From the NCBI RefSeq assembly GCF_900112175.1, contig NZ_FOYT01000006.1, positions 124,001 through 188,000 on the forward strand: 64,000 bases of DNA, given 5' to 3'. How positions within the stretch are numbered: position 1 is the stretch's first letter; the number at the start of each line of letters is the position of its first letter. The position numbers and the translations under genes are program-made. Shown in pieces: positions 1 to 64,000 of this stretch. Source of the stretch: Halogeometricum rufum (GTDB taxonomy: Archaea; Halobacteriota; Halobacteria; Halobacteriales; Haloferacaceae). The notes beneath the pieces were generated by a model, which saw only the letters and a program-made list of their open reading frames with translations, did not search any database and was not told the DNA's origin.

Positions 1-1
1 C

Positions 2-991
2 GGCCGCGCAGTCTACGCGGACGTCGTCGCGACCATCGCGCTCACCGCGGGTGCGGTCTTCACCGTCTTGAACCTCGAACCGGTCACCCTCAGAGCGGTC
101 CTCGCCGGCGTGCTCGTCCTCTTCCTCCCGGGCTACGCGCTCACGACGCTCGTCTTCCCGGCCGCGAAGGAGACGCGTCCCGGCGTGGGCGACCTGCCGT
201 CGGCGTTCACGGGGAGCGAGACGGAACACGCGGGACTGCCGTTCTTCGAGCGTCTCGCGCTCGGCGTCGGTCTGAGCGTCGCGCTCGTCCCCGTCTTCGC
301 GTGGGGGCTCGAAGTCGGCGGGTTCGAGTTCACCGGGCCGAACGTCGCCGCCGTCTGCGGCACGTTCGCCGTCGTCGCCACGGTTCTCGGCGCCGTCCGA
401 CGGCTCCGCGTCGCGGCGGAGACGCGCTACGTGCCGCCGGTCGGCGTGCTCGTCCGGTACCGTGAGGTGGCGCGCGGCCGGTCCGACTGGGACGGCGCTC
501 TCAACGTGGCGCTCGCGGCCGTCGTCGTCGTCGCCACCGCCACCGTCGCGTTCGCGCTCATCTCGCCGGCGAGCGTCGGGAGCGCGTCGTACACGCAGGT
601 GTCGCTGCTGACCGAACAGGACGACGGGTCGCTCGTCGCGGGAGACTACCCGCAGAACCTCTCGGTCGGCGAGAGCGGCGAACTCGTCCTCCTCGTCGAG
701 AACTTCGAGCAGGAGACGACGAACTACACGGTGGTGGTCCAACTGCAACGCGTCGAATCGAACGGGGACGTGGTCGCCACGAACGAGATAGACCGCTTCT
801 CGGAGACGCTCCGGGCGGGCGACAGCTGGCAGTTGACGCACGAAGTCGCCCCACAGATATCCGGCGAGAACGTCCGTCTCGCCTACCTCGTCTACCGCGG
901 CGACGCCCCGCAGAGCCCGAACGTCGAGTCGTCGTACCGACACGTCACGCTCTGGATGAACGTCGAGGACGGGTCGGACACCGGCACGTAG
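2..991 (+). CDS. DUF1616-type membrane protein, 5' end cut by window
   Basis: The reading frame is open from base 2, so the first internal TTG/ATG is not a true start and the gene begins upstream. The visible part has about five hydrophobic helices: residues roughly 1-20, then segments starting TLRAVLAGVLVLFLPGYA, ERLALGVGLSVALVPVFAW, NVAAVCGTFAVVATVL and ALNVALAAVVVVATATVAF. A C-terminal ectodomain of about 130 residues follows, rich in Ser/Thr/Glu with a beta-like pattern and possible N-glycosylation sequons (NLS, NYT). The order of helices, the FLPGYA segment and a terminal extracellular domain are typical of the DUF1616 family, which is common beside archaeal glycosylation genes. Its biochemical function is unknown. 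Membrane location is supported; a role in surface glycan assembly is inferred only from the neighbours. Confidence 0.8.
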   Translation, partial: GRAVYADVVATIALTAGAVFTVLNLEPVTLRAVLAGVLVLFLPGYALTTLVFPAAKETRPGVGDLPSAFTGSETEHAGLPFFERLALGVGLSVALVPVFAWGLEVGGFEFTGPNVAAVCGTFAVVATVLGAVRRLRVAAETRYVPPVGVLVRYREVARGRSDWDGALNVALAAVVVVATATVAFALISPASVGSASYTQVSLLTEQDDGSLVAGDYPQNLSVGESGELVLLVENFEQETTNYTVVVQLQRVESNGDVVATNEIDRFSETLRAGDSWQLTHEVAPQISGENVRLAYLVYRGDAPQSPNVESSYRHVTLWMNVEDGSDTGT

Positions 992-1080
992 CCGTCGCTC
1001 TCCCGAGCAAATTCGCGTGAATCGACACTAACGCAAGACATATTTTCGCCGCAATCGGAACGGCCGGTCGTTCACCGACG

Positions 1081-1090
1081 CATAACCAAG
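1081..1090 (+). promoter_or_regulatory. Promoter box CATAACCAAG
   Basis: An AT-rich CATAAC box in GC-rich surroundings, of the same type as boxes found before many glycan genes here. It ends 27 nt before the ATG of a 25-codon upstream ORF and 101 nt before the DUF354 gene. That spacing would make the transcript start at the small ORF. Confidence 0.5.
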
Positions 1091-1116
1091 TGCGTTCTCT
1101 GTGCTGTGTGCGATAG

Positions 1117-1194
1117 ATGACGAGCGCACTCGATAGCCCCCGCACGACCGGTGGCCCTCGCACGACCCTCCCGGCCGAAGGTGGTGAGCTGTGA
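1117..1194 (+). CDS. Upstream ORF (25 aa), stop overlapping the next start
   Basis: ATG at 1117 opens a 25-codon frame beginning MTSALDSP and ending EGGEL. Its TGA (1192-1194) overlaps the GTG start of the DUF354 gene (GTGA). The ATG lies 27 nt after a CATAAC box, the usual haloarchaeal spacing from TATA box to leaderless start. The peptide is not acidic and resembles no family I know, so any role is probably translational coupling rather than peptide function. This is an inference from geometry; six similar cases occur in the window. Confidence 0.35.
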   Translation: MTSALDSPRTTGGPRTTLPAEGGEL

Positions 1195-2303
1195 GCCGCG
1201 CAACGTTCGCCGCCAGCGAAGACGAACCGTCCGAGACGACGCGCAGCGTCGCCCAAACCGTCGAGGCGTGGGTCGACCTCGCGAGCCCTTCCCATCCGTT
1301 CTTCTTCAAGGCGCTGACAGACTCGTTCTCCAACGTCGAGCCGACCGTGACCGTTCGCGAGAAGACCGAGACGGTACCGTTGGCCCGACAGGTCGGCTAC
1401 GACTTTCGGACGGTCGGAAAAGACTACGAGAACCCCCACTTACGCAAGGTAGGGATTCCGCTACGAACCGCTCAACTGGCACTCGAAGCGCCGGACGCCG
1501 ACGTTGCGCTCTCCTCGCGAAACGCGATGTGCATCCTCGCGGCGAAGGTTCGCGGCATCCCCTCCATCCACTTCACCGATAACGACATCTGCGCCTACGT
1601 GGACGGGTTGGCCGCCGAGGAACTGTACCACCGGCTGGAAGCGCAGGCGACGCACAACGTCGTCCCCACGGCGTTCCGAACCGAGGTGCTGACCGACCGG
1701 GGTGCCGACCCCGACAGCATCCACACGTACGACGGCTACAAGGAGGACGTCTACGTCGCCGCCTTCGAGCCCGACCCGTCGTTCCTCGACACGATTCCGT
1801 TCGAGAGCCAGGATTTCATCGTCGTCCGTCCGGAAGCACTCTCCGCGACGTACGTGGACGCCGAGGGGTCTCTCGTCCCCGACATCCTCGCCGGCGCCGT
1901 CGAACGCGGCGTGAACGTCGTCTACCTCCCCCGCGAGGGGACGGACCGCGCGTTCGCCGACGGACTGCCGCCCGAACGGGTGTACGTCCCGGACGAACCC
2001 CTCTCGGGGCTTGAACTCGCGTGGCACGCGCGCTGTGTGCTGACGGGGTCCGGAACGATGGCGCGCGAAGCGTCGCGCATGCAGACACCCGCCGTGTCGT
2101 TCTTCCCGAGCACGCTCATCTCGGTGGACCGCGCGCTCATCGAGGAGGGCGAGATATTCCACTCCCGCAACGCCGAGGACGTCCTCGACTACGTGGAGTC
2201 CATCACCGACCATGACGCGCAACCGGACCTGACGCGCGCGCGACGCGTCCGGCGCGAAGTCGCCGACCTGACCGCCGACCTGATGAACGAGACGCTCGAC
2301 TGA
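1191..2303 (+). CDS. DUF354 family protein (glycosyltransferase-like)
   Basis: A 370-residue soluble protein resembling DUF354, an archaeal and bacterial family with a GT-B / UDP-GlcNAc 2-epimerase-like double Rossmann fold. Visible features are an N-terminal segment with SPSHPFFFKALTDSF (about residue 30), IHFTDNDICAYVDGL near 125, a middle linker with TYDGYKEDVY near 180, and a C-terminal nucleotide-sugar-like half with GSGTMAREASRMQTP near 285. The last motif matches the G-T-M-A-E-A signature of this family. The GTG start at 1191 is preceded by AGGTGGTGAG and overlaps a small upstream ORF. It lies among glycan genes, so a sugar-transfer role is likely, but the substrate is unknown. Confidence 0.8.
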   Translation: MSRATFAASEDEPSETTRSVAQTVEAWVDLASPSHPFFFKALTDSFSNVEPTVTVREKTETVPLARQVGYDFRTVGKDYENPHLRKVGIPLRTAQLALEAPDADVALSSRNAMCILAAKVRGIPSIHFTDNDICAYVDGLAAEELYHRLEAQATHNVVPTAFRTEVLTDRGADPDSIHTYDGYKEDVYVAAFEPDPSFLDTIPFESQDFIVVRPEALSATYVDAEGSLVPDILAGAVERGVNVVYLPREGTDRAFADGLPPERVYVPDEPLSGLELAWHARCVLTGSGTMAREASRMQTPAVSFFPSTLISVDRALIEEGEIFHSRNAEDVLDYVESITDHDAQPDLTRARRVRREVADLTADLMNETLD

Positions 2304-2327
2304 GCGCCCGTCCGAAGCGTCGGAGCG

Positions 2328-3551
2328 CTACCGACCGACGAACCCGACGAGACGCGACCGAAGCGCCCCGAGTCGACTCCCGCCCGCGACGGCGTCGGAC
2401 TCCTCGTCCGCGATGCTCCGGTCCGTCGCCTCGGGACCGACCTTCCGTTCTGCGACCATCGATTCGAGCGCGTTGTCCTCGACTTCCAACGGGAGTTCGA
2501 CGCGTCCGCGCCGGCGCGAGGACTCCCACGCGGCGAAGATGAGTTCGTCGGCGGCGAGGGCGTCGCGGCCGTTCAACTCGGACTGCTCGCCGTCGCGGAG
2601 GGCACCGACGAGTTCCTCGACGGCCCGTTCGGTGTACGTCGTGGCGTCGAGTCGGTCCGCGAGTCGCGAGGAGAGGCGACCGGCGACGAGTCTGGCGCCG
2701 GCGCGCACTCGACCGGGTTTCGGCCGGTAGCGCCCGTCCGTCCCCGTCTTGGCCGTCTTCCACGACTTGCCGTCGCGGCGGTACGCGAGCGTCCCGTCGT
2801 CGCGCACCTCGATTTCGCCGTCCGTTCCGCGGAGGCGGAACAGGGCGTCGCCGCAGAACGCCTCGCCGCGACCGGTCGAGGCCAGCCCGTAGACGCCGTT
2901 CTCGTAGCGCCACTGGGCCATCGCCTGATTCTCGTTGTGCGTCCCGAACAGCACGTTCTCGTCGGTGTAGTCTATCTGCGCGAGCACCCACTCCACGGGT
3001 TCCATGTCGTTGTAGAAGTTCGCGAGGTCGAACGAGTGCGTGCCCGTGTCGTACAGGTGTTCCTCGCGGAACTCGATGCGCCGAAGGTCGCCTATCGTCC
3101 CGTCGTCGAGGAGGTCCTTGGCCTTCCGGTAGGGCTTCCCGAAGCGCTGCTGGTGGTTGATGGTGAGGGCGACGCCCTCCGCCTCGCACTCCTCGACCAT
3201 GCGCTTCGCGTCGCCCCACGTCAGCGCCATCGGCTTCTCGCAGTGGACGCCCCGCACGACGCCGCTGTGAGCGATGTCGACCACGATGTCAGCGTGGAGG
3301 GCGGGCGGGACGCAGACGCTGACCACGTCCGGTTCCGCCTCGTCGAGCATCGCCTCGTAGTCCTCGTAGACGTGCGAGTCGTCGATGTCGTGCGCCTCGG
3401 CGAACGCCGCGGCGTTCTCGGGGACGACGTCCGCGCAGGCGACGAGTTCGCAGTCGTCGAGTCGTTCGTAGCCCGCGGCGTGCCGGTACGCCATGGCGAA
3501 GCCGTCGCCGTCGGGGTCGCCGGTGCCGACGAATCCGATTCTGAATGTCAC
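2328..3551 (-). CDS. Gfo/Idh/MocA family NAD(P)-dependent oxidoreductase
   Basis: A 407-residue protein with an N-terminal Rossmann domain (IGFVGTG at residues 5-11, with a slightly extended loop GDPDGDGFA), the family signature HCEKPMALTW near 128-138 containing the Glu-Lys-Pro motif, and a C-terminal alpha/beta dimerisation domain with the HSFDLANFYND segment. These enzymes oxidise or reduce sugar carbons with NAD(P), often nucleotide sugars in glycan biosynthesis. It converges with the DUF354 gene (24 nt between stops) and is divergent from the TIM-barrel gene at 3737. The last 70 residues are charged and less conserved. The sugar substrate cannot be read from sequence. Confidence 0.9.
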   Translation of the reverse strand: MTFRIGFVGTGDPDGDGFAMAYRHAAGYERLDDCELVACADVVPENAAAFAEAHDIDDSHVYEDYEAMLDEAEPDVVSVCVPPALHADIVVDIAHSGVVRGVHCEKPMALTWGDAKRMVEECEAEGVALTINHQQRFGKPYRKAKDLLDDGTIGDLRRIEFREEHLYDTGTHSFDLANFYNDMEPVEWVLAQIDYTDENVLFGTHNENQAMAQWRYENGVYGLASTGRGEAFCGDALFRLRGTDGEIEVRDDGTLAYRRDGKSWKTAKTGTDGRYRPKPGRVRAGARLVAGRLSSRLADRLDATTYTERAVEELVGALRDGEQSELNGRDALAADELIFAAWESSRRRGRVELPLEVEDNALESMVAERKVGPEATDRSIADEESDAVAGGSRLGALRSRLVGFVGR

Positions 3552-3704
3552 GGGCGTCGGTACGAGCGTGCGGTCGTTGAGTATTCACGGCATAACGGCC
3601 GGCGACGACGCCGGCAGCGACCCGCCCAACGGCGACGGTCCGCCGTACGGTCGGCGGCCGTGTGATTCGACAGCATTTGCCGGATGCACGGGCTTAGACG
3701 CTCC

Positions 3705-3712
3705 ATTACAAT
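3705..3712 (+). promoter_or_regulatory. Promoter box ATTACAAT for 3737 gene
   Basis: ATTACAAT ends 25 nt before the ATG at 3737, the spacing expected of a TATA box for a leaderless transcript. A nearly identical box precedes the gene at 4752. Confidence 0.5.
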
Positions 3713-3736
3713 GGCTCGGACGGGACACCGCGAGGT

Positions 3737-4684
3737 ATGGAGCGACCGCCCCGTCCAGCGATACAGTTGTACAGCGTCCGCGAGTCGACCGACTCGCTCC
3801 CGGACGTGATTCGCCGCGTCGCCGACGCCGGATTCGAGGGCGTCGAGTTCGCCACCCGGTTCTTCGAGGCGGACGTCGACGCCGTCGCCGACGCACTCGA
3901 CGAGACGGGCGTCGTCCCCGTCGCCGTCCACGCCGACCTCTCGACGGTCGAAGCCGCCGTCGAGGGGGAGAACGACCTGCTCGACCGACTGGACGCGGTC
4001 GGCTGTGACCGCGTCGTCGTCCCGCACATCTCCGAACGGGAGTTCCAGACGCGGTGGGCCGTCCGGTCGCTCTCGTACCGCATCGCCGACGCGGCCCACG
4101 AACTCGACGCGCACGACGTGGACCTCGGCTACCACACGATTCGGCACGACCTCTACCCGATGTACCCCGGGGTCGTCGGGCAACTGTTCGACCGGACGCC
4201 CGTCCCGCAAGGCGTCGCCAACCTGGGCGGCGAGGCCCTCGCCCGCCTCCGCCGCGCGGACCCGCGGCACGACCCCACGGAGATTCCGAGCAAGTCGGGC
4301 TTCTGGAACCTCTTCGCCCGGACGACGCCGGACGACCTGTTCTTCGAGGTGGACGTGGGCGAGGTGACCGCGGCCGGCTTCGACCCCGCCGCGGCCATCG
4401 AACTCGCCGCCGGTCGGGTACCGCTGGTCCACGTCCGCGACGTGACGCCGACGGGCCGGTTCGGGACCTACGAGAACGCCGACCCCGGCACGGGAGCCGT
4501 CGACTTCGACGCCGTCGCTCGCGCCGCCCGCGAGAGCGGGACCGAGTGGTTGGTCTACGAACACGACGACCCGGCCGACCCCCACCAGACCGTCGAAGAC
4601 GGCGCGGCCCTGCTCTCCCGCCTCTGCGGCGGGTCCGAGACGGACGCGCCCGGTGAGGCCGCGCGCGCCGAGCCGTCGCGATAG
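3737..4684 (+). CDS. Sugar phosphate isomerase/epimerase-like TIM-barrel protein
   Basis: A 315-residue protein of the xylose-isomerase-like TIM-barrel superfamily (AP endonuclease family 2 fold). Support comes from IQLYSVRESTDSLPDVIRRV near the N terminus, AGFEGVEFA (about 30-38), VAVHADLST, LGYHTIRHD (about 133), FEVDVGEVTAAG (about 202), PLVHVRDVTPTGRFGTYENA (about 230) and the closing WLVYEHDDP (about 275). Glu and His residues of these motifs normally bind a divalent metal. Such proteins often sit beside Gfo/Idh dehydrogenases, as here, in sugar or inositol conversions. Start ATG 3737 is supported by a promoter box 25 nt upstream. The C-terminal 20 residues look disordered. The exact reaction is unknown. 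Confidence 0.85.
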   Translation: MERPPRPAIQLYSVRESTDSLPDVIRRVADAGFEGVEFATRFFEADVDAVADALDETGVVPVAVHADLSTVEAAVEGENDLLDRLDAVGCDRVVVPHISEREFQTRWAVRSLSYRIADAAHELDAHDVDLGYHTIRHDLYPMYPGVVGQLFDRTPVPQGVANLGGEALARLRRADPRHDPTEIPSKSGFWNLFARTTPDDLFFEVDVGEVTAAGFDPAAAIELAAGRVPLVHVRDVTPTGRFGTYENADPGTGAVDFDAVARAARESGTEWLVYEHDDPADPHQTVEDGAALLSRLCGGSETDAPGEAARAEPSR

Positions 4685-4718
4685 CCCTCGCTACGTCGCT
4701 CAGGCGGTTAATCGGGCT

Positions 4719-4726
4719 ATTACAAT
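4719..4726 (+). promoter_or_regulatory. Promoter box ATTACAAT for 4752 gene
   Basis: ATTACAAT ends 26 nt before the ATG at 4752. It supports that ATG over an in-frame GTG at 4653 that would overlap the previous gene. Confidence 0.5.
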
Positions 4727-4751
4727 CGGGGTCTCGCCGGACGGACGACGT

Positions 4752-5891
4752 ATGGAGCTTCAGCACCGTCGCCTGGACGACGCGCCCCCGAGCGGTCGCA
4801 TGAGTTTCTGTCTCACGACCGACCTCACGGGGAACGGTCGTCCGGACGTCCTCGTCGGCGCACTCGGCGGCGAGTATCCCGTCACACTCCCGGTCCTCGA
4901 CAAGGAGATAGACCTCCGGAAACTGCCGGGGACGCGCGAGGCGATTCATCGACGCGAGTGGAACGTCTTCTGGTACGAGAACCCGGGCTGGGAACGCCAC
5001 GACGTGGCGCGCGCGCCGGACCTCTCGGTCGGCGGTGCCCTCGGCGACGTCACCGGGAACGGGAGGATGGACCTCGTCGCCGGGCAGAACATCAACCAGT
5101 ACGACCTCTACTGGTTCGAACAGCCCGACGACCCCCGCGAGGAGTGGACGCGCCGCCTCGTCACCGACGACTTCGAGAAGTACCACGACGTGGCCGTCGC
5201 CGACGTGGACGGGGACGGCGACGTCGAAGTCGTCGGCCTCTCGCAAGAGAGCGAAGTGGTCTTCTACTACGACGTGCCCGAGGACCCGCGGCGCGAACCG
5301 TGGCCGGTGGCGAACCGGCACGTCGTCGCCGAGAACCTCGACGTCGAGGGCGTCCAGATAGGCGACTTCGACGGCGACGGCGACGTGGAGATTCTCGCCG
5401 GGCCGAACGTCTTCCACCGCGCGGACGACGGCACGTGGACCCGCGAGCGGATAGCCGAGGGCTGGGAGTGGACGCGCGTCGTCGCCGCCGACGTGGACGG
5501 CGACGGCGAAGACGAAGTCGTCGTCACGGAGGGCGACCTGCCGTATCAGGGCGACAGACGCGCCCGTCTCGCCGTGTTCGACCCCCCGGACTGGGAGGCG
5601 ACCGTCCTCCACGACGACCTGTCGAACCCCCACTCCCTGCAAGTCGCGGACCTGGACGGCGACGGGACACCCGACATCTACGTCGCCGAGATGGGACTGG
5701 AGTCGGGCCACGACCCCCGGCAGTTCGTCTTCTGGAACGGCGGCGACGGGACGTTCGACGCGGAGGTCATCGTCGAGGGCGCCCCGACGCACGAGGCGAA
5801 ACTGGTGGACCTGGACGGCGACGGCGCCCTCGACATCGTCGGGAAGTCGTACGTCGAACCGAGCGTGGACGCGTGGTTCAACGTGGTGTGA
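4752..5891 (+). CDS. FG-GAP/VCBS repeat calcium beta-propeller protein
   Basis: A 379-residue protein built of repeated calcium-loop motifs: DLTGNGRPD, DVTGNGRMD, DVDGDGDVE, DFDGDGDVE, DVDGDGEDE, DLDGDGTPD and DLDGDGALD. Seven loops suggest a complete seven-bladed propeller of the FG-GAP/VCBS (integrin-alpha-like) type. Proteins of this kind usually bind carbohydrates or other proteins outside the cell, yet no signal peptide, Tat motif or membrane helix is visible at the chosen ATG. That start is supported by a promoter box 26 nt upstream. The stop is one base before the FkbM gene, so it is the first gene of an operon with FkbM and a polysaccharide deacetylase. The ligand is unknown. Confidence 0.85.
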   Translation: MELQHRRLDDAPPSGRMSFCLTTDLTGNGRPDVLVGALGGEYPVTLPVLDKEIDLRKLPGTREAIHRREWNVFWYENPGWERHDVARAPDLSVGGALGDVTGNGRMDLVAGQNINQYDLYWFEQPDDPREEWTRRLVTDDFEKYHDVAVADVDGDGDVEVVGLSQESEVVFYYDVPEDPRREPWPVANRHVVAENLDVEGVQIGDFDGDGDVEILAGPNVFHRADDGTWTRERIAEGWEWTRVVAADVDGDGEDEVVVTEGDLPYQGDRRARLAVFDPPDWEATVLHDDLSNPHSLQVADLDGDGTPDIYVAEMGLESGHDPRQFVFWNGGDGTFDAEVIVEGAPTHEAKLVDLDGDGALDIVGKSYVEPSVDAWFNVV

Positions 5892-5892
5892 G

Positions 5893-6759
5893 ATGGCGTC
5901 GAAAATCGACTCCGAACCGTCCGAGTCCGTTCGCGGCGGCGTGAGCACCGCGAAGGACGCCGTCGTCGACCGACTCGCCGGGACGCCGTTGGCCAACGCC
6001 GCCAGACGGAGCGGTCTCACCGGCACGCTCTCCGACGTGGCGAACCGCGCGGCGGCGGTCTTCCTCCCGGACGAGGTGGTGTTCCGCGCCGGCGACGACG
6101 AGGCGCGCTTCCGCGTCTCGACGCGGTTCGAGTACCGCGGGTTCGCCAAGTACCGCTCGGACCCAGACGCGACGGTGCTGGCGGCGTTCGTTCGCTCGCT
6201 CCGCGACGACGACGTGGTGTGGGACGTGGGCGCGAACGTCGGCGTCTTCAGCGTCCTCGCGGCCGGGCGACTCCCGCCGGAACGCGTCGTCGCCATCGAA
6301 CCCCACCCCGAGAACGTCGACCGACTCCGCGAGAACCTCGACCGGAACGGGCGCGACGCGACGGTGCGGCGACTCGCCCTCGACGACGAACGCGGACGCG
6401 CCGAACTGGGCGTCAGCAGTCCGGACGGCACGGGCGCGTTCGGCGTCGTCGGCGGCCCCACCGAACGGCGGCGCATCGCCGTCCGGACCGACCGGGGCGA
6501 CTCGCTCGTCGCCGACGGCGTCCCCGCGCCGACGGTTCTGAAGGTGGACGTGCAGGGGGCCGAACTCGGCGTCCTGCGCGGCCTCGAACACACGCTCCTC
6601 GACTGCCGCGTCGTCTACGTCAACGTCTACGAGAAGCACTTCACCCGCGGCGACGAGGGCGAGGAGATACGCGACGTGCTCGAATCATCGGGCCTGCGCG
6701 TCGAACGCCTCGTCGAGTGGGACGGCGGTCACTTCCTGCGCGCCGTCCGGGAGTCGTAA
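5893..6759 (+). CDS. FkbM family methyltransferase
   Basis: A 288-residue SAM-dependent methyltransferase of the FkbM family. The SAM-binding motif I is VWDVGANVGVFSVLA (about residues 111-125), motif II is VVAIEPHPENVDRL (about 134-147), and the family motif LKVDVQGAELGVLRG lies near 216-230. FkbM enzymes O-methylate sugars or polyketides. A sugar methylation role fits the neighbouring deacetylase and glycosyltransferases. The gene starts 1 nt after the propeller stop and its own stop directly abuts the GTG of the next gene, so the three genes are probably co-transcribed. The N-terminal 60 residues are alpha-helical and not part of the catalytic core. Confidence 0.9.
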   Translation: MASKIDSEPSESVRGGVSTAKDAVVDRLAGTPLANAARRSGLTGTLSDVANRAAAVFLPDEVVFRAGDDEARFRVSTRFEYRGFAKYRSDPDATVLAAFVRSLRDDDVVWDVGANVGVFSVLAAGRLPPERVVAIEPHPENVDRLRENLDRNGRDATVRRLALDDERGRAELGVSSPDGTGAFGVVGGPTERRRIAVRTDRGDSLVADGVPAPTVLKVDVQGAELGVLRGLEHTLLDCRVVYVNVYEKHFTRGDEGEEIRDVLESSGLRVERLVEWDGGHFLRAVRES

Positions 6760-7617
6760 GTGTCCGGCGCCGGCCTCCCGCGCCGCCTCGCCCGCGGGGG
6801 GTTCGAGGCGCTGGCGCGCCTCGACGGCGCGACGCAGTTCTCGCGGCACTACCCCGACGAGTCGAACGCCGTCCTCGCGTACCACGCCGTCGGCGAACCC
6901 GCCGGCTACGGCAACGTCTCCGTCGACCGGTTCCGGCGTGACCTCGACTACCTCACCGACGCCTTCGAGGTGGTCGACCTCCCGGCCGTCCTCGAAGCCG
7001 GCGGCGAGAAGCGCGTCGCACTCACGTTCGACGACGCGTACGACGACTTCTACGAGAACGCGCTCCCGGTCCTCCGAGAGTACCGGGTGCCGGCGACGCT
7101 GTTCGTCCCCGTCGCGTTCGTCGGCGGGTGCCCCGACGGCTACGCCTACCGCTTCGCGCGGTCACCGGTGGACCACGAGGCGTTCAACGACCCGGCGGCG
7201 TTCGTAGACGAGTCGGTCCGCGACCCCGGGGTGATGTCGTGGGACCGACTGCGCGAGGTGGCCGCCGACCCCCTCGTCACCGTGGGCACGCACACGCGAA
7301 CCCATCTGGACCTCGCGCGCGTGCGCGACCGGAAGACGCTGGAAGACGAAATCGTCGGCGCGCGCGACGAACTCGAGGACCGCCTCGGCGTCGCGGTAGA
7401 CCGCTTCTGCTACCCGTTCGGCCGTTACTCGGAGGCGGCGGTGGACGTGGTGCGGGAGTCGCACGCGATGGCCGTCACCTCCGAGCGGGGCGTCCTCTCG
7501 GACCCCGAGGCGGCCGACGCCTACCGACTCCCGCGAGTGCGCGCCCACGAACCGACCCACCGGGTTCGCTTCGACCTCTCGGGACTTCGGTGGCGACTGA
7601 CGGAACTGGTCGGCTGA
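6760..7617 (+). CDS. Polysaccharide deacetylase family protein
   Basis: A 285-residue NodB-like carbohydrate esterase 4 protein. Catalytic and metal-binding motifs are visible: VALTFDDAYDDF (motif 1, about residues 87-98, with the Asp pair), and VGTHTRTHLDL (motif 2, His-x3-His, about 176). RFCYPFGRYSE (about 212) corresponds to motif 3. The family removes N- or O-acetyl groups from polysaccharides using a divalent metal. No signal peptide is evident, so action on a lipid-linked or cytoplasmic precursor is possible. GTG 6760 follows the FkbM stop with no gap. It converges with the GT2 gene at 7657. Confidence 0.9.
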   Translation: MSGAGLPRRLARGGFEALARLDGATQFSRHYPDESNAVLAYHAVGEPAGYGNVSVDRFRRDLDYLTDAFEVVDLPAVLEAGGEKRVALTFDDAYDDFYENALPVLREYRVPATLFVPVAFVGGCPDGYAYRFARSPVDHEAFNDPAAFVDESVRDPGVMSWDRLREVAADPLVTVGTHTRTHLDLARVRDRKTLEDEIVGARDELEDRLGVAVDRFCYPFGRYSEAAVDVVRESHAMAVTSERGVLSDPEAADAYRLPRVRAHEPTHRVRFDLSGLRWRLTELVG

Positions 7618-7656
7618 GGAAGCAGTCGAAGCCGGCGCGAATCGTCGGACGGGAGA

Positions 7657-8652
7657 CTAGACGCTCGGGAGTCGGTCGCCGAGGGCGTCGCGCGTCTCGG
7701 CCAGTCGGCAGCCGACGCGGATGACGCCGTCGAGTGCGAGGTGGACGACGTGGTCCAGCGAGGACTTCTCGTGAACCACGTGGTCGGGTGGCGAGTACGT
7801 GCTGGCGAAATCGAACAGTTCGGGTCGGCGCTCGGTGAGTCGCTTCCGGTAGCGACGGCTGACGATTCGTTTGCGGACGTAGCCGAGGAGACTCGTCGCG
7901 TAGTCGTGGTAGATGATAGCGTCGGGACAGTAGACGATCTGGTCGCGGTCGTAGCCGGCCTCGACGAGGCGGTAGGTGAGGTCGATGCCCTCGTGCCCCG
8001 CGCGGCCGCCGAGTCGCTCGTCGAACCCCGAGACCGAGCGGTGGGCGTCGCGGTCGATGGAGGTGTTGCCCTCGATGTTGAGGAGGTACGGCAGCGACCG
8101 GTCGCCGAGGTCGTACCACTGCTGGAGCCGGTTGTAGAACGACTTCGACTGCGGGAAGATGCGGCCGCGGACGGCGACCACGCCCTCGTCGTCGTGCGCT
8201 CGCCGGTGTGCCTCGACGAAGTCCGCTGCGGGGACGGCGTCGTCGTCGAGAAACAGCAGGAGGTCCGAGCGGGCGAGTTCGGCGCCGAGGTTGCGCGCGA
8301 GCGTGACGCCGCAGTTGCGGACGAGTTCGACGTACGTCGTCCCGTGGTCGAACTCGCGGAGTCGCGACTCGATGTCCCAGTCGACGCCGTTGTTCACGAC
8401 GACGAAATCGAACGCCTCGTGGGTCTGTGCCCCGAGGGCGTCGAGCACCGACTCGAACGCCTCGCGGTCGGTCCGGAACGTGACGACGACGACGGATATC
8501 GTCGGCTCGACGTCCGGAGCGTCGTCGAACTCGGTCTCGATGCGCCGACGGTACTCCTCGGGCAACGCCGCGAATCGTTCACTCTCGGGTGCGGCGGTGC
8601 TCACGTCGGCACCGGCCCCCGTCGTCTGCTCGCCGTCCGGTTCGCTACGCAT
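7657..8652 (-). CDS. Glycosyltransferase family 2
   Basis: A 331-residue GT-A fold glycosyltransferase. ISVVVVTFRTDREAFESV is the nucleotide-binding beginning (about residue 43), NCGVTLARNLGAELA and LLLFLDDDAVP (about 125-135) carry the DxD metal motif, and the second half holds DERLGGRAGHEGIDLTYRL, the acceptor-side ED/GHEG region. The C-terminal part lacks clear membrane helices. The ATG at 8652 (MRSEPDG) is chosen because it follows the stop of the small upstream gene by 5 nt. The frame stays open for another 120 codons upstream, across that small gene, but the extension is Arg-rich and atypical. The donor and acceptor sugars are unknown. Confidence 0.88.
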   Translation of the reverse strand: MRSEPDGEQTTGAGADVSTAAPESERFAALPEEYRRRIETEFDDAPDVEPTISVVVVTFRTDREAFESVLDALGAQTHEAFDFVVVNNGVDWDIESRLREFDHGTTYVELVRNCGVTLARNLGAELARSDLLLFLDDDAVPAADFVEAHRRAHDDEGVVAVRGRIFPQSKSFYNRLQQWYDLGDRSLPYLLNIEGNTSIDRDAHRSVSGFDERLGGRAGHEGIDLTYRLVEAGYDRDQIVYCPDAIIYHDYATSLLGYVRKRIVSRRYRKRLTERRPELFDFASTYSPPDHVVHEKSSLDHVVHLALDGVIRVGCRLAETRDALGDRLPSV

Positions 8653-8657
8653 GTCGG

Positions 8658-8900
8658 TTACTCGTCGCCCGTCTCGTCCGCGTCGGCGAACGCGGACGCC
8701 TCCGGGAGGGAGGCCACGTCCTCGTTCACGCCGCGGTAGGTCGCCGACGACACCGTTCGGTCGAACGAGTCCGCGTCGGGATACTCTCGAAACGTGAGAA
8801 CGCGGTCGTCCTGCGTCGTGAACACGACTTCCGTCGTCCCGTCTCGATGGCTGTACTCGTCTCCCTTCTGCGGCGTTCGGCCGCGGTCGTGTCCTGTCAT
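8658..8900 (-). CDS. Conserved-looking small protein (80 aa), unknown function
   Basis: An 80-residue acidic protein beginning MTGHDRGRTPQKGDEYSH, with a compact core (TTEVVFTTQDDRVLTFREY, about residues 22-40) and a very acidic tail. Codon use and acidity fit a genuine haloarchaeal gene, unlike the overlapping frames. The core looks like a short beta-hairpin sheet. I do not recognise a named family. It lies 5 nt upstream of the GT2 gene, in one transcription unit with it, and might be a small partner of that enzyme; that is inference only. Confidence 0.6.
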   Translation of the reverse strand: MTGHDRGRTPQKGDEYSHRDGTTEVVFTTQDDRVLTFREYPDADSFDRTVSSATYRGVNEDVASLPEASAFADADETGDE

Positions 8901-9036
8901 GAGCACCACTCGAACCGTCTGTCGGTTCGGCGTCGGACGCGCGGCGGTCGGGTCGGACTCCCGTGAAGTAGACCGCCGCGTCGGCGACACCCGACCCGAC
9001 CAGCTCGTACACGGCCCGGTCAACGCCCGGGACGGG

Positions 9037-9046
9037 TATGGTTATA
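9037..9046 (-). promoter_or_regulatory. Promoter box TATAACCATA (minus strand)
   Basis: Minus-strand TATAACCATA lies 137 nt before the ATG of the 80-aa gene. It is 25 nt before a GTG (9012) that opens the long frame continuous with the GT2 gene. It is probably the promoter of the 8900-7657 unit, with a long leader. Confidence 0.4.
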
Positions 9047-9222
9047 CGGGATTAAACGACGGAACGGTGGAACGGTCGTCGACATAAACAATGGAACAAT
9101 CGCCGTGAATCGCACGGCGGACCGGTCGCGGGCGGACGGTCGTGCGTGTCACTGACAACCGAAACCAAGGCTGACTGACCCCGCCAGTTGCTCGCTCGAA
9201 CGCGTCGCCACGTTACACGACT

Positions 9223-9232
9223 AATAACCAAA
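9223..9232 (+). promoter_or_regulatory. Promoter box AATAACCAAA
   Basis: AATAACCAAA lies 28 nt before the ATG of a 23-codon upstream ORF, which ends 4 nt before the membrane protein gene. The gap 8901-9335 therefore holds two divergent promoters and the small ORF; nothing else is evident in it. Confidence 0.45.
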
Positions 9233-9259
9233 GTCGCGCCAATCTTCGCACAGAGCGTG

Positions 9260-9331
9260 ATGTTCGTTCTCGGAATCGTCTGCAGCGGACTCGAAGACGA
9301 AGCGGCGCGTCGGCCGCGGGCGGGGGGCTGA
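9260..9331 (+). CDS. Upstream ORF (23 aa) just before membrane protein gene
   Basis: ATG 9260 opens 23 codons (begins MFVLGIVCSG, ends RAGG). The TGA at 9329-9331 lies 4 nt before the GTG start at 9336. It follows an AATAAC box by 28 nt. It belongs to the set of small coupled upstream ORFs described in the findings. No recognisable peptide function. Confidence 0.3.
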   Translation: MFVLGIVCSGLEDEAARRPRAGG

Positions 9332-9335
9332 CAGC

Positions 9336-11222
9336 GTGTCGCCTCCCCTGAGCCGACGTTCCGAGCCGACGTCGCCGCGGTGGACGAGAGCGCTCCTCCT
9401 CGTCGGCTTTCTCGGCCTCGCCGTCGCCGTCCTCGCGGCGCGTTCGAAGCCGGCGACCGGCTACGAGGTGTCGATATACGCGGCGACGCCGCCGGCCTTC
9501 TGGGTGGGCGTCGTCGGGGCGGCGGCCGTCGGTGCCGTCGCGACCCTGTTCGGCCGCAACCTCGTCCGCGCCGCCGGCGTCGGTCTGGCGGGTCTCGCCA
9601 CGGTGGCGTTCCTCTCGCTTCCCCTCGTCCGCGGCTACTACTACTACGGGTCGGGCGACGCGCTGACGCATCTCGGCTGGGCGAAGCGGATGCTCAATCC
9701 GGAGTTCGGGTTCTTCGACATCATCTACCCCGGGGGGCACTCGCTGGCCCTGTTCCTCTCGCAGTCGATGGGCGTCCCCGTCAGGTGGGGGATGATGTAC
9801 GCGATGCTCACCGTGTCGGTGCTGGCGTTGCTGTTCGTCCCCCTCGCCGTCTGGGTGGTCACCCGCGACTCCAGAGCCGTCGTCATCGCGGCGTTCACGG
9901 CCATGCTGATGCTACCCATCAACAACATCAGCACGCACTCGCACTTCCACAGTTACACGCTGACGACGCTGTACTTCCCGTTCGTCCTCTACTTGCTGTT
10001 CAAGCACCTCACCCGGTCGGCGGAGGACACCGCGCTGCCGAGTTGGGCGTCGGCGGCCAGCCTCGTCCTGCCCGTCGCGTTGATGGCGAACGTGTTCTAC
10101 CACCCGCAGGTGGCGGTGAACGTGCTCATCTTCATGGGCACCGTCCTCGCCGTCGGACTGGTGTGGCGCCGTCGCGTCCGGGTGTCGCATCCGACGGCGA
10201 CCGACGGCGGGCAACGTCACCGGCTGATAGTCGGACAGGTCGTCTTTCTCGCCGTCCTGCTGGCGGTGTGGGCGACCCAGTACCAGCAGACGTTCACGCT
10301 CTTGAACAACGTCTACCTGTCCGCGCAGGCGTTCTTGACCACCGGGACGGGCGCGGGACAGGTCGCCGCCCAACGGGGCGGGTCGGCTCAGTCCATCGGC
10401 GTGAGCATCGTCGAACTGTTCGTCAAACTGTTCGCGGTTAACGCCATCTACGTCGTCATCGCGACGGCGTTCATGGCCGCGCTGGTGTTCGGCATGGTGA
10501 GCGGACGGTCCGATAGCGGCGTGGCGGTGGCCTACATCGGCTTCTCCGCGTTCACGCTCGGCCCGTTCTTCGCGGTGCAGTTCATCGGCGACGTGTCGGG
10601 CTACTTCTTCCGGCACTTCGGGTTCGCGATGGTGCTGGTCGGCATCGTCGGCGCCATCGCCCTCTATCACCTCTCGGACGCCATCGGCGACGCCCTCGAC
10701 GGGCGCGAACGGGCCGTCGTCTCGGTGCTCACCGTCGCGGTGCTGTGTCTGTCGTTGGCGGCGTTCTTCCCCTCGCCGTACATGTACAACCCCTCGCCGC
10801 AGAGCCCCGAACAGCAGTTCGTCGGCTACGACACGGTCTTCGAACACCGCGCCGAGGGGGCCGCCGTGGCCGGTATCCGCGGCGGGCCGGGGCGCTTCAG
10901 CGACGCGCTGAACGCCGAGTTCGACAACCGGCTGAAGTGGACGCTGTCGGGGTCGGAGTTCAACAGCACGCAGAACGTGACGCGGTTCAGGGAGTACTCC
11001 TACTCCGAGCAGCCGTTCTACTATCTCACCGTCTCCGAGAAGGACAGGGCGCGGGAGTTGGTCGCGTACGACTCGCTCCGCTACGAGGAGGGCGACTTCG
11101 AGCGAATCGCGAACGGGACGCACCCGCGCATCTCGCACATCCAGACGAACGGCGAGTTCGACACCTACTACGTCGACCAGCGCGGCTACCCACTGGACCC
11201 GCCGGAGCAGACGGACGATTAA
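9336..11222 (+). CDS. Large polytopic membrane protein, possible GT-C-like glycosyltransferase
   Basis: A 628-residue protein with about 12-13 hydrophobic helices spread over residues 15-470 and a C-terminal soluble region of about 150 residues, predicted outside the membrane. The conserved-looking loop YYYYGSGDALTHLGWAKRML (about residues 102-121) after helix 3 or 4 contains an acidic GDALTHL motif, reminiscent of catalytic loops of GT-C enzymes that use lipid-phosphate sugars. I cannot assign a GT family, and similar haloarchaeal proteins are annotated only as membrane proteins. GTG 9336 is chosen by its position after the small upstream ORF. The neighbouring GT4 gene suggests a role in surface glycan assembly. 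Confidence 0.7.
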   Translation: MSPPLSRRSEPTSPRWTRALLLVGFLGLAVAVLAARSKPATGYEVSIYAATPPAFWVGVVGAAAVGAVATLFGRNLVRAAGVGLAGLATVAFLSLPLVRGYYYYGSGDALTHLGWAKRMLNPEFGFFDIIYPGGHSLALFLSQSMGVPVRWGMMYAMLTVSVLALLFVPLAVWVVTRDSRAVVIAAFTAMLMLPINNISTHSHFHSYTLTTLYFPFVLYLLFKHLTRSAEDTALPSWASAASLVLPVALMANVFYHPQVAVNVLIFMGTVLAVGLVWRRRVRVSHPTATDGGQRHRLIVGQVVFLAVLLAVWATQYQQTFTLLNNVYLSAQAFLTTGTGAGQVAAQRGGSAQSIGVSIVELFVKLFAVNAIYVVIATAFMAALVFGMVSGRSDSGVAVAYIGFSAFTLGPFFAVQFIGDVSGYFFRHFGFAMVLVGIVGAIALYHLSDAIGDALDGRERAVVSVLTVAVLCLSLAAFFPSPYMYNPSPQSPEQQFVGYDTVFEHRAEGAAVAGIRGGPGRFSDALNAEFDNRLKWTLSGSEFNSTQNVTRFREYSYSEQPFYYLTVSEKDRARELVAYDSLRYEEGDFERIANGTHPRISHIQTNGEFDTYYVDQRGYPLDPPEQTDD

Positions 11223-11312
11223 CTCGGCGGTAAACGAACGAGGTGGCGTCGCCAGCGCGGTCAGTTTTGGGCCGTTCCGGCCCGTTTCAGTCGCCGTTCG
11301 CGTAACCACCGC

Positions 11313-11320
11313 ATTACTAT
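11313..11320 (+). promoter_or_regulatory. Promoter box ATTACTAT for GT4 gene
   Basis: ATTACTAT ends 29 nt before the ATG at 11349, fitting a TATA box of a leaderless or near-leaderless transcript. Confidence 0.5.
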
Positions 11321-11348
11321 TCCGTCTAGCGACCGGGTTGCGAGTATA

Positions 11349-12401
11349 ATGCGGGCGACAGACGTTCTGTTGGTCGGACCGGCCGGTACGACCGGAGGTA
11401 TCGCGCAGTACATGCAAGAGCAGCGCCGTCGCCTCCCCCAGCGAGTCTCCGCTCGTATCTACGACGTCTCGGTGCCGATGGACGACTCCCGGTCGTTCCT
11501 CGTCGCGATGCTGACGGCGTTCGTGCAGATTCTCCGCTTCCCGTTCAGGCGGCCGCCGGACGTGGTCCACGTCCACTCCAGCCACTGGAACTCCTTCTAC
11601 CAGTCCGGACTGTACGTGATCATCGCGTCGCTGGTGTGGCGCGTCCCCGTCGTCCTCCACGTCCACGGGTCGTCGTTCGACTCGTTCATGCGGACGGACT
11701 CGAAGCCCGTCCGACTCTTCCAGTCGGTCGTCTTCTCGCAGTGTGACACGGTCATCGTCCTCTCGGACTACTGGCGGGACATCGTCGGCATGCGCGCCGA
11801 CGAGGAGAAGATAACCGTCCTCCCGAACGCCGTCGACCCGGGCGAGTACGACCCGCGCTACGACGCGCGGCCGGCGCATCTCGTCTTCGTCTCGAACCAC
11901 CTCGAACGCAAGGGCATCGAGGAGTTCGTCGAGGCGGTGGACGAACTGATGGCGAACGACGAGGACTGCCGCGTCACCATCGCCGGGAGCGGTCCGCTGT
12001 CGCACCTGTCCGAGGAGTTGGCCGAGCGACACGAGCGAGTGACCTACGAGGGCTACGTCTCCGAGGAGCGAAAGCGGGAGTTGCTGAACGAGGGGTCGGT
12101 GTTCGTCCTGCCGACGTACGCCGAGAACCTCCCCATCGCGCTCCTGGAGGCGATGGCCGGCGGCAACGCCCTCGTCTCGACGACGGTGGGCGCGATTCCG
12201 AGCCTCATCGACGACGACAACGGCGTTCTCGTCGAACCCGGCGACGTGGAGTCGCTGGCGGCCACGCTGTCGGACCTCGTCAACGACCCCGAGCGAGTCG
12301 AGGCGATGGCGCGGGAGAGTCGGGAACGCGTCGAACGTGACTACTCGTGGGCCGTCGCCAGCGAGCGACTGGACGACCTCTACCACGAACTCACCCACTG
12401 A
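11349..12401 (+). CDS. Glycosyltransferase family 4
   Basis: A 350-residue GT-B fold glycosyltransferase. The N-terminal glycine-rich loop is VGPAGTTGGIAQYM (about residues 9-22). The acceptor-domain His motif HVHSSHWNSF lies near 74, LHVHGSSFDS near 100, the interdomain LPNAVDPGEYDP near 160, and the donor-domain motif is YAENLPIALLEAMAGG (about 259-274), whose Glu residues contact the nucleotide-sugar ribose and phosphates. Family 4 enzymes retain anomeric configuration and build polysaccharides or glycolipids. A promoter box lies 29 nt upstream. The substrate is unknown. Confidence 0.92.
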   Translation: MRATDVLLVGPAGTTGGIAQYMQEQRRRLPQRVSARIYDVSVPMDDSRSFLVAMLTAFVQILRFPFRRPPDVVHVHSSHWNSFYQSGLYVIIASLVWRVPVVLHVHGSSFDSFMRTDSKPVRLFQSVVFSQCDTVIVLSDYWRDIVGMRADEEKITVLPNAVDPGEYDPRYDARPAHLVFVSNHLERKGIEEFVEAVDELMANDEDCRVTIAGSGPLSHLSEELAERHERVTYEGYVSEERKRELLNEGSVFVLPTYAENLPIALLEAMAGGNALVSTTVGAIPSLIDDDNGVLVEPGDVESLAATLSDLVNDPERVEAMARESRERVERDYSWAVASERLDDLYHELTH

Positions 12402-12517
12402 GGGCCGGCGAAGCGCCCGTGACCGCGCGCGCAGGGAGCGACGGACGGGACCGCGTCGTGGGACGTCTTCACGAGCCTGAAACGGGCGTGAATCGCCTCC
12501 TAAACGGGAATACGGCC

Positions 12518-12527
12518 CATAACTAAG
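12518..12527 (+). promoter_or_regulatory. Promoter box CATAACTAAG
   Basis: CATAACTAAG ends 26 nt before the GTG start at 12553, the leaderless spacing. Confidence 0.55.
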
Positions 12528-12552
12528 CGTAAACCGGGTCGAGACGTACCCG

Positions 12553-14148
12553 GTGAACGATACGTACGACGAAACTCGCCGAGCGTTCGTCTTGGGCCTC
12601 GACGGAGTCCCGTGGGGACTCCTCGAACGGTTCGTGGACGACGGCGAGTTACCGAACTTCGAGCGGCTCCTGACGGAGGGGGCCTCCGGTCCCCTCCGCA
12701 GTACGACGCCGGCGAACACGCCCGTGGCGTGGCCCTCCATCGCGACCGGAACGTGGCCCGACAAGCACGGGCTGTACGAGTTCATGAAGCTCGACTCCTC
12801 CTACAAGCAGTCGCCCTACTCCAGCGCGGACGTCCGGCAACCGCCGCTGTGGGAACTCGTCTCTCCCTCCGTCGTCGCCAACGTCCCGATGACGTACCCG
12901 ACGAGCGACCCCGGCGAGGACAGCGCCGTCGTCAGCGGCATGATGACGCCGGAGATAGACGGCGACGCCGTCAACCCCGACTCGTTCCGCGCGGAGTTCG
13001 AGCGTCGCTTCCCCGACTACGAGATAGACATCAAGTGGCGCGACTACGCGGGCCGCGAGCAGGAGTTCCTGCGCGACCTGGACCGGGTCCTCGACGGACG
13101 CCGGGAACTGATGGAGATGCTCATGGAGAACGAGGCGTGGCGGCTGTTCTTCTTCGTCTACGTCGCCCCCGACCGACTCCAGCACCTCATCTGGGACGAG
13201 GAGACGCTCTTGGAGCACTACGAGAAACTCGACGACGTCCTCGGCGACGTGATGGACTACTGCGAGGAACGCGGGTCGGACCTCTACGTCGTCTCCGACC
13301 ACGGCTTCGCGCCCATCGAGAAGGTCATCAGCGTCAACCGCATCCTCGCCGACGAGGGCCTGTTGACCGTCAAGGACAGCGACGGGACGCGCGGCGCCCT
13401 CGCGGGCGTCGGACTGGACAAAGAGCGCGTTCAGGGCGCGCTCCACAAGGTGGGCATCACGGACGAGAAACTCGTCGAGAACCTGCCGAAGCCCGTCGTC
13501 GACTTCTTCGCCGAGCGCATCCCCGGGAGTCACGGACTGTACGACGTCGACTTCGGCCAGACCGACGCGTTCCTCCACGGACTGGGCAGCGTCTACGTCA
13601 ACGACACAGAACGGTTCGAGAAGGGTACTGTCCCCCCGAAGGCCGTCGAACGGACGAAGCGAGACGTGATGCGCGTGCTCGAGGACGCGACGGACCCCGA
13701 GACGGGCGACCCCCTGCTGACCGTCCACGACAGCGACGACCGGTTCCCGAACGACCCGGAAGCGCCGGACATCGTGGTGGAAGCGAAGGAGGGATACCAC
13801 GTCGAACCCAAGTTGGGGGAACATGCGGTCGAACCCGCGACGGACATCGCCGCGTACCACCGGCCCGAGGGCATCTTCTTCGCTTGGGGCGACGACGTTC
13901 GCGCCGGGTCGACAGTCGAGGACGCCGCGGTGGTGGACGTGGCTCCGACGGTCCTCCACTCGCTCGGACAGGACGTCCCGGAGACGGCGGACGGACGCGT
14001 GCTCTCGGAGATATACGACCCCGACTCCGAACCCGCCACCGCCGCGGTCCGGACGAACCAGTACGCGAAACGCGAGGCGGCCGACGCCACCGAGACGGAC
14101 ACCGACACGGTGGAAGACCGCCTCCGCGGACTCGGGTACATGGAGTGA
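12553..14148 (+). CDS. Alkaline-phosphatase-fold phosphodiesterase (nucleotide pyrophosphatase type)
   Basis: A 531-residue protein of the type I phosphodiesterase / nucleotide pyrophosphatase family. FVLGLDGVPWGLLERF (about residues 14-29) gives the first metal Asp, ANTPVAWPSIATG (about 55-67) carries the nucleophile Thr/Ser, and VVSDHGFAPIEKVI (about 248-261) gives the Asp-His metal pair. KHGLYEFM and a late HRPEGIFFAWG segment also fit. There is no signal peptide, so it probably acts in the cytoplasm on a glycan precursor or lipid-linked intermediate. The extreme C terminus is VEDRLRGLGYME, almost identical to the tail of the RHH-like protein at 18933-19178. GTG start is supported by a promoter box 26 nt upstream; the beta-helix gene follows 24 nt downstream. 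Confidence 0.9.
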   Translation: MNDTYDETRRAFVLGLDGVPWGLLERFVDDGELPNFERLLTEGASGPLRSTTPANTPVAWPSIATGTWPDKHGLYEFMKLDSSYKQSPYSSADVRQPPLWELVSPSVVANVPMTYPTSDPGEDSAVVSGMMTPEIDGDAVNPDSFRAEFERRFPDYEIDIKWRDYAGREQEFLRDLDRVLDGRRELMEMLMENEAWRLFFFVYVAPDRLQHLIWDEETLLEHYEKLDDVLGDVMDYCEERGSDLYVVSDHGFAPIEKVISVNRILADEGLLTVKDSDGTRGALAGVGLDKERVQGALHKVGITDEKLVENLPKPVVDFFAERIPGSHGLYDVDFGQTDAFLHGLGSVYVNDTERFEKGTVPPKAVERTKRDVMRVLEDATDPETGDPLLTVHDSDDRFPNDPEAPDIVVEAKEGYHVEPKLGEHAVEPATDIAAYHRPEGIFFAWGDDVRAGSTVEDAAVVDVAPTVLHSLGQDVPETADGRVLSEIYDPDSEPATAAVRTNQYAKREAADATETDTDTVEDRLRGLGYME

Positions 14149-14172
14149 CCCTTCGGGTGGGGTGACCGTACG

Positions 14173-15774
14173 ATGACAGACGACGACGGTCGGACGTTCA
14201 CGCGTCGTCGACTCCTCGGCCTCCTCGGAAGCGCCGGCGTCGCCTCGGTCGCGGGGTGCGGCGGTCGGACCGAGACGCCGACGGAGACGCCAGAGATACC
14301 GGGGCCGTTCACGGAGACGCCGGGCGACCCGGACGACGGGACGCCGAAGACGCGACGCGGAGTCACGTTCGACCGCGTCGTGAACGCCGTCGACGACCTG
14401 GGGTGGGACCCGACGGGCGAGCAACCGATCGACCAGTCGCTCGAGAAGAACCTCCGCGAGGGGACGCTCATCGAGGTGCCGTCCGGCGAGTATCTGGTCC
14501 GCCGGCGGCACGACGTGGCCGACGTCTCCCGGTGGGGCATCGTCGGACTGGGCGAGACGCGGCGCGGCGTGCAGTTCACCGTCCCCGCGGGCAAGTCGTT
14601 CCGATGGATAATGGCCGACGGCGGGAGCGGCATCGTCGTCGAGAACTTCACCATGCAGCAGGGGAAGAAGTTCGACCGCTCGATGGGGATGGGCTTTCTC
14701 GTCGACGACGCCCTCCACCTGTACAACGTCGAGAAAGCCGGGTCGAACCCCCGGCAGGACTCGAAGTCGGGGTCGACGAACGGCATCGCCGTGCAGGTCA
14801 AGCAACCGGACGGCGTCGCCATCGTGGACACGTTCGTCCGGAAGGGACCGCAGGACTTCGCGCACTACCCCGGCAACTCCATCACCGTGTTCACCGGGCG
14901 CGGCCACCGCGGAACGGTGTACTACCGGAACCTCCACATCGAGAACGGGGGCGAACACGGCATCTACGCCTCCAAGGGACAGGGAGACGTCCGCGTCGAG
15001 GGCGGCCTGTTCAAGAACAACCTCGGCGACGGCGTCCGCATCTCCGGCGAGGGGTCGTGGGTGAAGGGCGCAACCGTCGTCGTCGACGCGACGGACCGCA
15101 CCCCCGGCAACCGGGGGAACTGGCATCAGGCGCGCGGCATCCACCTGCAGTCCGGCGAGTACGGCTACACCGGCGGACTGGTGGAGGACTGCACGGTCAT
15201 CGCGCGCGCGACGCCGCGCACGGAGGCCCTCTTGAAGATAGAGCACAGTCAGGGCGCCGCGACGGTGCGGAACTGCCGGTTCTACAACGACACGAACTAC
15301 CCGACTATCTCGGTGGACAAGCCCGACACGGGGAACCAACGCCCCGCGAAGCCGTGGGAGATGACGTTCGAGAACGTCGAGATAACCGGGCGGGCGACGA
15401 ACACCGTCGCGATGGCGATGGAGGGTCGGCCGCGGTCCCGCCTCTCGAACGTGACCATCGACCTGCCCGGCGTGGGCGTCGACGGCATCGTCCTCGACGA
15501 CTGCGAGGGAACCGTCCTCGACGGCGTGAGCGTCCTCACGGGGGGCTATCCGCTCCGCGTGTCCAGCAACGGTACCGGCGGCGGCAAGTGTCTGGCCACC
15601 CTCAAGAACCTCCACCGACTCCAGTCGTCGATGCTCTCGGACGTGGACGCCCAGCAACTCGCGAGTTCGCTGTCCGGGACCACCTGTCTGGACGGGACGG
15701 ACGCGGCCAAGCGGACTCTCGCCGTCATCGGCGTCACCGACGACAGCCTCTACGGAACGGTCCTCGACGAGTAG
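14173..15774 (+). CDS. Tat-exported lipoprotein with right-handed beta-helix
   Basis: A 533-residue protein. The N terminus has a twin-arginine motif (TRRRLLGLLG) followed by a hydrophobic stretch and the lipobox VAGC, then a Thr/Pro-rich spacer (TETPTETPEIP). This marks a Tat-dependent lipoprotein anchored on the outer membrane face. Residues about 60-500 have repeating short beta-strand patterns (for example VVENFTM, LYNVEKAG, YYRNLHIENGGEHGIY, VRISGEGSWVKG) of a pectate-lyase-like right-handed beta-helix. It is a paralogue of the next gene at 16056: both start the mature part with DRVVNAV-DLG and GTLIE-P-G-Y. It could bind or cleave extracellular polysaccharide; no catalytic residues can be assigned with confidence. 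Confidence 0.85.
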   Translation: MTDDDGRTFTRRRLLGLLGSAGVASVAGCGGRTETPTETPEIPGPFTETPGDPDDGTPKTRRGVTFDRVVNAVDDLGWDPTGEQPIDQSLEKNLREGTLIEVPSGEYLVRRRHDVADVSRWGIVGLGETRRGVQFTVPAGKSFRWIMADGGSGIVVENFTMQQGKKFDRSMGMGFLVDDALHLYNVEKAGSNPRQDSKSGSTNGIAVQVKQPDGVAIVDTFVRKGPQDFAHYPGNSITVFTGRGHRGTVYYRNLHIENGGEHGIYASKGQGDVRVEGGLFKNNLGDGVRISGEGSWVKGATVVVDATDRTPGNRGNWHQARGIHLQSGEYGYTGGLVEDCTVIARATPRTEALLKIEHSQGAATVRNCRFYNDTNYPTISVDKPDTGNQRPAKPWEMTFENVEITGRATNTVAMAMEGRPRSRLSNVTIDLPGVGVDGIVLDDCEGTVLDGVSVLTGGYPLRVSSNGTGGGKCLATLKNLHRLQSSMLSDVDAQQLASSLSGTTCLDGTDAAKRTLAVIGVTDDSLYGTVLDE

Positions 15775-15827
15775 CGCGACCGCACCCGCGAACCGCCGTT
15801 AATCCGCTATTAATGCCATCTTAACGC

Positions 15828-15833
15828 TTTTTT
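15828..15833 (+). terminator. T6 run, probable archaeal terminator
   Basis: Six T residues in a locally AT-rich stretch 54 nt after the lipoprotein stop, consistent with intrinsic oligo-T termination in archaea. The rest of the 281-nt gap before 16056 is AT-rich and holds the promoter of the next gene. Confidence 0.45.
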
Positions 15834-16026
15834 CTGGCCCGTAGACCGCTTCTCCGGAGAGAACGACGAACACCCGAATCGCCACTCTGGCTACCTCACC
15901 ACCCGAGTAAATACGACGTTAGAACGGATTATGTAAACGAAAGTGTGATATTCAGTATTTTGTGAAAGTACGCCAAAAAGTGGTATTTTTGCTAACTAAA
16001 AAGGGAGAAATAATCGATACCTTTAT

Positions 16027-16038
16027 TGCATTAATGCA
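16027..16038. promoter_or_regulatory. 12-bp perfect palindrome TGCATTAATGCA, possible operator
   Basis: The palindrome lies between a TATA-like CTTTATT box (ending 29 nt before the start codon) and the ATG at 16056. It would overlap the transcription start region, where a dimeric repressor could act. The surrounding 120 nt are strikingly AT-rich for this genome. Confidence 0.4.
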
Positions 16039-16055
16039 TTACTAAACAGCTGTCC

Positions 16056-18698
16056 ATGGCAGAGAACCCTGCAAACAGCCCGAACGACGCGGGCACCGAC
16101 CACACCGACGACCAGACCGACGACGCCAAACTCCTCGGCCGACGCGACACCCTCAAACTGGGCGCCGCGACTGCGGCCGTCGTCGCCGGTGCCGGTGCCG
16201 CCTCCACTGCCGCCGCCGCGACCGAACGCGAAGGCGTGTCGTTCGACCGCGTCGTGAACGCCGTCTCCGACCTCGGGATGGACCCGAACGGGAACGACCG
16301 AATCGACGGCAAGTTAGAGAACGCCCTCCGCCCCGGGACGCTCATCGAGTTCCCCGCGGGCACGTACAAGATACGGAGCAAACAGGTCCTCGAGGACCGG
16401 ACCGGTATCGTCGGCGTCGCCGGCGACCGATCGGAGGTTCGGTTCGTCCCCCCGCAGGGGACGGGGATGCGCTGGCTCAACTTCGGGAACGCCGCCGGCG
16501 TCGTCCTGAAGAACTTCACCCTCGACCGCCGCGACGACTACAACACGACGGTCGGGATGGGCGGCAACATCAAGCGGAACTTCGTCCTGAAGAACGTCGA
16601 GTACGACGGCTGGACCCCGACGGGGCCGCAGATGTTCGCCGCGAACGTAACCGACCCCAACGGGACGGCCGTCGTCGACGGCCTGTACCGGACGGGTCCG
16701 ACGCGCTTCGAACACTACCCCGACAGTTCGCTCGACATCTGGAGCGGCCGCGGCCACGAGGGCCACATGGTCCTCCGGAACGTCGAGATTCACAACGGCT
16801 CCGAGTCGGGCATCTACACCGGGAAGGGGAACGGTACCTACCTCATCGAAGACTGTTACATGAAGAACGTGGTCCACACGGCCATCCGGGCCGCCGGTCG
16901 CGACTCCACGGTCCGCAACTGCACCATCGTGATGGACACGGAGGACTGGGACTCCCGCAACGAGAAGGTCGAGTCGCAGTTCGACGGCAAACCCATCCAA
17001 CTCAACCGCGCCATCTGGGCGCAGACGAACGACAAGCGCTTCTCGGGCCCCGTCATCGAGGACTGCGACATCATCATCAAGAACACGACGTCCATCGCGA
17101 TGGCCGGCATCTACATCAACTTCGACACCGGCGGCGCGAAGATTCGCAACACTCGCGTCCAGTGTGACTCCGAGCACGTCATCCCCGTCTACGGCCAGAG
17201 CCCGACCAACGAGGCGGGCGAGCCAATCGAGATGGAACTCGACGGCGTGAGCGTCACCGGGTCGGCCTGGAGCAAGGCCGCGATGTACTTCGAGGACCGC
17301 CCCAACTCGGTCATCCGCAACTGCTGCATCTCCTCGCCCAACGACAACGACGGCATCCTCCTCGACAACTGCGACGGTTCCGTCGTGGAGAACACGAACG
17401 TCGACGTCGGCGGCCGTTCCACGACGTTCCGGAACGGGCGGGTGTCCACGTCGGGCATCACGTCGGGCGATAGCTGCCCCCTCCCGTCGCTGCCGGGTTC
17501 GACGCCGAGCGACGGCACGCCCTCGACCAGCGACGGGTCCGGCGGGTCGGGCGACAGTACCGACGGGTCGAGCTACGACCTGCCGTACCGCTTCACGGTG
17601 AAGAGCACGGGCGGCGGGAAGACGGAGTTCACCGTCTCAACGAGCGGTACGATGAAGCCCGCCTCGAACGGCGAGGGCATCGTCGAGAACCGGACGGTCA
17701 CCGACAGCCTCGGACCGGTCTCGGGCGTGGACAGCTACCTGTACGAGGGCTACGTCACGGACTTCTCCGTCACCGGCGGGCAGTACGCAGACTACTTCGT
17801 CGAGACGGCCGACGGCTCGAAGTCCGTCGAAGTGACGCCCGAACTCCTCTCGGGGAACACGTTCGTCGTCAAGAGCACGGGCGGGGGCGTCACGTCGTTC
17901 GACCTCAGCGTGGACGGCGAACTCGTCCGGGGGGCGAGCGGTCTGGAGGACACCGTCGACGGGCAGACGGCCTCCGGTCAGGTCGGCCCCGACGCCGGCG
18001 TCGACGCGTTCCACTACACCGGGTCGATCACCGACCTCGCGTTCGAGGGCGCCGAGTACGCCACCGTGACGGTCAACGGGACGGAGATAGACCCGACGCA
18101 GTACGAGAGCGGGACGGACGGCGGCACCGACGACGGGAGTTCCGGCGACGGCAGCACGTCGGACCCGACGACCGACCTGCCGAACTCGCTCACCGTCGTC
18201 GGGACGGGGACGAGCGCGACGTACGCGGTCACCGTCTCCGAGGACATCGCCGTCTCGCCCGACGAGACGGACGACATCTCCGGCAACGTGGCGACGAACA
18301 GCGCCGAGGGCGCGGTCACGGACGGCGAGGACATGTACGTCTACGCCGGCGAAATCACGGACTTCACGCTGAACGGCGACGCGACGGTCCTCGTCAACGG
18401 GACGGAGGTGGACCCGGCCAGTCTCGGCGGCAACGAGGAACTGCCGAACACGCTCGTCATCGACGGCACCAGTAGCGCCGCCGCGGGGACTTACACGGTG
18501 TACGTGACGGGCGACGTCGAACCCGCGCCGGACCTGACCGTCGCCGGCGACGCGAACTCGCTCGACAGCCTCGACGACAAGGTGTTCGACGGGAAAGTCG
18601 CCGGCGTCGTCAAGACGGGGAAGGACGGCTACCGCTTCTCCGGCAACATCGTCAAGATGGAGATAAACGGCGACGCGCTGGTGAACCTCGGACAGTAG
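16056..18698 (+). CDS. Tat-exported beta-helix protein with four C-terminal repeat domains
   Basis: An 880-residue protein. Residues 28-55 contain a twin-arginine signal (LLGRRDTLKLGAAT, Ala-rich h-region) with an Ala-rich cleavage region and no lipobox, so it is probably released or surface-associated. Residues about 58-465 form a right-handed beta-helix similar to the preceding lipoprotein. A Ser/Gly/Asp linker (about 480-508) leads to four related domains of about 80-90 residues starting near 511, 601, 710 and 798. Each begins with a short strand ending in a Gly/Thr turn and ends with a Y-x-(Y/F)-x-G-x-(I/V)-T-D/K-like strand plus a small Gly-Asn hairpin. The cytoplasmic-looking protein at 57378-57764 carries the same domain. 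The domain name is unknown to me; ligand binding is the obvious guess. Confidence 0.88.
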   Translation: MAENPANSPNDAGTDHTDDQTDDAKLLGRRDTLKLGAATAAVVAGAGAASTAAAATEREGVSFDRVVNAVSDLGMDPNGNDRIDGKLENALRPGTLIEFPAGTYKIRSKQVLEDRTGIVGVAGDRSEVRFVPPQGTGMRWLNFGNAAGVVLKNFTLDRRDDYNTTVGMGGNIKRNFVLKNVEYDGWTPTGPQMFAANVTDPNGTAVVDGLYRTGPTRFEHYPDSSLDIWSGRGHEGHMVLRNVEIHNGSESGIYTGKGNGTYLIEDCYMKNVVHTAIRAAGRDSTVRNCTIVMDTEDWDSRNEKVESQFDGKPIQLNRAIWAQTNDKRFSGPVIEDCDIIIKNTTSIAMAGIYINFDTGGAKIRNTRVQCDSEHVIPVYGQSPTNEAGEPIEMELDGVSVTGSAWSKAAMYFEDRPNSVIRNCCISSPNDNDGILLDNCDGSVVENTNVDVGGRSTTFRNGRVSTSGITSGDSCPLPSLPGSTPSDGTPSTSDGSGGSGDSTDGSSYDLPYRFTVKSTGGGKTEFTVSTSGTMKPASNGEGIVENRTVTDSLGPVSGVDSYLYEGYVTDFSVTGGQYADYFVETADGSKSVEVTPELLSGNTFVVKSTGGGVTSFDLSVDGELVRGASGLEDTVDGQTASGQVGPDAGVDAFHYTGSITDLAFEGAEYATVTVNGTEIDPTQYESGTDGGTDDGSSGDGSTSDPTTDLPNSLTVVGTGTSATYAVTVSEDIAVSPDETDDISGNVATNSAEGAVTDGEDMYVYAGEITDFTLNGDATVLVNGTEVDPASLGGNEELPNTLVIDGTSSAAAGTYTVYVTGDVEPAPDLTVAGDANSLDSLDDKVFDGKVAGVVKTGKDGYRFSGNIVKMEINGDALVNLGQ

Positions 18699-18788
18699 GC
18701 GAGTCCGGTCTGCGATTCGTGGACACCCGCAGTCGCCCTGCCCGCGTCGGGTCGCCCGCCGCGCGAACGACGAGTGCGCCCCCGGTAG

Positions 18789-18808
18789 CCAGTCGGTGAT
18801 GCGACTGG
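18789..18808. terminator. Inverted repeat CCAGTCG / CGACTGG
   Basis: Seven-bp arms flank a 6-nt loop in the gap between the beta-helix protein and the convergent RHH-like gene. It could be a bidirectional terminator, but no T-run follows. Nothing else is evident in 18699-18932. Confidence 0.3.
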
Positions 18809-18932
18809 TTGGACGAGCATTCGGTCGCCGCACGACCGAGAGAGAACCGGACGGCGCGCCGTCAGCGCTTCACTTTTCGAACCGCCTCACGCCCGGAGCG
18901 ACCGCGCCGATTCGTCTCGGCGGAGTCGCGCG

Positions 18933-19178
18933 TCACTCCATGTAACCGAGCGACTTGAGCCGGTTCTCCACCTCTCGCTCGTCGACCGACTCGTACTCGT
19001 CGTCGCTCGCGTCTTCGACGCGCGCGAGGACCTCTTCGAGCACGTACGTGACGTACTCCTCGGAGGTTTCGAAGTTCGTCCGCGGCAGTCGGTCGTCGAC
19101 CCTGTCGAGAACGTGTGCGGGGAGTGCGACGTCGCGCGTGTCACTGTCGGAGAGGGAATCGCTCGTGTTCGTATTCAT
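18933..19178 (-). CDS. Small ribbon-helix-helix-like protein with LGYME tail
   Basis: An 81-residue acidic protein. Residues about 16-50 (VALPAHVLDRVDDRL, then NFETSEEYVTYVLEEVLARV) have the strand-helix-helix pattern of CopG/RHH proteins. The C terminus is VENRLKSLGYME, which matches the terminal VEDRLRGLGYME of the phosphodiesterase at 12553-14148. The start ATG 19178 lies 37 nt after a TATAAC box; longer frames upstream are Arg-rich and unlikely. It is divergent from the sulfatase at 19352. RHH proteins usually bind DNA as dimers, but the shared tail suggests a link to the phosphatase/sulfatase enzymes, perhaps as a partner; that is inference. Confidence 0.7.
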   Translation of the reverse strand: MNTNTSDSLSDSDTRDVALPAHVLDRVDDRLPRTNFETSEEYVTYVLEEVLARVEDASDDEYESVDEREVENRLKSLGYME

Positions 19179-19214
19179 AGTGACCGATGTGAGAGCCCGT
19201 TGGCGAACGGAGCG

Positions 19215-19224
19215 GTTTGTTATA
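19215..19224 (-). promoter_or_regulatory. Promoter box TATAACAAAC (minus strand)
   Basis: Minus-strand TATAACAAAC ends 37 nt before the ATG of the RHH-like gene, giving a short leader of about 10 nt. Confidence 0.5.
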
Positions 19225-19317
19225 GACCGGCTACGGCCGGAACGGCACCCTGAGCCGGCGTGGCACGCACCGACGCCCGCGCCGCGACCGTCGCGCCGCG
19301 GTCGCGGGTACTCCCGG

Positions 19318-19327
19318 CATAACAAAA
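19318..19327 (+). promoter_or_regulatory. Promoter box CATAACAAAA
   Basis: CATAACAAAA ends 25 nt before the ATG at 19352 and is followed by a GGAGGG ribosome-binding-like sequence (19335-19340). It favours ATG 19352 over GTG 19343. Confidence 0.55.
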
Positions 19328-19351
19328 CCCCGAAGGAGGGTAGTGCGGCGC

Positions 19352-20590
19352 ATGACCGACAAGCGTGACGTCGTCCTCGTCACCGTCGACAGTTTCCGCT
19401 CCGACCGGTGCGGATTCCTCGGGAGCGACGCCGGCCTCACGCCGGCGATGGACCGCCTCGCCGAGGACGGACTGGTCTTCGAGAACGCCGTCGCACCCGC
19501 CGGCGCGACGAGCGGTTCCTCCTCGACGTTCTTCACCGGCCGCTACCCCATCGACCGTTCGACGGCGAGCGACCGCAAGGAGGTGATGCGGCAGAACCTG
19601 AAGGCCAGTCGGACGCTGCCGCAGCGGTTCAAGGACATGGGCTACCGGACCGCCGGGTTCACCGCGAACCCGTGGACCTCCCGCTTCTTCGGCTACGACG
19701 CCGGCTTCGACGACTTCGAGGACTTCATGGAGAACGACCTCACCAGCGACACCATCGAGAAGGGCGCGGACCGCGGCGGCGGCCTCTCGGCGCTCACGAG
19801 TCAGGTGGTGAACTGGTGGCAGGGCCAGGACATGTACATGTCGTGGGACGCCTTCTACGACCAGATAACCGACTGGCTGGACGAGGCGCGGCGGGGCGAC
19901 GAGCCGTTCTTCTGCTGGATATTCCTCGTCGACGTCCACATGCCGTACCTCCCGCCGAAGGGCTACCGGTCGCAGTCCTCGGCGGCGGCGTACGCCGCCA
20001 ACGCGTGGCTGTTCGGCGGCGCGAAGCAGAACACCCCGCTGTCGGGGATGCTCCACGACCGACTCCTGCGTGCGTACGACGACACCGTCCGCTTCACCGA
20101 CGAGTTCGTCGACCGGATGGCGCGGGCCGTCGACGACGACACCGCCCTCTGCGTCCACGCGGACCACGGCGAGTCGTTCGGCGAACGCGACGGCCACTAC
20201 GGCCACGGCCTCCTCTACGAGGAGACGGTCCGGGTCCCCCTGTTCGTCGCGAACCACCCGGAAACCCGCGTCGAACGGCCGTTCTCGCTGGCCGGCCTCC
20301 CGGACCTCCTGACGCGACTCGGCCGCGGCGAGACGATAGACGACTCCGTCGGCCACCCCGTCGTCACCAGTCGGAACAACGACGGCTGGCGCGTCGTCCA
20401 CGGCGGGTCGTGGCGCTACACCCGCCGGCCCGAGGGCGAGAGCGTCGAGACGGCCGACGGCGAACCGCTGGAAGAAGAGGCGCTGTACGACATCGGACGG
20501 TCGGTGACCGACCACGAGCAGTCGGCCGAAGCGGAGCGGGGGCGGGTCATCGACGCCGCCGCCGAACTGGCCGACTCGGGGACCATCTGA
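19352..20590 (+). CDS. Sulfatase family hydrolase
   Basis: A 412-residue alkaline-phosphatase superfamily sulfatase. VVLVTVDSFRSDRCGF (about residues 7-22) supplies a metal Asp. AGATSGSSSTFFTGRYP (about 50-66) contains the nucleophile region as Ser/Thr rather than the formylglycine CxPxR of classical sulfatases. CVHADHGESFGERDG (about 267-281) gives the Asp-His metal pair. The metal ligands look intact, so it is probably active on sulfate or phosphate esters of surface glycans. No signal peptide is visible. It is divergent from the RHH-like gene and converges with the GT2 at 20682. Confidence 0.88.
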   Translation: MTDKRDVVLVTVDSFRSDRCGFLGSDAGLTPAMDRLAEDGLVFENAVAPAGATSGSSSTFFTGRYPIDRSTASDRKEVMRQNLKASRTLPQRFKDMGYRTAGFTANPWTSRFFGYDAGFDDFEDFMENDLTSDTIEKGADRGGGLSALTSQVVNWWQGQDMYMSWDAFYDQITDWLDEARRGDEPFFCWIFLVDVHMPYLPPKGYRSQSSAAAYAANAWLFGGAKQNTPLSGMLHDRLLRAYDDTVRFTDEFVDRMARAVDDDTALCVHADHGESFGERDGHYGHGLLYEETVRVPLFVANHPETRVERPFSLAGLPDLLTRLGRGETIDDSVGHPVVTSRNNDGWRVVHGGSWRYTRRPEGESVETADGEPLEEEALYDIGRSVTDHEQSAEAERGRVIDAAAELADSGTI

Positions 20591-20681
20591 ACCGTCGGCC
20601 GCCCAGAGGAGGCCCGGAACAGGCCTCGAACCGCCGGTCGCGAACCGTCGGTCGTGACGGTATCCGAGCGACGCGCGGCGG

Positions 20682-21680
20682 TCAGACGTTCGCGTCGTTC
20701 GACGCGGTTCCGAACGCCGTCCGGCCCCGGAGTCGCTCGGCGAGTCGCTTCAGACGCTGTGCCGCCTGTACCGCGCGTTCGCCGCCCATCGCGACGGCGA
20801 GAACCGGGTACGACTCGGTCTGAGACGGGTCGTACCGGATGCTCCGCAGCAGGAACCGGACGGCGTCGCGGTAGTGGCCCGTCATCAGTGCGGCGTGCGC
20901 GAGCGACCGCGACTGGGCCGCAACGAGTGCCTTCTCGTGTCGTTTACCGTACTTCCGCGCCAGCGGGCGGTGTTTCTCCAAGAACAGCGGGTACGACACG
21001 TCGCGTTTCTGCTCGTAGTTGTCGCTTATCTGCCCGTGCGAATCGACGCGACGGACGGCCAGCGGTTCGGCGACGACCTCGAAGGCGCACTCCTCGGAGA
21101 TGCGCAGGTACCACTCGCGATCCTGCCAACTCGGGAAGCGCGTGTCGAGGAGGCCCGCGGCATCGACGACGGACCGGCGGACCATCACCGAGGAGAAGGG
21201 ACAGAGCGACGCGCCGCGGAACAGGTCGCGCGTCACCCACCCGCGCGTCTCGGGGACGCGGTAGTTCGTCGTCGTCCCGTCGGCGGTGACGTTCTCCTGT
21301 CCGGTGTAGACGAAGCCGACGTCGTCGCCGCCTCGTTCGAACGCGCGCACCTGCTTTTCGACCTTCTCGGGTCGCCAGTAGTCGTCGTCGTCGAGGAAGG
21401 CGACGAACTCGCCCGTCGAGGCTTCGATGCCCGTGTTCCGCGCGGCGTTCGCCCCGCGGTTCACCTCGTGACGGACGACCCGGACGCTGTCGAGGGCGCC
21501 CGTCTCGGCGGCCGCGACGATGGGTTCGATGGGGTCGGGCGAACAGTCGTCGACGACGACGAGTTCGATGGACCCGTACGTCTGGTCGGCGACGCTCTCG
21601 ACGGCGGCGTCGAGGTAGTCGGGCCGTCCGTACGCGGGGACGACGACAGAGACCAGACCGGGTTCCGAGTCGTGACTCAT
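20682..21680 (-). CDS. Glycosyltransferase family 2
   Basis: A 332-residue GT-A fold transferase. VSVVVPAYGRPDYLDAAVES opens the nucleotide-binding fold (about residues 9-28), ELVVVDDCSPD follows (about 41-51), NRGANAARNTGI and FVAFLDDDDYW (about 78-105) include the DxD metal-binding motif, and SWQDREWYLRISEECAFE corresponds to the acceptor/catalytic-base region. The last 80 residues are helical with many Arg and Lys. Start ATG 21680 (MSHDSEPG) is preceded by GGAGAG; an in-frame GTG 36 nt upstream is less likely. Substrates unknown. Confidence 0.88.
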   Translation of the reverse strand: MSHDSEPGLVSVVVPAYGRPDYLDAAVESVADQTYGSIELVVVDDCSPDPIEPIVAAAETGALDSVRVVRHEVNRGANAARNTGIEASTGEFVAFLDDDDYWRPEKVEKQVRAFERGGDDVGFVYTGQENVTADGTTTNYRVPETRGWVTRDLFRGASLCPFSSVMVRRSVVDAAGLLDTRFPSWQDREWYLRISEECAFEVVAEPLAVRRVDSHGQISDNYEQKRDVSYPLFLEKHRPLARKYGKRHEKALVAAQSRSLAHAALMTGHYRDAVRFLLRSIRYDPSQTESYPVLAVAMGGERAVQAAQRLKRLAERLRGRTAFGTASNDANV

Positions 21681-21798
21681 TGTCTCTCCGGTCCGTTCGC
21701 GGGGGCCTTTGTTCACCGCTCACTAATCGCCCGAAATCGGCGACGAGCGCGTCGAAAGCGACGGACGCTCGTGAGAGAGTCACGAGCATTACCAGCGC

Positions 21799-21808
21799 CA
21801 TAACGATA
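21799..21808 (+). promoter_or_regulatory. Promoter box CATAACGATA
   Basis: CATAACGATA ends 30 nt before the ATG of an 11-codon ORF that overlaps the flippase start, and 62 nt before the flippase GTG itself. Confidence 0.45.
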
Positions 21809-21837
21809 GGTCCGGGCGACGGTCTCGTAGGGTAAGA

Positions 21838-21873
21838 ATGGAATCTCGCGTGCGTACGGGGGGTCGGCAGTGA
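21838..21873 (+). CDS. Upstream ORF (11 aa) overlapping flippase start
   Basis: ATG GAA TCT opens an 11-codon frame (MESRVRTGGRQ). Its TGA at 21871-21873 overlaps the flippase GTG (GTGA). It lies 30 nt after a CATAAC box. Same arrangement as at 1117, 46273, 51810 and 54727. Confidence 0.3.
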   Translation: MESRVRTGGRQ

Positions 21874-23384
21874 GCCGGCTCCGCGCTCTCCTCAATCGTC
21901 TCGTCCCAACCGGTGGCACCGCAGAACGAGTCGTCAAGAGCGCCATCTGGGCGATGGGACAGAACGCCTTCGGTCGCATCCTCCAGTTGGCGATGCTCGT
22001 CGTCCTCGCGCGCCTCATCGGCCCGACGCAGATCGGGCTGGTCGGAGTCGCGCTCCTCGCGCTGAGCGGCATCCAGAAGTTCACGAACGTCGGCCTCGAC
22101 GCCGCCCTCGTGCAGGACGAGGAGACGAACGTGGACGAACACCTCAACACCGTGTGGGTGCTCGAAATCGCCCGCGGGGCGCTCATCTCCGCCGTGTTGC
22201 TCCTCGCGGCCCCGCTCATCGCGCAGGTGCTCGGCGACGGCAACGTCCAGAGCACGACGACGCTGATTCAGGTCATCGCGCTCTCGCCGCTCCTCCTCGG
22301 CTTCAAGAACCCCGGGATGGTCTACTTCCAGAAGAACCTCGACTTCCACAAGCAGTTCGTCTACCGGGTCAGCGGGGACGTGGTGCAGGTGGTCGTCGCC
22401 ATCGCGTGGGCGCTCGTCAGTCCGACGGCGATGGCGCTGGTCGCGGGGTACGTCGCCGCCGACCTGCTCCGTCTCGTCCTGTCGTACCTCCTGCACGAGT
22501 TCCGTCCGAACCTGAGTTTCAGCCGCGACTCGGCGGGGCAACTCATCAACTACGGCAAGTGGATAACCGGGTCGTCCATCCTCTACTTCCTCTACAGCGA
22601 GGGTGACGACGCGTTCGTCGGCGCGTTCATCGGGGCCGCGCCGCTGGCGTTCTACCAGTACGCCTACCGCTTCTCGAACGCGCCCGCGACGGAACTGACG
22701 AGCGTCATCTCCAGCGTGATGTTCCCGGCGTTCTCGAAGCTACAGGACGACGCCGAGCAGATGCGGAGCACGTTCAAGAAGACGCTCCGCGTGAACGCGT
22801 TCATCTCAGCGCCCGTCGCCTTCGGCATCGCCGTCGTCGCCCCCGACTTCGTGATAGTTGCCCTCGGCGAGCAGTGGACGGACATGATCGTCCCGATGCA
22901 GATACTCGCCCTCTACGGCTTCCTCCGCGCCCTCGGGCAGACGTTCGGCCCCATCTGGAAGGCGATGGGTCGCCCCGACCTGCTGGCGAAACTCGGCTTC
23001 CTCCGCGTCGTCCTCATGGCGGTGACGCTCTATCCCGTGGCGGTGACGCTCGGATACGGCATCACCGGCGCCGCCGCCGTCGTCACGGTCATCTACGTCT
23101 TCCCGATGATGCCCATCGACATCTACCTCATCACGAAGATGCTCGACGTGCCCCCGTTGGAGACGATACGCGAGATAGCGTTCCCCACCTCCGCGAGCGC
23201 CGTCATGGCGGCCGTCGTCTGGTACGTGGACTCGCTGATCGAACTCCCGGCCATCGCGGAGTTGGTCATCGGCATCCTCGTCGGCGCAGTCACCTACTTC
23301 GCCGTCGTGGCCGTCCTCGAACGGCAGTTCCGCTGGGGCATCGGTCGGAACGTCAAGAAAATCGTCGCCAGCGCGCGTCGCTGA
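21870..23384 (+). CDS. Oligosaccharide flippase family protein (Wzx-like)
   Basis: A 504-residue integral membrane protein with about 12-14 hydrophobic helices. The N-terminal half has the polysaccharide-biosynthesis signature: SAIWAMGQNAFGRILQLAML (about residues 29-48), LARLIGPTQIGLVGVALLAL, then FKNPGMVYFQKNLDFHKQFVYRVSGDVVQ (split by a loop). These are typical of MATE-superfamily lipid-linked oligosaccharide flippases. It would move a lipid-linked repeat unit across the cytoplasmic membrane. GTG 21870 overlaps a tiny upstream ORF. It is divergent from the GT2 at 20682 and precedes a sulfatase. Confidence 0.9.
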   Translation: MSRLRALLNRLVPTGGTAERVVKSAIWAMGQNAFGRILQLAMLVVLARLIGPTQIGLVGVALLALSGIQKFTNVGLDAALVQDEETNVDEHLNTVWVLEIARGALISAVLLLAAPLIAQVLGDGNVQSTTTLIQVIALSPLLLGFKNPGMVYFQKNLDFHKQFVYRVSGDVVQVVVAIAWALVSPTAMALVAGYVAADLLRLVLSYLLHEFRPNLSFSRDSAGQLINYGKWITGSSILYFLYSEGDDAFVGAFIGAAPLAFYQYAYRFSNAPATELTSVISSVMFPAFSKLQDDAEQMRSTFKKTLRVNAFISAPVAFGIAVVAPDFVIVALGEQWTDMIVPMQILALYGFLRALGQTFGPIWKAMGRPDLLAKLGFLRVVLMAVTLYPVAVTLGYGITGAAAVVTVIYVFPMMPIDIYLITKMLDVPPLETIREIAFPTSASAVMAAVVWYVDSLIELPAIAELVIGILVGAVTYFAVVAVLERQFRWGIGRNVKKIVASARR

Positions 23385-23503
23385 ACCGCGCGGCGACCCC
23401 GGCCGAGTCGGCGACAATCCCCGACTAATCCGACGCGTTTCGCGGGTGTCGTCCGTTAGTCGCTGACGAATTAATGCCTCGGAGCGACAGCCTCCAGTAT
23501 CAA

Positions 23504-24898
23504 ATGTCACGCGACATCGTCTGGATAACGCTCGAGAGCGTCCGGCAGGACCACACCTCCCTCGGCGGCCACCACCGCGACACGACGCCGTTCCTGTCGT
23601 CGCTGGCCGGCCGCACGACGGGCGCGGCGTTCGAGCGCTGCTTCTCTCACGACGTCTGGACCCGCGCGTCGAGCGCCTCCATCCTCACCGGACTCGCCTC
23701 CTCCGCCCACCGGACGTGGACGCAGGAGAATCGTCTGTCGAGCGACGTTCCGACCGTCCCCGAGGCGTTGCGAGACGCCGGCTACCGGACGGCCTGCGTC
23801 TCGCCCAACCCGCAGTTGAGCGACGCGACGGGGCTGGCCCGCGGGTTCGACCACTTCCACTACCTCGGAAAGGACACCCTCGTCGAGGAGGCGGGTATCC
23901 CGACGGTCCTCCGCTACCTGACGAAACTCAACACGCACTCGGCGGGCTACACGACCGACACCGGAAAGCACTCCGTCGGCTACGTGAGCAACGCCATCGC
24001 CAAGCGACACGTCCGCGAGGCCGCCGCGAACGACGAGGACCTGTTCCTCTACACCCACCTCGGCGACAGCCACCACCCGTACTACCCGCCGAAACCGTAT
24101 CAGGACCTGTACGCCGACGACTTCGAGATGTCCGTCGAGGAGGCCCTCGACCTGGTGATGGAGATGTCCGACGACCTGCACGGCTACATCGCGCGCGGCG
24201 TGCCGTTCACCGAGGACGAGTGGAACGCGCTGCAGGCGATGTACGACGCCACCATCCGCTACGTTGACGACACGGTCCGCAGCCTCGTCGAGTACGCCGA
24301 GGAGCGACTGGACGACCCCATCGTCGTCGTCACCGCCGACCACGGCGAACTGTTCGGCGAGAAGGGGATGCTCGCGCACATGGTGGTCGCCGACGACGCC
24401 GTCTCGCACGTCCCCCTCGTCGTCTCCGGCGTCGACGGCGTCGAGAGTCACGACGGCGTCGTCCAACACGCGGACGCGATGACGGATGTGCTCGACGCCG
24501 TCGGCGTCGGCTTCGACGTCGCGGCGGGGGTCGGACTCGCCCCGGAGGCCCGCGAGTTCGCCGTCACGCAACGGAGCGGCGTTCGCTGCGCGAGCAAGCT
24601 CGACACGATTCAGGAGCGAGACCCCGCGTTCGACGCCGCGCGCTACCACGCGGGCGACCTGACGAGTCTCCGGACGCGCGACTACCGCTACCAGCGCAGC
24701 GAGTCCGGAGAGGAACTGTTCGCCCTCCCCGACGAGATGACGGACGTCGCCGGAGACCACCCGGACGTGTGCGAGACGCTGGCCGCGAAGGCCGAGTCGT
24801 GGCTCGGAACCTACGGGGTCCCGACGTCCGAGCGGGAAGAACAGGCCGAGTTCGACGAGTCGATGACCTCGCACCTCGAAGACCTCGGCTACCTCTGA
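23504..24898 (+). CDS. Sulfatase family protein with Asp-to-Glu change at a metal site
   Basis: A 464-residue sulfatase-fold protein. IVWITLESVRQDHTSL (about residues 5-20) aligns with the VTVDSFRSD motif of active members but has Glu11 where Asp normally binds metal. WTRASSASILTGLASS (about 53-68) is the nucleophile region and VVTADHGELFGEKG (about 278-291) keeps the Asp-His pair. The C terminus ends HLEDLGYL, like many sulfatases. ATG 23504 is chosen because AATTAAT (23470-23476) lies 28 nt upstream; an in-frame ATG at 23474 would overlap that box. It may act on glycan sulfate or phosphate esters, with altered metal chemistry. Confidence 0.85.
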   Translation: MSRDIVWITLESVRQDHTSLGGHHRDTTPFLSSLAGRTTGAAFERCFSHDVWTRASSASILTGLASSAHRTWTQENRLSSDVPTVPEALRDAGYRTACVSPNPQLSDATGLARGFDHFHYLGKDTLVEEAGIPTVLRYLTKLNTHSAGYTTDTGKHSVGYVSNAIAKRHVREAAANDEDLFLYTHLGDSHHPYYPPKPYQDLYADDFEMSVEEALDLVMEMSDDLHGYIARGVPFTEDEWNALQAMYDATIRYVDDTVRSLVEYAEERLDDPIVVVTADHGELFGEKGMLAHMVVADDAVSHVPLVVSGVDGVESHDGVVQHADAMTDVLDAVGVGFDVAAGVGLAPEAREFAVTQRSGVRCASKLDTIQERDPAFDAARYHAGDLTSLRTRDYRYQRSESGEELFALPDEMTDVAGDHPDVCETLAAKAESWLGTYGVPTSEREEQAEFDESMTSHLEDLGYL

Positions 24899-25081
24899 AC
24901 GGCGGGGTGAGGGAGGTTCGGACCCGCTAATCGACCAGCGACACCGTTCTCGTCCCGGCGTGCGGAGCAGGCGGCACCGGAACGGTCGTCGCGACGAGCG
25001 AGCGGGGGGATTCGCGAACGCACCGTGGCCGGCGGCGTCGCGACTGTCCGTTCGGGTCGCGGCCGTCGGAGAAGCGTACCG

Positions 25082-26128
25082 TTACTCGTCCGTACCGTGG
25101 TCGTCGGCGTCGTAGGCGGGCGCGTCCGTCTCGAAGCCCTTCTCCAGGTGTTCGTTGGCGCGTCTGTCGAGGACCGCGCCCGCGAGGAACACGAGCGCGC
25201 TGACGAGGAGTCCGGAGAGCGAGCGGAGTACCGAGGCGTCGTCCCGGCGGCGAAGCGCGCGGGAGACGCCGCGAAGTGCGGAGAGCGCACCGAACAGCAT
25301 CCCGACCATCCCGAGGGCGTAGGCGGCGACGGCGGGTTGGTACGACCGGTCGGTCGAACGGCGGGCGAGTCGGCGGAGGAAGTTCCGAAAGAGCAGTCCG
25401 GAGAGCTTCGGGACGAAGTTCCGGTAGACGATGCCGCTCTCCTCGTCGCCGTACACCGCCCGGTGGGGGACGTTCACGATGCGGGCGTCGTGGAGGTTCA
25501 GCGTGGTGAGCATGTCGTTGAGGAAGCCGTACTGGTCGTACACGTCCTCGAGGGGAATCTGCTCGAGCGTCTCGACGGAGACGGCGGTGTAGCCGTTCTG
25601 CGAGTCGATGGTCTTCCAGTAGCCGCTGGAGAGGTTCGTGAGTCGCGTGAGCAGGCGGTTGCCGAACAGTCGCCACGAACTCATCTCGCCGACGTTCTCG
25701 CGGCGACTGATTCGGTCGCCCTTGGCGTAGTCGGCCCGGCCCTCGACGATAGGGTCGAGGAAGTGCGGGAGCACCTCGGGGTCCATCTGCGCGTCGCCGT
25801 TCATGACGGCGACGACGTCCATGTCGTCGTCTATCGCGCGGTAGTAGCCGGTCTTGATGCCCGCGCCGACGCCCTGATTCGTCTCGTGACGGATGCAGAC
25901 GACGCGCGACCCGTCGTGCTGGCCGCCGTCGGCCGCGACCGGTTCGGGTCCCTCCTCGTTCAGTCGCCGCGCCGTCTCCTGTATCTCTCGCCACGTTCCG
26001 TCCGTCGACCCGTCGTCGACGGCGTAGATGCGGTCGGCGTACGACGGGACGCTCTCGATGGTTCGTCCGACGAACCGCTCCTCGTTGTAGGCTGGTACGA
26101 CGACTGCGACTCGGTTGCCTTTGTACAT
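25082..26128 (-). CDS. GT2 glycosyltransferase, dolichyl-phosphate sugar synthase-like
   Basis: A 348-residue GT2 enzyme resembling dolichyl-phosphate mannose/glucose synthases and the archaeal Agl enzymes. Motifs are VVVPAYNEERFVGRTIES (about residues 7-24), YAVDDGSTDGTW (about 34-45), NQGVGAGIKTGYYRA and VVAVMNGDAQMDPE (about 103-116, DxD-like). QNGYTAVSVETLEQIP and DQYGFLNDML follow near 160-190. The C-terminal third has two or three hydrophobic segments (AYALGMVGMLFGALSAL and LSGLLVSALVFLAGAVL), suggesting membrane anchoring. The start MYKGNRV is chosen over longer Arg-rich frames. A TATAAC-type box lies 111 nt upstream. Confidence 0.88.
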   Translation of the reverse strand: MYKGNRVAVVVPAYNEERFVGRTIESVPSYADRIYAVDDGSTDGTWREIQETARRLNEEGPEPVAADGGQHDGSRVVCIRHETNQGVGAGIKTGYYRAIDDDMDVVAVMNGDAQMDPEVLPHFLDPIVEGRADYAKGDRISRRENVGEMSSWRLFGNRLLTRLTNLSSGYWKTIDSQNGYTAVSVETLEQIPLEDVYDQYGFLNDMLTTLNLHDARIVNVPHRAVYGDEESGIVYRNFVPKLSGLLFRNFLRRLARRSTDRSYQPAVAAYALGMVGMLFGALSALRGVSRALRRRDDASVLRSLSGLLVSALVFLAGAVLDRRANEHLEKGFETDAPAYDADDHGTDE

Positions 26129-26649
26129 GGTTCTCCGATGGCCGTCCCGTCGTGGCGTTCCGACCCCACTTGTGAGTGACCCAGTGGCACGTCGGCGCCG
26201 CCGACCCGGCCTTCGTACAGAATACTGCCCGAGATAGACTTTGTTATGCCCCTGTTGTCGTCGGACGAAGTACATTACGCACCAGAAAACCGCTGACGAA
26301 ACGATGGTGGCGGCGTCGCGGCCCGCGGAGAGGGACGGCCGACTGGGCCGCGCGCGGAACGCGCGCGACTGACGCGTCGCGTGAGTAGTCCCGGTTCGAT
26401 ACAGTCTCCCTTCGCCGACAGTCAGTCGTCCCGACGGCCGCGGGCGTAGTCGGGGGGCGGCCGGAATCCAGCCGTATCGGCCGGTTATACAGTTCGTAAC
26501 CGCGTCGACTCGATGACGTGTTCACCGTGGGTGGTGGCGCGGACGTACCCGCCCGCCGTCAGTGGCCGTCCGCCCGCGGTCCCCGAGATAGCTCAACCGT
26601 CGGTTGCAGTCTACGCCACGCCTTTCCGACGAGACGCCGAACGACGCCC
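26129..26649. other. Intergenic region of 521 nt
   Basis: Between divergent GT2 and lipoprotein genes. It contains a minus-strand CATAACAAAG box at 26239-26248. Open frames on either strand are Arg-rich and look like chance frames. No tRNA, repeat or insertion sequence was seen. Confidence 0.5.
26239..26248 (-). promoter_or_regulatory. Promoter box CATAACAAAG (minus strand)
   Basis: Minus-strand CATAACAAAG lies 111 nt before the GT2 start. Unlike several other long-leader cases, no coupled small ORF is seen here. Confidence 0.4.
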
Positions 26650-27165
26650 ATGCGCACCAGCGTCCTCCTCTGTGTCGTCGCTGTCGTCCTCCTCGCCGGT
26701 TGCGTCGGGTCCGTCGCCGACGCGCCGGCCGGGGAGACCACGGCGGCGAGTCGAACGGCGGTCCAGACGACGCCGTCGGCCACGGCGGAACCGACGGCGA
26801 CGCCGTACCCGAACCGGACGGCGTCCTTCCCCGCGGGCCCGAAGTCCGAACCCGAACGGCCGGGCAAACTGACCGCCGAGACGGCCGCCGCGTTCGCGAA
26901 GACGTACGAGTACCGCTACAGTTACAACGACCTGTCCGGTCCGGGGCGGACCGTCGGGATGTCCGAACACTCCTGTCACGTCGAGTCCGCCGAGGCGGCC
27001 GGGAGCGGGTACGTCGTCGTCGTCCAGTGTTCGGCGTACGTGAACGAGGCGGCCGGCGGGAGCGACTCGACGGCGACCCAGCACTACGACTACCCGCCGT
27101 GGACGGCGCGGTACTACGTGGACGAGAACAGCCTGCTCCGCGAGGAAGTCGAGGCGGGCGGTTAG
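26650..27165 (+). CDS. Small haloarchaeal lipoprotein, unknown function
   Basis: A 171-residue protein. Residues 1-18 form a signal sequence (MRTSVLLCVVAVVLLAGC) ending in a lipobox LAGC; the twin-arginine motif is absent, so Sec export is likely. A Thr/Ala-rich low-complexity linker follows (about 20-65). The C-terminal domain of about 100 residues has YEYRYSYNDL, a Cys pair (SEHSCHVESA and VVQCSAYV, possibly a disulfide) and YYVDENSLLREE. I do not recognise the domain. ATG 26650 is the start that gives the signal peptide. It converges with and overlaps by 4 nt the PaaG-like gene. Confidence 0.75.
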   Translation: MRTSVLLCVVAVVLLAGCVGSVADAPAGETTAASRTAVQTTPSATAEPTATPYPNRTASFPAGPKSEPERPGKLTAETAAAFAKTYEYRYSYNDLSGPGRTVGMSEHSCHVESAEAAGSGYVVVVQCSAYVNEAAGGSDSTATQHYDYPPWTARYYVDENSLLREEVEAGG

Positions 27166-27926
27166 TCGAACTCCGGACACCGGTCCTCGACGAACGCCGC
27201 GACGCCCTCCTCGTGCGCGTCGGTGTCGTAGGCGAGCGTCTGCGCCTGCGCCTCGCGTTCGAGGCCGTCGCGCCACGGTCGGCCGAGGTTCGCGTGGATG
27301 GCCTCCTTCGCCAACGCGATGGTCTCGGTCGGTCGCGACGCCAGTCGCTTCACCGTTCGTTCGACCGTCGCGTCGAGTTCGGTCGCGGGCACGGCGTCGT
27401 TCACGAGGCCGAGTTCGGCCGCGCGGTCGGCCGAGACGAGGTCACCCGTGAAGGCGAGTTCCTTCGCGGCGCGGAGGCCGACGAGGCGTGGGAGCGTCAC
27501 CGTCCCCCCGAGGTCGGGGACGAGTCCGACGTTGACGAACGAGGCGGCGAAGCGAGCGTCCGCGCTGGCGTGGGCGAAGTCGCAGGCGGCGACGAGCGAC
27601 AACCCCGCGCCGACGGCGTCGCCGTCGACCCGGGCGACGACCGGAACGGGCGCAGTGAGGACGGACTCCGCGACGCGTCCCAGCGTTTCGCGGACGCGGT
27701 CGTACGCCTCGCGGGCCGTCTCGTCGCGGTCGGCCATCGCCTCGACGTCGCCGCCGGCGCTGAACGCGTCGCCCTCGCCCGTCAGGACGGCCGCGTCGTG
27801 CGTCTCCGCCGCGAGGCCGTCGAGGGCGTCGGCGAGTTCGGGGGCCGTCTCGGCCGTGAAGGCGTTCTTCACCCGCGGTCGGTCGAACGTGATTCGCCGG
27901 ACGCCGTCGGTGTCTTCGACGCGCAT
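27162..27926 (-). CDS. Enoyl-CoA hydratase/isomerase family, PaaG-like
   Basis: A 254-residue crotonase-fold protein. The oxyanion-hole motif is GDAFSAGGDVEAM (about residues 56-68). The hydratase Glu residues are replaced: VGAGLSLVAACD stands where GGGCELA occurs in hydratases, and VGLVPDLGGTVTLPRLVG (about 132-149) carries the Asp-Gly-Gly of isomerases. E. coli PaaG has a nearly identical LGLIPDCGG segment. The likely role is isomerisation of ring-1,2-epoxyphenylacetyl-CoA to oxepin-CoA. The position beside the paaABCD genes supports this. Start ATG 27926 (MRVEDTDG) was preferred to a slightly longer frame. It could also be a general enoyl-CoA isomerase. Confidence 0.78.
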   Translation of the reverse strand: MRVEDTDGVRRITFDRPRVKNAFTAETAPELADALDGLAAETHDAAVLTGEGDAFSAGGDVEAMADRDETAREAYDRVRETLGRVAESVLTAPVPVVARVDGDAVGAGLSLVAACDFAHASADARFAASFVNVGLVPDLGGTVTLPRLVGLRAAKELAFTGDLVSADRAAELGLVNDAVPATELDATVERTVKRLASRPTETIALAKEAIHANLGRPWRDGLEREAQAQTLAYDTDAHEEGVAAFVEDRCPEFD

Positions 27927-28002
27927 GGGGGCGACTACGGCGAGGCGGTACAAAACGGTGGGCGAAGGGCGCAGTCCGCGGCGGTGGACGGTCCCTGGCG
28001 AC

Positions 28003-28641
28003 TCACCCGAACATCGCCCCGAACAGCGACCCCTGCGCCCGGCGGAGTCGTTCGAGGAAGGCCGTCTTGCTGATGCCCAGTTCGGCGGCCACCTCGGCGG
28101 CCGTGACGTCGCGGGGCAGGTCGAAGTACCCCATCTCGACGGCGACGCGGACGCTCTCCTCCTGCGCCGGCGTGAGTTCGTGGACGCTCGCCACCGGTTC
28201 GTCGTCGTCCGCGCGGAGCGGAGAGACGCGTTCGAGACTCACGCCGACGGTTCGCCCCGCCGCCTCCATGACGCCGCGGAGGACGTCGTAGCCGACGACG
28301 GCCCCGCGCATCGTCGCACCGCCGTTCTCGTACCGCATCGACTCGACCAGAAAGCCCGCGTTCACGAGTTCGTGGACGACGCAGGGGTGTTTCGAGAGAC
28401 AGCGGTAGTTGTGCCGACCGTCCGCGCGCGTGACGTGGAGGTAACGAATTCGGTCGTCGGCGTCGAGCGTCCGCGTGAGTTCGTCGCTCGGGCGCGCGGA
28501 GAACCGGAGGAGGACGTAGCCGTCCGACCGGAGTTGCGGCGGCCGGGCGTCGATTGCCGCGTCGGCGTTCGCCGTCGCCGCCGCGAGGGGGCAGTCGTCC
28601 CCCTCGACTCTGAACTCCGCGACCAGACACTCCGCTATCAT
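28003..28641 (-). CDS. Bacterio-opsin activator-type HTH regulator
   Basis: A 212-residue haloarchaeal regulator. The N-terminal part (residues about 1-150) resembles the bacterioopsin-activator sensory domain, and the C terminus (about 152-205) is an HTH_10 domain starting LTPAQEESVRVAVEMGYFD and containing TAAEVAAELGISKTAFLERL. The conserved LT-x-Q-x3-L/V and GYFD-P motifs are typical. Start ATG 28641 lies 86 nt from the divergent paaA start, so it is a good candidate for local control of the phenylacetate genes, possibly responding to a CoA-ester or aromatic ligand (inference). Confidence 0.85.
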   Translation of the reverse strand: MIAECLVAEFRVEGDDCPLAAATANADAAIDARPPQLRSDGYVLLRFSARPSDELTRTLDADDRIRYLHVTRADGRHNYRCLSKHPCVVHELVNAGFLVESMRYENGGATMRGAVVGYDVLRGVMEAAGRTVGVSLERVSPLRADDDEPVASVHELTPAQEESVRVAVEMGYFDLPRDVTAAEVAAELGISKTAFLERLRRAQGSLFGAMFG

Positions 28642-28727
28642 GCCCGCGACGACGCACGGTAAGTACATAAAGGCAGTCTATGGACGGGCCAACGGGTAAG
28701 GACGATACCGATGAAAGATTATGATAT

Positions 28728-29672
28728 ATGGACCTCGACACCGTGAAGGAACGGGCGGGACCCAGACAGTTCTCCCCGAAAGACGACATGCCGGAGGAGT
28801 ACCGGAAGGCGGCGACGCGGATGATACAGTTCCACGCCAACTCCGAGATAATGGGCGCGTACCTCGAACGCCCGTTCATCCGGAAGGCGCCGAGTCTGGA
28901 GCGAAAGCTGGCGTTCTCGGCGAAGGTGCAGGACGAACTCGGCCACGGCCAACTGCTGTACCGCGCCGCCGAGAACCTCGGCGTCAAGACGCGCGAGGAG
29001 ATGCTGGACGAACTCGCCGAGGGGAAGGGGAAGTTCCTGAACTGCTTCCACTACCCGATGGAGTCGTGGGTGGAGACGCCGATGATCGGCTTCTTCGTCG
29101 ACGGCGCGGCGATGCGCCGGCAGGCGACGCTGAAGTCCTCCAGTTGGGAACCCTACGCGCACGCGATGGACAAGGTGTGCTTCGAGGAGGGGTTCCACGT
29201 CAAGCACGGCGAGAGCATCCTCCGCGAACTGTCGCAGGGGACGAGGGCCCAACAGGAGCAGTTACAGGACGCCTTCGAGACGTGGTGGCCGCGCATCGTC
29301 CAGTTCTTCGGTCCGACCGACGACAAGTCGACGCACCACGACTTCGCCGCCGACGTGGGGCTGAAGCGTAACACCAACGACGAACTCCGGCAGGCGTTCT
29401 TGAACGCGTACCTCCCGAAGATCGAGAAGTACGGGCTCGAACTCCCCGAGTACCCGCGCATCGAGTACGACGAGGACGCCGGCGAGTACACGGTGAACGA
29501 GGACGACTTGGACTGGGAGGAGTTCTTCCGGATAGCGAAGAACGAGTACGATCCCGGGAAGGAACAGATAGACTCCCGCAAGCGCGCCCAAGAGGCGGTG
29601 GCGTGGGTGCGCGAGTCGATGGACGAGTACGAGGCGAACGACGGCGGCGTCACGCCCGCCGCGGCGGACTGA
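28728..29672 (+). CDS. paaA: 1,2-phenylacetyl-CoA epoxidase, catalytic subunit PaaA
   Basis: A 314-residue ferritin-like di-iron oxygenase subunit. The two iron motifs are DELGHGQ (Glu70, His73) and FEEGFHVKHG (Glu154, His157); Glu residues in helices 1 and 3 complete the site. FHYPMESW and FVDGAAMRRQ match the bacterial PaaA substrate-binding core, and NDELRQAFLNAYLPK is the conserved C-terminal segment. PaaA inserts oxygen into the CoA-activated aromatic ring. It heads the paaABCD operon with 4 nt to paaB. Length is normal for the family. A weak 14-codon upstream ORF (28680-28724) ends 3 nt before the ATG. Confidence 0.95.
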   Translation: MDLDTVKERAGPRQFSPKDDMPEEYRKAATRMIQFHANSEIMGAYLERPFIRKAPSLERKLAFSAKVQDELGHGQLLYRAAENLGVKTREEMLDELAEGKGKFLNCFHYPMESWVETPMIGFFVDGAAMRRQATLKSSSWEPYAHAMDKVCFEEGFHVKHGESILRELSQGTRAQQEQLQDAFETWWPRIVQFFGPTDDKSTHHDFAADVGLKRNTNDELRQAFLNAYLPKIEKYGLELPEYPRIEYDEDAGEYTVNEDDLDWEEFFRIAKNEYDPGKEQIDSRKRAQEAVAWVRESMDEYEANDGGVTPAAAD

Positions 29673-29676
29673 GACC

Positions 29677-29991
29677 ATGATCTGGGAAGTGTTCAGACAG
29701 GACAAGAAGGGCGACTACCACGAACACTGCGGGAACGTCCACGCGCCGGACCGGGAGATGGCGCTCACGTTCGCGCAGGTACAGCACGCGCGGCGCAAGC
29801 CGACGAACAGCATCTGGGTCGTCCCGAAGGACGAAATCGGCGAACTCGACGCCGAGAACGCGGCGTTCGGCGGGACGACGGACAAGTCCTACCGGTGGGC
29901 GATGACGTTCAACGTCGAGACGGTGGCCGAGGAGGTGGCCGACTCCGAACGCGAACAGGTCGAGGCCGAGAAGGGCCGGGGTGAGAACTGA
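29677..29991 (+). CDS. paaB: 1,2-phenylacetyl-CoA epoxidase subunit PaaB
   Basis: A 104-residue small subunit. WEVFRQDKKGDYHEHCGNVHA (split after the Y) at the N terminus and MALTFAQVQHARRKPTNSIWVV match the PaaB family, which bridges PaaAC heterodimers in the complex. TDKSYRW near residue 70 is also characteristic. It starts 4 nt after paaA and its TGA overlaps the paaC ATG by one base, so translation is likely coupled. The last 25 residues are acidic. Confidence 0.93.
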   Translation: MIWEVFRQDKKGDYHEHCGNVHAPDREMALTFAQVQHARRKPTNSIWVVPKDEIGELDAENAAFGGTTDKSYRWAMTFNVETVAEEVADSEREQVEAEKGRGEN

Positions 29992-30863
29992 TGTCGTCGG
30001 TCGAATCGCTGGCGGGACCGGCCGACCTCTCGGACCGCGAACGCGAGGCCGTCGAACTCCTCCTCCGCCGACTCGCGGACGACGAGTTCGTCCTCGCGGA
30101 CCGCTACACCGAGTGGCAGGTGCGCGCGCCGACCATCGAGTCCGACATCGCCATCGCCAACATCGCGCAGGACGAACTCGGCCACGCGCGCCTGTGGTAC
30201 GACCTCTTGGAGGACTTCGGCTACACCGAACCCGACCTGCTGTGGGAACGCGACCCGGCGACGTTCAGACACTCGACGCTGGTGGAACTCCCGTTCTCGG
30301 AGGGCGACTGGGCCGACTGCGTCGTCCGGTCGTACCTCTACGACGAGGCCGAGTCGCTCCGCCTGAACGCCCTCGCCGACTCGTCGTACCCGCGTATCCG
30401 CGACCGGGTGGAGAAGGTCCTCGGCGAGGAGGACTACCACCGCGAACACGCGACGAACTGGCTCCGCCGTCTCGTCGCCTCCGAGGAGGGACGGCGGCGC
30501 GTGCAGGAGGCGACGGACCGCCTCTTCCCGTACGCGTTGACCCTGTTCGAACCGGCCGCCGACGCCGCGGAGGCGGAGGCGGCCATCGACGAACTCGGCG
30601 TCCGCACGCGAACGCTGGCCGACCTGCGCGCCGAGTGGATAGAGCGAGTGACGGAGACGATGACCGACGTGGGCGTCGACCTGCGCGCACCCGAGTTGGA
30701 CGCGGACGGCCGCCTCGACGCCGACGTCCTGCCGGACCACGTCGGCCGCGACGGCGACCACACCGACCACTGGCGGGTCCTCTACGACGACTTCACCGAG
30801 GCGTACCGCGAGATGGGACTGCACGAGGCGACCCGGTTCATGAAGGACCCCGACGATGTCTAG
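29991..30863 (+). CDS. paaC: 1,2-phenylacetyl-CoA epoxidase subunit PaaC (both ExxH motifs present)
   Basis: A 290-residue ferritin-like subunit paired with PaaA. Bacterial PaaC is regarded as structural because iron ligands are lost. Here QDELGHAR (Glu62, His65) and GEEDYHREH (Glu147, His150) are both intact, and Glu residues occur in helix 1 (YTEWQ) and helix 3 (YDEAES). The sequence therefore has a complete candidate di-iron site. The gene lies between paaB and paaD, with an 8-nt overlap into paaD. TDVGVDLRAPELDADGRLD and the final HEATRFMKDPDDV fit PaaC length and architecture. Metal binding needs direct proof. Confidence 0.92.
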   Translation: MSSVESLAGPADLSDREREAVELLLRRLADDEFVLADRYTEWQVRAPTIESDIAIANIAQDELGHARLWYDLLEDFGYTEPDLLWERDPATFRHSTLVELPFSEGDWADCVVRSYLYDEAESLRLNALADSSYPRIRDRVEKVLGEEDYHREHATNWLRRLVASEEGRRRVQEATDRLFPYALTLFEPAADAAEAEAAIDELGVRTRTLADLRAEWIERVTETMTDVGVDLRAPELDADGRLDADVLPDHVGRDGDHTDHWRVLYDDFTEAYREMGLHEATRFMKDPDDV

Positions 30864-31278
30864 CGAGTTCACCGACGACGCCGACCCGACGTACTGCACG
30901 CACACCGACTACGTGGAGGGTCGCGCCGTCGAGGAGTTCCCCGCGACGGGCGAGGGAACCGAGGGACTCGAACGCGCCGTCTGGGACGCCCTCTACTCGG
31001 TCGAGGACCCGGAGATGCCCATCAGCATCGTGGACCTCGGACTCGTCTACGCCGTCGGCGTCGACGCCGCGACGGGCGAGGCGCGCATCGACATGACGCT
31101 GACGTACACCGGGTGTCCCGCGCGCGACATGCTCCAAGACGACATCCGCGCGGCCGTCGGCGCCGTCGAGGGAGTCGAGACGGTGACGCTCAACCTCGTC
31201 TGGAGTCCCGCGTGGTCCGTCGAGATGGTGACCGAGCAGGGGAAACGGGACCTCCGCGAGTTCGGACTGAGCATCTGA
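30856..31278 (+). CDS. paaD: Phenylacetate-CoA epoxidase assembly factor PaaD, MIP18 domain only
   Basis: A 140-residue protein with a DUF59/MIP18 domain: VWDALYSVEDPEMPISIVDL (about residues 41-60), LGLVYAVGVD, LTYTGCPARDML (about 88-99, conserved Cys) and LVWSPAWSVEMVTEQGK (about 115-131). PaaD is needed for maturation of the epoxidase and probably handles Fe-S or iron. Bacterial PaaD is about 165 residues because a C-terminal zinc ribbon is fused; here the frame ends before it, and the ribbon is encoded by the next gene 2 nt downstream. The start overlaps paaC. Confidence 0.9.
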   Translation: MSSEFTDDADPTYCTHTDYVEGRAVEEFPATGEGTEGLERAVWDALYSVEDPEMPISIVDLGLVYAVGVDAATGEARIDMTLTYTGCPARDMLQDDIRAAVGAVEGVETVTLNLVWSPAWSVEMVTEQGKRDLREFGLSI

Positions 31279-31280
31279 CC

Positions 31281-31448
31281 ATGCGCGATTTGGACCCCAG
31301 CGTCGACACCAGCGGCAAGGACGAGACGGCCGAGTGCCCGTACTGCGGCGGCACGAACACCGAGCGCGAACACCCGAAGGGCCCCGGCCTCTGCCGGTCG
31401 ATGCACTACTGCCACGACTGTCAGGAACCGTTCGAGAAGTTCGGCTGA
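31281..31448 (+). CDS. Detached zinc-ribbon half of PaaD (55 aa)
   Basis: A 55-residue protein: after a short acidic lead it has CPYCGGTNTEREHPKG, then GLCRSMHYCHDCQEPFEKFG. The Cys spacing and the C-x2-C-x-EPF-x-F ending match the C-terminal zinc ribbon that is fused to PaaD in bacteria (CPxCG ... CxxCxEPFDYF). It lies 2 nt after the paaD stop, so the domain has been split off into its own gene while staying in the operon. It probably binds one zinc and works with PaaD in epoxidase maturation. Confidence 0.88.
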   Translation: MRDLDPSVDTSGKDETAECPYCGGTNTEREHPKGPGLCRSMHYCHDCQEPFEKFG

Positions 31449-31487
31449 GTTCTCCGTCGAACGGCCCCCCACTCTCGTTCTCGAAGG

Positions 31488-31874
31488 TCACCCCGTCTTG
31501 TAGACGCCGCGCGCACTCGCCACGTGGGTGTCGTCGTCGGCCGCGTACACCTCCACGTCCACCGTCCCCACGTCGCCGCCGAGACGGACCACGTCCGCCT
31601 CCGCGAACAGGTCGCCCGTCCCGGCCTCCAAGTAGTCGATGCGCAGGTCTATCGTCGGCACCGGCTGGTCCACCTCGCTCACGAGGGCCGCACCCCCCAC
31701 GGTGTCTGCGAGGGTGAACGTGACGCCGCCGTGCGCCATCACCCGGTCGGCGTTCCACGACAACTCCTCGCGCATCTCGATTCGACCCTCGGCGTGCCCG
31801 TCGGCCGCCTCGGTGACCTCCACGCCGAGCAACCGTGCGAACGGCATCGACTCGAAGAACTCCTCTACGTCCAT
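31488..31874 (-). CDS. Hotdog-fold thioesterase, PaaI-like
   Basis: A 128-residue hotdog thioesterase. SWNADRVMAHGGVTFTLADTVGGAAL (in two parts around the G-G) near residues 40-65 is the PaaI-type signature, with the catalytic Asp in LADT and the HGG oxyanion loop. PaaI hydrolyses hydroxyphenylacetyl-CoA side products to free CoA. Start ATG 31874 (MDVEEFF) is chosen over an Arg-rich 29-residue extension. It faces the paaABCD operon, converging 40 nt after the zinc-ribbon gene. Confidence 0.85.
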   Translation of the reverse strand: MDVEEFFESMPFARLLGVEVTEAADGHAEGRIEMREELSWNADRVMAHGGVTFTLADTVGGAALVSEVDQPVPTIDLRIDYLEAGTGDLFAEADVVRLGGDVGTVDVEVYAADDDTHVASARGVYKTG

Positions 31875-31929
31875 CGTCTCCCGTCTCGCCGCGGAGCCTC
31901 TTCGTCGTTTCGTCGGTCCGGCCGCACAC

Positions 31930-32040
31930 CGCGGCGGACACGCGCCGCGCGCCTCGCCCATCCGCTCCCGTCCGCTCTCGCCTGCGCTCGCCCGTTTCCG
32001 CCCGCGCCCGCCTGCGCTCGTCTACTTCCACCTGCGCCCG
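31930..32040. repeat. Pyrimidine-rich low-complexity tract with short direct repeats
   Basis: CCTGCGCTCG occurs at 31981-31990 and 32011-32020 and CCTGCGCCCG at 32031-32040, within C/T/G-only sequence. It lies between the thioesterase start and the LLM oxidoreductase stop. Confidence 0.5.
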
Positions 32041-32042
32041 CC

Positions 32043-33047
32043 TCAACGCAGGTGCGGCGCGACGTCGCGGCCGAGTCGCTCGACGCACTCGACCATCCGG
32101 TCGGTGCCGATGCCGGGGTAGTACGTCCGCAGGACGACGTGGATGTCGTCGCCGAGAGCGTCGCGGTACCGCTCCAGTTCCCCGACCACCGTCTCGGGCG
32201 ACCCGAAGATGGCCTGTTCGCGGAGTTCCGCGACGCGTTCGTCGGAGAGCGAGTCGACGGACTCGCCGGAGAACAGTTCGGCGTAGCGACGCTGGAGGTA
32301 GAGGTAGCCGTCCGCCATCGCGTCCCACGCCTCCTCGGCGGAGTCGGCGACGAAGCCGTGCTGGAGCACGTATATCCCGAAGTCGCCGTCGAGTCCCTCC
32401 GCCTCGCGGACGCTCCGAACGTCCTCGACGCGCTTTCTCACCCCCTCGACGGAGAGTGCCGACGGCGCGCACCACGCGTCGGCGGTCCGCGCCGCGCGCC
32501 GGACGGCCGGTTTCGCGGACCCGCCGAGCATGACGGGCACGTCGTGGGCGGGCTTGGGCGTCACGTTCACCTCGGGAGAGACGTCGTGAAAGTCGGCGCC
32601 GTACTCGAGTGGCCCCGGCGACCACGCCGCCCGACAGACGTTCACGGCGTCCGTGAGTCGGTCGACCCGTTCCTCGCGGGGGACGCCGAACGCGTCGAAC
32701 TCGTCGGGGTTCGACCCGATGGCGAGGCCGAGCGTCGTCCGCCCGCCCGAGATGTTGTCCACCGTCGCGACGTCCTCGGCGAGTCGCACCGCGTCGTACA
32801 GCGGTGCGAGCGCGATGCACGTCCCGAGTTCCACGTCCTCGGTGACGGCCGCGAGCGCGCCGAGGGCGGGCATCGTCCCCGACAGGTAGTCGTCCTCGGT
32901 GAAGTGGTGTTCTGACACCCACGCGCTGTCGAGTCCCGCGTCGTCGATGGCGCGCCCGAGCGTCAGCATCTCGTCGTACACCTCGCTCGACGAACGGCCG
33001 TCGTCGGGCCGTCGCTGACAGGTGAACAGTCCCGTTCCGAGCTTCAT
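32043..33047 (-). CDS. LLM class F420/FMN-dependent oxidoreductase
   Basis: A 334-residue luciferase-like TIM-barrel protein. Motifs are WVSEHHFTEDDYLSG (about residues 43-57), LGTCIALAPLYDAVRLAED (about 72-90), SGGRTTLGLAIGSNPDEFDAFG (in two parts, about 99-120) and PVMLGGSAKPAVRRAAR (about 169-185). These fit the F420- or FMN-dependent oxidoreductases abundant in haloarchaea. It overlaps the MaoC gene by 4 nt (ATGA) and is thus co-translated with it, in the phenylacetate cluster. The substrate is unknown; an aldehyde or enoyl-CoA step of ring degradation is possible. Confidence 0.85.
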   Translation of the reverse strand: MKLGTGLFTCQRRPDDGRSSSEVYDEMLTLGRAIDDAGLDSAWVSEHHFTEDDYLSGTMPALGALAAVTEDVELGTCIALAPLYDAVRLAEDVATVDNISGGRTTLGLAIGSNPDEFDAFGVPREERVDRLTDAVNVCRAAWSPGPLEYGADFHDVSPEVNVTPKPAHDVPVMLGGSAKPAVRRAARTADAWCAPSALSVEGVRKRVEDVRSVREAEGLDGDFGIYVLQHGFVADSAEEAWDAMADGYLYLQRRYAELFSGESVDSLSDERVAELREQAIFGSPETVVGELERYRDALGDDIHVVLRTYYPGIGTDRMVECVERLGRDVAPHLR

Positions 33048-33511
33048 TCCGCGTCACGTCGCTTGACGAGGAACTTCATGTCGCCCTCGAGGACGACGGT
33101 GCCGTCCTGTTTCGTCATCTCCACGTCGAGGACGACGAGTCCGGCGTCGTCCCGACTGCTCAGGTCCTTCCGCTCGGAGACGGTCATCGTCTGCGAGAGG
33201 GTGTCGCCGACGAACACCGGGTTCGGCAGGTCCATGTAGTTCATCCCGAGGAAGGCGATGGCCGTCCGTTCGACGATGCCGCACCGGTAGACGAACCCCG
33301 TCGACTGCACGAACGTCATCGGCCCGTGGGCGATGCGCTGGCCGAACTGGGTGTCCTCGGCGTACTCGGCGTTCGTGTGGAGTTCCGTCCAGTCGCCCGA
33401 CAGCGCCGAGTGCATCACGAAGTCCGCCTCCGTCACGGTCCGGCCGACGCTCTCGAACTCCTTTCCCTCCTCGAAGTCCTCGAAGTAGTGCGGTTCGTAG
33501 CTGTAAGCCAT
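33044..33511 (-). CDS. MaoC-like (R)-specific enoyl-CoA hydratase
   Basis: A 155-residue hotdog-fold dehydratase. YFEDFEEGKEFES at the N terminus, ALSGDWTELHTNAEYA (about residues 37-52, with catalytic Asp/His) and QRIAHGPMTFV (about 57-67) form the MaoC hydratase motif. PNPVFVGDTLSQTM is also typical. Bacterial PaaZ uses a MaoC-type domain to open oxepin-CoA, so this stand-alone enzyme may supply that step. It overlaps the LLM gene by 4 nt. ATG 33511 is supported by a TATA-like stretch TAAAATAC about 26 nt upstream on the minus strand. Confidence 0.85.
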   Translation of the reverse strand: MAYSYEPHYFEDFEEGKEFESVGRTVTEADFVMHSALSGDWTELHTNAEYAEDTQFGQRIAHGPMTFVQSTGFVYRCGIVERTAIAFLGMNYMDLPNPVFVGDTLSQTMTVSERKDLSSRDDAGLVVLDVEMTKQDGTVVLEGDMKFLVKRRDAE

Positions 33512-33678
33512 GCCGGCCCGTCGCCGTCCGTCGGTAAAATACTTTACATACCAATCGTTGCTGATAGACCGCGGTCGCTCGGCGGACGGCGAGGGGGGAA
33601 GGTGGTGGAGCGCGCGAACTGTCACGTCGGGGCGGTGTAGACGCCCGGAACGGCTCTGCGGGGGGCGACGCTAGCGCC

Positions 33679-33770
33679 GCGGGGCGGCGCGGGGCGGGGC
33701 GGACCGCGGGTGGGTGAGCGGAGGGGTGAGGAGGGGGTGTGGGGGAGGAGCGGGGAGGAGAGAGGGAGCG
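33679..33770. repeat. G-rich polypurine tract
   Basis: About 90 nt almost entirely G and A on the plus strand from 33710, preceded by GGGGCGG repeats. Several G3-G5 runs occur close together, so G-quadruplex or triplex formation is possible. It fills the 304-nt gap between paaK and the MaoC gene; no gene is seen there. Confidence 0.55.
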
Positions 33771-33815
33771 CGCCGACACGCGGCGCACGCCGCGCGACGG
33801 CGGTCCGTCCCGCAC

Positions 33816-35102
33816 CTACCCGCGGTGGTCGTAGACCCGTTGGACCTTCCCCACCTCGGTCCGAGCGATTTCGCCCGGTCGGACCAGCGAGAGGTCGTCC
33901 GGCGTGAACGACAGCACGTTCGACAGGCGGTCCAGAATCCGCTCTCGGACGCCGGAGACCGGTCCGTCGAAGTCGTCAGCCAGTTCGACGGTGAGTTCCA
34001 GCGTGTCGAGGTTGTCCTCGCGTCGCAGGTCGATGCGGTAGTACGGCGCCACCGCCTCGAACTCCAGCACGACCGACTCTATCTCGCTCGGGTAGACGTT
34101 GACGCCGCGGACGATGAGCAAGTCGTCGGTGCGGCCGGTGACGTTGTCCATGCGGACGGCCGTCCGACCGCAGTCGCAGGTGTCGTAGTTCAGCGTCGTC
34201 AGGTCGCCCGTGCGGTAGCGCAGGACGGGGAGCGCCTCCTTCGAGAGCGTCGTCAGGACGAGTTCGCCCTCCTCTCCCTCTGCGACTGGGTCGCCCGACG
34301 CCGGGTCGACGACCTCCGGGTAGAAGCGGTCCTCCCAGACGTGCAGGCCGTCCTGTTCGAGACACTCGATGGAGACGCCGGGGCCGACGATTTCGGAGAG
34401 TCCGTACAGGTCGACGCCCGTGACGCCGAGTCGGTCCTCTATCTCCTCGCGCATCGGTTCCGTGCAGGGTTCGGCCCCGAAGATGACGAGGCGGAGGGGG
34501 AGTTCGCGCACGTCCACGCCCATCTCGTCGGCCGTCTCCGCGACGTAGAGCGCGTACGACGGCGTGCAGGCGAGGGCGTCGGATTCGAGGTCCGCGAGCA
34601 GTTCCACCTGTCGCTGCGTCTGCCCGCCCCCGATGGGGATGACCGTCGCACCGATGGCCTCGATGCCCTGCTGGAGGCCGAGACCGCCGGTGAACAGGCC
34701 GTAGCCGTAGGCGTTCTGCACCACGTCGTCCGACTCCAGACCGGCGGCGACGAGACACCGCGCCATCGCGTCGTCCCACACGTCCAGGTCCGACTGCGTG
34801 TAGCCGACTATCTTCGGCTTCCCCGTCGTCCCCGAGGAGGCGTGGACGCGGACCACGTCGTCCATCTCGACGGCGAACATCCCCGTCGGGTAGGTGTCGC
34901 GGAAGTCCTCCTTCGTCGTGAACGGGAGGGCCGACACGTCGTCGACGCTCGTCACGTCGTCGGGCGACAGCCCCATCTCATCGAATCGCTCCCGGTAGAA
35001 CGGCACGTTCTCGTACGCGGTGCGGACCGTCTCCCGCAGTCGCTCGGACTGCACTCGGCGGAGTTCCTCCCGAGGGGCGGTCTCTACGCTCCGGTGTGGC
35101 AT
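33816..35102 (-). CDS. paaK: Phenylacetate-CoA ligase PaaK
   Basis: A 428-residue adenylate-forming ligase. VRVHASSGTTGKPKIVGYT (about residues 81-99) is the P-loop A3 motif, YGYGLFTGGLGLQQG (about 128-142) the PaaK-specific segment, and YRTGDLTTLNYDTCDCGR (about 300-317) carries the ribose-binding Asp and a Cys-rich turn. GRTDDLLIVRGVNVYPS (about 324-340) leads to the C-terminal domain. It activates phenylacetate with ATP and CoA to give the epoxidase substrate. A TTTTTAT box lies about 26 nt upstream. Length is normal. Confidence 0.95.
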   Translation of the reverse strand: MPHRSVETAPREELRRVQSERLRETVRTAYENVPFYRERFDEMGLSPDDVTSVDDVSALPFTTKEDFRDTYPTGMFAVEMDDVVRVHASSGTTGKPKIVGYTQSDLDVWDDAMARCLVAAGLESDDVVQNAYGYGLFTGGLGLQQGIEAIGATVIPIGGGQTQRQVELLADLESDALACTPSYALYVAETADEMGVDVRELPLRLVIFGAEPCTEPMREEIEDRLGVTGVDLYGLSEIVGPGVSIECLEQDGLHVWEDRFYPEVVDPASGDPVAEGEEGELVLTTLSKEALPVLRYRTGDLTTLNYDTCDCGRTAVRMDNVTGRTDDLLIVRGVNVYPSEIESVVLEFEAVAPYYRIDLRREDNLDTLELTVELADDFDGPVSGVRERILDRLSNVLSFTPDDLSLVRPGEIARTEVGKVQRVYDHRG

Positions 35103-35200
35103 GTTCGAACCCGACGATTGATGATGATAAAAACGTGCGGGTCGCCGTCCCGCGTCGAGTGAGGTAAACGATTATGAGGGTTCCGCGACGCGGTTCGAGC

Positions 35201-36085
35201 ATGCACGTAGCCGTACTCGGAGCCGGGACGATGGGGCACGGAATCGCGCAGGTGTCCGCGATGGCCGGACACGACGTGGTGATGCGAGACGTGGCGGACG
35301 AGTACGTTCGAGACGGTATCGACGCCGTCGAGGAGAACCTCCGCGGCGGCGTCGAACGCGACAAGGTGACCGAGGCGGAGATGACGGCGACGCTGGACCG
35401 CATCACGGGGACCACCTCGCTGGCGGACGCGGTCGCGGACGCCGACCTCGTGATAGAGGCGGTGCCCGAGGAGATGGACCTCAAGCGCGAGACGATGCGC
35501 GAGGTGGAGGGGTTCGCCGACGCGGACGCCGTCCTCGCGACGAACACGTCGTCGCTGTCCGTGACGGAGATTCTGAGCGCCCTCGACCGACCGGGGCGCG
35601 GCGTCGGCCTGCACTTCTTCAACCCCGTCCACATCATGGCGCTGGTGGAAGTCGTCGCCGCCGAACAGACGGCGGCGGCGACGCTCGACTTCGCCCACGA
35701 GTTCGTCGAAGACGTGGGGAAGACGGCGGTGGAGGTGCGGGACTCGCCCGGATTCGCCTCCTCGCGCCTCGGTGTCGCACTCGGTTGCGAGGCGATGCGG
35801 ATGGTTCAGGAGGGCGTCGCGTCGGCCGAAGACGTCGACGCGGCGATGGAGTTGGGGTACAACCACCCGATGGGACCGATAGAACTCGGCGACGTGGTCG
35901 GACTCGACGTCCGTCTGGACATCCTCGAGTACCTCCGGGAGGAACTCGGGGAGCGCTTCCGGCCGCCGCAGATTCTCAAGCGGAAGGTGCGCGCCGGGAA
36001 ACTCGGCCGGAAGACGGGCGAGGGGTTCTACCTGTGGGAGGGCGACGAGAAGGTGGGCGTCAGCGACGAGGGCGGAGAGCGATGA
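35201..36085 (+). CDS. 3-hydroxyacyl-CoA dehydrogenase (PaaH-like)
   Basis: A 294-residue NAD-dependent dehydrogenase. The Rossmann motif VAVLGAGTMGHGIAQ (about residues 3-17) and IEAVPEEMDLKRE (about 87-99) are diagnostic, the catalytic His lies in GLHFFNPVHIMALVEV (about 137-152), and DSPGFASSRL plus NHPMGPIELGDVVGLD mark the dimer domain. It oxidises 3-hydroxyacyl-CoA after ring opening. Start ATG 35201 (MHVAVLG) is chosen because the 9-residue longer frame only adds basic residues. Its TGA overlaps the next ATG, so it forms an operon with the hydratase. Confidence 0.92.
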   Translation: MHVAVLGAGTMGHGIAQVSAMAGHDVVMRDVADEYVRDGIDAVEENLRGGVERDKVTEAEMTATLDRITGTTSLADAVADADLVIEAVPEEMDLKRETMREVEGFADADAVLATNTSSLSVTEILSALDRPGRGVGLHFFNPVHIMALVEVVAAEQTAAATLDFAHEFVEDVGKTAVEVRDSPGFASSRLGVALGCEAMRMVQEGVASAEDVDAAMELGYNHPMGPIELGDVVGLDVRLDILEYLREELGERFRPPQILKRKVRAGKLGRKTGEGFYLWEGDEKVGVSDEGGER

Positions 36086-36987
36086 GCGACGACCCGGACG
36101 GCGGCGCGGGAGGCGGTGAGTCGGGCGACGGCGCGGGAGACGGACCGACGCGCGGCGGACCGGCGGCCGAGGGACCCGAGGACGTGGAATCGGTCGCCGC
36201 CGACTGCGAGACGGTGGACGTGGCGGTGGACGACCGAGTCGAGGGCGTCACGACGGTGACGATGAACCGCCCCGACGCGCGGAACGCCCTGAACGCGCAG
36301 TTGCGCGCGGAGTTGAAGCGCGTCCTCGACGCCGTCGAGGACAGCGACGCCCGCGTCGTCGTCCTCACGGGGGCCGCGGAGGCGAAGGCGTTCGTCGCCG
36401 GGGCGGACGTGACGGAACTGCGCGAACGCGACATGCTGGCCCAACGCGCGGCGAGCGAACGGCCGCGCGTCTACGAGTACGTCGCCGACCTGCGACAACC
36501 AGTCGTCGCCCGCCTCAACGGGCACGCCCTCGGCGGCGGGTGCGAACTCGCGCAGGCCTGCGACGTGCGCATCGCCCACGAACGGGCGAAACTGGGGCAA
36601 CCCGAAATCAACTTGGGGCTCATGCCCGGCGGCGGCGGCACGCAGCGACTCGTCCGCCTCGTCGGCGAGGGGCAGGCGATGCGTCTCGTCCTCTCCGGCG
36701 AACTCGTCTCGGCCGAGGAGGCGCGGGACATCGGACTCGTGGACGAGGTACACGACGAGGAGACGTTCGACGACCGGGTGTACGAACTCGCGGGGTCGAT
36801 GGCCGAGAAGAGCGGCGTCGCCCTCGGACACGCGAAGCAGGCCGTCAAAGCCGCCTCGCGGATGGACCTCGACCGCGGAATCGAGTACGAGGCGGAACTG
36901 TTCGCCCAACTGTTCGCCGTCGGCGACAAGGACGAGGGCATCGACGCGTTCCTCGAGGGCCGCGACCCGGAGTGGCCGTCGCGGTGA
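36082..36987 (+). CDS. Enoyl-CoA hydratase (PaaF-like) with Gly-rich N-terminal extension
   Basis: A 301-residue crotonase. After a low-complexity acidic Gly-rich lead of about 45 residues the core starts near TVDVAVDDRVEGV. AFVAGADVTELRER (about residues 102-115) is the oxyanion hole, and both hydratase Glu residues are present in GHALGGGCELAQACD (about 148-162) and LGQPEINLGLMPGGGG (about 172-187). This contrasts with the PaaG-like paralogue at 27162. It hydrates 2,3-enoyl-CoA in beta-oxidation of the opened ring. ATGA overlap with the dehydrogenase gene supports the start. Confidence 0.92.
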   Translation: MSDDPDGGAGGGESGDGAGDGPTRGGPAAEGPEDVESVAADCETVDVAVDDRVEGVTTVTMNRPDARNALNAQLRAELKRVLDAVEDSDARVVVLTGAAEAKAFVAGADVTELRERDMLAQRAASERPRVYEYVADLRQPVVARLNGHALGGGCELAQACDVRIAHERAKLGQPEINLGLMPGGGGTQRLVRLVGEGQAMRLVLSGELVSAEEARDIGLVDEVHDEETFDDRVYELAGSMAEKSGVALGHAKQAVKAASRMDLDRGIEYEAELFAQLFAVGDKDEGIDAFLEGRDPEWPSR

Positions 36988-37211
36988 CGGCGGCGGCCCG
37001 TCCCGGACGTCCGGTGCATCGGGTCTGCGTATAAACCCCCGACATGGACTGGTGAAGCTATATCTCGTGTCCGGGCGAACCTTACCCCCCGATTGACCGT
37101 TTTCCTTACACCACTACCCGTGTAACATCGCGCGGCGAGTCGTCACGGACCCGTCCGCCGCGTTCCTCGGCGGCGACAGAGCAAAGTACCGGCCGGCGGG
37201 ATGGAAACCTA

Positions 37212-37268
37212 ATGAACGTACAGGATAGTTCTCTCAGAGCGTCCGAGCGCGCGGCCCCGGCGTCATGA
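37212..37268 (+). CDS. Upstream ORF (18 aa) overlapping the ThDP enzyme start
   Basis: ATG AAC GTA opens 18 codons (MNVQDSSLRASERAAPAS). The TGA at 37266-37268 overlaps the next ATG (ATGA). Unlike the glycan cases, no clear AT-rich box lies 26 nt before it; the promoter may be the AT-richer stretch near 37060-37130. Confidence 0.3.
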   Translation: MNVQDSSLRASERAAPAS

Positions 37269-38959
37269 ACACGAGCGAACGACTCGTCGAGACACTGGAG
37301 AACCTCGGCGTCGAACGCGTCTTCGGCTACCCCGGCGGCCGGGTCATCGAACTGTTCGACCGCCTGCCGGAGTCGTCGGTGGACCTGGTCCGCCCGCGCG
37401 ACGAACGCGAGGCGAGCGTCATGGCCGAGATGCACGGCCGCCTCACGGGCGACCCCGGCGTCCTCGTCGGGCAGGGGCCGTGGATAGGCAGCCTCGGTGT
37501 CATCGGCCAGATGGAAGCGCGACTCGGGTCGTCACCGATGGTCGTCGTCACCGAAGCCTCCGAGCGGGGCGACTACTCCACCGTCGCGCCGTACCAGCAG
37601 TCCCGCGGCGACTACGGCGGCGTCGAACTGCCGAAGATTCTCGACGCGGTGACGAAGGAACACTGGTGTCCGCGCACGCCGCCGGAGACGGTTCGGAGCC
37701 TCCAGTTGGCGTTCAAGCACGCCGTCGCCGGACGACCCGGGCCGACGGCCGTCGTCCTCGACGGGAACGCCGTGACCGAGGAGATGCCGGACGACCCGAT
37801 TCCGCCCGTCTGGGACGACGCGGCGCAGACGCGGACGTGGTCGGCGGCGCCGACGCCGCGGGACGTTGCCGCCGCCGTCGAAGCCCTAGAGTCCGCCGAC
37901 CGACCCGTCGTCGTCGCGGGCAACGGCGTCCACGCCGCGGGCGCGTACGACGAACTCCGGACCGTCGCGGAGCGATACGACGCTATCGTCGTCACCTCCT
38001 ACCTCGGCAAGTCGACGTTCCCCGAGACGCACCGACTGGCGGGCGGCGTCGTCGGGTCGTTCGGCCACGAGGGGGCGAACCGGGTCGTCAGCGAGGCGGA
38101 CGCGCTCCTCGTCGTCGGCTGTCGGCTGAATCCGATGGACACGAACTGGGGCGCGCCGGACTTCGTCCGACCCGCGGAGCAGACGATTGTCCACGCCGAC
38201 GTGGACGCGCGCAACGCCGGGTGGGTGTACCCCGCTGACGTGGGCCTGATAGGCGACGCGGCGGAGTCGCTCCGCGAACTCGCCGAGGCCGGCGCGGCGT
38301 CGAACGACTGGGCCGAGTCGCGGGCGGCGACGGCGCGGGAGTCGTTCGACGCGCCCGAGTGCGAGTCGGCGGCGACGCCGATGCTCCCGCAACGCGCCGT
38401 CAAGGAGATAGAACGCGTGGTGGACGCGGACACCGTCGTGACGGCGGACTCCGGCAACAACCGCTTCTGGCTCCTGAACTACCTGCAGACGCCCGCCGTC
38501 CGGACGTACTTCGGAAGCGGCGGCGTCGGCGGGATGGGCTGGGCGAACCCCGCGGCGGTGTCGGCGGCGCTGGCGACGGAGAAGGACGTGCTGGCCGTCG
38601 CCGGCGACGGCGGGTTCGCGATGACGATGACGAGCGTGGAGACGGCGGTAGAGCAGGGCGTCGCACCGACGTTCGTCGTCCTCAACGACACCAGCCTCGG
38701 GATGGTGCGGCAGATGCAACGCGGGCCGGACGACATCGCGGGCGTCGAGTTCCACGACACCGACTTCGCCCGCGTCGCCGAGGCGTTCGGCGCGGAAGGC
38801 GTCCGCGTCGAGTCGCCGGACGAACTGGGCGACGCCCTCCGCGACGGGAAGGCGAGTGCGACGCCGACGGTGGTGGACGCGCGAATCGACCGGGACGAGG
38901 ACATGGCCGAGACGCTCCAGTCGTCGTTCTACGCGTCTGTCGGCGGTCTGCACGAGTAG
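37265..38959 (+). CDS. Thiamine diphosphate-dependent enzyme, acetolactate synthase-like
   Basis: A 564-residue ThDP enzyme with the three-domain layout: Pyr domain with YPGGRVIELFDRL and the activating Glu in PRDEREASVMAEMHGRLTG (about residues 42-60), central domain with VVVAGNGVHAAGAY (about 217-230), and PP domain with the GDGG...N motif (AVAGDGGFAMTMTSVETA near 444, then LNDTSLGM). The family includes acetolactate synthases, benzoylformate decarboxylases and sulfopyruvate-type enzymes; the reaction cannot be fixed by sequence alone. It is a lone gene after a 277-nt gap. The start overlaps a small upstream ORF. Confidence 0.85.
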   Translation: MNTSERLVETLENLGVERVFGYPGGRVIELFDRLPESSVDLVRPRDEREASVMAEMHGRLTGDPGVLVGQGPWIGSLGVIGQMEARLGSSPMVVVTEASERGDYSTVAPYQQSRGDYGGVELPKILDAVTKEHWCPRTPPETVRSLQLAFKHAVAGRPGPTAVVLDGNAVTEEMPDDPIPPVWDDAAQTRTWSAAPTPRDVAAAVEALESADRPVVVAGNGVHAAGAYDELRTVAERYDAIVVTSYLGKSTFPETHRLAGGVVGSFGHEGANRVVSEADALLVVGCRLNPMDTNWGAPDFVRPAEQTIVHADVDARNAGWVYPADVGLIGDAAESLRELAEAGAASNDWAESRAATARESFDAPECESAATPMLPQRAVKEIERVVDADTVVTADSGNNRFWLLNYLQTPAVRTYFGSGGVGGMGWANPAAVSAALATEKDVLAVAGDGGFAMTMTSVETAVEQGVAPTFVVLNDTSLGMVRQMQRGPDDIAGVEFHDTDFARVAEAFGAEGVRVESPDELGDALRDGKASATPTVVDARIDRDEDMAETLQSSFYASVGGLHE

Positions 38960-39040
38960 GCGGACACGGCTTGTCGGCCGCCGGCCCGCTACCGTCCCGC
39001 CGGGAAACAGTTTTGTGTGCCCGCCGCGCGACTCCCCAGT

Positions 39041-40003
39041 ATGTCTTCATCGACCGTGATAGTTACCGGCGGAACGGGGTTCATCGGGTCGTACGTCGCC
39101 CGCGAGTTGGTGGACCACGGTCACGACGTGGTCGCGTACGACCTCTCGGCGGACGCGCGAATCCTCGAGAAACTCGGCGTCGCCGACGACGTGACCGTCC
39201 GGCGGGGCGACGTGACCGACGCGCCGGACGTCATTCGCGCGATTCGAGAGACGGGCGCGACGCGCGTCGTCCACCTCGCGGCCCTCCTGACGAACTCCGC
39301 GCGGGAGAACCCCCGGGCGGCCCTCCGGGTGAACGTCGAGGGGACGAACAACGTGTTCGAGGCGGCGCGGTCGCTGTCGGACCAGGTCGAACGCGTCGCG
39401 TGGGCGTCCTCGGCGGCGGTGTACGCGCCGCCGGCGAACTACGGCGACGAGTTCGTCACCGAGTCGGACCTCGTCTACCCCGACACCCTGTACGGCGCGA
39501 CGAAGGAGTACAACGAGCATCAGGCGCGGGTGTATCACGAGGACTTCGACGTCTCGCACGTCGGCCTCCGCCCCACCGTCGCCTACGGCCCGTACCGCGA
39601 GACGGGCGGGTCGGCGTTCCTCGCGAACATCGTCGAGAAACCCGCCCTCGGCGAACCGTTCAGCGTCGAGTACGGGGACCAGGTCATCGACTGGCAACAC
39701 GTCCGCGACGTGGCGACGGCGTTCCGACTGGCGGCGTTCGCGCCCGAGGCCGACCTCACGCAACGCGTCTACAACGTCCGCGGCGAACTCGCCACGGTTC
39801 GGGAGGCCGTCGAGACGGTGCGGGAGTTACTGCCGGACGCCGACCTCACCGTCTCCGACGAGGGGGAACTGCCGTGGACGCAGCGACTCGACACGTCGAA
39901 GGCGCGAACGGACCTCGGCTACCGACCCGACTACGGCCTGGAGGCGGGGTTCCGCGACTACGTGAACGTCCTGCGCGAGGCGCACGGACTCGACCCGGTC
40001 TGA
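39041..40003 (+). CDS. NAD-dependent sugar epimerase/dehydratase (extended SDR)
   Basis: A 320-residue extended short-chain dehydrogenase. VIVTGGTGFIGSYVARELVD (about residues 6-25) is the NAD-binding motif; the catalytic Tyr-x3-Lys is in LYGATKEYNE (about 152-161), with the Ser in WASSAAVYAPP. RPTVAYGPYRETGG (about 183) is the conserved C-terminal entry segment. It probably acts on a nucleotide sugar or related substrate. Start ATG 39041 follows an AT-rich CAGTTTTGTG 20-30 nt upstream. Proximity to catabolic genes makes a role in glycans uncertain. Confidence 0.88.
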   Translation: MSSSTVIVTGGTGFIGSYVARELVDHGHDVVAYDLSADARILEKLGVADDVTVRRGDVTDAPDVIRAIRETGATRVVHLAALLTNSARENPRAALRVNVEGTNNVFEAARSLSDQVERVAWASSAAVYAPPANYGDEFVTESDLVYPDTLYGATKEYNEHQARVYHEDFDVSHVGLRPTVAYGPYRETGGSAFLANIVEKPALGEPFSVEYGDQVIDWQHVRDVATAFRLAAFAPEADLTQRVYNVRGELATVREAVETVRELLPDADLTVSDEGELPWTQRLDTSKARTDLGYRPDYGLEAGFRDYVNVLREAHGLDPV

Positions 40004-40071
40004 CCTTCCACGCGCCGGCGACGCGCGTGACGCCGGGTCCGCGCGAACGGCACCGGCGCGTCCGCGGCGCG

Positions 40072-40425
40072 TCAGTCGACGACGACGCCGTCGTCCTTCA
40101 CGTTCGGCGCGCCGACGACGAACACCTCGCCGTCGTCGAGACAGCGGAGTTGTCGCTCCTCCTCGGGCGAGACGACCACCACGTCGCCCGCCTCGAGCGT
40201 CATCGTCTCGTCGGCGAACGCCATCTCGAACCGGCCCGAGAGGACGTGGTACAGTTCCTCCTGTTCCTCCTGCCGGTGGTTCGGCCCGTAACCGCCCTCC
40301 TCGAACGTCCACACCGTCGGGCGCATCTTCTCGGGGCGGAGTTCGTAGCCGACGGCGCGAACGTCCGCCTCGGCGTGGTCCACGTCCTGAATCTCCAACT
40401 CGTCGAGGTTGACACGCTTTCGCAT
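40072..40425 (-). CDS. Cupin domain protein
   Basis: A 117-residue single-domain cupin. The metal-binding motif 1 is GPNHRQEEQEELYHVLSG (about residues 45-62, with His, Glu and His), and motif 2 is LEAGDVVVVSPEEERQLRC (about 77-95), in which the usual His is replaced by Arg/Gln. Small cupins of this type bind metals and act as isomerases or sensors. Convergent with the epimerase gene. No specific reaction can be given. Confidence 0.85.
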   Translation of the reverse strand: MRKRVNLDELEIQDVDHAEADVRAVGYELRPEKMRPTVWTFEEGGYGPNHRQEEQEELYHVLSGRFEMAFADETMTLEAGDVVVVSPEEERQLRCLDDGEVFVVGAPNVKDDGVVVD

Positions 40426-40493
40426 CGACGCGTCCTACACGGGCCGGAGAGAAAGCGTTGGGGGGTCGTCGGCGTCGGGAGACGGCGGCCGAA

Positions 40494-41171
40494 TCAACTG
40501 GTCTGGGAGTACTCCTCGACCCACTCGTCGAGGCTGATGCCCATCGTCGCCTGCGTGATGGCGTTCGAGGACGCCGAGTTCGCGCTCTTGACGAGTTCGG
40601 CCTCCAGCGTTCGCGTCGGAACCTCGCCGAGGAAGTGTGGAATTGCGCGCTGAACGGCCAGCGGACAGCCGACTTCGTGCGCGAGGGCGTACCCCGACAG
40701 CGAGTGGGGTATCTCCTCGCTCGCGTACGTGGGGTCGGGGTCCGAGCGGCAGTCGTCGTCCACGAAATCCACGTACTCGTAGCACTTGCCCACGTCGTGC
40801 AGGAGGCAGGCGGCCCGCACCACGTCGAAGTCGGGGTCCGCGCCGTGGAAGTCGCGTTGCTCCTCTGCCGACGCGACGGCGATTCGGGTGACGCCGCGCA
40901 CGTGTTCGACGTTCGATACCTCGTGGATGTTCCACGCGTACGGCACGTCGCGGACGTCGTGCCACCCCCCGCGTTCGAGGCCGAGACACCACGCCTCGGT
41001 CACCTGCACGCGGAGTTCGTCGTCCTCGATGTCGGCGAGTTCGGGAAACGCCGCTTCGACCTGACCGCGGTACGACCAGTGTCCCGCCGCGTCGTCCCCG
41101 CCGCCCGCGTCAGTGTCGCCTCCGCCGTCGGCGTCGGTGTCGGACGCGTCGGGTCCGTCTGCGTCGGTCAT
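40494..41171 (-). CDS. HD domain phosphohydrolase-like protein
   Basis: A 225-residue protein. After a disordered acidic lead of about 30 residues, the HD signature is present: His in VEHVRGVTRIAVA (about 93) and the His-Asp pair in AACLLHDVGKCYEYVDFVDDD (about 124-145). The C-terminal Asp is probably in ALAHEVGCPLAVQRAI or later. HD proteins hydrolyse phosphoester bonds of nucleotides. It lies 4 nt downstream of the EthD gene in one operon. The substrate is unknown. Confidence 0.85.
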   Translation of the reverse strand: MTDADGPDASDTDADGGGDTDAGGGDDAAGHWSYRGQVEAAFPELADIEDDELRVQVTEAWCLGLERGGWHDVRDVPYAWNIHEVSNVEHVRGVTRIAVASAEEQRDFHGADPDFDVVRAACLLHDVGKCYEYVDFVDDDCRSDPDPTYASEEIPHSLSGYALAHEVGCPLAVQRAIPHFLGEVPTRTLEAELVKSANSASSNAITQATMGISLDEWVEEYSQTS

Positions 41172-41175
41172 CCGT

Positions 41176-41898
41176 TCACCGCCCCGTCTCGTCCTTCTGG
41201 ACCGTCTCGCGGCCGACGAACCGCGGCCGGTCCTCCAGAGAGAGGAAGTTCTCGACGTCGTCCCGCGCCGCCGCGGCCTTCGGGTGGTCGGGGTCGTAGT
41301 CGCGGGAGGACTCGTGGCCGAGGGCGGCGCGGAGGGCGTCCAGACTCTCGAAGTAGAGTTCGGCGACGCCGTCGAACTCCGCGTTCTCGGGGTCCGTCGG
41401 GACGACGCGGGTGTAGCGGACGACGCCCGGAATCTCCCGCGCGAGGGGGACGTGCTCGTTCGCCCAGTGGTCGAGGAACGCGTCGTGTGACATGCCGGCT
41501 TTCCTGACGAGGAACGCCGAGTGCTTGTACAGGCCCGTCGTGTCGCCGCCCGTCCCGTCCTTCTCGACGAACTCCTCGCCGATGAGGCGCGGCCGACTGT
41601 CGACGGCGAGGAACTCGTCGACGTCCTCTCTCGCCGCTTTCGCCGTCCCCTTCGCGGGGTCGTAGTCTCGCGACCCCGGACTCCCGAGGGCGGCGTGCAG
41701 GGCGTCCAACTCCTCGAAGTAGAGTTCCGCGACGCCGTCGAACTCGCTCGCCTCCGGGTCGACGGGGAGGACCGTCTGGTAGCGGACGACCCCCTCGATG
41801 TCGCGCGCGATGGGAGTGTGGTTCTCCTGCCAGTACTCCACGAACTCGTCGTGCGTCATCCCGTCCCGACGGACGAGTAGCGCGACGTGCTTGTACAT
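41176..41898 (-). CDS. EthD-like protein with tandem duplicated domain
   Basis: A 240-residue protein made of two very similar halves (about residues 1-115 and 123-238). Each has YKH-A-LVR--GM-HD-F--W--EH-P-AR, GVVRY and FDGVAELYFE-LDAL. This is the EthD/dimeric alpha-beta barrel family. In most members one domain forms a homodimer, so this gene encodes a fused pseudo-dimer. The role is probably in ether or aromatic degradation but is not proven. A minus-strand TATA-like TTTATGC box lies about 24 nt upstream of ATG 41898. It precedes the HD gene in one operon. Confidence 0.85.
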   Translation of the reverse strand: MYKHVALLVRRDGMTHDEFVEYWQENHTPIARDIEGVVRYQTVLPVDPEASEFDGVAELYFEELDALHAALGSPGSRDYDPAKGTAKAAREDVDEFLAVDSRPRLIGEEFVEKDGTGGDTTGLYKHSAFLVRKAGMSHDAFLDHWANEHVPLAREIPGVVRYTRVVPTDPENAEFDGVAELYFESLDALRAALGHESSRDYDPDHPKAAAARDDVENFLSLEDRPRFVGRETVQKDETGR

Positions 41899-41974
41899 GT
41901 CCGTCCGGCCGTTCTCGGTTTGGGAGCATAAATCGTGAGGAAACTTGATGTGGGCGTCGGCTGTCGGTACGGGC

Positions 41975-43249
41975 ATGCCGTTTCACGACCGGGAGTTCAT
42001 GAGTGGCACCCGCGGCACCATGGCCGTCGACTGGGAGGAGCGAATCGACGTGGCGCGGATGCGCGAGGAGCGAAAGGAGCGCGCGCTCGAACGGATGCGG
42101 GACGCCGGCCTCGGGAGCATGCTCCTCGTCTCGGACCCGAACATCCGCTACGTCACCGGACTGGCGATGACCGGCGGGTCCGGCGCGGACCACTACTCGC
42201 TCCTTCTGGAGGACGGGGCCGTCGTCCACTGGGACACCGCCGACCACGCGAGCAACCAGCGGTACAACTGCCCGTGGCTGAACGATATTCGCTACGCCTG
42301 TCCCGGACTGGGGAACGTCCCGCGCGCGTCCGGTCGCGACTCGGCGCGGTCGTTCCTCCTCCGGAAGATGGCCGAGACGGTCGTCGACGCCCTCGACGAG
42401 TACGACCTCCGGAGCGAACCGATGGGCATCGACGTCGACCACGGCGGCCTGCACGCGGCGTTCGAGTCGCAGGGCGTCGACCTCCGACCCGACGACTGCG
42501 CGGCCGTCATGGCGGACGCGCGGAAGACGAAGACCGAGGACGAAATCGAGTGTCTCCGGCAGGTCGCGGCGGTCTGCGAGGCGGGCTTTCAGGCCATCGC
42601 CGAGGGCGCGAAACCGGGGCGGCGCGAGTCGGAGGTGTGGGGCGACGCGGTCCGCGAACTGTGGCGCCACGGCGCGACGGTGCACGGGGGGTACCTCACC
42701 TCCGGGCCGAACACGTGGCCGAAGCACCAGGCGAACACGACGGACCGACTGATTCGCCCCGGCGACCTCGTGTACGCCGACTTCTACAATATCGGCTACC
42801 TCGGCTACCGCTCCTGCTACTACCGGACGTTCTCCGTGGGCGAACCGACGGACGCGCAGACGGAGGCGTACGAGACGGCCCGCGACAACCTGTACGACGT
42901 GTTGGAGGAGATAGAGCCGGGGAAGACGACCGCCGAGGTGGCGGCGGCGTTCCCGGACATGGAGGGCGAACACGCCGACTGGTACGGGGCCGACGAACAC
43001 TGGCAGTTGACGACGAACCACTGGGCGCACGGACTGGGCCTCCAACTGTACGAGGTGCCGCTGATATGGCGCGGTATCTCGCCGGACCACCCCGTCGAGA
43101 TAGAAGAAGGGATGACGATGGCCGTCGAGACGCAGGAACCCGCGGAGCGACAGGGCGTGCGCGTCGAGGAGATGGTCGTCGTCCGCGAGGACGGCGTCGA
43201 ACTGCTGAGTCAGTGGCCCGTCGAGGAGATGACGGTCGTCGACCACTGA
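41975..43249 (+). CDS. M24 family peptidase-like protein with altered metal site
   Basis: A 424-residue pita-bread-fold protein with an N-terminal creatinase-like domain (VSDPNIRYVTGLAM near residue 50) and a C-terminal M24 domain. In aminopeptidase P/prolidase the metal ligands are two Asp, His and two Glu. Here Asp269 (ADFYN) is kept, but the second Asp is Cys281 in RSCYYRTF. His is kept in WAHGLGLQ, the second-shell His is Tyr (LQLYEVP), and the two Glu are in AVETQEP and RVEEMVVV. It may be a non-peptidase such as a creatinase- or DddP-like enzyme. ATG 41975 (MPFHDREF) is chosen; ATG 41948 is also possible. Confidence 0.8.
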   Translation: MPFHDREFMSGTRGTMAVDWEERIDVARMREERKERALERMRDAGLGSMLLVSDPNIRYVTGLAMTGGSGADHYSLLLEDGAVVHWDTADHASNQRYNCPWLNDIRYACPGLGNVPRASGRDSARSFLLRKMAETVVDALDEYDLRSEPMGIDVDHGGLHAAFESQGVDLRPDDCAAVMADARKTKTEDEIECLRQVAAVCEAGFQAIAEGAKPGRRESEVWGDAVRELWRHGATVHGGYLTSGPNTWPKHQANTTDRLIRPGDLVYADFYNIGYLGYRSCYYRTFSVGEPTDAQTEAYETARDNLYDVLEEIEPGKTTAEVAAAFPDMEGEHADWYGADEHWQLTTNHWAHGLGLQLYEVPLIWRGISPDHPVEIEEGMTMAVETQEPAERQGVRVEEMVVVREDGVELLSQWPVEEMTVVDH

Positions 43250-43322
43250 GTCGCGGTGCGGGTCGTTCGCTCGCCCGTCGGCCCCGAGAGTTAACCCGGC
43301 GACGGGCGTGGGTCCGACAGAG

Positions 43323-44702
43323 ATGCAGAGCGTCAACCCGTACACGGAGTCAGTCCGCGCCGAGTACGACGAACACGACGACGAAGCGGTCGAAGCGGCG
43401 TTGTCGCGGGCGATAGACGCCTTCGGGGAGTGGCGGGAGCGGTCGCTGACCGACCGGCGCGAACTCCTCGCCGACGCGGGCGAAGTCCTCCGCGACCGAG
43501 ACGAGGAGTTCGCCGAGTTGATGACCGAGGAGATGGGCAAGCCCATCTCGCAGGCGCGGTCGGAGGTGGAGAAGTGCGCGTGGGTCTGCGACTACTACGC
43601 CGAACACGCGGCCGAACACCTCCAAGAGAAGACCGTGAACGGACCGAAAGACGCCGAGACGTACGTCCGGTACGACCCCCTCGGCCCCATCCTCGCGGTC
43701 ATGCCGTGGAACTTCCCCCTCTGGCAGGTGTTCCGCTTCGCCGCTCCGCACCTCACGTCCGGCAACGTGGGCCTGTTGAAGCACGCCTCGAACGTGCCGG
43801 GGTGCGCGAAGGTCATCGAAGAGGTGTTCAGCGAGGCCGGGTATCCGGAGGGCGTCTTCCAGTCGCTCCTCGTCGACTCCGACCAGGTGGAGGACGTCGT
43901 CGCGGACGAACGCGTGCGGGCCGTCACGCTGACCGGAAGCGGTCCCGCGGGCCGGGCCGTCGCCGAGCAGGCGGGTCGGAACCTGAAGAAGAGCGTCCTC
44001 GAACTCGGCGGCAGCGACCCGTTCGTCGTCCTCGACGACGCCCCCATCGACGAGGCGGCGGAGACGGGGGCACGGGCGCGCACCATCAACTCCGGGCAGT
44101 CCTGCATCGCCGCCAAGCGGTTCATCGTCCACGACGACGTGTACGACGAGTTCGTCGAGAAGTTCGTCGCCGAGATGGAGGCGTTGCAGGTGGGCGACCC
44201 CAAGGACGACGACACCGACGTGGGCCCGCAGGCGCGCGAGGACCTGCTATCCGACCTGCAGGAACAGGTCGAGGAGACGGTGGAGATGGGCGCGACGGTG
44301 GAGACGGGCGGCGAACCCCTCGACAGGGAGGGGTACTTCTACCCGCCGACGGTGCTGACCGACGTGCCGCGCGACTCGCCAGGCGCCCGCGAGGAACTGT
44401 TCGGCCCCGCCGCCTCGGTGTTCCGCGTCGAGAGCGAAGAGGCGGCCGTCGAACTGGCGAACGACTCGCAGTACGGACTCGGGGGGAGCGTGTGGACGAC
44501 GGACCTCGAACGCGGGAAGGAGGTGGCCGGGCGAATCGACTCCGGCGCGGTGTTCGTCAACGAACTCACGAAGTCCGACCCGCGACTGCCGTTCGGCGGG
44601 GTCAAAGAGTCCGGCTACGGCCGCGAACTCGGGAAGGAGGGCATCCGCGAGTTCGTGAATCGGAAGACGGTGTTCGTCCAACACGGCGTCGGCGACGAGT
44701 AG
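43323..44702 (+). CDS. NAD(P)-dependent aldehyde dehydrogenase, succinate-semialdehyde type
   Basis: A 459-residue aldehyde dehydrogenase. The MPWNFPLWQVFRFAAPH segment (about residues 124-140), TLTGSGPAGRAVAEQ (about 205-219), the general-base Glu in KSVLELGGSDPFVV (about 226-239) and the catalytic Cys in TINSGQSCIAAKRFIV (about 257-272) are all present. NPYTESVRAEYDEH at the start and PFGGVKESGYGRELGKEG at the end are typical of succinate-semialdehyde dehydrogenases. It could instead oxidise the semialdehyde of phenylacetate degradation, since no PaaZ is present in the window. A TTAACC box lies 28 nt upstream. Confidence 0.9.
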   Translation: MQSVNPYTESVRAEYDEHDDEAVEAALSRAIDAFGEWRERSLTDRRELLADAGEVLRDRDEEFAELMTEEMGKPISQARSEVEKCAWVCDYYAEHAAEHLQEKTVNGPKDAETYVRYDPLGPILAVMPWNFPLWQVFRFAAPHLTSGNVGLLKHASNVPGCAKVIEEVFSEAGYPEGVFQSLLVDSDQVEDVVADERVRAVTLTGSGPAGRAVAEQAGRNLKKSVLELGGSDPFVVLDDAPIDEAAETGARARTINSGQSCIAAKRFIVHDDVYDEFVEKFVAEMEALQVGDPKDDDTDVGPQAREDLLSDLQEQVEETVEMGATVETGGEPLDREGYFYPPTVLTDVPRDSPGAREELFGPAASVFRVESEEAAVELANDSQYGLGGSVWTTDLERGKEVAGRIDSGAVFVNELTKSDPRLPFGGVKESGYGRELGKEGIREFVNRKTVFVQHGVGDE

Positions 44703-44765
44703 GGCGCGGCAGTCGCCGCGCGCCGCCTCGCCGAGTCGTCACCACCGCAGGCGGGCGGTCGGGAG

Positions 44766-44972
44766 TCAGACGTCCGTGGGGACGATGGAGCGAACCGAGA
44801 GCGTCTCCTCGCACCCCGGACACCGTTCGACGCGGGCGGCGCCGTACACGTCGCAGTGGTACGACGCGTCGCCCCCGTCGCCGAGGAGCAACCCGCACGA
44901 CGGACACGGTTTCGGGCCGGAGTCGGTACTTCCGAAGAGGCGTGCGAGCGGTCGGGACGCGCGTCGGAGCAT
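44766..44972 (-). CDS. Small zinc-ribbon protein (68 aa)
   Basis: A 68-residue protein with KPCPSCGLLLGDGGDASYHC (about residues 20-39) and RCPGCEETLSV (about 50-60). The CPxCG and CPGC pairs plus a single Cys fit a zinc ribbon. The basic start MLRRASRPLARLFG precedes it. ATG 44972 is supported by a TATTAC box about 25 nt upstream on the minus strand. Function unknown. Confidence 0.65.
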   Translation of the reverse strand: MLRRASRPLARLFGSTDSGPKPCPSCGLLLGDGGDASYHCDVYGAARVERCPGCEETLSVRSIVPTDV

Positions 44973-45361
44973 CGTGCTACTGTGAGACAGGGTGTGTAAT
45001 AACGGTTGAGGTTCGTTCGCACCGTCTGCACGCCGGCGCACCACCCGGTTGCCCCCCGTTCCCGCACGCTGCGAAACCGGTCGAACGTCCAATCTGCTCG
45101 GGTCGAGAGGCGTACTCGCGCACAGAACGCGGCGAGGCGGCAGGAGAAAGAGACGAACGCCCGGACGCGACGCCGAGAGGCGACGAACGCACGGCCGGCG
45201 GGCGCGGCGAGACGGCGAGTTCGACAGCGCGAACTAGCAGATAGAAGTCGTTAGACTATTTTGGGCGTGCGTCCGGGCTCGAGAGCGTCGTCACGAGCCG
45301 TTCAATTGGCGAACCGGGGTGCGGCCGCCTCGTCTTCGGGGCGCACCGGGTACGAGGTCGT

Positions 45362-45378
45362 CGTAAGCACTGCTTACG
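45362..45378. promoter_or_regulatory. Palindrome CGTAAGCA-C-TGCTTACG
   Basis: Perfect 8-bp arms around one central base, in a gene-free stretch. A related 17-mer lies at 48548-48564 upstream of the winged-helix regulator gene. It could be the binding site of a dimeric regulator. Confidence 0.4.
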
Positions 45379-45943
45379 GTTTGCGGTGCGCGCACGCGCC
45401 GAGAGGACCGGTCGGCTCGGTCGGCTGAGAGAGCGAATCACTCTCGTACAGACATTTCCATCGGCGGGCCACAGGTAGCCATTACATACATACAACTGTA
45501 AATGAATGTGTCGAGAAAAGACGAGTGAGAGAGCGGAAGACGAGGATATGTGTTCGAACTGATCGGGCGTGGAGACTGTCAGCGTCGAGATTCGTTAAGA
45601 GCGTTCGAGAGTCCTAAATGAACTGTTCAGAACGCTGGAGAGCTGCTATCGCGTCCCGAAATCTGCTTTGGCCGCATCTCGGTCCGTCGAACGAAACTGC
45701 TCCGAGAGCCCGTCGCCCTCGCCAGCGGCGAGACACGTAAGGTCCGTCTTTAGGGGCTAAATCGTCGGTTTAGGGCGACTCGTCCCCCGCCCGAAGCCGG
45801 CTTCTGCCCGGACTGATTCGTACGGCAGAAAGTCATCTCTTGATTACAATCGTCTGACGAGTTCTGTGATCGGTGCCGTCGCCCGCGAACCGCCCCGGCG
45901 AGTGAAGGAGAGGCCGGCGACGACGGCAGACGCACAGTCCCCC

Positions 45944-45953
45944 CATAACCAAA
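45944..45953 (+). promoter_or_regulatory. Promoter box CATAACCAAA
   Basis: CATAACCAAA ends 29 nt before the ATG of the 41-aa zinc-finger gene, the leaderless spacing. This supports that very small gene. Confidence 0.5.
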
Positions 45954-45981
45954 CGGCTCGGACGCCTATCTCGGGTGTATC

Positions 45982-46107
45982 ATGAACGCTACGAACGAGA
46001 GCCGGCCGCGGTGTACGGAGTGCGGCGCCCCCCTGACCCGCGCCGTGACCGGGACGATGGCCCTCTCCGCCACGACGCTGTGTCCCGACTGTGACCGAAG
46101 CGGGTGA
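45982..46107 (+). CDS. Micro-protein with two CxxC knuckles (41 aa)
   Basis: ATG 45982 encodes 41 residues: MNATNESRPRCTECGAPLTR at the start and TTLCPDCDRSG at the end. Two CxxC pairs (CTEC and CPDC) about 20 residues apart form a plausible zinc site. Haloarchaea encode many such double-CxxC micro-proteins, some with roles in adaptation, but no specific function can be given here. The CATAAC box 29 nt upstream argues for real expression. It is too short for usual gene finders. Confidence 0.6.
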   Translation: MNATNESRPRCTECGAPLTRAVTGTMALSATTLCPDCDRSG

Positions 46108-46239
46108 GACGGTGCCGACGACGCTCCCCTGTCGCCCCGGGAGCGACTCGTCTCGACGCCGCGGACGCGTCGTCAGTGCGGACGTGTCCGGAGCCGAGTG
46201 ACGGACGCGATAGCTTCCTGTTAAGTCGGTGTTCGGGAC

Positions 46240-46249
46240 GATAACTATC
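46240..46249 (+). promoter_or_regulatory. Promoter box GATAACTATC
   Basis: GATAACTATC ends 24 nt before the ATG of the 15-codon upstream ORF at 46273, again the leaderless spacing. Confidence 0.4.
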
Positions 46250-46272
46250 TTTGACAATCGTGTAAGTACCGT

Positions 46273-46320
46273 ATGCATCTGACCGACCGCTCCGCGTTCT
46301 CGACGAGGTGGCAGCGATGA
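46273..46320 (+). CDS. Upstream ORF (15 aa) overlapping next start
   Basis: ATG CAT CTG opens 15 codons (MHLTDRSAFSTRWQR). The TGA at 46318-46320 overlaps the ATG at 46317. A GATAAC box lies 24 nt upstream. Same arrangement as in front of several glycan genes. Confidence 0.3.
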   Translation: MHLTDRSAFSTRWQR

Positions 46321-46559
46321 GTTCGCCCGCAGAGCAGTCTGGGGCGGGGGCGAGTGGAACCGCCAGCGTGGAGCCGACCGGAACCGACGGCGCGGACCCG
46401 ACCGACTGGTACGACCGCGAAGTGCCGGGCATCGTCGCCGGACTCGAAGCGTCCGGTCGACTCGGCACGCAGACGAGCGACGCCGCGTGGGAACTCCTCG
46501 CGCGGGGTCGCGCCCGCGCGGCACTGGAACTCGTTCTCGGCGCGGTAGACGCCGCCTAA
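46317..46559 (+). CDS. Hypothetical small protein (80 aa)
   Basis: An 80-residue acidic, Ala/Gly-rich protein. Residues 1-30 look disordered (Ser/Gly/Thr/Asp-rich) and residues about 32-80 (DWYDREVPGIVAGLEASGRL, then AAWELLARGRARAALELVLG) are predicted helical. No family recognised. GAGGTG precedes the start, whose ATG overlaps the stop of a 15-codon ORF. It lies 60 nt before the nucleotidyltransferase gene. Confidence 0.5.
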   Translation: MSSPAEQSGAGASGTASVEPTGTDGADPTDWYDREVPGIVAGLEASGRLGTQTSDAAWELLARGRARAALELVLGAVDAA

Positions 46560-46619
46560 TCGAACGGCGTCCCGTCGTAGTGAACAAATAGATTTTCCGT
46601 CCATCTCCGTAGGGGGCGT

Positions 46620-47807
46620 ATGCAAACGGTAGTCCTTGCGGCGGGCGTCGGCAGCCGAATGTGGCCGCTCACGGAGTACAGACCGAAACCGATGCTCCCG
46701 GTGGCCGGGAAACCGCTGGTCGCACACACCGTCGACGCCGCCGTCGAGGCCGGAGCGACGGAGTTAGTCCTCGTCGTCGGGTACGAAGCCGACGACGTGC
46801 GCTCGTTCTTCGGCGAGGAGTACGCGGGCGTCCCCGTCGAGTACGCCGTCCAGGAGGAGCAACTCGGGACGGCGGACGCCGTCCGCTCGGCGCTGGACGT
46901 CCTCGACGAGGGGCGCTTCGCCGTCCTCAACGGCGACGCCCTTTACGACGTGCCGTCGCTGACGGCGCTCTACGACGGCGGGCCGGCAGTCGGGTCGTTC
47001 GAGGTGGCCGAGCCGACCTCCTACGGCGTCCTCGAAACCGACGACGGCTACGTGACCGGCGTGGTCGAGAAGCCGAGCGACCCGCCCTCGAACCTCGTCA
47101 ACGCGGGCGCGTACGTCTTCCCCGAGGACGCCCACGGCTGGTTGCTCGACGTCGAGGCGTCCGAGCGCGGCGAACTCGAACTGACGGACGTGCTCTCGCG
47201 GTCCTGCGAGGCGTACGACGTGCGACCCGTCGCGTTCGACCGCTGGCTCGACGTCGGCCGACCGTGGGAACTGCTCGAAGCGAACGAGTGGAAACTCGCG
47301 GAGATGGAGACGCGTGTCGAGGGCGACGTGAGCGAGGGGGCCGAACTGAACGGTCCCGTCGTCGTCGAGGAGGGGGCCGAAATCCGCTCCGGCGTCGTCG
47401 TCGACGGCCCCGCGCTGATCCAGTCGGGAGCGACCGTCGGGCCGAACGCCTACGTCCGCGGCGCGACGCTGGTCGGCGAGGGCGCGAAGGTGGGCCACGC
47501 CGTCGAAGTGAAGAACAGCGTCCTCATGGACGGGGCCACGGTGGGCCACCTCGCGTACGTCGGCGACAGCGTCCTCGGCCGGAACGTGAACTTCGGCGCC
47601 GGGACGAAGGTGGCGAACCTGCGGCACGACGGCGAGAACGTGACGTTGACGGTCAAAGACCGGCGGGTGGACACCGGCCGCCGAAAGCTCGGCGTCGTCG
47701 TCGGCGACGACGCGAAGACCGGCATCAACAGCAGCCTCAACGCGGGCGTCGTCCTGTCGCCCGAGGCGACGGTGCTGCCCGGTGAGACGGTCACGCGGGA
47801 CCGCTAA
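46620..47807 (+). CDS. Bifunctional sugar-1-phosphate nucleotidyl-/acetyltransferase (GlmU-like)
   Basis: A 395-residue protein. The N-terminal nucleotidyltransferase domain has VVLAAGVGSRMWPLTEYRPK (about residues 4-23, the GxGxR-PxT/K motif), LNGDALYD (about 102) and GVVEKPSDPPSNLVNAGAYV (about 142-161). Residues about 235-395 are hexapeptide repeats of a left-handed beta-helix, ending in VVLSPEATVLPGETV. Archaeal proteins of this layout make UDP-GlcNAc or UDP/dTDP-glucose from sugar-1-phosphate. With GlmS and GlmM nearby, GlcNAc-1-phosphate uridylation is likely. An ACAAATAG box precedes the ATG by 30 nt. Confidence 0.88.
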   Translation: MQTVVLAAGVGSRMWPLTEYRPKPMLPVAGKPLVAHTVDAAVEAGATELVLVVGYEADDVRSFFGEEYAGVPVEYAVQEEQLGTADAVRSALDVLDEGRFAVLNGDALYDVPSLTALYDGGPAVGSFEVAEPTSYGVLETDDGYVTGVVEKPSDPPSNLVNAGAYVFPEDAHGWLLDVEASERGELELTDVLSRSCEAYDVRPVAFDRWLDVGRPWELLEANEWKLAEMETRVEGDVSEGAELNGPVVVEEGAEIRSGVVVDGPALIQSGATVGPNAYVRGATLVGEGAKVGHAVEVKNSVLMDGATVGHLAYVGDSVLGRNVNFGAGTKVANLRHDGENVTLTVKDRRVDTGRRKLGVVVGDDAKTGINSSLNAGVVLSPEATVLPGETVTRDR

Positions 47808-47975
47808 GGCGGGGGCGGCCCCGCCGTCGTGAGTCGGTGCGTGAGTGCGGTTCGCTGCCGGCGACTGCCTCGCGGACGCTGTGCACTATCGACGGTTGCG
47901 GCTCGAAAAGGGAGTCGAGAGGCGACGGCGTCCGCCGTCGCTCTCGGCGAGGGGGTGGGGGGATGCGGACCGTGG

Positions 47976-48464
47976 CTAGCGGTCGCGCTTTCGGGTGTAG
48001 ACGGACATGAACGTCTCGAACAGTTCGGGGTCGAGTTTGAACTGGACGTCCACGAGGTCCTCCTCGGCGTCGTAGTTCACGTGCTGGACGTCGACGACGT
48101 CGAGCACCGTCTCCATCGCGTCGAGTTTGGAGTCGCTCGGGCCCTGCTCGATGCCGATACCCTCCTCGTTCACGGAGAGAGAGAGCCCGTCGATACGGGT
48201 CTGGTAGGAGCCCTTCGAGGCGCTGAGAAGCGGGTTGCAGCGCTCGACCAGACCGAGTTCGTTCAGGCGGTCGAGTCGGCGGTAGATGGTGGACTCGGAG
48301 ACGTCGCAGGAGTCTGCCAGCTCCTCCGCCGTGACCGGTCCCTCTTTGCCGGCGACCAGAATCTCGCGCGCGACCTCGTCCCCGAGGGCGTCGAGAAGGT
48401 CATCACTTGCAACCTCCTCCAGGAGGAGGGACGACGATGCGACCCAGTGTGTGCTCGCTGCCAT
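47976..48464 (-). CDS. Winged-helix transcriptional regulator
   Basis: A 162-residue protein with an ArsR/TrmB-like winged helix near residues 18-70: LLDALGDEVAREILVAGKEGP, then TAEELADSCDVSESTIYRRLDRLNELGLVE. The C-terminal part (DAMETVLDVVDVQHVNYDAE and VQFKLDPELFETFMSVYTRK) is a sensory or dimer domain of unknown ligand. Start ATG 48464 (MAASTHW). A short ORF of 12 codons (48507-48469) ends 4 nt upstream. A palindrome-like sequence 84-100 nt upstream resembles one at 45362. Confidence 0.8.
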   Translation of the reverse strand: MAASTHWVASSSLLLEEVASDDLLDALGDEVAREILVAGKEGPVTAEELADSCDVSESTIYRRLDRLNELGLVERCNPLLSASKGSYQTRIDGLSLSVNEEGIGIEQGPSDSKLDAMETVLDVVDVQHVNYDAEEDLVDVQFKLDPELFETFMSVYTRKRDR

Positions 48465-48547
48465 GGAGTCACCTATCGGGAGTCCCCACCTTATGTAATC
48501 GCCACATACTGAGACCGCCGCGAGAGTAGACCCACCGTACCGGTTCG

Positions 48548-48564
48548 CGTAAGCCCTGCCTACT
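48548..48564. promoter_or_regulatory. Imperfect palindrome CGTAAGCCCTGCCTACT
   Basis: It matches the perfect palindrome at 45362-45378 at 14 of 17 positions and lies upstream of the winged-helix gene (start 48464), so it could be an autoregulatory site. The 288-nt gap to glmS holds nothing else clear. Confidence 0.35.
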
Positions 48565-48752
48565 CGAATCTGAGAACACTCTGCAGAAACTGCGAGAGAG
48601 CTTCTACTGGTGATATTCGGTACTAAAGGTACGATTACTAGAATGTTAACGCGAATTTGGCCGGATTGTGCCGCCAACGTGCACGGATAATTGGGATAGT
48701 AAATTCGACGGGCGGCCCGCGGAGAGAACAGCGACGGACGGCGGTCGGCGCG

Positions 48753-50570
48753 TCAGTGGACCGTCACCGACTTCGCGAGGTTACGCGGTTTGTCGATGGG
48801 CCGGTCGAGGAGGTCCGCGGCGTGGTAGGCGACGAGTTGGAGTTGGACGCTGGCGGGGATGCCGGCGACGTCCGGGTGCGTCTCGGGGATGGAGAGCACG
48901 TAGTCCGCGAACTCCGCTATCTCGCTGTCCGTCTTGCTCGTGACGGCGATGACGGGCGCGCCGCGCGCCTGTACCTCCTTCATGCTGCTCAGCGTCGCCT
49001 CGTCCTCGAAGCCGGTGAACAGCGCGAAGACGGGCGTGTTCGGCGTGACGAGCGCCAGCGGTCCGTGCTTCAACTCCGAGGCGGCGAACCCCTCGGCGTG
49101 CTCGTACGTGATCTCTTTGAACTTCAGCGCCCCCTCCAGCGCGGCCGAGTGCCCGACGCCCCGGCCGATGAAGAAGTACGAGTCGCTGTCGTGGAGTTCC
49201 TGTGCGAGCGCCGGCGCCACGGAGGTGTCGAGTATCTCCTGGACGTGACCGGGGAGGCGCGAGAGCGCCTCGACGAGTTCGCGGCCGTCCGAGGTGCGCG
49301 TGCCCGTGATGTCCTCGACGAGTCGCTCGCCGAGGAGCGACAGGGCGGTGACCTGCGAGCAGAACGTCTTGGTCGCGGCGACGCCGATTTCGGGGCCCGC
49401 GCGGATGAGGAGCGTGTCCTCGCACTCCCGCGTGATGGACGACCCGACGGTGTTGGTGACCGCGACGGTGTCGGCGCCGGCGCTCTTGGCGCGCCGGATG
49501 GCGTCGAGGGTGTCCGCCGTCTCACCGCTCTGCGTGACGGCGATGACCAGCGTGTTGTCCGTCACCGGCGGGCTGACGAGTCCGTACTCGCCGGCCTGGA
49601 ACGCGTACGCCGGGACTCCCCGCGAGGAGAGCATCGACGAGGCGTACATGGCGGCGTGGTACGAGGTGCCCATCCCGACGAACTGGACCTGGTCCACGTC
49701 GGCGAACGTCTCCGGCGGGAACTCGTCGAGTTCGACGGTTCCCGTGAGCGCGTTCAGTCGGCCGTGGATGGTGTTGCGGAGCGACCCCGGTTGCTCGTGA
49801 ATCTCCTTGAGCATGAAGTGCTCGTAGCCGCCCTTGCTCGCCGTCTCGGCGCTCCACTCGACGCGCTGGACCTCCCGGGAGACGGACCGGCCCGCGCCGT
49901 CGGTTATCTCGTAGCCGTCCTTCGTCACCTTCACGAAGTCGCCGTCGTGGAGATAGACCACCTGATCGGTGTGCTGGACGAACGCCGGTACGTCGCTGGC
50001 GAGGAAGTACTGGCCCGGCCCGATGCCGAGACAGAGCGGCGACCCCGACCGGGTCGCGTAGATGGCCTCCTCTTCGCCGATGATGGCGGTGATGGCGTAC
50101 GTGCCGGAGAGGCGGGCGATGGCCGAACGGAACGCCTCCTCGGGCGTCGCGCCGTTGTTCAGTTCCTCCTCGATGAGGTGCGGGACGACTTCGGTGTCCG
50201 TCTCGCTGGCGAACACGTGGCCGCGGGACTCCAGTTCCGTCTTCAGCGACTGGTAGTTCCCGATGATGCCGTTGTGGACGACGGCGACGCGCCCCGACTC
50301 GTCGGTGTGCGGGTGCGCGTTCTCGTCGGTGACGCCGCCGTGAGTGGCCCAGCGGGTGTGCCCGATACCGAGGCTGCCCGACATGGGGTTCGATTCGACG
50401 GCTGCGACGAGTTCTTCGACCTCGCCCGTCTTCTTGTTCAGCTGGATGCTAGAGCCGTTCTTGACGGCGAGGCCCGCGGAGTCGTATCCCCGGTACTCGA
50501 GCCGTTCGAGTCCTTCTAACAGCGGTTCGACCGTGTCGTCCTGCCCGATGCACGCGGTTATTCCACACAT
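48753..50570 (-). CDS. glmS: Glutamine-fructose-6-phosphate aminotransferase GlmS
   Basis: A 605-residue isomerising glucosamine-6-phosphate synthase. The N-terminal glutaminase begins MCGITACIGQ with Cys2 as nucleophile and has HTRWATHGGVTDENAHPH (about residues 72-89). Two SIS domains follow: MGTSYHAAMYASSML with VTQSGETADTLDAIR (about 300-355), and YFFIGRGVGHSAALEGALK (about 460). The extreme C terminus NLAKSVTVH is the family hallmark. It makes GlcN-6-P for UDP-GlcNAc. The ATG lies 2 nt after the stop of the upstream nucleotidyltransferase gene, so the two form an operon. No riboswitch is expected or seen. Confidence 0.96.
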   Translation of the reverse strand: MCGITACIGQDDTVEPLLEGLERLEYRGYDSAGLAVKNGSSIQLNKKTGEVEELVAAVESNPMSGSLGIGHTRWATHGGVTDENAHPHTDESGRVAVVHNGIIGNYQSLKTELESRGHVFASETDTEVVPHLIEEELNNGATPEEAFRSAIARLSGTYAITAIIGEEEAIYATRSGSPLCLGIGPGQYFLASDVPAFVQHTDQVVYLHDGDFVKVTKDGYEITDGAGRSVSREVQRVEWSAETASKGGYEHFMLKEIHEQPGSLRNTIHGRLNALTGTVELDEFPPETFADVDQVQFVGMGTSYHAAMYASSMLSSRGVPAYAFQAGEYGLVSPPVTDNTLVIAVTQSGETADTLDAIRRAKSAGADTVAVTNTVGSSITRECEDTLLIRAGPEIGVAATKTFCSQVTALSLLGERLVEDITGTRTSDGRELVEALSRLPGHVQEILDTSVAPALAQELHDSDSYFFIGRGVGHSAALEGALKFKEITYEHAEGFAASELKHGPLALVTPNTPVFALFTGFEDEATLSSMKEVQARGAPVIAVTSKTDSEIAEFADYVLSIPETHPDVAGIPASVQLQLVAYHAADLLDRPIDKPRNLAKSVTVH

Positions 50571-50572
50571 AG

Positions 50573-51745
50573 TTACGCTGCCACCTCTGACTGCTCGCGG
50601 ACGACTCCGTCCACGACCACGCCGGCACCGACGGTGGCCTCGGCGCCGACGCTGCTACCTGCCGTAAGCGTCGCGTTCGCACCGACCGTGGCGCGGTCGG
50701 CGACGATACTTCCGATTCTGCGGTCCGTGTAGAGGCGGCCGTCGACGACGACGTCCGCCCGTCCGCCCGGCGAGGCGACGCAGTCGCCGATGCGGGCGCC
50801 GGACCCGACGACGGAGTCGCGCAGGAGGGCGTTCGCCCCCACGTGCGCGTCCGTCGACACGATGGACCGCTCGACGACCGAGTTGGCCCCGACGTGGACG
50901 TTGTCCTGCAGACACGTCCCCGACCGGATGACCGCGCCGGGGCCCACGTCGCAGTCCTTGCCGATGACGACCGGCCCCTCGATGATGGCCGACTCGTGGA
51001 CGCGCGCGGAGTCCGCGACGTACACGTCCGACCCGTAGTGGCGGCCCAGGAGCGTCTCGGAGACCGAGAGCAACTGCCAGGGGGTCGAGGGGTCGAGCCA
51101 CCCGCCGTTGACGAGGATGGAGGTGACGGGGCCGTCGAGATGCTCGATGGCGTCCGTCAGCCGAATCTCGCCTTGCCACGGGTCGGTCTGGTCGAGGGCG
51201 TCGAACACCGAGTCGTCGAACGCGTAGACGCCGGCGTTCACGACGTAGCCCTCTCGCTCGACCGGATGCTCGTCGATGTCGGCGATGAGGCCGCGGTCGG
51301 TGATGACGACGCCGTACTCCTCGGGGGTGTCCGAGTGTGCGACCGCCACGGTGGCGGCGCAGTCGGTCGACTCGTACCGTTCCAGCGTCGACTCGACGAT
51401 TTCGGTGTCGATGATGTTGTCTCCGTTGACGACGAGGAAGTCGCCGTCCACCATCCCGGACGCCTGCATCAGGGCGTGACCGCTCCCGAGACGGGAGGGC
51501 TGCTGGACGAACTCGACGTCCAGGTCCTGATACGCCGCGGTGAGGTGCGTCTGGATGCGGTCGCCGCGATAGCCGACCACGACGACGACGCGTTCGATGC
51601 CACTGTCTACGAGCGCGTCGAGGACGTAGTCGACGACCGGTCGGTTCGCGACGGGAAGCATCGGCTTCGGGAGATACTTCGTGAGCGGACGGAGCCGCCG
51701 ACCCTCACCTGCGGCGAGGACGACCGCCTCGCGGACGTCGCTCAT
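50573..51745 (-). CDS. Sugar-1-phosphate nucleotidyltransferase with hexapeptide domain (GlmU-like)
   Basis: A 390-residue protein. The nucleotidyltransferase motif is VVLAAGEGRRLRPLTKYLPK (about residues 8-27), GSGHALMQASG (about 84) and VVNGDNIID (about 101), then NAGVYAF (about 150) and residues about 240-385 with hexapeptide repeats (AIIEGPVVIGKDCDVGPGAV, then ATVGAGVVVDGVV). It resembles the gene at 46620, so two GlmU-like enzymes occur in the window; being just upstream of glmS, this one is the stronger candidate for UDP-GlcNAc synthesis. Start ATG 51745 overlaps the stop of a 22-codon upstream ORF. Confidence 0.88.
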   Translation of the reverse strand: MSDVREAVVLAAGEGRRLRPLTKYLPKPMLPVANRPVVDYVLDALVDSGIERVVVVVGYRGDRIQTHLTAAYQDLDVEFVQQPSRLGSGHALMQASGMVDGDFLVVNGDNIIDTEIVESTLERYESTDCAATVAVAHSDTPEEYGVVITDRGLIADIDEHPVEREGYVVNAGVYAFDDSVFDALDQTDPWQGEIRLTDAIEHLDGPVTSILVNGGWLDPSTPWQLLSVSETLLGRHYGSDVYVADSARVHESAIIEGPVVIGKDCDVGPGAVIRSGTCLQDNVHVGANSVVERSIVSTDAHVGANALLRDSVVGSGARIGDCVASPGGRADVVVDGRLYTDRRIGSIVADRATVGANATLTAGSSVGAEATVGAGVVVDGVVREQSEVAA

Positions 51746-51810
51746 CCGGGTCCCTCCCGGCACGGACGAACTGACGCCGTGCCGTTCGGCCGGGCGGAGT
51801 GTAGTGGCAT
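51742..51810 (-). CDS. Upstream ORF (22 aa) overlapping nucleotidyltransferase start
   Basis: On the minus strand ATG (51810) opens 22 codons (begins MPLHSARPNG, ends REGPG). Its TGA overlaps the next gene's ATG (ATGA). The ATG lies 25 nt after a TATAACAATG box, so transcription would start at it. This is one of the clearest examples of the coupled small ORFs. Confidence 0.4.
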   Translation of the reverse strand: MPLHSARPNGTASVRPCREGPG

Positions 51811-51834
51811 AGTACGCTAGGTGGGCCGAACAGG

Positions 51835-51844
51835 CATTGTTATA
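51835..51844 (-). promoter_or_regulatory. Promoter box TATAACAATG (minus strand)
   Basis: Minus-strand TATAACAATG lies 25 nt before the small upstream ORF and 90 nt before the nucleotidyltransferase gene. The remainder of the 372-nt gap 51746-52117 is without gene signals. Confidence 0.5.
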
Positions 51845-52117
51845 GGCAGCGTGTCACGCTCGCAACGCGTGGTTAGGCGCACCGTTTCCCGAGAATACGA
51901 CCCCTGATTCGGCCGGCTCGCGGCACCGTACGCATCGGTTCATCCGAATGTGTCAATAAATTGTTCTAACGGCGCGATTTTGGTGTCAGACACCAGCTCG
52001 AAAGAAAGACAGTATGGAGACGGAGTCTCTCGCGTGTGAAAAAATTTCGAGGAGGGGAGCGACGGCTGCCAGTCGAAGTCGAATCAGCCACCGAACACCT
52101 CCGAAAAGAAGAGCCGA

Positions 52118-52729
52118 CTAGCGGTCGACGTCGCGCTGGCGGTACGTCTCCATCGCGGTGAGGACGACGAGCGCGGTGGTGCTGACGACCGCCCACCCGG
52201 CGGCGGGAACGAGTGCGAACCCGGGAGCACCGAGGAGGCCGGCGGCGACGGCGACGCCGACGGCGCCGGCGACGGCGACGTTGCGTTTCGGCGACGAGGA
52301 ACGCACGTCGTCGTCCGCGGGCGTCGAGTCACCGAGGTACGGTTCGAGCTGTTCGGCCATCGGCTTCAGCGTGATGTCGCCGCGGTTCTTCTCGAAGTCG
52401 ATGACGCCGGAGTTGGCCATCTTCGGAAGGTGGCACTGGTAGAGACCGATGTACACGCGCTTGCGCTGGCTGGAGGAGAGCTGTGCGATCTCGATGTCGT
52501 TCTCCTTCGCGGCGATGTACTCGGCCATGTCGCCGAGTTTCGCCTCGCCGTCGTTCTCCTTCAGGTACCGAATGGCGTCGCGGCGTCGCTGGTTCTTCAG
52601 CAGTTCGAAGATGGTATCCTTCGAGAGGAGTTCCTGCGCGTCTTCCTGCTGTTCGGGCTGTTCGGCTGCGTCCGCCTCGGGGGTCGAGGCGTCTTGCGTC
52701 TTGGATTGGGTGAGTGTTTCGAGTGCCAT
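52118..52729 (-). CDS. Membrane-anchored winged-helix protein (DUF7344-like)
   Basis: A 203-residue protein. After an acidic Gln-rich lead (about 1-35), a haloarchaeal winged-helix domain is present: LSKDTIFELLKNQRRRDAIR, then LGDMAEYIAAKENDIEIAQL and QRKRVYIGLYQCHLPKMANS with the beta-wing GVIDFEKNRGDITL. Residues about 155-195 form two hydrophobic helices (VAVAGAVGVAVAAGLLGAPG, then GWAVVSTTALVVLTAM). This matches the family recently named DUF7344. It has a close relative at 53222, so the two are neighbouring paralogues. Start ATG 52729 is preceded by GGGAGGT. Confidence 0.82.
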   Translation of the reverse strand: MALETLTQSKTQDASTPEADAAEQPEQQEDAQELLSKDTIFELLKNQRRRDAIRYLKENDGEAKLGDMAEYIAAKENDIEIAQLSSSQRKRVYIGLYQCHLPKMANSGVIDFEKNRGDITLKPMAEQLEPYLGDSTPADDDVRSSSPKRNVAVAGAVGVAVAAGLLGAPGFALVPAAGWAVVSTTALVVLTAMETYRQRDVDR

Positions 52730-53221
52730 CTGCCTACCTCCCTCTCGTCGAGAGGCGCCGTTGCGCCGGTCGTCGGTGTCACCCACCAGGTTAATTTGAT
52801 ATTTCCCGATTGGCTCGCGGTGGGCGACGTCCTAACGTCGCTGGTTCGACCCCGCACGAGAGGTCAACTACTCTTTCTACAGGGGCCGACATATACCTGC
52901 CTTCGAGTCGCAGGTTCTGCTGTCGTTCGCGCAGCGAGCGTATTTTTTAAGGACTTGGCCAAAGATATTAAGACATCCCCTAACAGAAATCGAACGGCTA
53001 ACTCACTCGAATTGTGTGTCTAACCCGCCCGATACCACGAAATTCGAGAGCGAACGAAAATTCGAACTGCGCGGCAGTAATTCTCTCGCAGTATCTGCAC
53101 GGATTGCAAACAGTTGACACTATGGGCGAGATACCGACGTGTCAGACCGGCCGGTAGTTTCGGTACTCGGGCGAGAGACCGGAGAAAGGTGTGCGCTCTA
53201 CGCTGCCCCACCGACGCGTTC
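52730..53221. other. Intergenic region of 492 nt between the two winged-helix genes
   Basis: The stretch 52930-53060 is AT-rich (for example TATTTTTTAAGG near 52941 and AAAGATATTAAG near 52970) and probably holds the promoter region of the 52118-52729 gene. No gene or RNA could be assigned. Confidence 0.45.
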
Positions 53222-53749
53222 TCATTCGATGAGCGTCTCGAACGAGTCCGTGGTCTCTTCGCCGCTCGACTCGGCCAGATACTGTGCGCCCGCGAGGGCG
53301 AGTATCGCAGTCGAGACGAGCACGGCGATGGCGAACCACGGAAGCGCCTCTAGGGCGACCGCTCGCGCGAGTATCGCGAGCCACCCCACCGCACCCAGGA
53401 TGGCGTAGTAGGTCGCCCACGGCCGGGATTCGTCCTCCGTTCGCATCCAGAAGAATCCCTCGCTCGCAATCTCCGGTGTGAGCGCGACGATGCGCTCCTC
53501 GTCGTCGTACGAGACGATGCCAGCCTCCTCTAACTTCGGGAGATGTGTCTGATACAGCGAGATGTACACCCGCTGTCGCTCCTCGTCCGTCACCTCATCT
53601 ACCGATGTGCCGTTCTCGACGGCCGCGATCTGGGCCGCCAACTGTTTCAGGCTCATCTCGTCTCCAGCCTCGTGGAGGTAGTAGATGATGTACCGACGAC
53701 GAGAGTTACTGAGTATTCGGAACAGCTCGTCTTTGGATAGGTCGATCAT
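53222..53749 (-). CDS. Membrane-anchored winged-helix protein (DUF7344-like paralogue)
   Basis: A 175-residue protein with an N-terminal winged helix: LSKDELFRILSNSRRRYIIY, LKQLAAQIAAVENGTSVDEV, RQRVYISLYQTHLPKLEEAG and IVSYDDEERIVAL. Two C-terminal membrane helices follow (TYYAILGAVGWLAILARAVA and WFAIAVLVSTAILALAGAQY). The arrangement is the same as in the gene at 52118. Such proteins could transmit a membrane signal to DNA, but neither ligand nor targets are known. ATG 53749 was chosen; a GTG directly before it is equally possible. Confidence 0.82.
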   Translation of the reverse strand: MIDLSKDELFRILSNSRRRYIIYYLHEAGDEMSLKQLAAQIAAVENGTSVDEVTDEERQRVYISLYQTHLPKLEEAGIVSYDDEERIVALTPEIASEGFFWMRTEDESRPWATYYAILGAVGWLAILARAVALEALPWFAIAVLVSTAILALAGAQYLAESSGEETTDSFETLIE

Positions 53750-54098
53750 CACATTTCGTGTCAGGCGTGTTGTCGTCCCCGCGCGCCCGCGACTGCCGAT
53801 GCAAATCGCCGACTTGACGTATTCGACTCAGTATCTTTGTTATCGACTCGCTTATGTCGTGACAGCGGTCCCTACCGTCGGCGATCGGCCACGGACGCGG
53901 GTTCGCGCGGACCGTTCACAGATGGAAAGTTTACAACAGATTTTTCGGCGTAAAGCCGGGCATTAGCGTTCTGGGGAGGGACCCGGTGCACGGTACGACG
54001 GGAATCTAACCAGACGAGGGGCTGTTAATACACGAACACCAGACGTGTATCAGTGACTAACAATACCGGATGGGAACAAAAGACGGGTCGAAACCGAG
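53750..54098. other. Intergenic region of 349 nt
   Basis: Divergent region between the winged-helix gene and PadR. AT-rich elements such as AAAGTTTAC (about 53928) and GATTTTTCGG (about 53940) and TAACAATACC just before PadR suggest promoters in both directions. No gene seen. Confidence 0.45.
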
Positions 54099-54377
54099 AT
54101 GTTCGAGTTAACAGGCTTTCAGCGGGACCTCCTGTACGTAATCGCAGGCTCCGACCGTCCCTCCGGGCAAGAGATTAAGGAACGAATTGGAAAAGACGTG
54201 GGCGAGGTTAATCACGGGCGACTGTACCCCAACCTCGACGCACTCGTCGAAGAAGGGCTGGTGGACAAAGGTCAGCAGGACCGACGGACCAACTACTACA
54301 CCATCTCCGAGGAAGGCCAACGCGCTATCCACGAACGACGGGAGTGGGAAGACCAGTACGTCTCGCTGGACGAGTAG
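54099..54377 (+). CDS. PadR family transcriptional regulator
   Basis: A 92-residue winged-helix protein: FELTGFQRDLLYVIAGSDRP at the start, SGQEIKERIGKDVGEVNHGR (about residues 22-41), LYPNLDALVEEGLVDKGQQD (about 42-61) and RTNYYTISEEGQRAIHERR. This is the typical haloarchaeal PadR-type module without a long C-terminal helix domain. PadR proteins are usually repressors of neighbouring genes. It lies between the winged-helix pair and wecB, 426 nt upstream of the latter. Confidence 0.92.
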   Translation: MFELTGFQRDLLYVIAGSDRPSGQEIKERIGKDVGEVNHGRLYPNLDALVEEGLVDKGQQDRRTNYYTISEEGQRAIHERREWEDQYVSLDE

Positions 54378-54803
54378 GTCCGCCGGCGACGCGTCGGCCC
54401 GGTGACCACCCCTACGGGCGGAGTCGAAGACCGAATAGGTAGCCTCGCGCTCGGACGCATCCCCTTCTCCCCCGCTTCTCCGCTCTCAGCGACGCGCGCG
54501 CCGTGACTCATCTCGCGGGCGCGTCGGACACTCGTCTGACGGCGAGGGCTCGGCGCCGTCGAACCCGGGCGGAGACGGACGGAAGTTACTGCCTTCGGCC
54601 CGAATCGGCGGACGCGGCTCTGAGCGTCGGAATCCCGCGCTGTCCCCCGATTTTTCGCCTTCTCGTCGCGCACAGGTTCCCTATAACAAAGCGTGTACGG
54701 GACCCCGGTACGGTAGACAACGATCTATGACCACTCACAGGAACGCGGTCGAACGAACCGAGGACGGCGTCCGAGACGAACGGCGTCAGGTCCCCCGACA
54801 CCG
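54378..54803. other. Gap of 426 nt before wecB
   Basis: Contains a TATAACAAAG box at 54682-54691 and a 26-codon upstream ORF (54727-54807). A CGATTTTTCGCC T-run near 54650 may end the PadR transcript. The rest shows no gene. Confidence 0.45.
54682..54691 (+). promoter_or_regulatory. Promoter box TATAACAAAG
   Basis: TATAACAAAG lies 36 nt before a 26-codon upstream ORF and 113 nt before wecB. Confidence 0.45.
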
Positions 54804-54807
54804 ATGA
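54727..54807 (+). CDS. Upstream ORF (26 aa) overlapping wecB start
   Basis: ATG 54727 opens 26 codons (begins MTTHRNAVER, ends QVPRHR). The TGA at 54805-54807 overlaps the wecB ATG (ATGA). The distance to the TATAAC box is 36 nt, longer than the 24-30 nt seen elsewhere. The peptide is Arg-rich, so a coupling role is more likely than a protein function. Confidence 0.3.
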   Translation: MTTHRNAVERTEDGVRDERRQVPRHR

Positions 54808-55931
54808 CGGCCGACAGTGGCGGCGCGTCGCAGGTGGCAATCGTCCTCGGCACTCGACCAGAGATAATCAAGTTCGCACCCGTCATCAAGGCGTGCGACC
54901 GTCGAGGTGTCGACTGTCTCCTCGTTCACACCGGGCAACACTACTCGGAGGACCTCGACCAGGTGTTCTTCGACCAGTTGGAACTCCCGACGCCGGACTA
55001 CAACCTCGAAGTCGGCTCTCGTTCGCACGGCGAACAGACCGGACGGATGCTCGAGGGCATCGAGGACGTCCTCGACGAGCACGCTCCGGACGTCGTCTTG
55101 GTTCAGGGCGACACGAACTCGACGCTCGCCGGCGCACTCGCCGCCTCGAAGTCGAACGTCGACGTGGGCCACGTCGAGGCGGGCCTGCGAAGTTTCGACC
55201 GGGACATGCCCGAGGAGGTGAACCGCGTCGTGACGGACCACATCGCCGACTACCTGTTCCCGCCGACGGAGGAGACGAGGAGCCACCTCGAACGGGAGTC
55301 GGTCGCCGGCGAGATAGTGACCACCGGGAACACCATCGTGGACTCGCTGTACGAGTACCGTGACCTCGCCGCGGAGAAGAGCGACGTGCTGTCGGACCTC
55401 GGTCTGCAGGAAGACGACTTCTACCTCCTCACCGCCCACCGCGCGGAGAACGTCGACGACCGCGAGAGTTTCGCTCGACTCCTCGAAGGCGTCTCTCGCT
55501 TCGCGGCGCAGACCGGCCGCGAGGTGGTCTACCCCATCCACCCCCGCGCGCAGTCTCGCCTCGACGAGTTCGACCTGACGCTCCCCGAGGAGATTCGGAC
55601 GGTCGAACCGCTGGACTTCCTCGACTTCCTCCGACTGGAGTCGGCCGCCGCCCTCGCCTTCACCGACTCCGGCGGCGTTCAGGAGGAGACCTGTATCCTC
55701 GGAACGCCCTGCGTGACGCTCAGATACAGCACGGAACGGCCGGAGACCGCTTACGTGGGCGCGAACTGTCTGGCTGGACTCGACCCCGACGACGTCGTGG
55801 AGGCCGGGAGCACGATGCTCGGAAAGGACGCCGACTGGGACGTCCCCTTCGGGGACGGCCGCGCGGCGGAACGAATACTCGACACGCTCGCCGCCGGGGT
55901 CGAACCCGACGCGGCGGAGGTATCTCCATGA
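54804..55931 (+). CDS. wecB: Non-hydrolysing UDP-N-acetylglucosamine 2-epimerase
   Basis: A 375-residue GT-B-fold epimerase. VLGTRPEIIKFAPVIKACD (about residues 14-32), LLVHTGQHYSEDLDQVFFDQ (about 38-57) and VQGDTNSTLAGALAASK (about 93-109) are typical; VGHVEAGLRSFDRDMPEEVN (about 115-134) carries conserved His and Glu, and TDSGGVQEETCILGTPCVTLR (first 20 of it about 288-308) is the C-terminal UDP-binding motif. It interconverts UDP-GlcNAc and UDP-ManNAc. The stop overlaps the wecC ATG by 4 nt, so the two genes form an operon. Confidence 0.95.
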   Translation: MTADSGGASQVAIVLGTRPEIIKFAPVIKACDRRGVDCLLVHTGQHYSEDLDQVFFDQLELPTPDYNLEVGSRSHGEQTGRMLEGIEDVLDEHAPDVVLVQGDTNSTLAGALAASKSNVDVGHVEAGLRSFDRDMPEEVNRVVTDHIADYLFPPTEETRSHLERESVAGEIVTTGNTIVDSLYEYRDLAAEKSDVLSDLGLQEDDFYLLTAHRAENVDDRESFARLLEGVSRFAAQTGREVVYPIHPRAQSRLDEFDLTLPEEIRTVEPLDFLDFLRLESAAALAFTDSGGVQEETCILGTPCVTLRYSTERPETAYVGANCLAGLDPDDVVEAGSTMLGKDADWDVPFGDGRAAERILDTLAAGVEPDAAEVSP

Positions 55932-57220
55932 AAATCTGTGTACACGGAATCGGTTACATCGGGCTCGCAACGGCAGCACTGTTCGCGAACAACGGCCACG
56001 ACGTCGTCGGCTACGACCCCGACGAGGAACTCGTCGAAGAGTTACGCGCCGGGAACCCGCGCACGACCGAGGCGGAACTCCGCGAGTACGTCCTCGACGC
56101 ACTCGACGCGGGGCTGGAACCCTCGACCGAAGTCGTCGAGGCCGACTGTCACATCGTCTGCGTGCCGACGCCCTACGAGGCGGACTCCAAGCGCGCGGAC
56201 CTCTCGTACGTCGAGATGTCCGGTCGGACGGTGGCGGAGTACCTCCGCGAGGACGACATGGTCATCCTCGAGTCCACCGTCCCGCCGGGAACGACCGAAG
56301 AGGTTCTCGCTCCCATCCTCGCCGCGTCGGAACTGACGCCCGGCGAGGACTTCTCGCTCGCGCACTGCCCGGAGACGGTTCTCCCGGGAAACATCGCCCA
56401 CGAACTCGTCCACAACGACCGCATCATCGGCGGTATCGACGACGAGTCCGCCGACAAGACCATCGCGCTGTACGAATCGCTCGTCGAGGGTGACATCCAC
56501 CGCGCACCGGACGCGACGACGGCGGAGTTCGTGAAACTCTCGCAGAACGCCTACCGAGACGTGAACATCGCGTTCGCCAACGAACTCGCCCGCGTGGCGA
56601 ACGACTACGGCATCAGTTCGCGCGACGCCATCGACCTGGCGAACGTCCACCCGCGCGTGGACGTTCTCAACCCCGGCCCCGGCGTCGGCGGTCACTGCCT
56701 GCCCATCGACCCGTGGTTCCTCGGCCAGTTCTCCGACTCGCTGGACCTCATCGCCACCGCCCGGCGCGTCAACGACGGGATGGTGGACTTCGTGGTCGAA
56801 CTCCTCGACGGAGAACTCGGTTCGCTGGACGACGCGAGCGTCGCGGTCCTCGGCGTCGCCTACAAGGGGAACGTGGACGACGCGCGGCACAGTCCGGGAC
56901 TGCGACTCGTCGAACGACTCACCGCGGCGGGATCACGGGAGGTCGGTGCGGCGGCGGCCGACGGCGGCCAGTTGGTCGGCGACGTGGACGTCCGCGTTCA
57001 CGACCCCCACGTCAGGACCGACGCCGTCGACCTCGTGGACCTGGACACCGCCCTCGACGGCGCCGACGCGATGGTCGTCGCCGCCGGCCACGACGCGTTC
57101 CGCGACGTCGACCCGGCCGAGGCGGCCGACCTGATGGACGGCCGCGTCGTGGTGGACGGGTTCTCCATCCTCGACGCCGACGCGTGGCGCGACGCCGGAT
57201 TCGACTACGTGGAGATCTGA
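55928..57220 (+). CDS. wecC: UDP-N-acetyl-D-mannosamine dehydrogenase
   Basis: A 430-residue nucleotide-sugar dehydrogenase. The NAD motif is CVHGIGYIGLATAALFANNG (about residues 4-23). LESTVPPGTTEEVLAPIL (about 110) and CPETVLPGNIAHELVHNDRI (about 146-165) are the family hallmarks, and the catalytic Cys lies in GVGGHCLPIDPWF (about 254-266). It oxidises UDP-ManNAc to UDP-ManNAcA in two steps. Together with WecB and the Glm proteins this gives a complete route to an acidic amino sugar. Region GSREVGAAAADGGQLVGD (about 336-353) is a longer loop than usual. Confidence 0.93.
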   Translation: MKICVHGIGYIGLATAALFANNGHDVVGYDPDEELVEELRAGNPRTTEAELREYVLDALDAGLEPSTEVVEADCHIVCVPTPYEADSKRADLSYVEMSGRTVAEYLREDDMVILESTVPPGTTEEVLAPILAASELTPGEDFSLAHCPETVLPGNIAHELVHNDRIIGGIDDESADKTIALYESLVEGDIHRAPDATTAEFVKLSQNAYRDVNIAFANELARVANDYGISSRDAIDLANVHPRVDVLNPGPGVGGHCLPIDPWFLGQFSDSLDLIATARRVNDGMVDFVVELLDGELGSLDDASVAVLGVAYKGNVDDARHSPGLRLVERLTAAGSREVGAAAADGGQLVGDVDVRVHDPHVRTDAVDLVDLDTALDGADAMVVAAGHDAFRDVDPAEAADLMDGRVVVDGFSILDADAWRDAGFDYVEI

Positions 57221-57377
57221 CTCCGGCACCCGCCGCAGTCGATAATAGTAGCTTAAATCGCCCAGAAACAGCCGTCTGAAGTTCGTGTCGAGGGGCCATT
57301 CACGAAGACCTGAAAGACGCGTATTTTCCACTTTCAAGCGTTTCTACGCCACATTTACCACAAGACTTATTTCGTTA

Positions 57378-57764
57378 ATGGGAATGAAAGAGAGTATGGG
57401 ATGCGACGATACCGACGGTCCCGCGGCCGGCGTGGAGACCGACCACGACCAACCGAACCAAGAGAACTCCGGGACGACTTCGATGGGGACTTCGACGCTG
57501 GGGACGTCGGAGACGGAGCACGTCGCGGACGACCAGTACCTGACGATACGACCGACCGACGACGGCGTCGCCACGTTCGAGGCGACAGTCGACGGACGAA
57601 TCAAGTCGGCCGACGACCTGGACGCGATACTTCCCGGCCTCGGGAAGTGCGCCGAAGACGCGATACTGAACGAACCTCGTCAGTACATCTTCACGGGGAA
57701 CCTCACGAGCATCCGAATCGACGGCCCCGCCGCCGCGTTCCTCGACGGCGACCGCGTCGCCTGA
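57378..57764 (+). CDS. Stand-alone protein with the beta-helix C-terminal repeat domain
   Basis: A 128-residue acidic protein without signal peptide. Residues 1-50 are disordered (Asn/Ser/Thr/Gly). Residues about 54-128 (YLTIRPTDDGVATFEATVDG, then YIFTGNLTSIRIDGPAAAFL) match the four C-terminal domains of the exported protein at 16056, especially the last one (YRFSGNIVKMEINGDALVNL). The same order of strands and the Y-x-F-x-G-N-(L/I)-x3-(I/M)-x-I-x-G ending are shared. Start is ATG 57378 or 57384; a TTTA box about 26 nt upstream favours the latter. Function is unknown; it may be a free form of a domain otherwise used on the cell surface. Confidence 0.6.
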   Translation: MGMKESMGCDDTDGPAAGVETDHDQPNQENSGTTSMGTSTLGTSETEHVADDQYLTIRPTDDGVATFEATVDGRIKSADDLDAILPGLGKCAEDAILNEPRQYIFTGNLTSIRIDGPAAAFLDGDRVA

Positions 57765-57963
57765 CGACCGCCCGCGACAACGGCGGACACGGTGGAGTGG
57801 TTCGCGGGAACCGGCCACCCGTCTCGCCGACGCTTCGTTATCGCAGCGACACCGTTCCGCCGGAGAGACGTCCGTCCAGCGTCACGGGACCTCCATCGTC
57901 GTCGCCGGCCCGAGCCACCGTCGGAAAAGAGACGCTTCGTCACCTCACACCGAGCGGAGTCGC

Positions 57964-58758
57964 TCAGTCGCCGTCTTCGGCGGACGTCACCGACGAGAGT
58001 TCGGCCTGTTCGGCCGCGTCGAGTTCGTCGATACCGAGTTCGCCGCGTTCGGCGCGGACGAGTCGTTCGGCGCGGGCGCGGTCCTCGGGGTAGCCCACGT
58101 CCACGCGCCATCCCTCCGCCGGCACCGCCGAGATGGTCCGGCCGGAGTGGATGAGTAGGTCGATTGCGTCGGGCAGTTCGTACTCGCCGCGGTCGGAGGC
58201 CTGGACGAGACGGCAGGCGTGGAAGATGGCGGGCGAGAACGTGTAGAACCCCGTCATCACGAGGTTCGACTCCGGTTCGTCGGGTTTCTCCACCACTTCG
58301 AGGATGTCGCCGTCGTCGTTCGTGACGCAGACGCCGTAGCGGGAGGCCTCCTCCCACGGCACCTCCTCGACGAGGAACGCCGCGTCGGCGTGGTCCTCGT
58401 GTTGCCGGGCGACGACTTCGTCGAGGTTCGCGTTGAACACGTTGTCGCCGAGCATCAGCATGAAGTCGTCGTCGACGTGCTCCTCCGCCGTGAGGACGGC
58501 GTGCGCCAGACCGAGTGCCTCACGCTGGTGGGCGTACGTGATGGGGACGCCGCGGTACTCGTCGCCGAAGTGGCCGATTATCTGCTCTTTCCGGTGACCG
58601 ACGACGAGGACGAACTCCTCGGCGTCGAGTTCGTACAGGCTGTCGAGGCAGTGTTCGAGAATCGGGCGGCCGTCCACCTCCACGAGCGCTTTCGGTTTAT
58701 CGTTCGTCAGCGGTTGGAGGCGAGTTCCCTTCCCGGCGGCGAGTACGACTGCTTTCAT
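57964..58758 (-). CDS. Sugar nucleotidyltransferase (glucose-1-phosphate type)
   Basis: A 264-residue single-domain nucleotidyltransferase: AVVLAAGKGTRLQPLTNDKP (about residues 3-22), LGLAHAVLTAEEHV (about 82-95), MLMLGDNVFNANLDEVV (about 99-115) and LEVVEKPDEPESNLVMTGFY (about 153-172). It lacks the hexapeptide domain of the two GlmU-like enzymes, which points to UTP/dTTP-glucose-1-phosphate (AglF- or RmlA/GalU-like) activity. A TATAACAATC box ends 26 nt before ATG 58758. The 199-nt gap after the stand-alone domain gene holds nothing clear. Confidence 0.9.
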   Translation of the reverse strand: MKAVVLAAGKGTRLQPLTNDKPKALVEVDGRPILEHCLDSLYELDAEEFVLVVGHRKEQIIGHFGDEYRGVPITYAHQREALGLAHAVLTAEEHVDDDFMLMLGDNVFNANLDEVVARQHEDHADAAFLVEEVPWEEASRYGVCVTNDDGDILEVVEKPDEPESNLVMTGFYTFSPAIFHACRLVQASDRGEYELPDAIDLLIHSGRTISAVPAEGWRVDVGYPEDRARAERLVRAERGELGIDELDAAEQAELSSVTSAEDGD

Positions 58759-58783
58759 CGAACGTAGCTACAGCTAGCGCGTA

Positions 58784-58793
58784 GATTGTTATA
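58784..58793 (-). promoter_or_regulatory. Promoter box TATAACAATC (minus strand)
   Basis: Minus-strand TATAACAATC ends 26 nt before the ATG of the nucleotidyltransferase gene, the leaderless spacing. Confidence 0.55.
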
Positions 58794-59002
58794 CGGCGGA
58801 TAGCGGCGCGGCCCCCCGCGCCGTACCCACCTATGTGCGGTGTCGAACCCGTGCCAACGGGTTTCAGGCAGATAGCTTGTCGTTCGGGCCACGTGTCGCG
58901 GCAGCGAGTCGGGAGCATCCGAAATGCGACCACGAAGCCTGAACGTGACCACAAATGAGCTATAGCATTATAAATAGTATTACGCCAATTGGAGAAATAC
59001 GT

Positions 59003-59025
59003 AACTCCTGAAAGGGTTAGGAGTT
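59003..59025 (-). terminator. Hairpin AACTCCT / AGGAGTT downstream of glmM
   Basis: Seven-bp perfect arms with a 9-nt loop lie 12 nt after the glmM stop on the minus strand and run into a T-rich stretch (ACGTATTTCTCC). It is a plausible terminator of glmM. The AT-rich stretch beyond (58950-59000) is otherwise empty. Confidence 0.5.
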
Positions 59026-59036
59026 GGATTGTGCGC

Positions 59037-60359
59037 TTAGGGTGCGATTCCGTGCTTCTCGGCGAGACTGTTCACATCGTCTAGGAGTCGCTCCGCGGCC
59101 GACTCGCGGCGCGCCTCGACGGTGACGCGGACGAGGGGTTCCGTCCCGCTCGCGCGCACGAGGAACCAGCCGTCGTCGGTGTCGACGCGCACGCCGTCCG
59201 TGGTGTCCACGTCGTCGTACGCCGCGCGGAGGGCGTCGCCGATGGCCGCTATCGCACCGGTCTTGTCGTCGACCGGAAGGTTCAGCCGGCGGGTGGCGTA
59301 CCGCGACGGGTCCACGTCGGCCATCTGTTCGGAGAGCGGTCCCTCGCGGCGGACCAGGTCCACGAGTCGAAGCGCGGCGTAGTTGGCGTCGGGCGCGAGC
59401 GTCTGGTCGGGCCACATCCACGCACCGCTCGGTTCACCGCCGAAGACGAAGCCGGGTCGGGAGACGGCCTCGGCGACGTAGACGTCGCCGACGGGCGTGT
59501 ACTCCACCTCGCCGCCCGCCGCCTCGACGACGTCGGCGACGAGGAGGCTGGTGTCGACGGGGACGGCGACGGCGTCGCCGGGGGAGACGGCGTCGCGGGC
59601 GAACAGGGCGAGGAGAACGTCGCCGGGGACGTACTCGCCGGTGTCGGAGACGGCCACCATGCGGTCGGAGTCGCCGTCGTGGGCGATACCGACGTCCGCA
59701 CCGACCGCGGGGACGGTGTCTCGAAGCGCGGTCAGCGTCTCGGCGGTCGGTTCGCTCTCGCGCGCGGGGAACGTGCCGTCCGGTTGCGCGTTCAGCGTGT
59801 TCACCGTCGCACCGAGTTCGTAGAGGGCGTCGACGCTGACGCGACCGGTGCCGTTGCCGAGGTCCACGACCACGTCGAGTCCGTCCAGCGAGTCGAACTC
59901 GGCGGTCACCGCCTCGGTGTGCCGTTCGACGGCACTGTCGTCCGCGGATTCGCTCCCGAAGGCGTCCCACGCCGCGCGTTCGGCGTCGGCGGCGAGTCGT
60001 CGCTCGATGCGTTCGTTCTGCTCGGGCGTGAACGCCTGTCCGGACGGGTTCCACAGTTTGATGCCGTTGTCGGGGGCGGGGTTGTGCGACGCGGTGACGG
60101 CGACGCCGGCGTCGGCGTCGAACCACTCGACGCTCCGCGCGATGGTCGGCGTCGCGGCGACGCCGACGCGGACGACGTCGGTCCCGCACTCGCGGAGTCC
60201 GGCGCTGAGAGCGTCCGTGAGGACGTCTCCCGTGACGCGCGCGTCCCGTCCGAGAACCACTCGGTCCGCGTCGACGGCGACAGCCTGTCCGATGCGGAGT
60301 GCGAGGTCCGCCGTCACCGTCTCGCCGACGGGGCCCCGGATGCCGCTCGTTCCAAACAT
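59037..60359 (-). CDS. glmM: Phosphoglucosamine mutase GlmM
   Basis: A 440-residue alpha-D-phosphohexomutase. MFGTSGIRGPVGETVT at the N terminus, the phosphoserine motif VAVTASHNPAPDNGIKLW (about residues 91-108, catalytic Ser in TASHNP), the metal loop IAHDGDSDRMVAV (about 226-238), the sugar-binding FGGEPSGAWMW (about 307-317) and the phosphate-binding VRASGTEPLVRVT (about 403-415) are all present. It converts GlcN-6-P to GlcN-1-P, linking GlmS and the GlmU-like enzymes. Although not adjacent to glmS it serves the same UDP-GlcNAc pathway. Could also act on glucose or mannose phosphates. Confidence 0.93.
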   Translation of the reverse strand: MFGTSGIRGPVGETVTADLALRIGQAVAVDADRVVLGRDARVTGDVLTDALSAGLRECGTDVVRVGVAATPTIARSVEWFDADAGVAVTASHNPAPDNGIKLWNPSGQAFTPEQNERIERRLAADAERAAWDAFGSESADDSAVERHTEAVTAEFDSLDGLDVVVDLGNGTGRVSVDALYELGATVNTLNAQPDGTFPARESEPTAETLTALRDTVPAVGADVGIAHDGDSDRMVAVSDTGEYVPGDVLLALFARDAVSPGDAVAVPVDTSLLVADVVEAAGGEVEYTPVGDVYVAEAVSRPGFVFGGEPSGAWMWPDQTLAPDANYAALRLVDLVRREGPLSEQMADVDPSRYATRRLNLPVDDKTGAIAAIGDALRAAYDDVDTTDGVRVDTDDGWFLVRASGTEPLVRVTVEARRESAAERLLDDVNSLAEKHGIAP

Positions 60360-60542
60360 ACGAGAGATTCAATCCGCCCGACCGCATTGGTATGCGTCAC
60401 CTATACCGGCGTCCGGGACCCGCGGCGATCGCGTGCGAGACGGACTAACACGCCACACGCGAGTGTACGCGGGTGGCGACGTTCGAGAGTGAGTCGGAGC
60501 GTGAGAACGACCGACGGACCGTGCCCGGAGGCGGCGCGTCGG

Positions 60543-60866
60543 TCAGTTTCGCTGTTGCCGCCGAGCGATGTCGACGCTGGGGACGATCTCCAGTCGCCCG
60601 CCGGCGTGAATCGTCACGTCGTACCCCGCGTACGAAAACGAGATGCGCCCGCTGACGTCCTCCACGAACAGGCTATCGAGGGCGTCGGGGTCTATCGTCG
60701 AGGCCAACGGGGGCAGTTCCGTCGGCTCCACGTTCTCGATGGCCGCGACGCTCAGCACGACGTTCGTGCTCACGAGTTCGGAGCGTTCGTACGCGACGTG
60801 GTACGACTCGGCGCCGTCGTCGTAATCGATACGCTGTTCCCACCAGTTCTCGGTCTGCGCTCTCAT
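60543..60866 (-). CDS. HalOD1 output-domain protein
   Basis: A 107-residue protein. Residues about 15-75 (SYHVAYERSELVSTNVVLSV, then IENVEPTELPPLASTIDPDA, LDSLF) match HalOD1, a small haloarchaeal output domain found at the C terminus of sensory proteins and as free proteins. The second part (GRISFSYAGYDVTIHAGGRL) is the typical beta-hairpin. Such proteins probably act as interaction modules in signalling. Lone gene, upstream of a 244-nt divergent gap. Confidence 0.85.
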   Translation of the reverse strand: MRAQTENWWEQRIDYDDGAESYHVAYERSELVSTNVVLSVAAIENVEPTELPPLASTIDPDALDSLFVEDVSGRISFSYAGYDVTIHAGGRLEIVPSVDIARRQQRN

Positions 60867-61110
60867 CTATACGATATTCTGCGAGTTTATTCGTCGTTAC
60901 ATAAGCCTTATCATTGCTCAAAATTCGAGCCGTCCGTTTAAGCATCGTTTGACTGAGATTTTTCGGTCGCTGGGAACGACTGCCGGTAGACTTACAGTCG
61001 GTTATTAGCTTTCTACCGTCCGGTTTCGACCGTTTCGTTCGCGCCGGTGGATGGTCCCGGCGTCGAACAGACCGACAGGTAGTTAGCCGACGACACCCGA
61101 TGGTAGGCCG

Positions 61111-61668
61111 ATGTGGCCCTGGGGACACCTCGCGCTGGCGTACGTGCTCTACTCGTCGCTCACCCGCCTCCGGTATCGACTCCCGCCGACGTGGCCGGGC
61201 GTCGCCCTCGTCGCGTTCGGGTCGCAGGTGCCGGACCTCGTCGACAAACCGCTCTCGTGGACGCTCGGCGTCCTCCCGACGGGCCGTTCGTTCGCCCACT
61301 CGCTCGTCTTCGGCACGGCTATCGTCGTCTCCGTCGCCCTCCTCCTGCGGCGACTCGACTTGCCCGGCGAGAGGGCGTTCGCACTCGGCTACTACTCGCA
61401 CCTCGTCGGCGACTCGTACGGGGCGGCGCTGGCGGGCCGGTTCCACGAACTGAACTTCCTCCTGTGGCCGGTACTGCCGTTGGACACGGCCGACGAACCG
61501 ACCGTCGGAATCATCCAGTATCTCCTGAACGCGCAACTGAACGGCCAGATGGCGTTCGAAATCGGACTCGCCGGCCTCGTCTTCGTCTGGTGGGTTCTCG
61601 ACGGCGCGCCCGGAGTCGCGGCGGTGTGGAACGCGATGCGCCGCCGTCTCGTTCGGCCGGCAAGTTGA
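61111..61668 (+). CDS. YdjM-type membrane-bound metal-dependent hydrolase
   Basis: A 185-residue membrane protein of the LexA-binding / YdjM family (DUF457). WPWGHLALAYVLYS (about residues 2-15), FGSQVPDLVDKPLSWTL (about 36-52, Asp-x2-Asp), GRSFAHSLVF (about 58-67) and LGYYSHLVGDSYGAALAG (about 92-109) contain the His and Asp residues expected to bind metal. Four to five membrane helices are visible. The biochemical activity of the family is poorly defined. It precedes the sulfatase-like gene, separated by an inverted repeat. Confidence 0.85.
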   Translation: MWPWGHLALAYVLYSSLTRLRYRLPPTWPGVALVAFGSQVPDLVDKPLSWTLGVLPTGRSFAHSLVFGTAIVVSVALLLRRLDLPGERAFALGYYSHLVGDSYGAALAGRFHELNFLLWPVLPLDTADEPTVGIIQYLLNAQLNGQMAFEIGLAGLVFVWWVLDGAPGVAAVWNAMRRRLVRPAS

Positions 61669-61678
61669 TGGTAAGCTG

Positions 61679-61700
61679 AATTTCAATTATTGTTGAAATT
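61679..61700. promoter_or_regulatory. 8-bp inverted repeat AATTTCAA / TTGAAATT
   Basis: Perfect arms with a 6-nt spacer lie 10 nt after the YdjM-type stop and about 10 nt before a CATATTAATT box that sits 26 nt before ATG 61743. It may be an operator for the sulfatase-like gene or a terminator of the upstream gene. Confidence 0.4.
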
Positions 61701-61742
61701 ACGGCAATCATATTAATTGGGGATGAGCACGTAGCGTCGTCT

Positions 61743-63035
61743 ATGCACGTCGTCCTCGTCACCGCTTCCGCCGTCCGCCACGACCACGTCCACGCCGAGG
61801 ATGGGCACGTAGAGAGTTCACTGCCCGCACTCGGCCGTCTGGCGGACGACGCGACGGTGTTCTCCCGCGCGTACACCAGTTCACCGGACCCCGAATCGAC
61901 GCTTCGAGCGGTACTGACCGGGTGGCACCCGATGCGAGACGGTGGCAGCGACTCGACCCTCGTGGACGCCATCTCCGAAGCGGGATGGGAGACCGGGCTG
62001 TTCCACGGTGACCCCGAAGGGTCGCTCTCGTCGCGGGGGTTCGAGGCCCCCGAGCGGTCGACGGCGGAGAGCGCGACCGACCGACTCCGACAGCGCCTCG
62101 GCCGGACGATGGAGGCGAAGACGGCAGTCGGGAGGTCGCTCGACCGGGTAGACCAACTGTTGGGGTCGACGGTCGGCGCCACTCTCGGCGCCTCGTCCGT
62201 CCGCCCCGGCGAGGACGTGACGGAGCGCGCGCTGTCGTGGCTGGACGAGACGTCCGGACCGCGGTTCCTCTGGGTCCACTACGACGACGCCGCGGCGCCG
62301 CACGTGCCGCGCGAGGGCACGGTGAGCGACGATATCGACCCCCGGACGGCGACGAAACTCGCGTACGCCACCGAGCGTGCCCCGGACGCCCTGACGGAGG
62401 ACGAACGCGAGACGCTAGAGCGACTGTATCGCGGCGAACTCGAACACCTCGACCGGTGTGTCGGACAGTTGTTCGACGGGATACAGTCCCGCCTCGACGT
62501 GAACGACACGGTGACGGCGTTCATGGGGACGAGCGGCTGTCCGCTGGGCGAACGCGGCCGCTGGTACGACACGCACGACGACTTCCACGACGAGTCGGTC
62601 CGCGTCCCCCTGTTCGTCCACGGACCGGAGTTCGACGCCGAGACGGTGGAGTTCGCCGCGTCCTCGGTGGACGTGCTGCCGACACTCCTGTCCGCCGCCG
62701 GCGTCGAACGCGAGGAACGACGCGGCGGGTCCGACCTCCGGTCGTTCATGGGCCGGCGCGTGACGGAGCGACAGGTGTTCGCCGCCAGCGGTGACTCGCC
62801 GACGGAGGCGATGGTGTGCAACAGTCGCTGGAAGCTGGCCCGAACGCTCCGGGAGGGCCGGGAGTCGCTGTTCGACCACGGTGACGACCCCGGGGAACGC
62901 CGGGACCGTTCCGGCGAGAACCTCCCCGTCCAGCGAGCGCTCTCGCACGCGCTCGACTGCTTCGTCGAGAACCGTCGCGGGCAGCGGACCGAGTCGTCTC
63001 GGCGGATGGCGGCGTCGGGCGAACGTGGGCGTTAA
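61743..63035 (+). CDS. Sulfatase-fold protein lacking metal ligands (probable pseudoenzyme)
   Basis: A 430-residue protein with sulfatase architecture. VLVTASAVRHDHVHA (about residues 4-18) aligns with the VTxDSxRxDH motif but has Ser9 instead of the metal Asp. AYTSSPDPESTLRAVLTGWH (about 45-64) is the nucleophile region. The usual SDHGE-x2-GE is replaced by FMGTSGCPLGERGRW (about 260-274), so Asp and His are lost. YDTHDDFHDESVRVPLFVHG is well conserved, showing that the fold is kept. Loss of all metal ligands argues against phosphatase or sulfatase activity; a binding or scaffold role is possible. TATTAAT lies 26 nt upstream of the ATG. Confidence 0.82.
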   Translation: MHVVLVTASAVRHDHVHAEDGHVESSLPALGRLADDATVFSRAYTSSPDPESTLRAVLTGWHPMRDGGSDSTLVDAISEAGWETGLFHGDPEGSLSSRGFEAPERSTAESATDRLRQRLGRTMEAKTAVGRSLDRVDQLLGSTVGATLGASSVRPGEDVTERALSWLDETSGPRFLWVHYDDAAAPHVPREGTVSDDIDPRTATKLAYATERAPDALTEDERETLERLYRGELEHLDRCVGQLFDGIQSRLDVNDTVTAFMGTSGCPLGERGRWYDTHDDFHDESVRVPLFVHGPEFDAETVEFAASSVDVLPTLLSAAGVEREERRGGSDLRSFMGRRVTERQVFAASGDSPTEAMVCNSRWKLARTLREGRESLFDHGDDPGERRDRSGENLPVQRALSHALDCFVENRRGQRTESSRRMAASGERGR

Positions 63036-63575
63036 GTGGATAGTAAAACCGCCGAGAGTCGACTTTTCCGTCATCTGAGCGCATTTTCTTACATTCGGTA
63101 GTTAGAGAAGTTCACACTTTCTTACTATTTTTTCACCGAAAGCTATTTGTAATTAACACTCTATTAACCGAGTGGATGGCGCAGAACACCGCAACTGGGA
63201 ACGCCTGGGGGGATGGGACTGACGGGTCGACCGTCTCGGTTCGTCCGCGTGCGCGAACCCGGACGGCCGACCTGCCAACCGAAGATGGGTTAGTGTCAAC
63301 CACGGTGGGTCACCGCGCTATCCGGGCACCAACCGGGTCCGCCGGCCCGGCCGGTGCTGCCGTATCGCTCGCTAAACAAGCTTCAACCGTCACTACCGCT
63401 CGGCTCGCTCGCTCGGCCGCCACCCGACGCGCAGCGAGCCACCGCTGACAGCCTACCACGTGCCGGACGGCCGGACCCCACGGTCCGCCACCGCCACTCC
63501 GTCAGGTTCGCCTGCGGACTTCGACGGACCGCGCGGGTCCGCCGTCACACACTTTTCGTACCGCCGCGTCGCGAG
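63036..63575. other. Intergenic region of 540 nt
   Basis: Positions 63050-63175 are strongly AT-rich, with TTTTTT near 63126 and TAATTAACAC near 63150. They look like a promoter for plus-strand transcription starting near 63176. The 90-codon frame that follows is Arg/Ala/Thr-rich and not acidic, so I do not call it a gene. No RNA or repeat recognised. Confidence 0.45.
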
Positions 63576-64000
63576 TCAGACCGTCGAGAGTTCCGTGTCC
63601 CGCCGCGACGACTTCTCGTCGCCGCCGAGTTTCCGGTAGCACTCGCAGAGCGCGTCGCCCGCGTCCGCCCAACTGAACCGGTCCTCGACCGCACGGCGGC
63701 CGTTCTCGCCGAGTCGCCGCCGTCGCTCGTCGTCCGTCGCGAGTTCGACGAACGAGAGGGCGAAGCCCGCGGGGTCGCCCGCGCGCACGACGAGTCCGGC
63801 GTCGGCGTCCTGGACGAACCGGCGTAGCGGTTCCACGTCGGTGACGACGACGGGTCGCGACATCGCCATGTACTGGAACAGTTTGTGCGGGACGGTCGTC
63901 TCGGTGTGACCCGTGGACTGGTGCGGGACGAGGCAGACGTCGCTGGCGTGGATGTACGAGGGAACCTCCTCGAAGGGGACCCGCCCCGTGAACGTGACGT
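63576..64000 (-). CDS. Glycosyltransferase family 4/1, 5' part beyond window
   Basis: Minus-strand frame open to the window edge. The visible C-terminal part includes TFTGRVPFEEVPSYIHASDV, then HKLFQYMAMSRPVVVTDVEP, the donor-binding region of GT-B glycosyltransferases (E-x7-E motif partly altered), and LVVRAGDPAGFALSFVEL with ENGRRAVEDRFSW. The first residues of the protein lie outside. It continues the glycan gene set of this region. Substrate unknown. Confidence 0.82.
   Translation of the reverse strand, partial: VTFTGRVPFEEVPSYIHASDVCLVPHQSTGHTETTVPHKLFQYMAMSRPVVVTDVEPLRRFVQDADAGLVVRAGDPAGFALSFVELATDDERRRRLGENGRRAVEDRFSWADAGDALCECYRKLGGDEKSSRRDTELSTV

Follow-up and report, generated by a model that had tools for sequence, protein, structure and literature searches.

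Comparison of leader sequences suggests, with a probability of about 80%, that a near-leaderless micro-ORF serves as a surrogate first cistron, which would load ribosomes and hand them on to the following gene by termination-reinitiation. A TATA-like box (YATAACAAWG and variants) would start the transcript, placing the first AUG a few nucleotides from the predicted 5' end; this AUG would open an ORF of 11-60 codons, presumably translated, whose product would be irrelevant. Ribosomes would load on the micro-ORF through near-leaderless initiation, the usual route in haloarchaea, finish at a stop overlapping the next start or lying within a few nucleotides of it, and reinitiate there, often aided by an SD motif inside the micro-ORF end. 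The micro-ORF would replace a real upstream gene for starts of the internal-operon type (in other species these genes sit in operons), and the main gene would depend on it. Since the arrangement is kept across many genera while the peptide drifts, it most likely serves ribosome delivery.

The window, meaning the whole 64,000-nt stretch of DNA that was analysed, corresponds to positions 124001-188000 of a 245-kb contig and has a G+C content of 67%. Its relevant features, in window coordinates, are as follows.

1082-1086 (+): ATAAC promoter-like box of the DUF354 locus, conserved in G001, G002, G004 and G011
1117-1194 (+): DUF354 micro-ORF, 25 codons, its TGA inside GTGA, on the GTG at 1191
1191-2303 (+): DUF354 gene (PF04007), putatively coupled start
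9224-9228 (+): ATAAC box of the membrane protein locus
9260-9331 (+): membrane protein micro-ORF, 23 codons, stop 4 nt before the GTG at 9336
9336-11222 (+): large membrane protein, with a weak DUF6541 match under the curated cut-off
21800-21804 (+): ATAAC box of the flippase locus
21838-21873 (+): flippase micro-ORF, 11 codons, GTGA overlap on 21870
21870-23384 (+): polysaccharide flippase (PF13440)
37212-37268 (+): ThDP ORF, 18 codons, ATGA on 37265, no box; excluded from the set
46241-46245 (+): ATAAC box of the 80-aa protein locus, reading GTAAC in G001 and G003
46273-46320 (+): 80-aa protein micro-ORF, 15 codons, ATGA overlap on 46317
46317-46559 (+): 80-aa protein, no match in a family search
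51839-51843 (-): ATAAC box of the GlmU-like locus
51742-51810 (-): GlmU micro-ORF, 22 codons, ATGA overlap on 51745
50573-51745 (-): GlmU-like sugar-phosphate nucleotidyltransferase (PF00483)
54683-54687 (+): ATAAC box of the wecB locus
54727-54807 (+): wecB micro-ORF, 26 codons, ATGA overlap on 54804
54804-55931 (+): wecB, UDP-GlcNAc 2-epimerase (TIGR00236)

All seven small ORFs listed by the initial annotation were found in the sequence where it had placed them, and its length range of 11-26 codons held for the six boxed micro-ORFs, five of which end in ATGA or GTGA on the start of a glycan-cluster gene while the sixth stops 4 nt before it. The RTGA tetramer typical of mycobacterial coupled ORFs is thus present at these joins, with a 4-nt gap instead at one window locus. 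ATAAC boxes were likewise confirmed at the six loci, whereas the box-to-ATG spacing of 24-36 nt had to be corrected: the distance is 27-39 nt from the end of ATAAC and 32-44 nt from its first A, and the box lies 70-121 nt from the main-gene start. An eighth case stands just upstream of the window, with a box at G000:C6:123891 and a 21-codon micro-ORF joined by GTGA to a DUF1616 gene (start at about window position -4); in one congener its frame is shifted, giving an 8-nt overlap. An in-frame upstream GTG at 51763 was rejected as the true GlmU start, as it is absent in G011, whereas the ATG with the 4-nt overlap is kept everywhere.

Orthologous upstream regions were aligned, as the initial annotation had proposed, and the start codon and overlap proved to be kept. 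The box, the ATG and the stop/start overlap were all retained at the DUF354, flippase, GlmU and wecB loci in the congeners bearing these genes and in G011, which belongs to another genus. The DUF354 micro-ORF has 25-28 codons with a GTGA overlap in G001, G002, G004 and G011, and 61 codons with ATGA in G030; the flippase arrangement is identical in G001, G003 and G004, with 12 codons in G011. At the 80-aa locus, G001 and G003 carry a 15-codon micro-ORF with a GTGA overlap despite their GTAAC, and G004 has none. The membrane protein locus departs from the overlap, its stop lying 4-6 nt before the start: the 23 codons are kept in G001, G003 and G004 with a gap of 5-6 nt, and G011 has a GTG-started micro-ORF of 24 codons with a 4-nt overlap. 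Within the glycan window, 5/6 testable cases were conserved or nearly so. Indels inside the micro-ORFs were mostly whole codons, and the box-to-ATG spacer varied by 1 or 4 nt.

Further genomes were picked solely on protein similarity, which kept the leader sequences themselves out of the selection. For GlmU, the box, an ATG micro-ORF and the 4-nt overlap were found in 23/23 orthologs from five genera, including Haloferax, with micro-ORFs of 15-22 codons whose ATG nearly always lies 33 nt past the A of ATAAC. For wecB, 25 of the 30 sampled orthologs had an ATG micro-ORF overlapping the start, mostly by 4 nt and in some cases by 8 or 11 nt; the other five comprised three in operons behind longer ORFs, one with a GTG micro-ORF and one with a direct start 30-40 nt past the box, the operon and direct-start classes being assigned by reading the sequence. 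In the wecB leader of Halorussus limi, a search for an ATG micro-ORF revealed none. The joins thus show overlaps of 1 or 4 nt or very short gaps, as in haloarchaeal termination-reinitiation, besides some 8- and 11-nt overlaps; the 8-nt overlaps indicate that the kept feature is the stop on the start codon and not one fixed frame. Plasmid records yielded members in Haloferax gibbonsii, H. lucentense, H. alexandrinus, H. mediterranei and H. larsenii, and in Salinigranum marinum, Haloarcula marismortui and Haloarcula hispanica. Starts annotated by NCBI give the 4-nt overlap in Hfx mediterranei, Hfx gibbonsii, Hfx larsenii, Salinigranum and Hca marismortui, and a 1-nt overlap in Haloarcula hispanica; wherever a leader was read, the micro-ORF was missing from the gene-table annotation.

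The position of the box resembles that of a promoter element. YATAACAAWG was more frequent than its reversed control in several genera, and at 83 distinct sites from many genera, start ATGs of ORFs reaching 150 aa or more peaked at +30 to +39 past the box (21 sites), with about 0-4 such ATGs in each of the other 5-nt bins, save for the ATG within the box itself. Four long-gene starts in the window lie at +33/+34 from a box. Micro-ORF ATGs stand at +32 to +47 and direct starts chiefly at +30 to +39; given this box spacing of ordinary starts, the micro-ORF ATG sits where an ordinary start codon would. Judged by these positions, the box is promoter-like. A number of box sites in other genera, however, lack both a direct start and a micro-ORF at the expected position. 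A second promoter was sought inside the window micro-ORFs, and no A/T run longer than 3 nt was present. The usual TATA distance predicts a 5' leader of roughly 5-16 nt at these loci, and the micro-ORFs are therefore expected to be near-leaderless rather than strictly leaderless. Babski et al. (2016, PMC4983044) classed 72% of Haloferax volcanii transcripts as leaderless, meaning a leader of 0-5 nt.

Three side observations concern the box. In other genera, some contigs contain clusters of YATAACAAWG (e.g. G023:C68:37743-87257, G022:C12, G051:C9). A ATAACAAAG box at G000:C6:47728 (minus) precedes, at +33, a 37-codon ORF whose stop overlaps the start of a 405-aa gene by 8 nt. In the window at 45945-46107 (+), an ATAACC box precedes, at +37, an ORF of 41 aa that contains two CxxC pairs (MNATNESRPRCTECGAPLTRAVTGTMALSATTLCPDCDRSG) and has a close homologue ahead of the 80-aa gene in G004; unlike the micro-ORFs, this ORF likely encodes a real zinc-binding small protein.

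Could GC-rich DNA with few stops, combined with NTGA starts, produce such ORFs by chance? The frequency of these overlaps, a calculation that the initial annotation had recommended, was estimated on a background of 445 kb of the own genome with dinucleotide shuffles as the null. Coupled ATG micro-ORFs preceded 7/15 free-standing NTGA-start genes in the window compared with 2.7 expected, and the corresponding counts were 6 seen vs 3.6 expected in 200 kb of core chromosome, and 8 vs 3.2 and 0 vs 0.7 in other stretches. When a box was required together with the coupled micro-ORF, 6 matches were obtained on the 245-kb contig and 0 among 43 boxes in the 200-kb core; ATAAC permutations free of overlap with the box gave 0-2 matches. 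The count excess alone is modest and weak as proof, and overlap counts from one genome were dropped as such because the excess was too small. Shuffles thus account for 2.7 of the 7 window cases, and the ThDP case and another at G000:C6:127551 resemble random ORFs. Against chance, the arrangement is kept across genera while length and sequence differ, and because of this conservation it lies far beyond chance expectation. Frame alone gave a joint p of ~3e-6 that a random start at +28 to +46 reads into the overlap in 11 non-congeneric cases, which are only partly independent (those from G011 can still be aligned to the window, whereas those from Haloferax, Haloarcula and elsewhere vary in both length and sequence); these statistics argue for selection. 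On this comparative evidence chance is refuted for the six boxed loci, its probability as an explanation being close to nil.

Peptide constraint was assessed from pN/pS. The micro-ORF value was 1.04 for the own genus together with G011; the GlmU leaders of Haloferax (13) gave 0.80, and the wecB leaders of the Haloarcula family (9) gave 0.87. Main-gene values over the first 100 codons were 0.08-0.18 in the reliably aligned cases; a wecB main-gene value of 0.93 within the own genus was discarded because indels had misaligned the N-terminal codons. The peptides thus appear nearly unconstrained, and, as in mycobacteria, architecture is conserved more than peptide. The earlier statement that the peptides share no sequence was borne out, an unrelated peptide being found at every locus and in every genus. 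No conserved peptide or regulatory codon run of the attenuator or arrest-leader kind was detected within or between loci. Folding, which covered the Haloferax GlmU leaders, gave no RNA structure signal there (z -0.42), and Rfam had no match in the window; on these two results a riboswitch or other RNA element was rejected. Taken together, pN/pS and the lack of a structure signal and of an Rfam match disfavour any role as micropeptide, arrest peptide or amino-acid attenuator. That the micro-ORF makes a functional micropeptide, with the coupling incidental, would fit its steady length within genera (20 codons in 13/13 Haloferax GlmU leaders); it conflicts with a pN/pS of 0.8-1.04 and with unrelated peptides at each locus and genus, which make it highly improbable and largely refuted already.

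The same negative results weigh on a regulatory leader, in which modulated translation of the micro-ORF (through amino acid supply, start-codon selection or translation stress) would control the glycan genes. The architecture permits control, several loci of one cluster share the box and micro-ORF, and in Haloferax the mapped 5'-UTR of the glycan flippase gene agl15 contains an ORF of 15 aa (PMC4983044). Yet no peptide or codon run is conserved within or between loci, and neither a conserved RNA fold in the Haloferax GlmU leaders nor an Rfam match in the window was found, so that regulation of this kind seems unlikely. A related proposal, also unlikely, is that haloarchaeal surface-glycan clusters share a promoter box and surrogate first cistrons, with obligate dependence on the leader and joint tuning by leaderless-initiation capacity; if true, it would amount to regulon-wide translational control in archaea. 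Alternatively, the micro-ORF might keep the leader RNA covered by ribosomes and so stop termination on untranslated RNA, reinitiation being secondary. FttA-type polarity is cited for archaea (PMC12548453) and 70-121 nt separate the box from the main start, but such a role needs neither an exact overlap nor an SD motif, and untranslated stretches are reportedly stable in H. volcanii (PMC6728339); we consider it very unlikely.

The downstream starts carry features expected of reinitiation by ribosomes delivered from a surrogate first cistron. SD matches of at least 5 nt preceded the start in 54% of micro-ORF genes and 60% of operon genes with a 4-nt overlap, compared with 10% of isolated genes and 10% of shuffles; SD motifs within the upstream ORF were thus enriched over isolated starts (54% vs 10%), as in haloarchaeal termination-reinitiation, and were weak at wecB. 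This weakness counts against the surrogate-cistron reading, as do the gap at the membrane protein locus, the shifted DUF1616 frame in one congener, the wecB leader of Halorussus limi and the box sites with nothing at the expected position. Several box-less orthologs stand behind full genes with the identical 4-nt overlap. We take these genes to have starts of the coupled type; where such a gene heads its transcript, the micro-ORF would stand in for an upstream gene. Haloarchaeal SD motifs are reportedly ineffective for de novo initiation at 5'-UTRs and common at overlapping pairs, and in Haloferax volcanii 9/9 tested gene pairs, overlapping or short-gapped, were strictly coupled (PMC6728339).

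The set differed in scope from that first described. The ThDP locus had been counted as a seventh overlap: its ORF and overlap are present and lack a box, as stated, but it was rejected as a member, because a longer upstream frame ends ahead of this gene in the closest relatives. For the ThDP gene itself (37265-38959, +), this longer frame is seen in G002, G010 and G037 and is missing here. Conversely, a helicase gene at G000:C1:22137 (minus), which we take from our own reading of its sequence to be hel308-like, is preceded by a micro-ORF of 12-13 codons that overlaps it through GTGA and stands behind a TATA-like CCTTTTAG element, an arrangement kept in G002 and G004; it was the sole conserved non-glycan case found in the core-chromosome sample. 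The idea of a glycan-only box was dropped, since the box precedes other genes in other genera and the conserved micro-ORF of hel308 follows another TATA-like element. The arrangement is not strictly glycan-specific. The initial annotation had proposed that ribosomes are handed to glycan genes by stop-start coupling; the box-like start position, the conserved overlap, the unconserved peptide and the reinitiation-like starts support the handover, and the restriction to glycan genes falls with hel308.

The closest known counterpart is the coupled leaderless small ORF of mycobacteria (Shell et al. 2015, PMC4633059), which stands at the start of a leaderless transcript, much as is predicted for the present ORFs, and shares with them the RTGA join and an architecture that outlasts the peptide, its linkage being conserved more than its sequence. 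The present type differs in being archaeal, with a TATA-like box, in occurring in many genera of several families, in having an SD motif in the micro-ORF end, in its enrichment in surface-glycan clusters and in being known from sequence alone. Overlapping gene pairs of Haloferax volcanii that use termination-reinitiation (Huber et al. 2019, PMC6728339; 2023, PMC10666635) share the ATGA overlap, the intragenic SD and the organism class, whereas the upstream partner here is no gene but an unannotated ORF of 11-60 codons without a conserved product. Bacterial leader genes (Korolev et al. 2016, PMC4833913) are also short ORFs, proposed to deliver ribosomes and to raise translation by reinitiation, but they are spaced mainly 10-11 bp from the gene and predicted by frequency only, whereas the ORFs here overlap it and are conserved. 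The uORFs of Haloferax volcanii (Babski et al. 2016, PMC4983044), 15-31 aa long, occur in mapped long 5'-UTRs, one of them before agl15; overlap with the main start and conservation, found here, do not appear in the available part of that description. Ribosome-delivering short ORFs are a proposed mechanism in a review (PMC12548453), and leaderless bicistronic cassettes use such an arrangement in engineering (PMC10367133). Our literature search found no archaeal report of conserved coupled micro-ORFs; the Haloferax ribosome-profiling studies (Gelsinger 2020, Hadjeras 2023) lay outside this search and may show some.

These results provide comparative evidence that archaea may retain leader ORFs with meaningless peptides that feed ribosomes to operon-type starts, which would explain how a gene adapted to coupled translation can head a transcript of its own. 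Because cultured species of Haloferax and Haloarcula carry the same leaders, which their genome annotations overlook, the idea is directly testable. Long apparent 5'-UTRs of haloarchaea should accordingly be viewed with caution, as they may be translated.

Follow-up and report, generated by a model that had tools for sequence, protein, structure and literature searches.

A small gene in a haloarchaeal glycan-biosynthesis locus and an exported beta-helix protein share an unnamed domain

Two proteins encoded in the window, the 64,000-nucleotide stretch of DNA analysed here, share a real domain of about 75 residues that has no name. The domain forms the C-terminal part (57537..57761, plus strand, delimited by profile searches and predicted structure) of a small protein whose gene lies on the plus strand at 57396..57764, and it is repeated at the C-terminus of an 880-residue protein encoded at 16056..18698 (plus strand). 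The initial annotation described the latter as an exported beta-helix protein carrying four copies of the domain, and all of these elements were found: a Tat signal, a match to the right-handed beta-helix family PF13229 (32.0 bits, cut-off 25.9) and four C-terminal copies identified by profile at 17571..17843, 17844..18125, 18171..18437 and 18438..18695 of the plus strand (envelopes at residues 506-596, 597-687, 706-795 and 794-880, respectively). These tandem copies are separated by low-complexity linkers.

The relationship between the two proteins was examined with a profile built from the four beta-helix copies only and run against the complete 4.19 Mb genome. Apart from its own four copies and a paralogue on another contig (E = 5e-11), the profile found the small gene (genome-wide E = 2.7e-4), and the row that followed had an E-value of only 0.59. 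The proposed match of the C-terminal 75 or so residues of the small protein (about 54-128) to the four copies was thereby recovered in the very profile search that had been named as able to refute it. The small protein scored 22.6 bits. Of 5000 shuffled versions, in which the N-terminal part and the domain were randomised separately, the highest-scoring one reached 10.0 bits (4997 of 5000 reported). Pairwise BLASTP of the small protein against the copies was weak (best E = 0.002). The four-copy profile also recovered all 27 proteins of a set that combined tblastn matches of the small protein with the two proteins of the window, the worst E-value being 6e-6; this set omits L005, L024 and L026 and the overlapping frames L025, L027 and L028. 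In the tblastn searches of 60 genomes with the small protein, 22 genomes were matched at E<=0.01, and large multi-copy proteins were found at E-values down to 1.4e-8. The motifs Y-x-F-x-G-N-(L/I) and I-x-G-(P/D)-A, which had been attributed to all copies, are present in full in the small protein and in copy 4, but the alignment shows looser versions in copies 1-3.

The initial annotation recognised no named family, and indeed no Pfam or NCBIfam family covers the domain: the small protein had no Pfam match at E<=1 and no NCBIfam match, and PHROGs gave a chance-level row only (E = 0.11). No description of the domain was found in the titles and abstract openings of the literature. The paralogue of the beta-helix protein (G000:C1:1129400-1131022, L002) is 56% identical to it and has one clear domain copy followed by a degenerate stretch. 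Beside the 880-residue protein is a smaller beta-helix protein (14173-15774), which has twin arginines and a cysteine at the lipobox position, and in which no domain copy was found. The surrounding region (12553-24898) encodes a phosphodiesterase-like protein, two sulfatase-family proteins and a polysaccharide-flippase-type protein.

A 27-row profile of the domain was used for a wider search. It had matches in 103 of 170 genomes within the window's family; a phylum-level sample of 294 genomes gave 36 with the domain, and all of these belong to the window's order. In these searches the domain family was thus found only in haloarchaea of this order. Three viral contigs (L058, L059 and L060) encode proteins of about 585 residues with one domain copy each; the L058 protein had no match in Pfam or PHROGs, and two other scans of viral contigs were empty. 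Exported PF13229 proteins of haloarchaeal polysaccharide loci (e.g., WP_004060911 of Haloferax mediterranei) likewise have several C-terminal copies of the domain, but they are large, while the small gene encodes only the domain and an N-terminal tail. WP_004060911 itself had no beta-helix match in Pfam. A homologue of the 880-residue beta-helix protein lies among polysaccharide genes in H. mediterranei (L061), a species whose exopolysaccharide (EPS) gene cluster was reportedly deleted in a 2013 study. Passages of PMC6759562 and PMC8387396 describe deletion of an H. mediterranei EPS cluster and do not state that the L061 gene belongs to it. One large protein (L090) combines the domain with PKD, CARDB and Ig-like domains.

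The initial annotation regarded the small protein as a free-standing copy of the beta-helix protein's domain. This description has to be replaced, as the small protein belongs instead to an old single-domain family with its own side of the tree, its own place in the genome and its own promoter. A maximum-likelihood tree was built from 100 domain copies (L075, which repeats L063, and L089 and L090 were left out). In it, all 35 single-domain proteins fall on one side and all 65 copies from larger proteins on the other; the branch to the single-domain proteins has a support of 88/79, is unstarred and is present in 88% of bootstrap trees (81 columns, 100 rows). Named carriers of the single-domain gene are Halobellus limi (WP_136361908), Salinigranum marinum (WP_318570779), Halobellus rarus and six Halorubrum strains. 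Short frames of 107-236 residues in five genomes of another family (G057, G332, G354, G367 and G308) match profile positions 1-66 only and are perhaps a second single-domain subfamily.

The small gene is situated among genes for nucleotide-sugar synthesis. Upstream on the same strand are wecB, for a UDP-GlcNAc 2-epimerase (54804..55931; TIGR00236, 390 bits, cut-off 210), and a wecC-like nucleotide-sugar dehydrogenase gene (55928..57220; TIGR03026, 387 bits, above its cut-off). The description of the small gene as next to wecBC thus holds for wecB, but the product of the second gene exceeds the cut-off of the general nucleotide-sugar dehydrogenase model alone and is far below those of the WecC-type equivalogs, the archaeal UDP-ManNAc dehydrogenase and AglM, so the sugar made by the locus is uncertain. 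On the minus strand downstream are aglF, for a UTP-glucose-1-phosphate uridylyltransferase (57964..58758; NF041313, 420 bits, cut-off 400), and glmM, for a phosphoglucosamine mutase (59037..60359; TIGR03990, 464 bits, cut-off 439). A sulfatase-family gene at the window end (61743-63035) stays beside glmM in relatives. On the minus strand before wecB are a glmS-like aminotransferase gene with SIS and GATase domains (48753..50570), an archaeal glmU-like sugar-1-phosphate nucleotidylyltransferase gene (50573..51763; TIGR03992, 281 bits, slightly below the cut-off of 292), a DUF7344 winged-helix-type gene whose start is provisional (52118..52786; PF24035, 1.7e-27) and a second DUF7344 domain, closer to the wecB promoter (53486..53722). 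The order glmS-glmU-DUF7344-DUF7344-wecB-wecC-small gene-aglF-glmM-sulfatase is found in the window, in four other genomes of its genus and in two genomes of another genus (G011 and G100).

We read 35 loci of single-domain genes (34 distinct, since L075 repeats L063), taken from a longer list of single-domain matches. A DUF7344 gene was a neighbour in all 35, GlmM in 22, GlmU and GlmS in 19 each, WecB in 17, WecC in 16 and AglF in 11, and outside the two genera just mentioned wecBC is sometimes absent or moved. DUF7344 genes are common in the window genome, with 26 matches in 4.19 Mb; at this density, roughly one every 160 kb, few DUF7344 neighbours would be expected by chance. The 35 loci share ancestry, however, and are therefore not independent. 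The annotated loci of H. limi and S. marinum have glycosyltransferase, polysaccharide-export, aglF, glmM, glmS or glmU neighbours. The tree and these gene neighbourhoods mark the single-domain proteins as an old family kept in glycan-biosynthesis loci. The window itself gave no hits in Rfam or tRNA scans. Upstream of aglF, on the minus strand (58759-58900), is a non-coding block of about 100 nt that is present in six genomes with a mean column identity of 89%; it contains two hairpins, one a perfect AACCCGT/ACGGGTT pairing and the other long and G+C-rich (the fold z-score is only -1.9), had no Rfam or tRNA match and is possibly a small RNA or regulatory site.

The open frame annotated at 57378-57764 is present, but its start is probably six residues too early. 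The start at 57396, giving a probably leaderless gene for a protein of 122 residues that begins MGCDD, is the most likely one because of the promoter spacing and because the M-G-C-(D/E) start is conserved; in seven genomes this start is preceded by a conserved promoter. In the window a TATA-like box, CTTATT (57366..57371, plus strand), is 30 nt before the start codon, and an upstream element, CACTTTCA (57329..57336, plus strand), ends 29 nt before the TATA-like box. A TATA-like box at 29-33 nt is the expected spacing for leaderless haloarchaeal genes, and it was present at that distance in all 35 genes compared, 7 with the M-G-C start (MGC genes) and 28 encoding Tat signals. Upstream of the box is a TCA-ending element, at a distance of 29 nt in 7/7 MGC genes and of 30 nt in 27/28 Tat genes (the exception being L066), as counted from aligned rows, an automatic count at exactly 29 nt giving 7/35. 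The element CACTTTCA is one half of an inverted repeat, TGAAAG-N14-CTTTCA (57311..57336), which occurs nowhere else in the window and is retained in each of the genus's five genomes. Among 12 genomes searched, the block TTACCACAAGACTTATT had one match, at the small gene, in each of the five genus genomes, and a looser form had two matches in one further genome. We rejected the idea that this promoter is exceptionally conserved, since the aglF upstream region, used as a control, has 79 invariant columns of 102, compared with 53 of 101 for the small gene; the small-gene promoter therefore supports only the start codon and common descent. The M-G-C start was also considered as a lipid-attachment site and dropped: there is no hydrophobic stretch, and at the nucleotide level ATGGGATGCGA aligns with ATGGCACGCGA of the Tat forms, so the cysteine may reflect a plain CGC-to-TGC change.

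The small protein of the window has neither twin arginines nor a hydrophobic stretch, in agreement with the earlier view that it has no signal peptide, and this sets it apart from most of its relatives. Of the single-domain proteins that do not belong to the MGC group, all 29 (28 of them distinct) have twin arginines and a hydrophobic stretch ahead of the domain, 28 being called by a script pattern and L082 by eye. None of the seven MGC proteins, which are the window protein and six relatives from two genera, has these features. The 15-residue hydropathy maxima are -0.25 to 0.15 for the MGC proteins versus 1.05 to 2.02 for the Tat proteins. In place of the relatives' Tat signal, the window protein has an acidic, low-complexity N-terminal stretch (57396..57536, plus strand). 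The MGC proteins form one clade (99/95) within a clade (99/93) that holds 15 Tat proteins, and because of this nesting a single loss of the Tat signal is the simplest history. The window's genus and one other have lost the signal, apparently once, the exported form being the usual one. The four-copy profile found no other single-domain copy in the whole window genome, so no exported one is left there.

Simple Nei-Gojobori estimates, for which some pairs are nearly saturated, gave domain dN/dS values of 0.28-0.49 within the window's genus, 0.13 within the other signal-less genus (two genomes) and 0.46-0.74 between the two, compared with 0.08-0.20 in seven Tat forms of one genus. In the N-terminal part of the MGC proteins pN is close to pS in most pairs. 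These values indicate that the domain is still functional and under purifying selection in the signal-less form, with a constraint looser than that on the exported form.

AlphaFold2 predicted an all-beta structure both for the domain of the small protein (pLDDT 87.9, pTM 0.76, 14-row alignment) and for copy 3 (pLDDT 89.8, pTM 0.82, 13-row alignment), although the two models are not fully independent because their alignments have rows in common. Unrelated folds, which had been named as an outcome that would speak against the relationship, were not seen: the strand order, by which we judged likeness, is the same in both. Neither model had a significant match among solved structures (none at E<=0.001), and a sequence profile searched against solved structures hit nothing beyond the phage T4 spike, at chance level (best E = 0.66). 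The best VIA-align rows for both models were DUF4425 proteins of Bacteroides (3u6g, 4qey), along with the related 2lge and 2lrg; the matches to 3u6g had Z 5.8 (rmsd 2.4, 72 aligned) and Z 4.8 (rmsd 3.3, 76 aligned). However, identity to these proteins is 3-12%, their chains are longer and the Z scores are within the range of a common arrangement. The top five Foldseek matches of copy 3 were carbohydrate-binding domains, at non-significant values (E 0.17-1.3) that amount to a hint at most; they are 3ndy, 6qfs, 2rtt, 5dhd and 2cwr, which we take to be carbohydrate-binding modules of the family 2 type or chitin-binding domains. Family 2 modules, matched at E 0.17-1.4 and Z about 4, resemble the domain in being small, all-beta and often terminal on exported carbohydrate-active proteins, but the small protein has no Pfam match and the domain alignment has no conserved tryptophan. 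LecB-type lectins (PA-IIL, 2jdm; BC2L-A, 4aoc) are likewise beta sandwiches, with Z 4.3 over 58-60 aligned residues; this score is weak, within the common range and level with those of unrelated rows. TRAP and Clp1 domains, close behind the DUF4425 rows, reach scores no lower than those of the lectins.

The domain occurs in two exported settings, on beta-helix proteins with a Tat signal that are encoded in polysaccharide loci and as a small secreted protein from loci of that kind, and this points to a glycan-binding module. We tentatively favour, at a little under even confidence, the reading that the small gene represents the one-domain form within a haloarchaeal family of beta sandwiches serving extracellular-polysaccharide loci, the domain being a putative small glycan-binding module, most probably for the polysaccharide of the locus. 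Several copies on exported beta-helix proteins would then hold an enzyme or structural protein on the polymer, and the single exported protein would be a lectin, either soluble or bound to the matrix. In the window's genus the binding domain would stay in the cytoplasm, where its likeliest partner may be a precursor, such as a sugar linked to a nucleotide or lipid, or else the machinery that regulates the locus. The initial annotation had suggested a ligand common to both window proteins, a sugar of the locus. Such a ligand is conceivable, but an intracellular protein cannot bind the finished polymer, so the idea fits the window's form worst; the signal-less form would meet finished polymer only if exported by another route. 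A more specific version, which we regard as quite unlikely, is that an exported polysaccharide binder was relocated into the cell in this genus and one other, losing its Tat signal but keeping promoter, place and domain, and now reads precursors or product and feeds back on the DUF7344-controlled locus.

Other explanations account for parts of these data. The domain might serve as a ligand-free, Ig-like spacer or stalk, with tandem copies distancing the beta-helix from the cell and the single-domain protein forming part of the cell surface or S-layer. The tandem C-terminal copies with their low-complexity linkers, the association with PKD, CARDB and Ig-like domains in L090 and the generic beta sandwiches among the best fold matches are all in keeping with a spacer, but it would leave unexplained why a single-domain gene is found in 34 distinct glycan loci and why selection on the domain persists after signal loss, and we consider it rather unlikely. 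We see a slightly smaller chance that the single-domain protein takes part in control of the locus together with DUF7344 proteins, as a sensor of a glycan or nucleotide sugar that, where the signal is missing, acts directly in the cytoplasm. The DUF7344 neighbour at 35/35 loci, compared with a genome-wide total of 26 matches in 4.19 Mb, and the presence of a separate promoter whose upstream element keeps a constant distance would fit such a role. However, most relatives export the protein, which therefore cannot touch a cytoplasmic regulator there; neighbourhood need not mean interaction, and the promoter block is not unusually conserved (53/101 versus 79/102 for aglF).

That the gene in the window's genus is a relic, its protein drifting towards loss since the signal disappeared, appears very improbable to us. 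The weaker constraint than in Tat forms, the similarity of pN and pS in the N-terminal part and the small protein's identity of 57-60% between species, versus 79-94% for the neighbouring sugar enzymes, would be expected of a relic, but the open frame is intact in 5/5 genomes of the window's genus and 2/2 of the other signal-less genus, domain dN/dS is 0.28-0.49 and 0.13 in these genera, respectively, and gene order and promoter are unchanged.

In haloarchaeal exopolysaccharide clusters the enzymes can be named, while the surface proteins mostly cannot. The unnamed domain links two kinds of protein to these clusters, the large beta-helix proteins that are exported and the product of a small gene dedicated to the locus. 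It provides a marker for exopolysaccharide loci and a clear candidate for glycan binding. The signal-less clade, in which the export signal was lost and the gene kept, represents a natural experiment.
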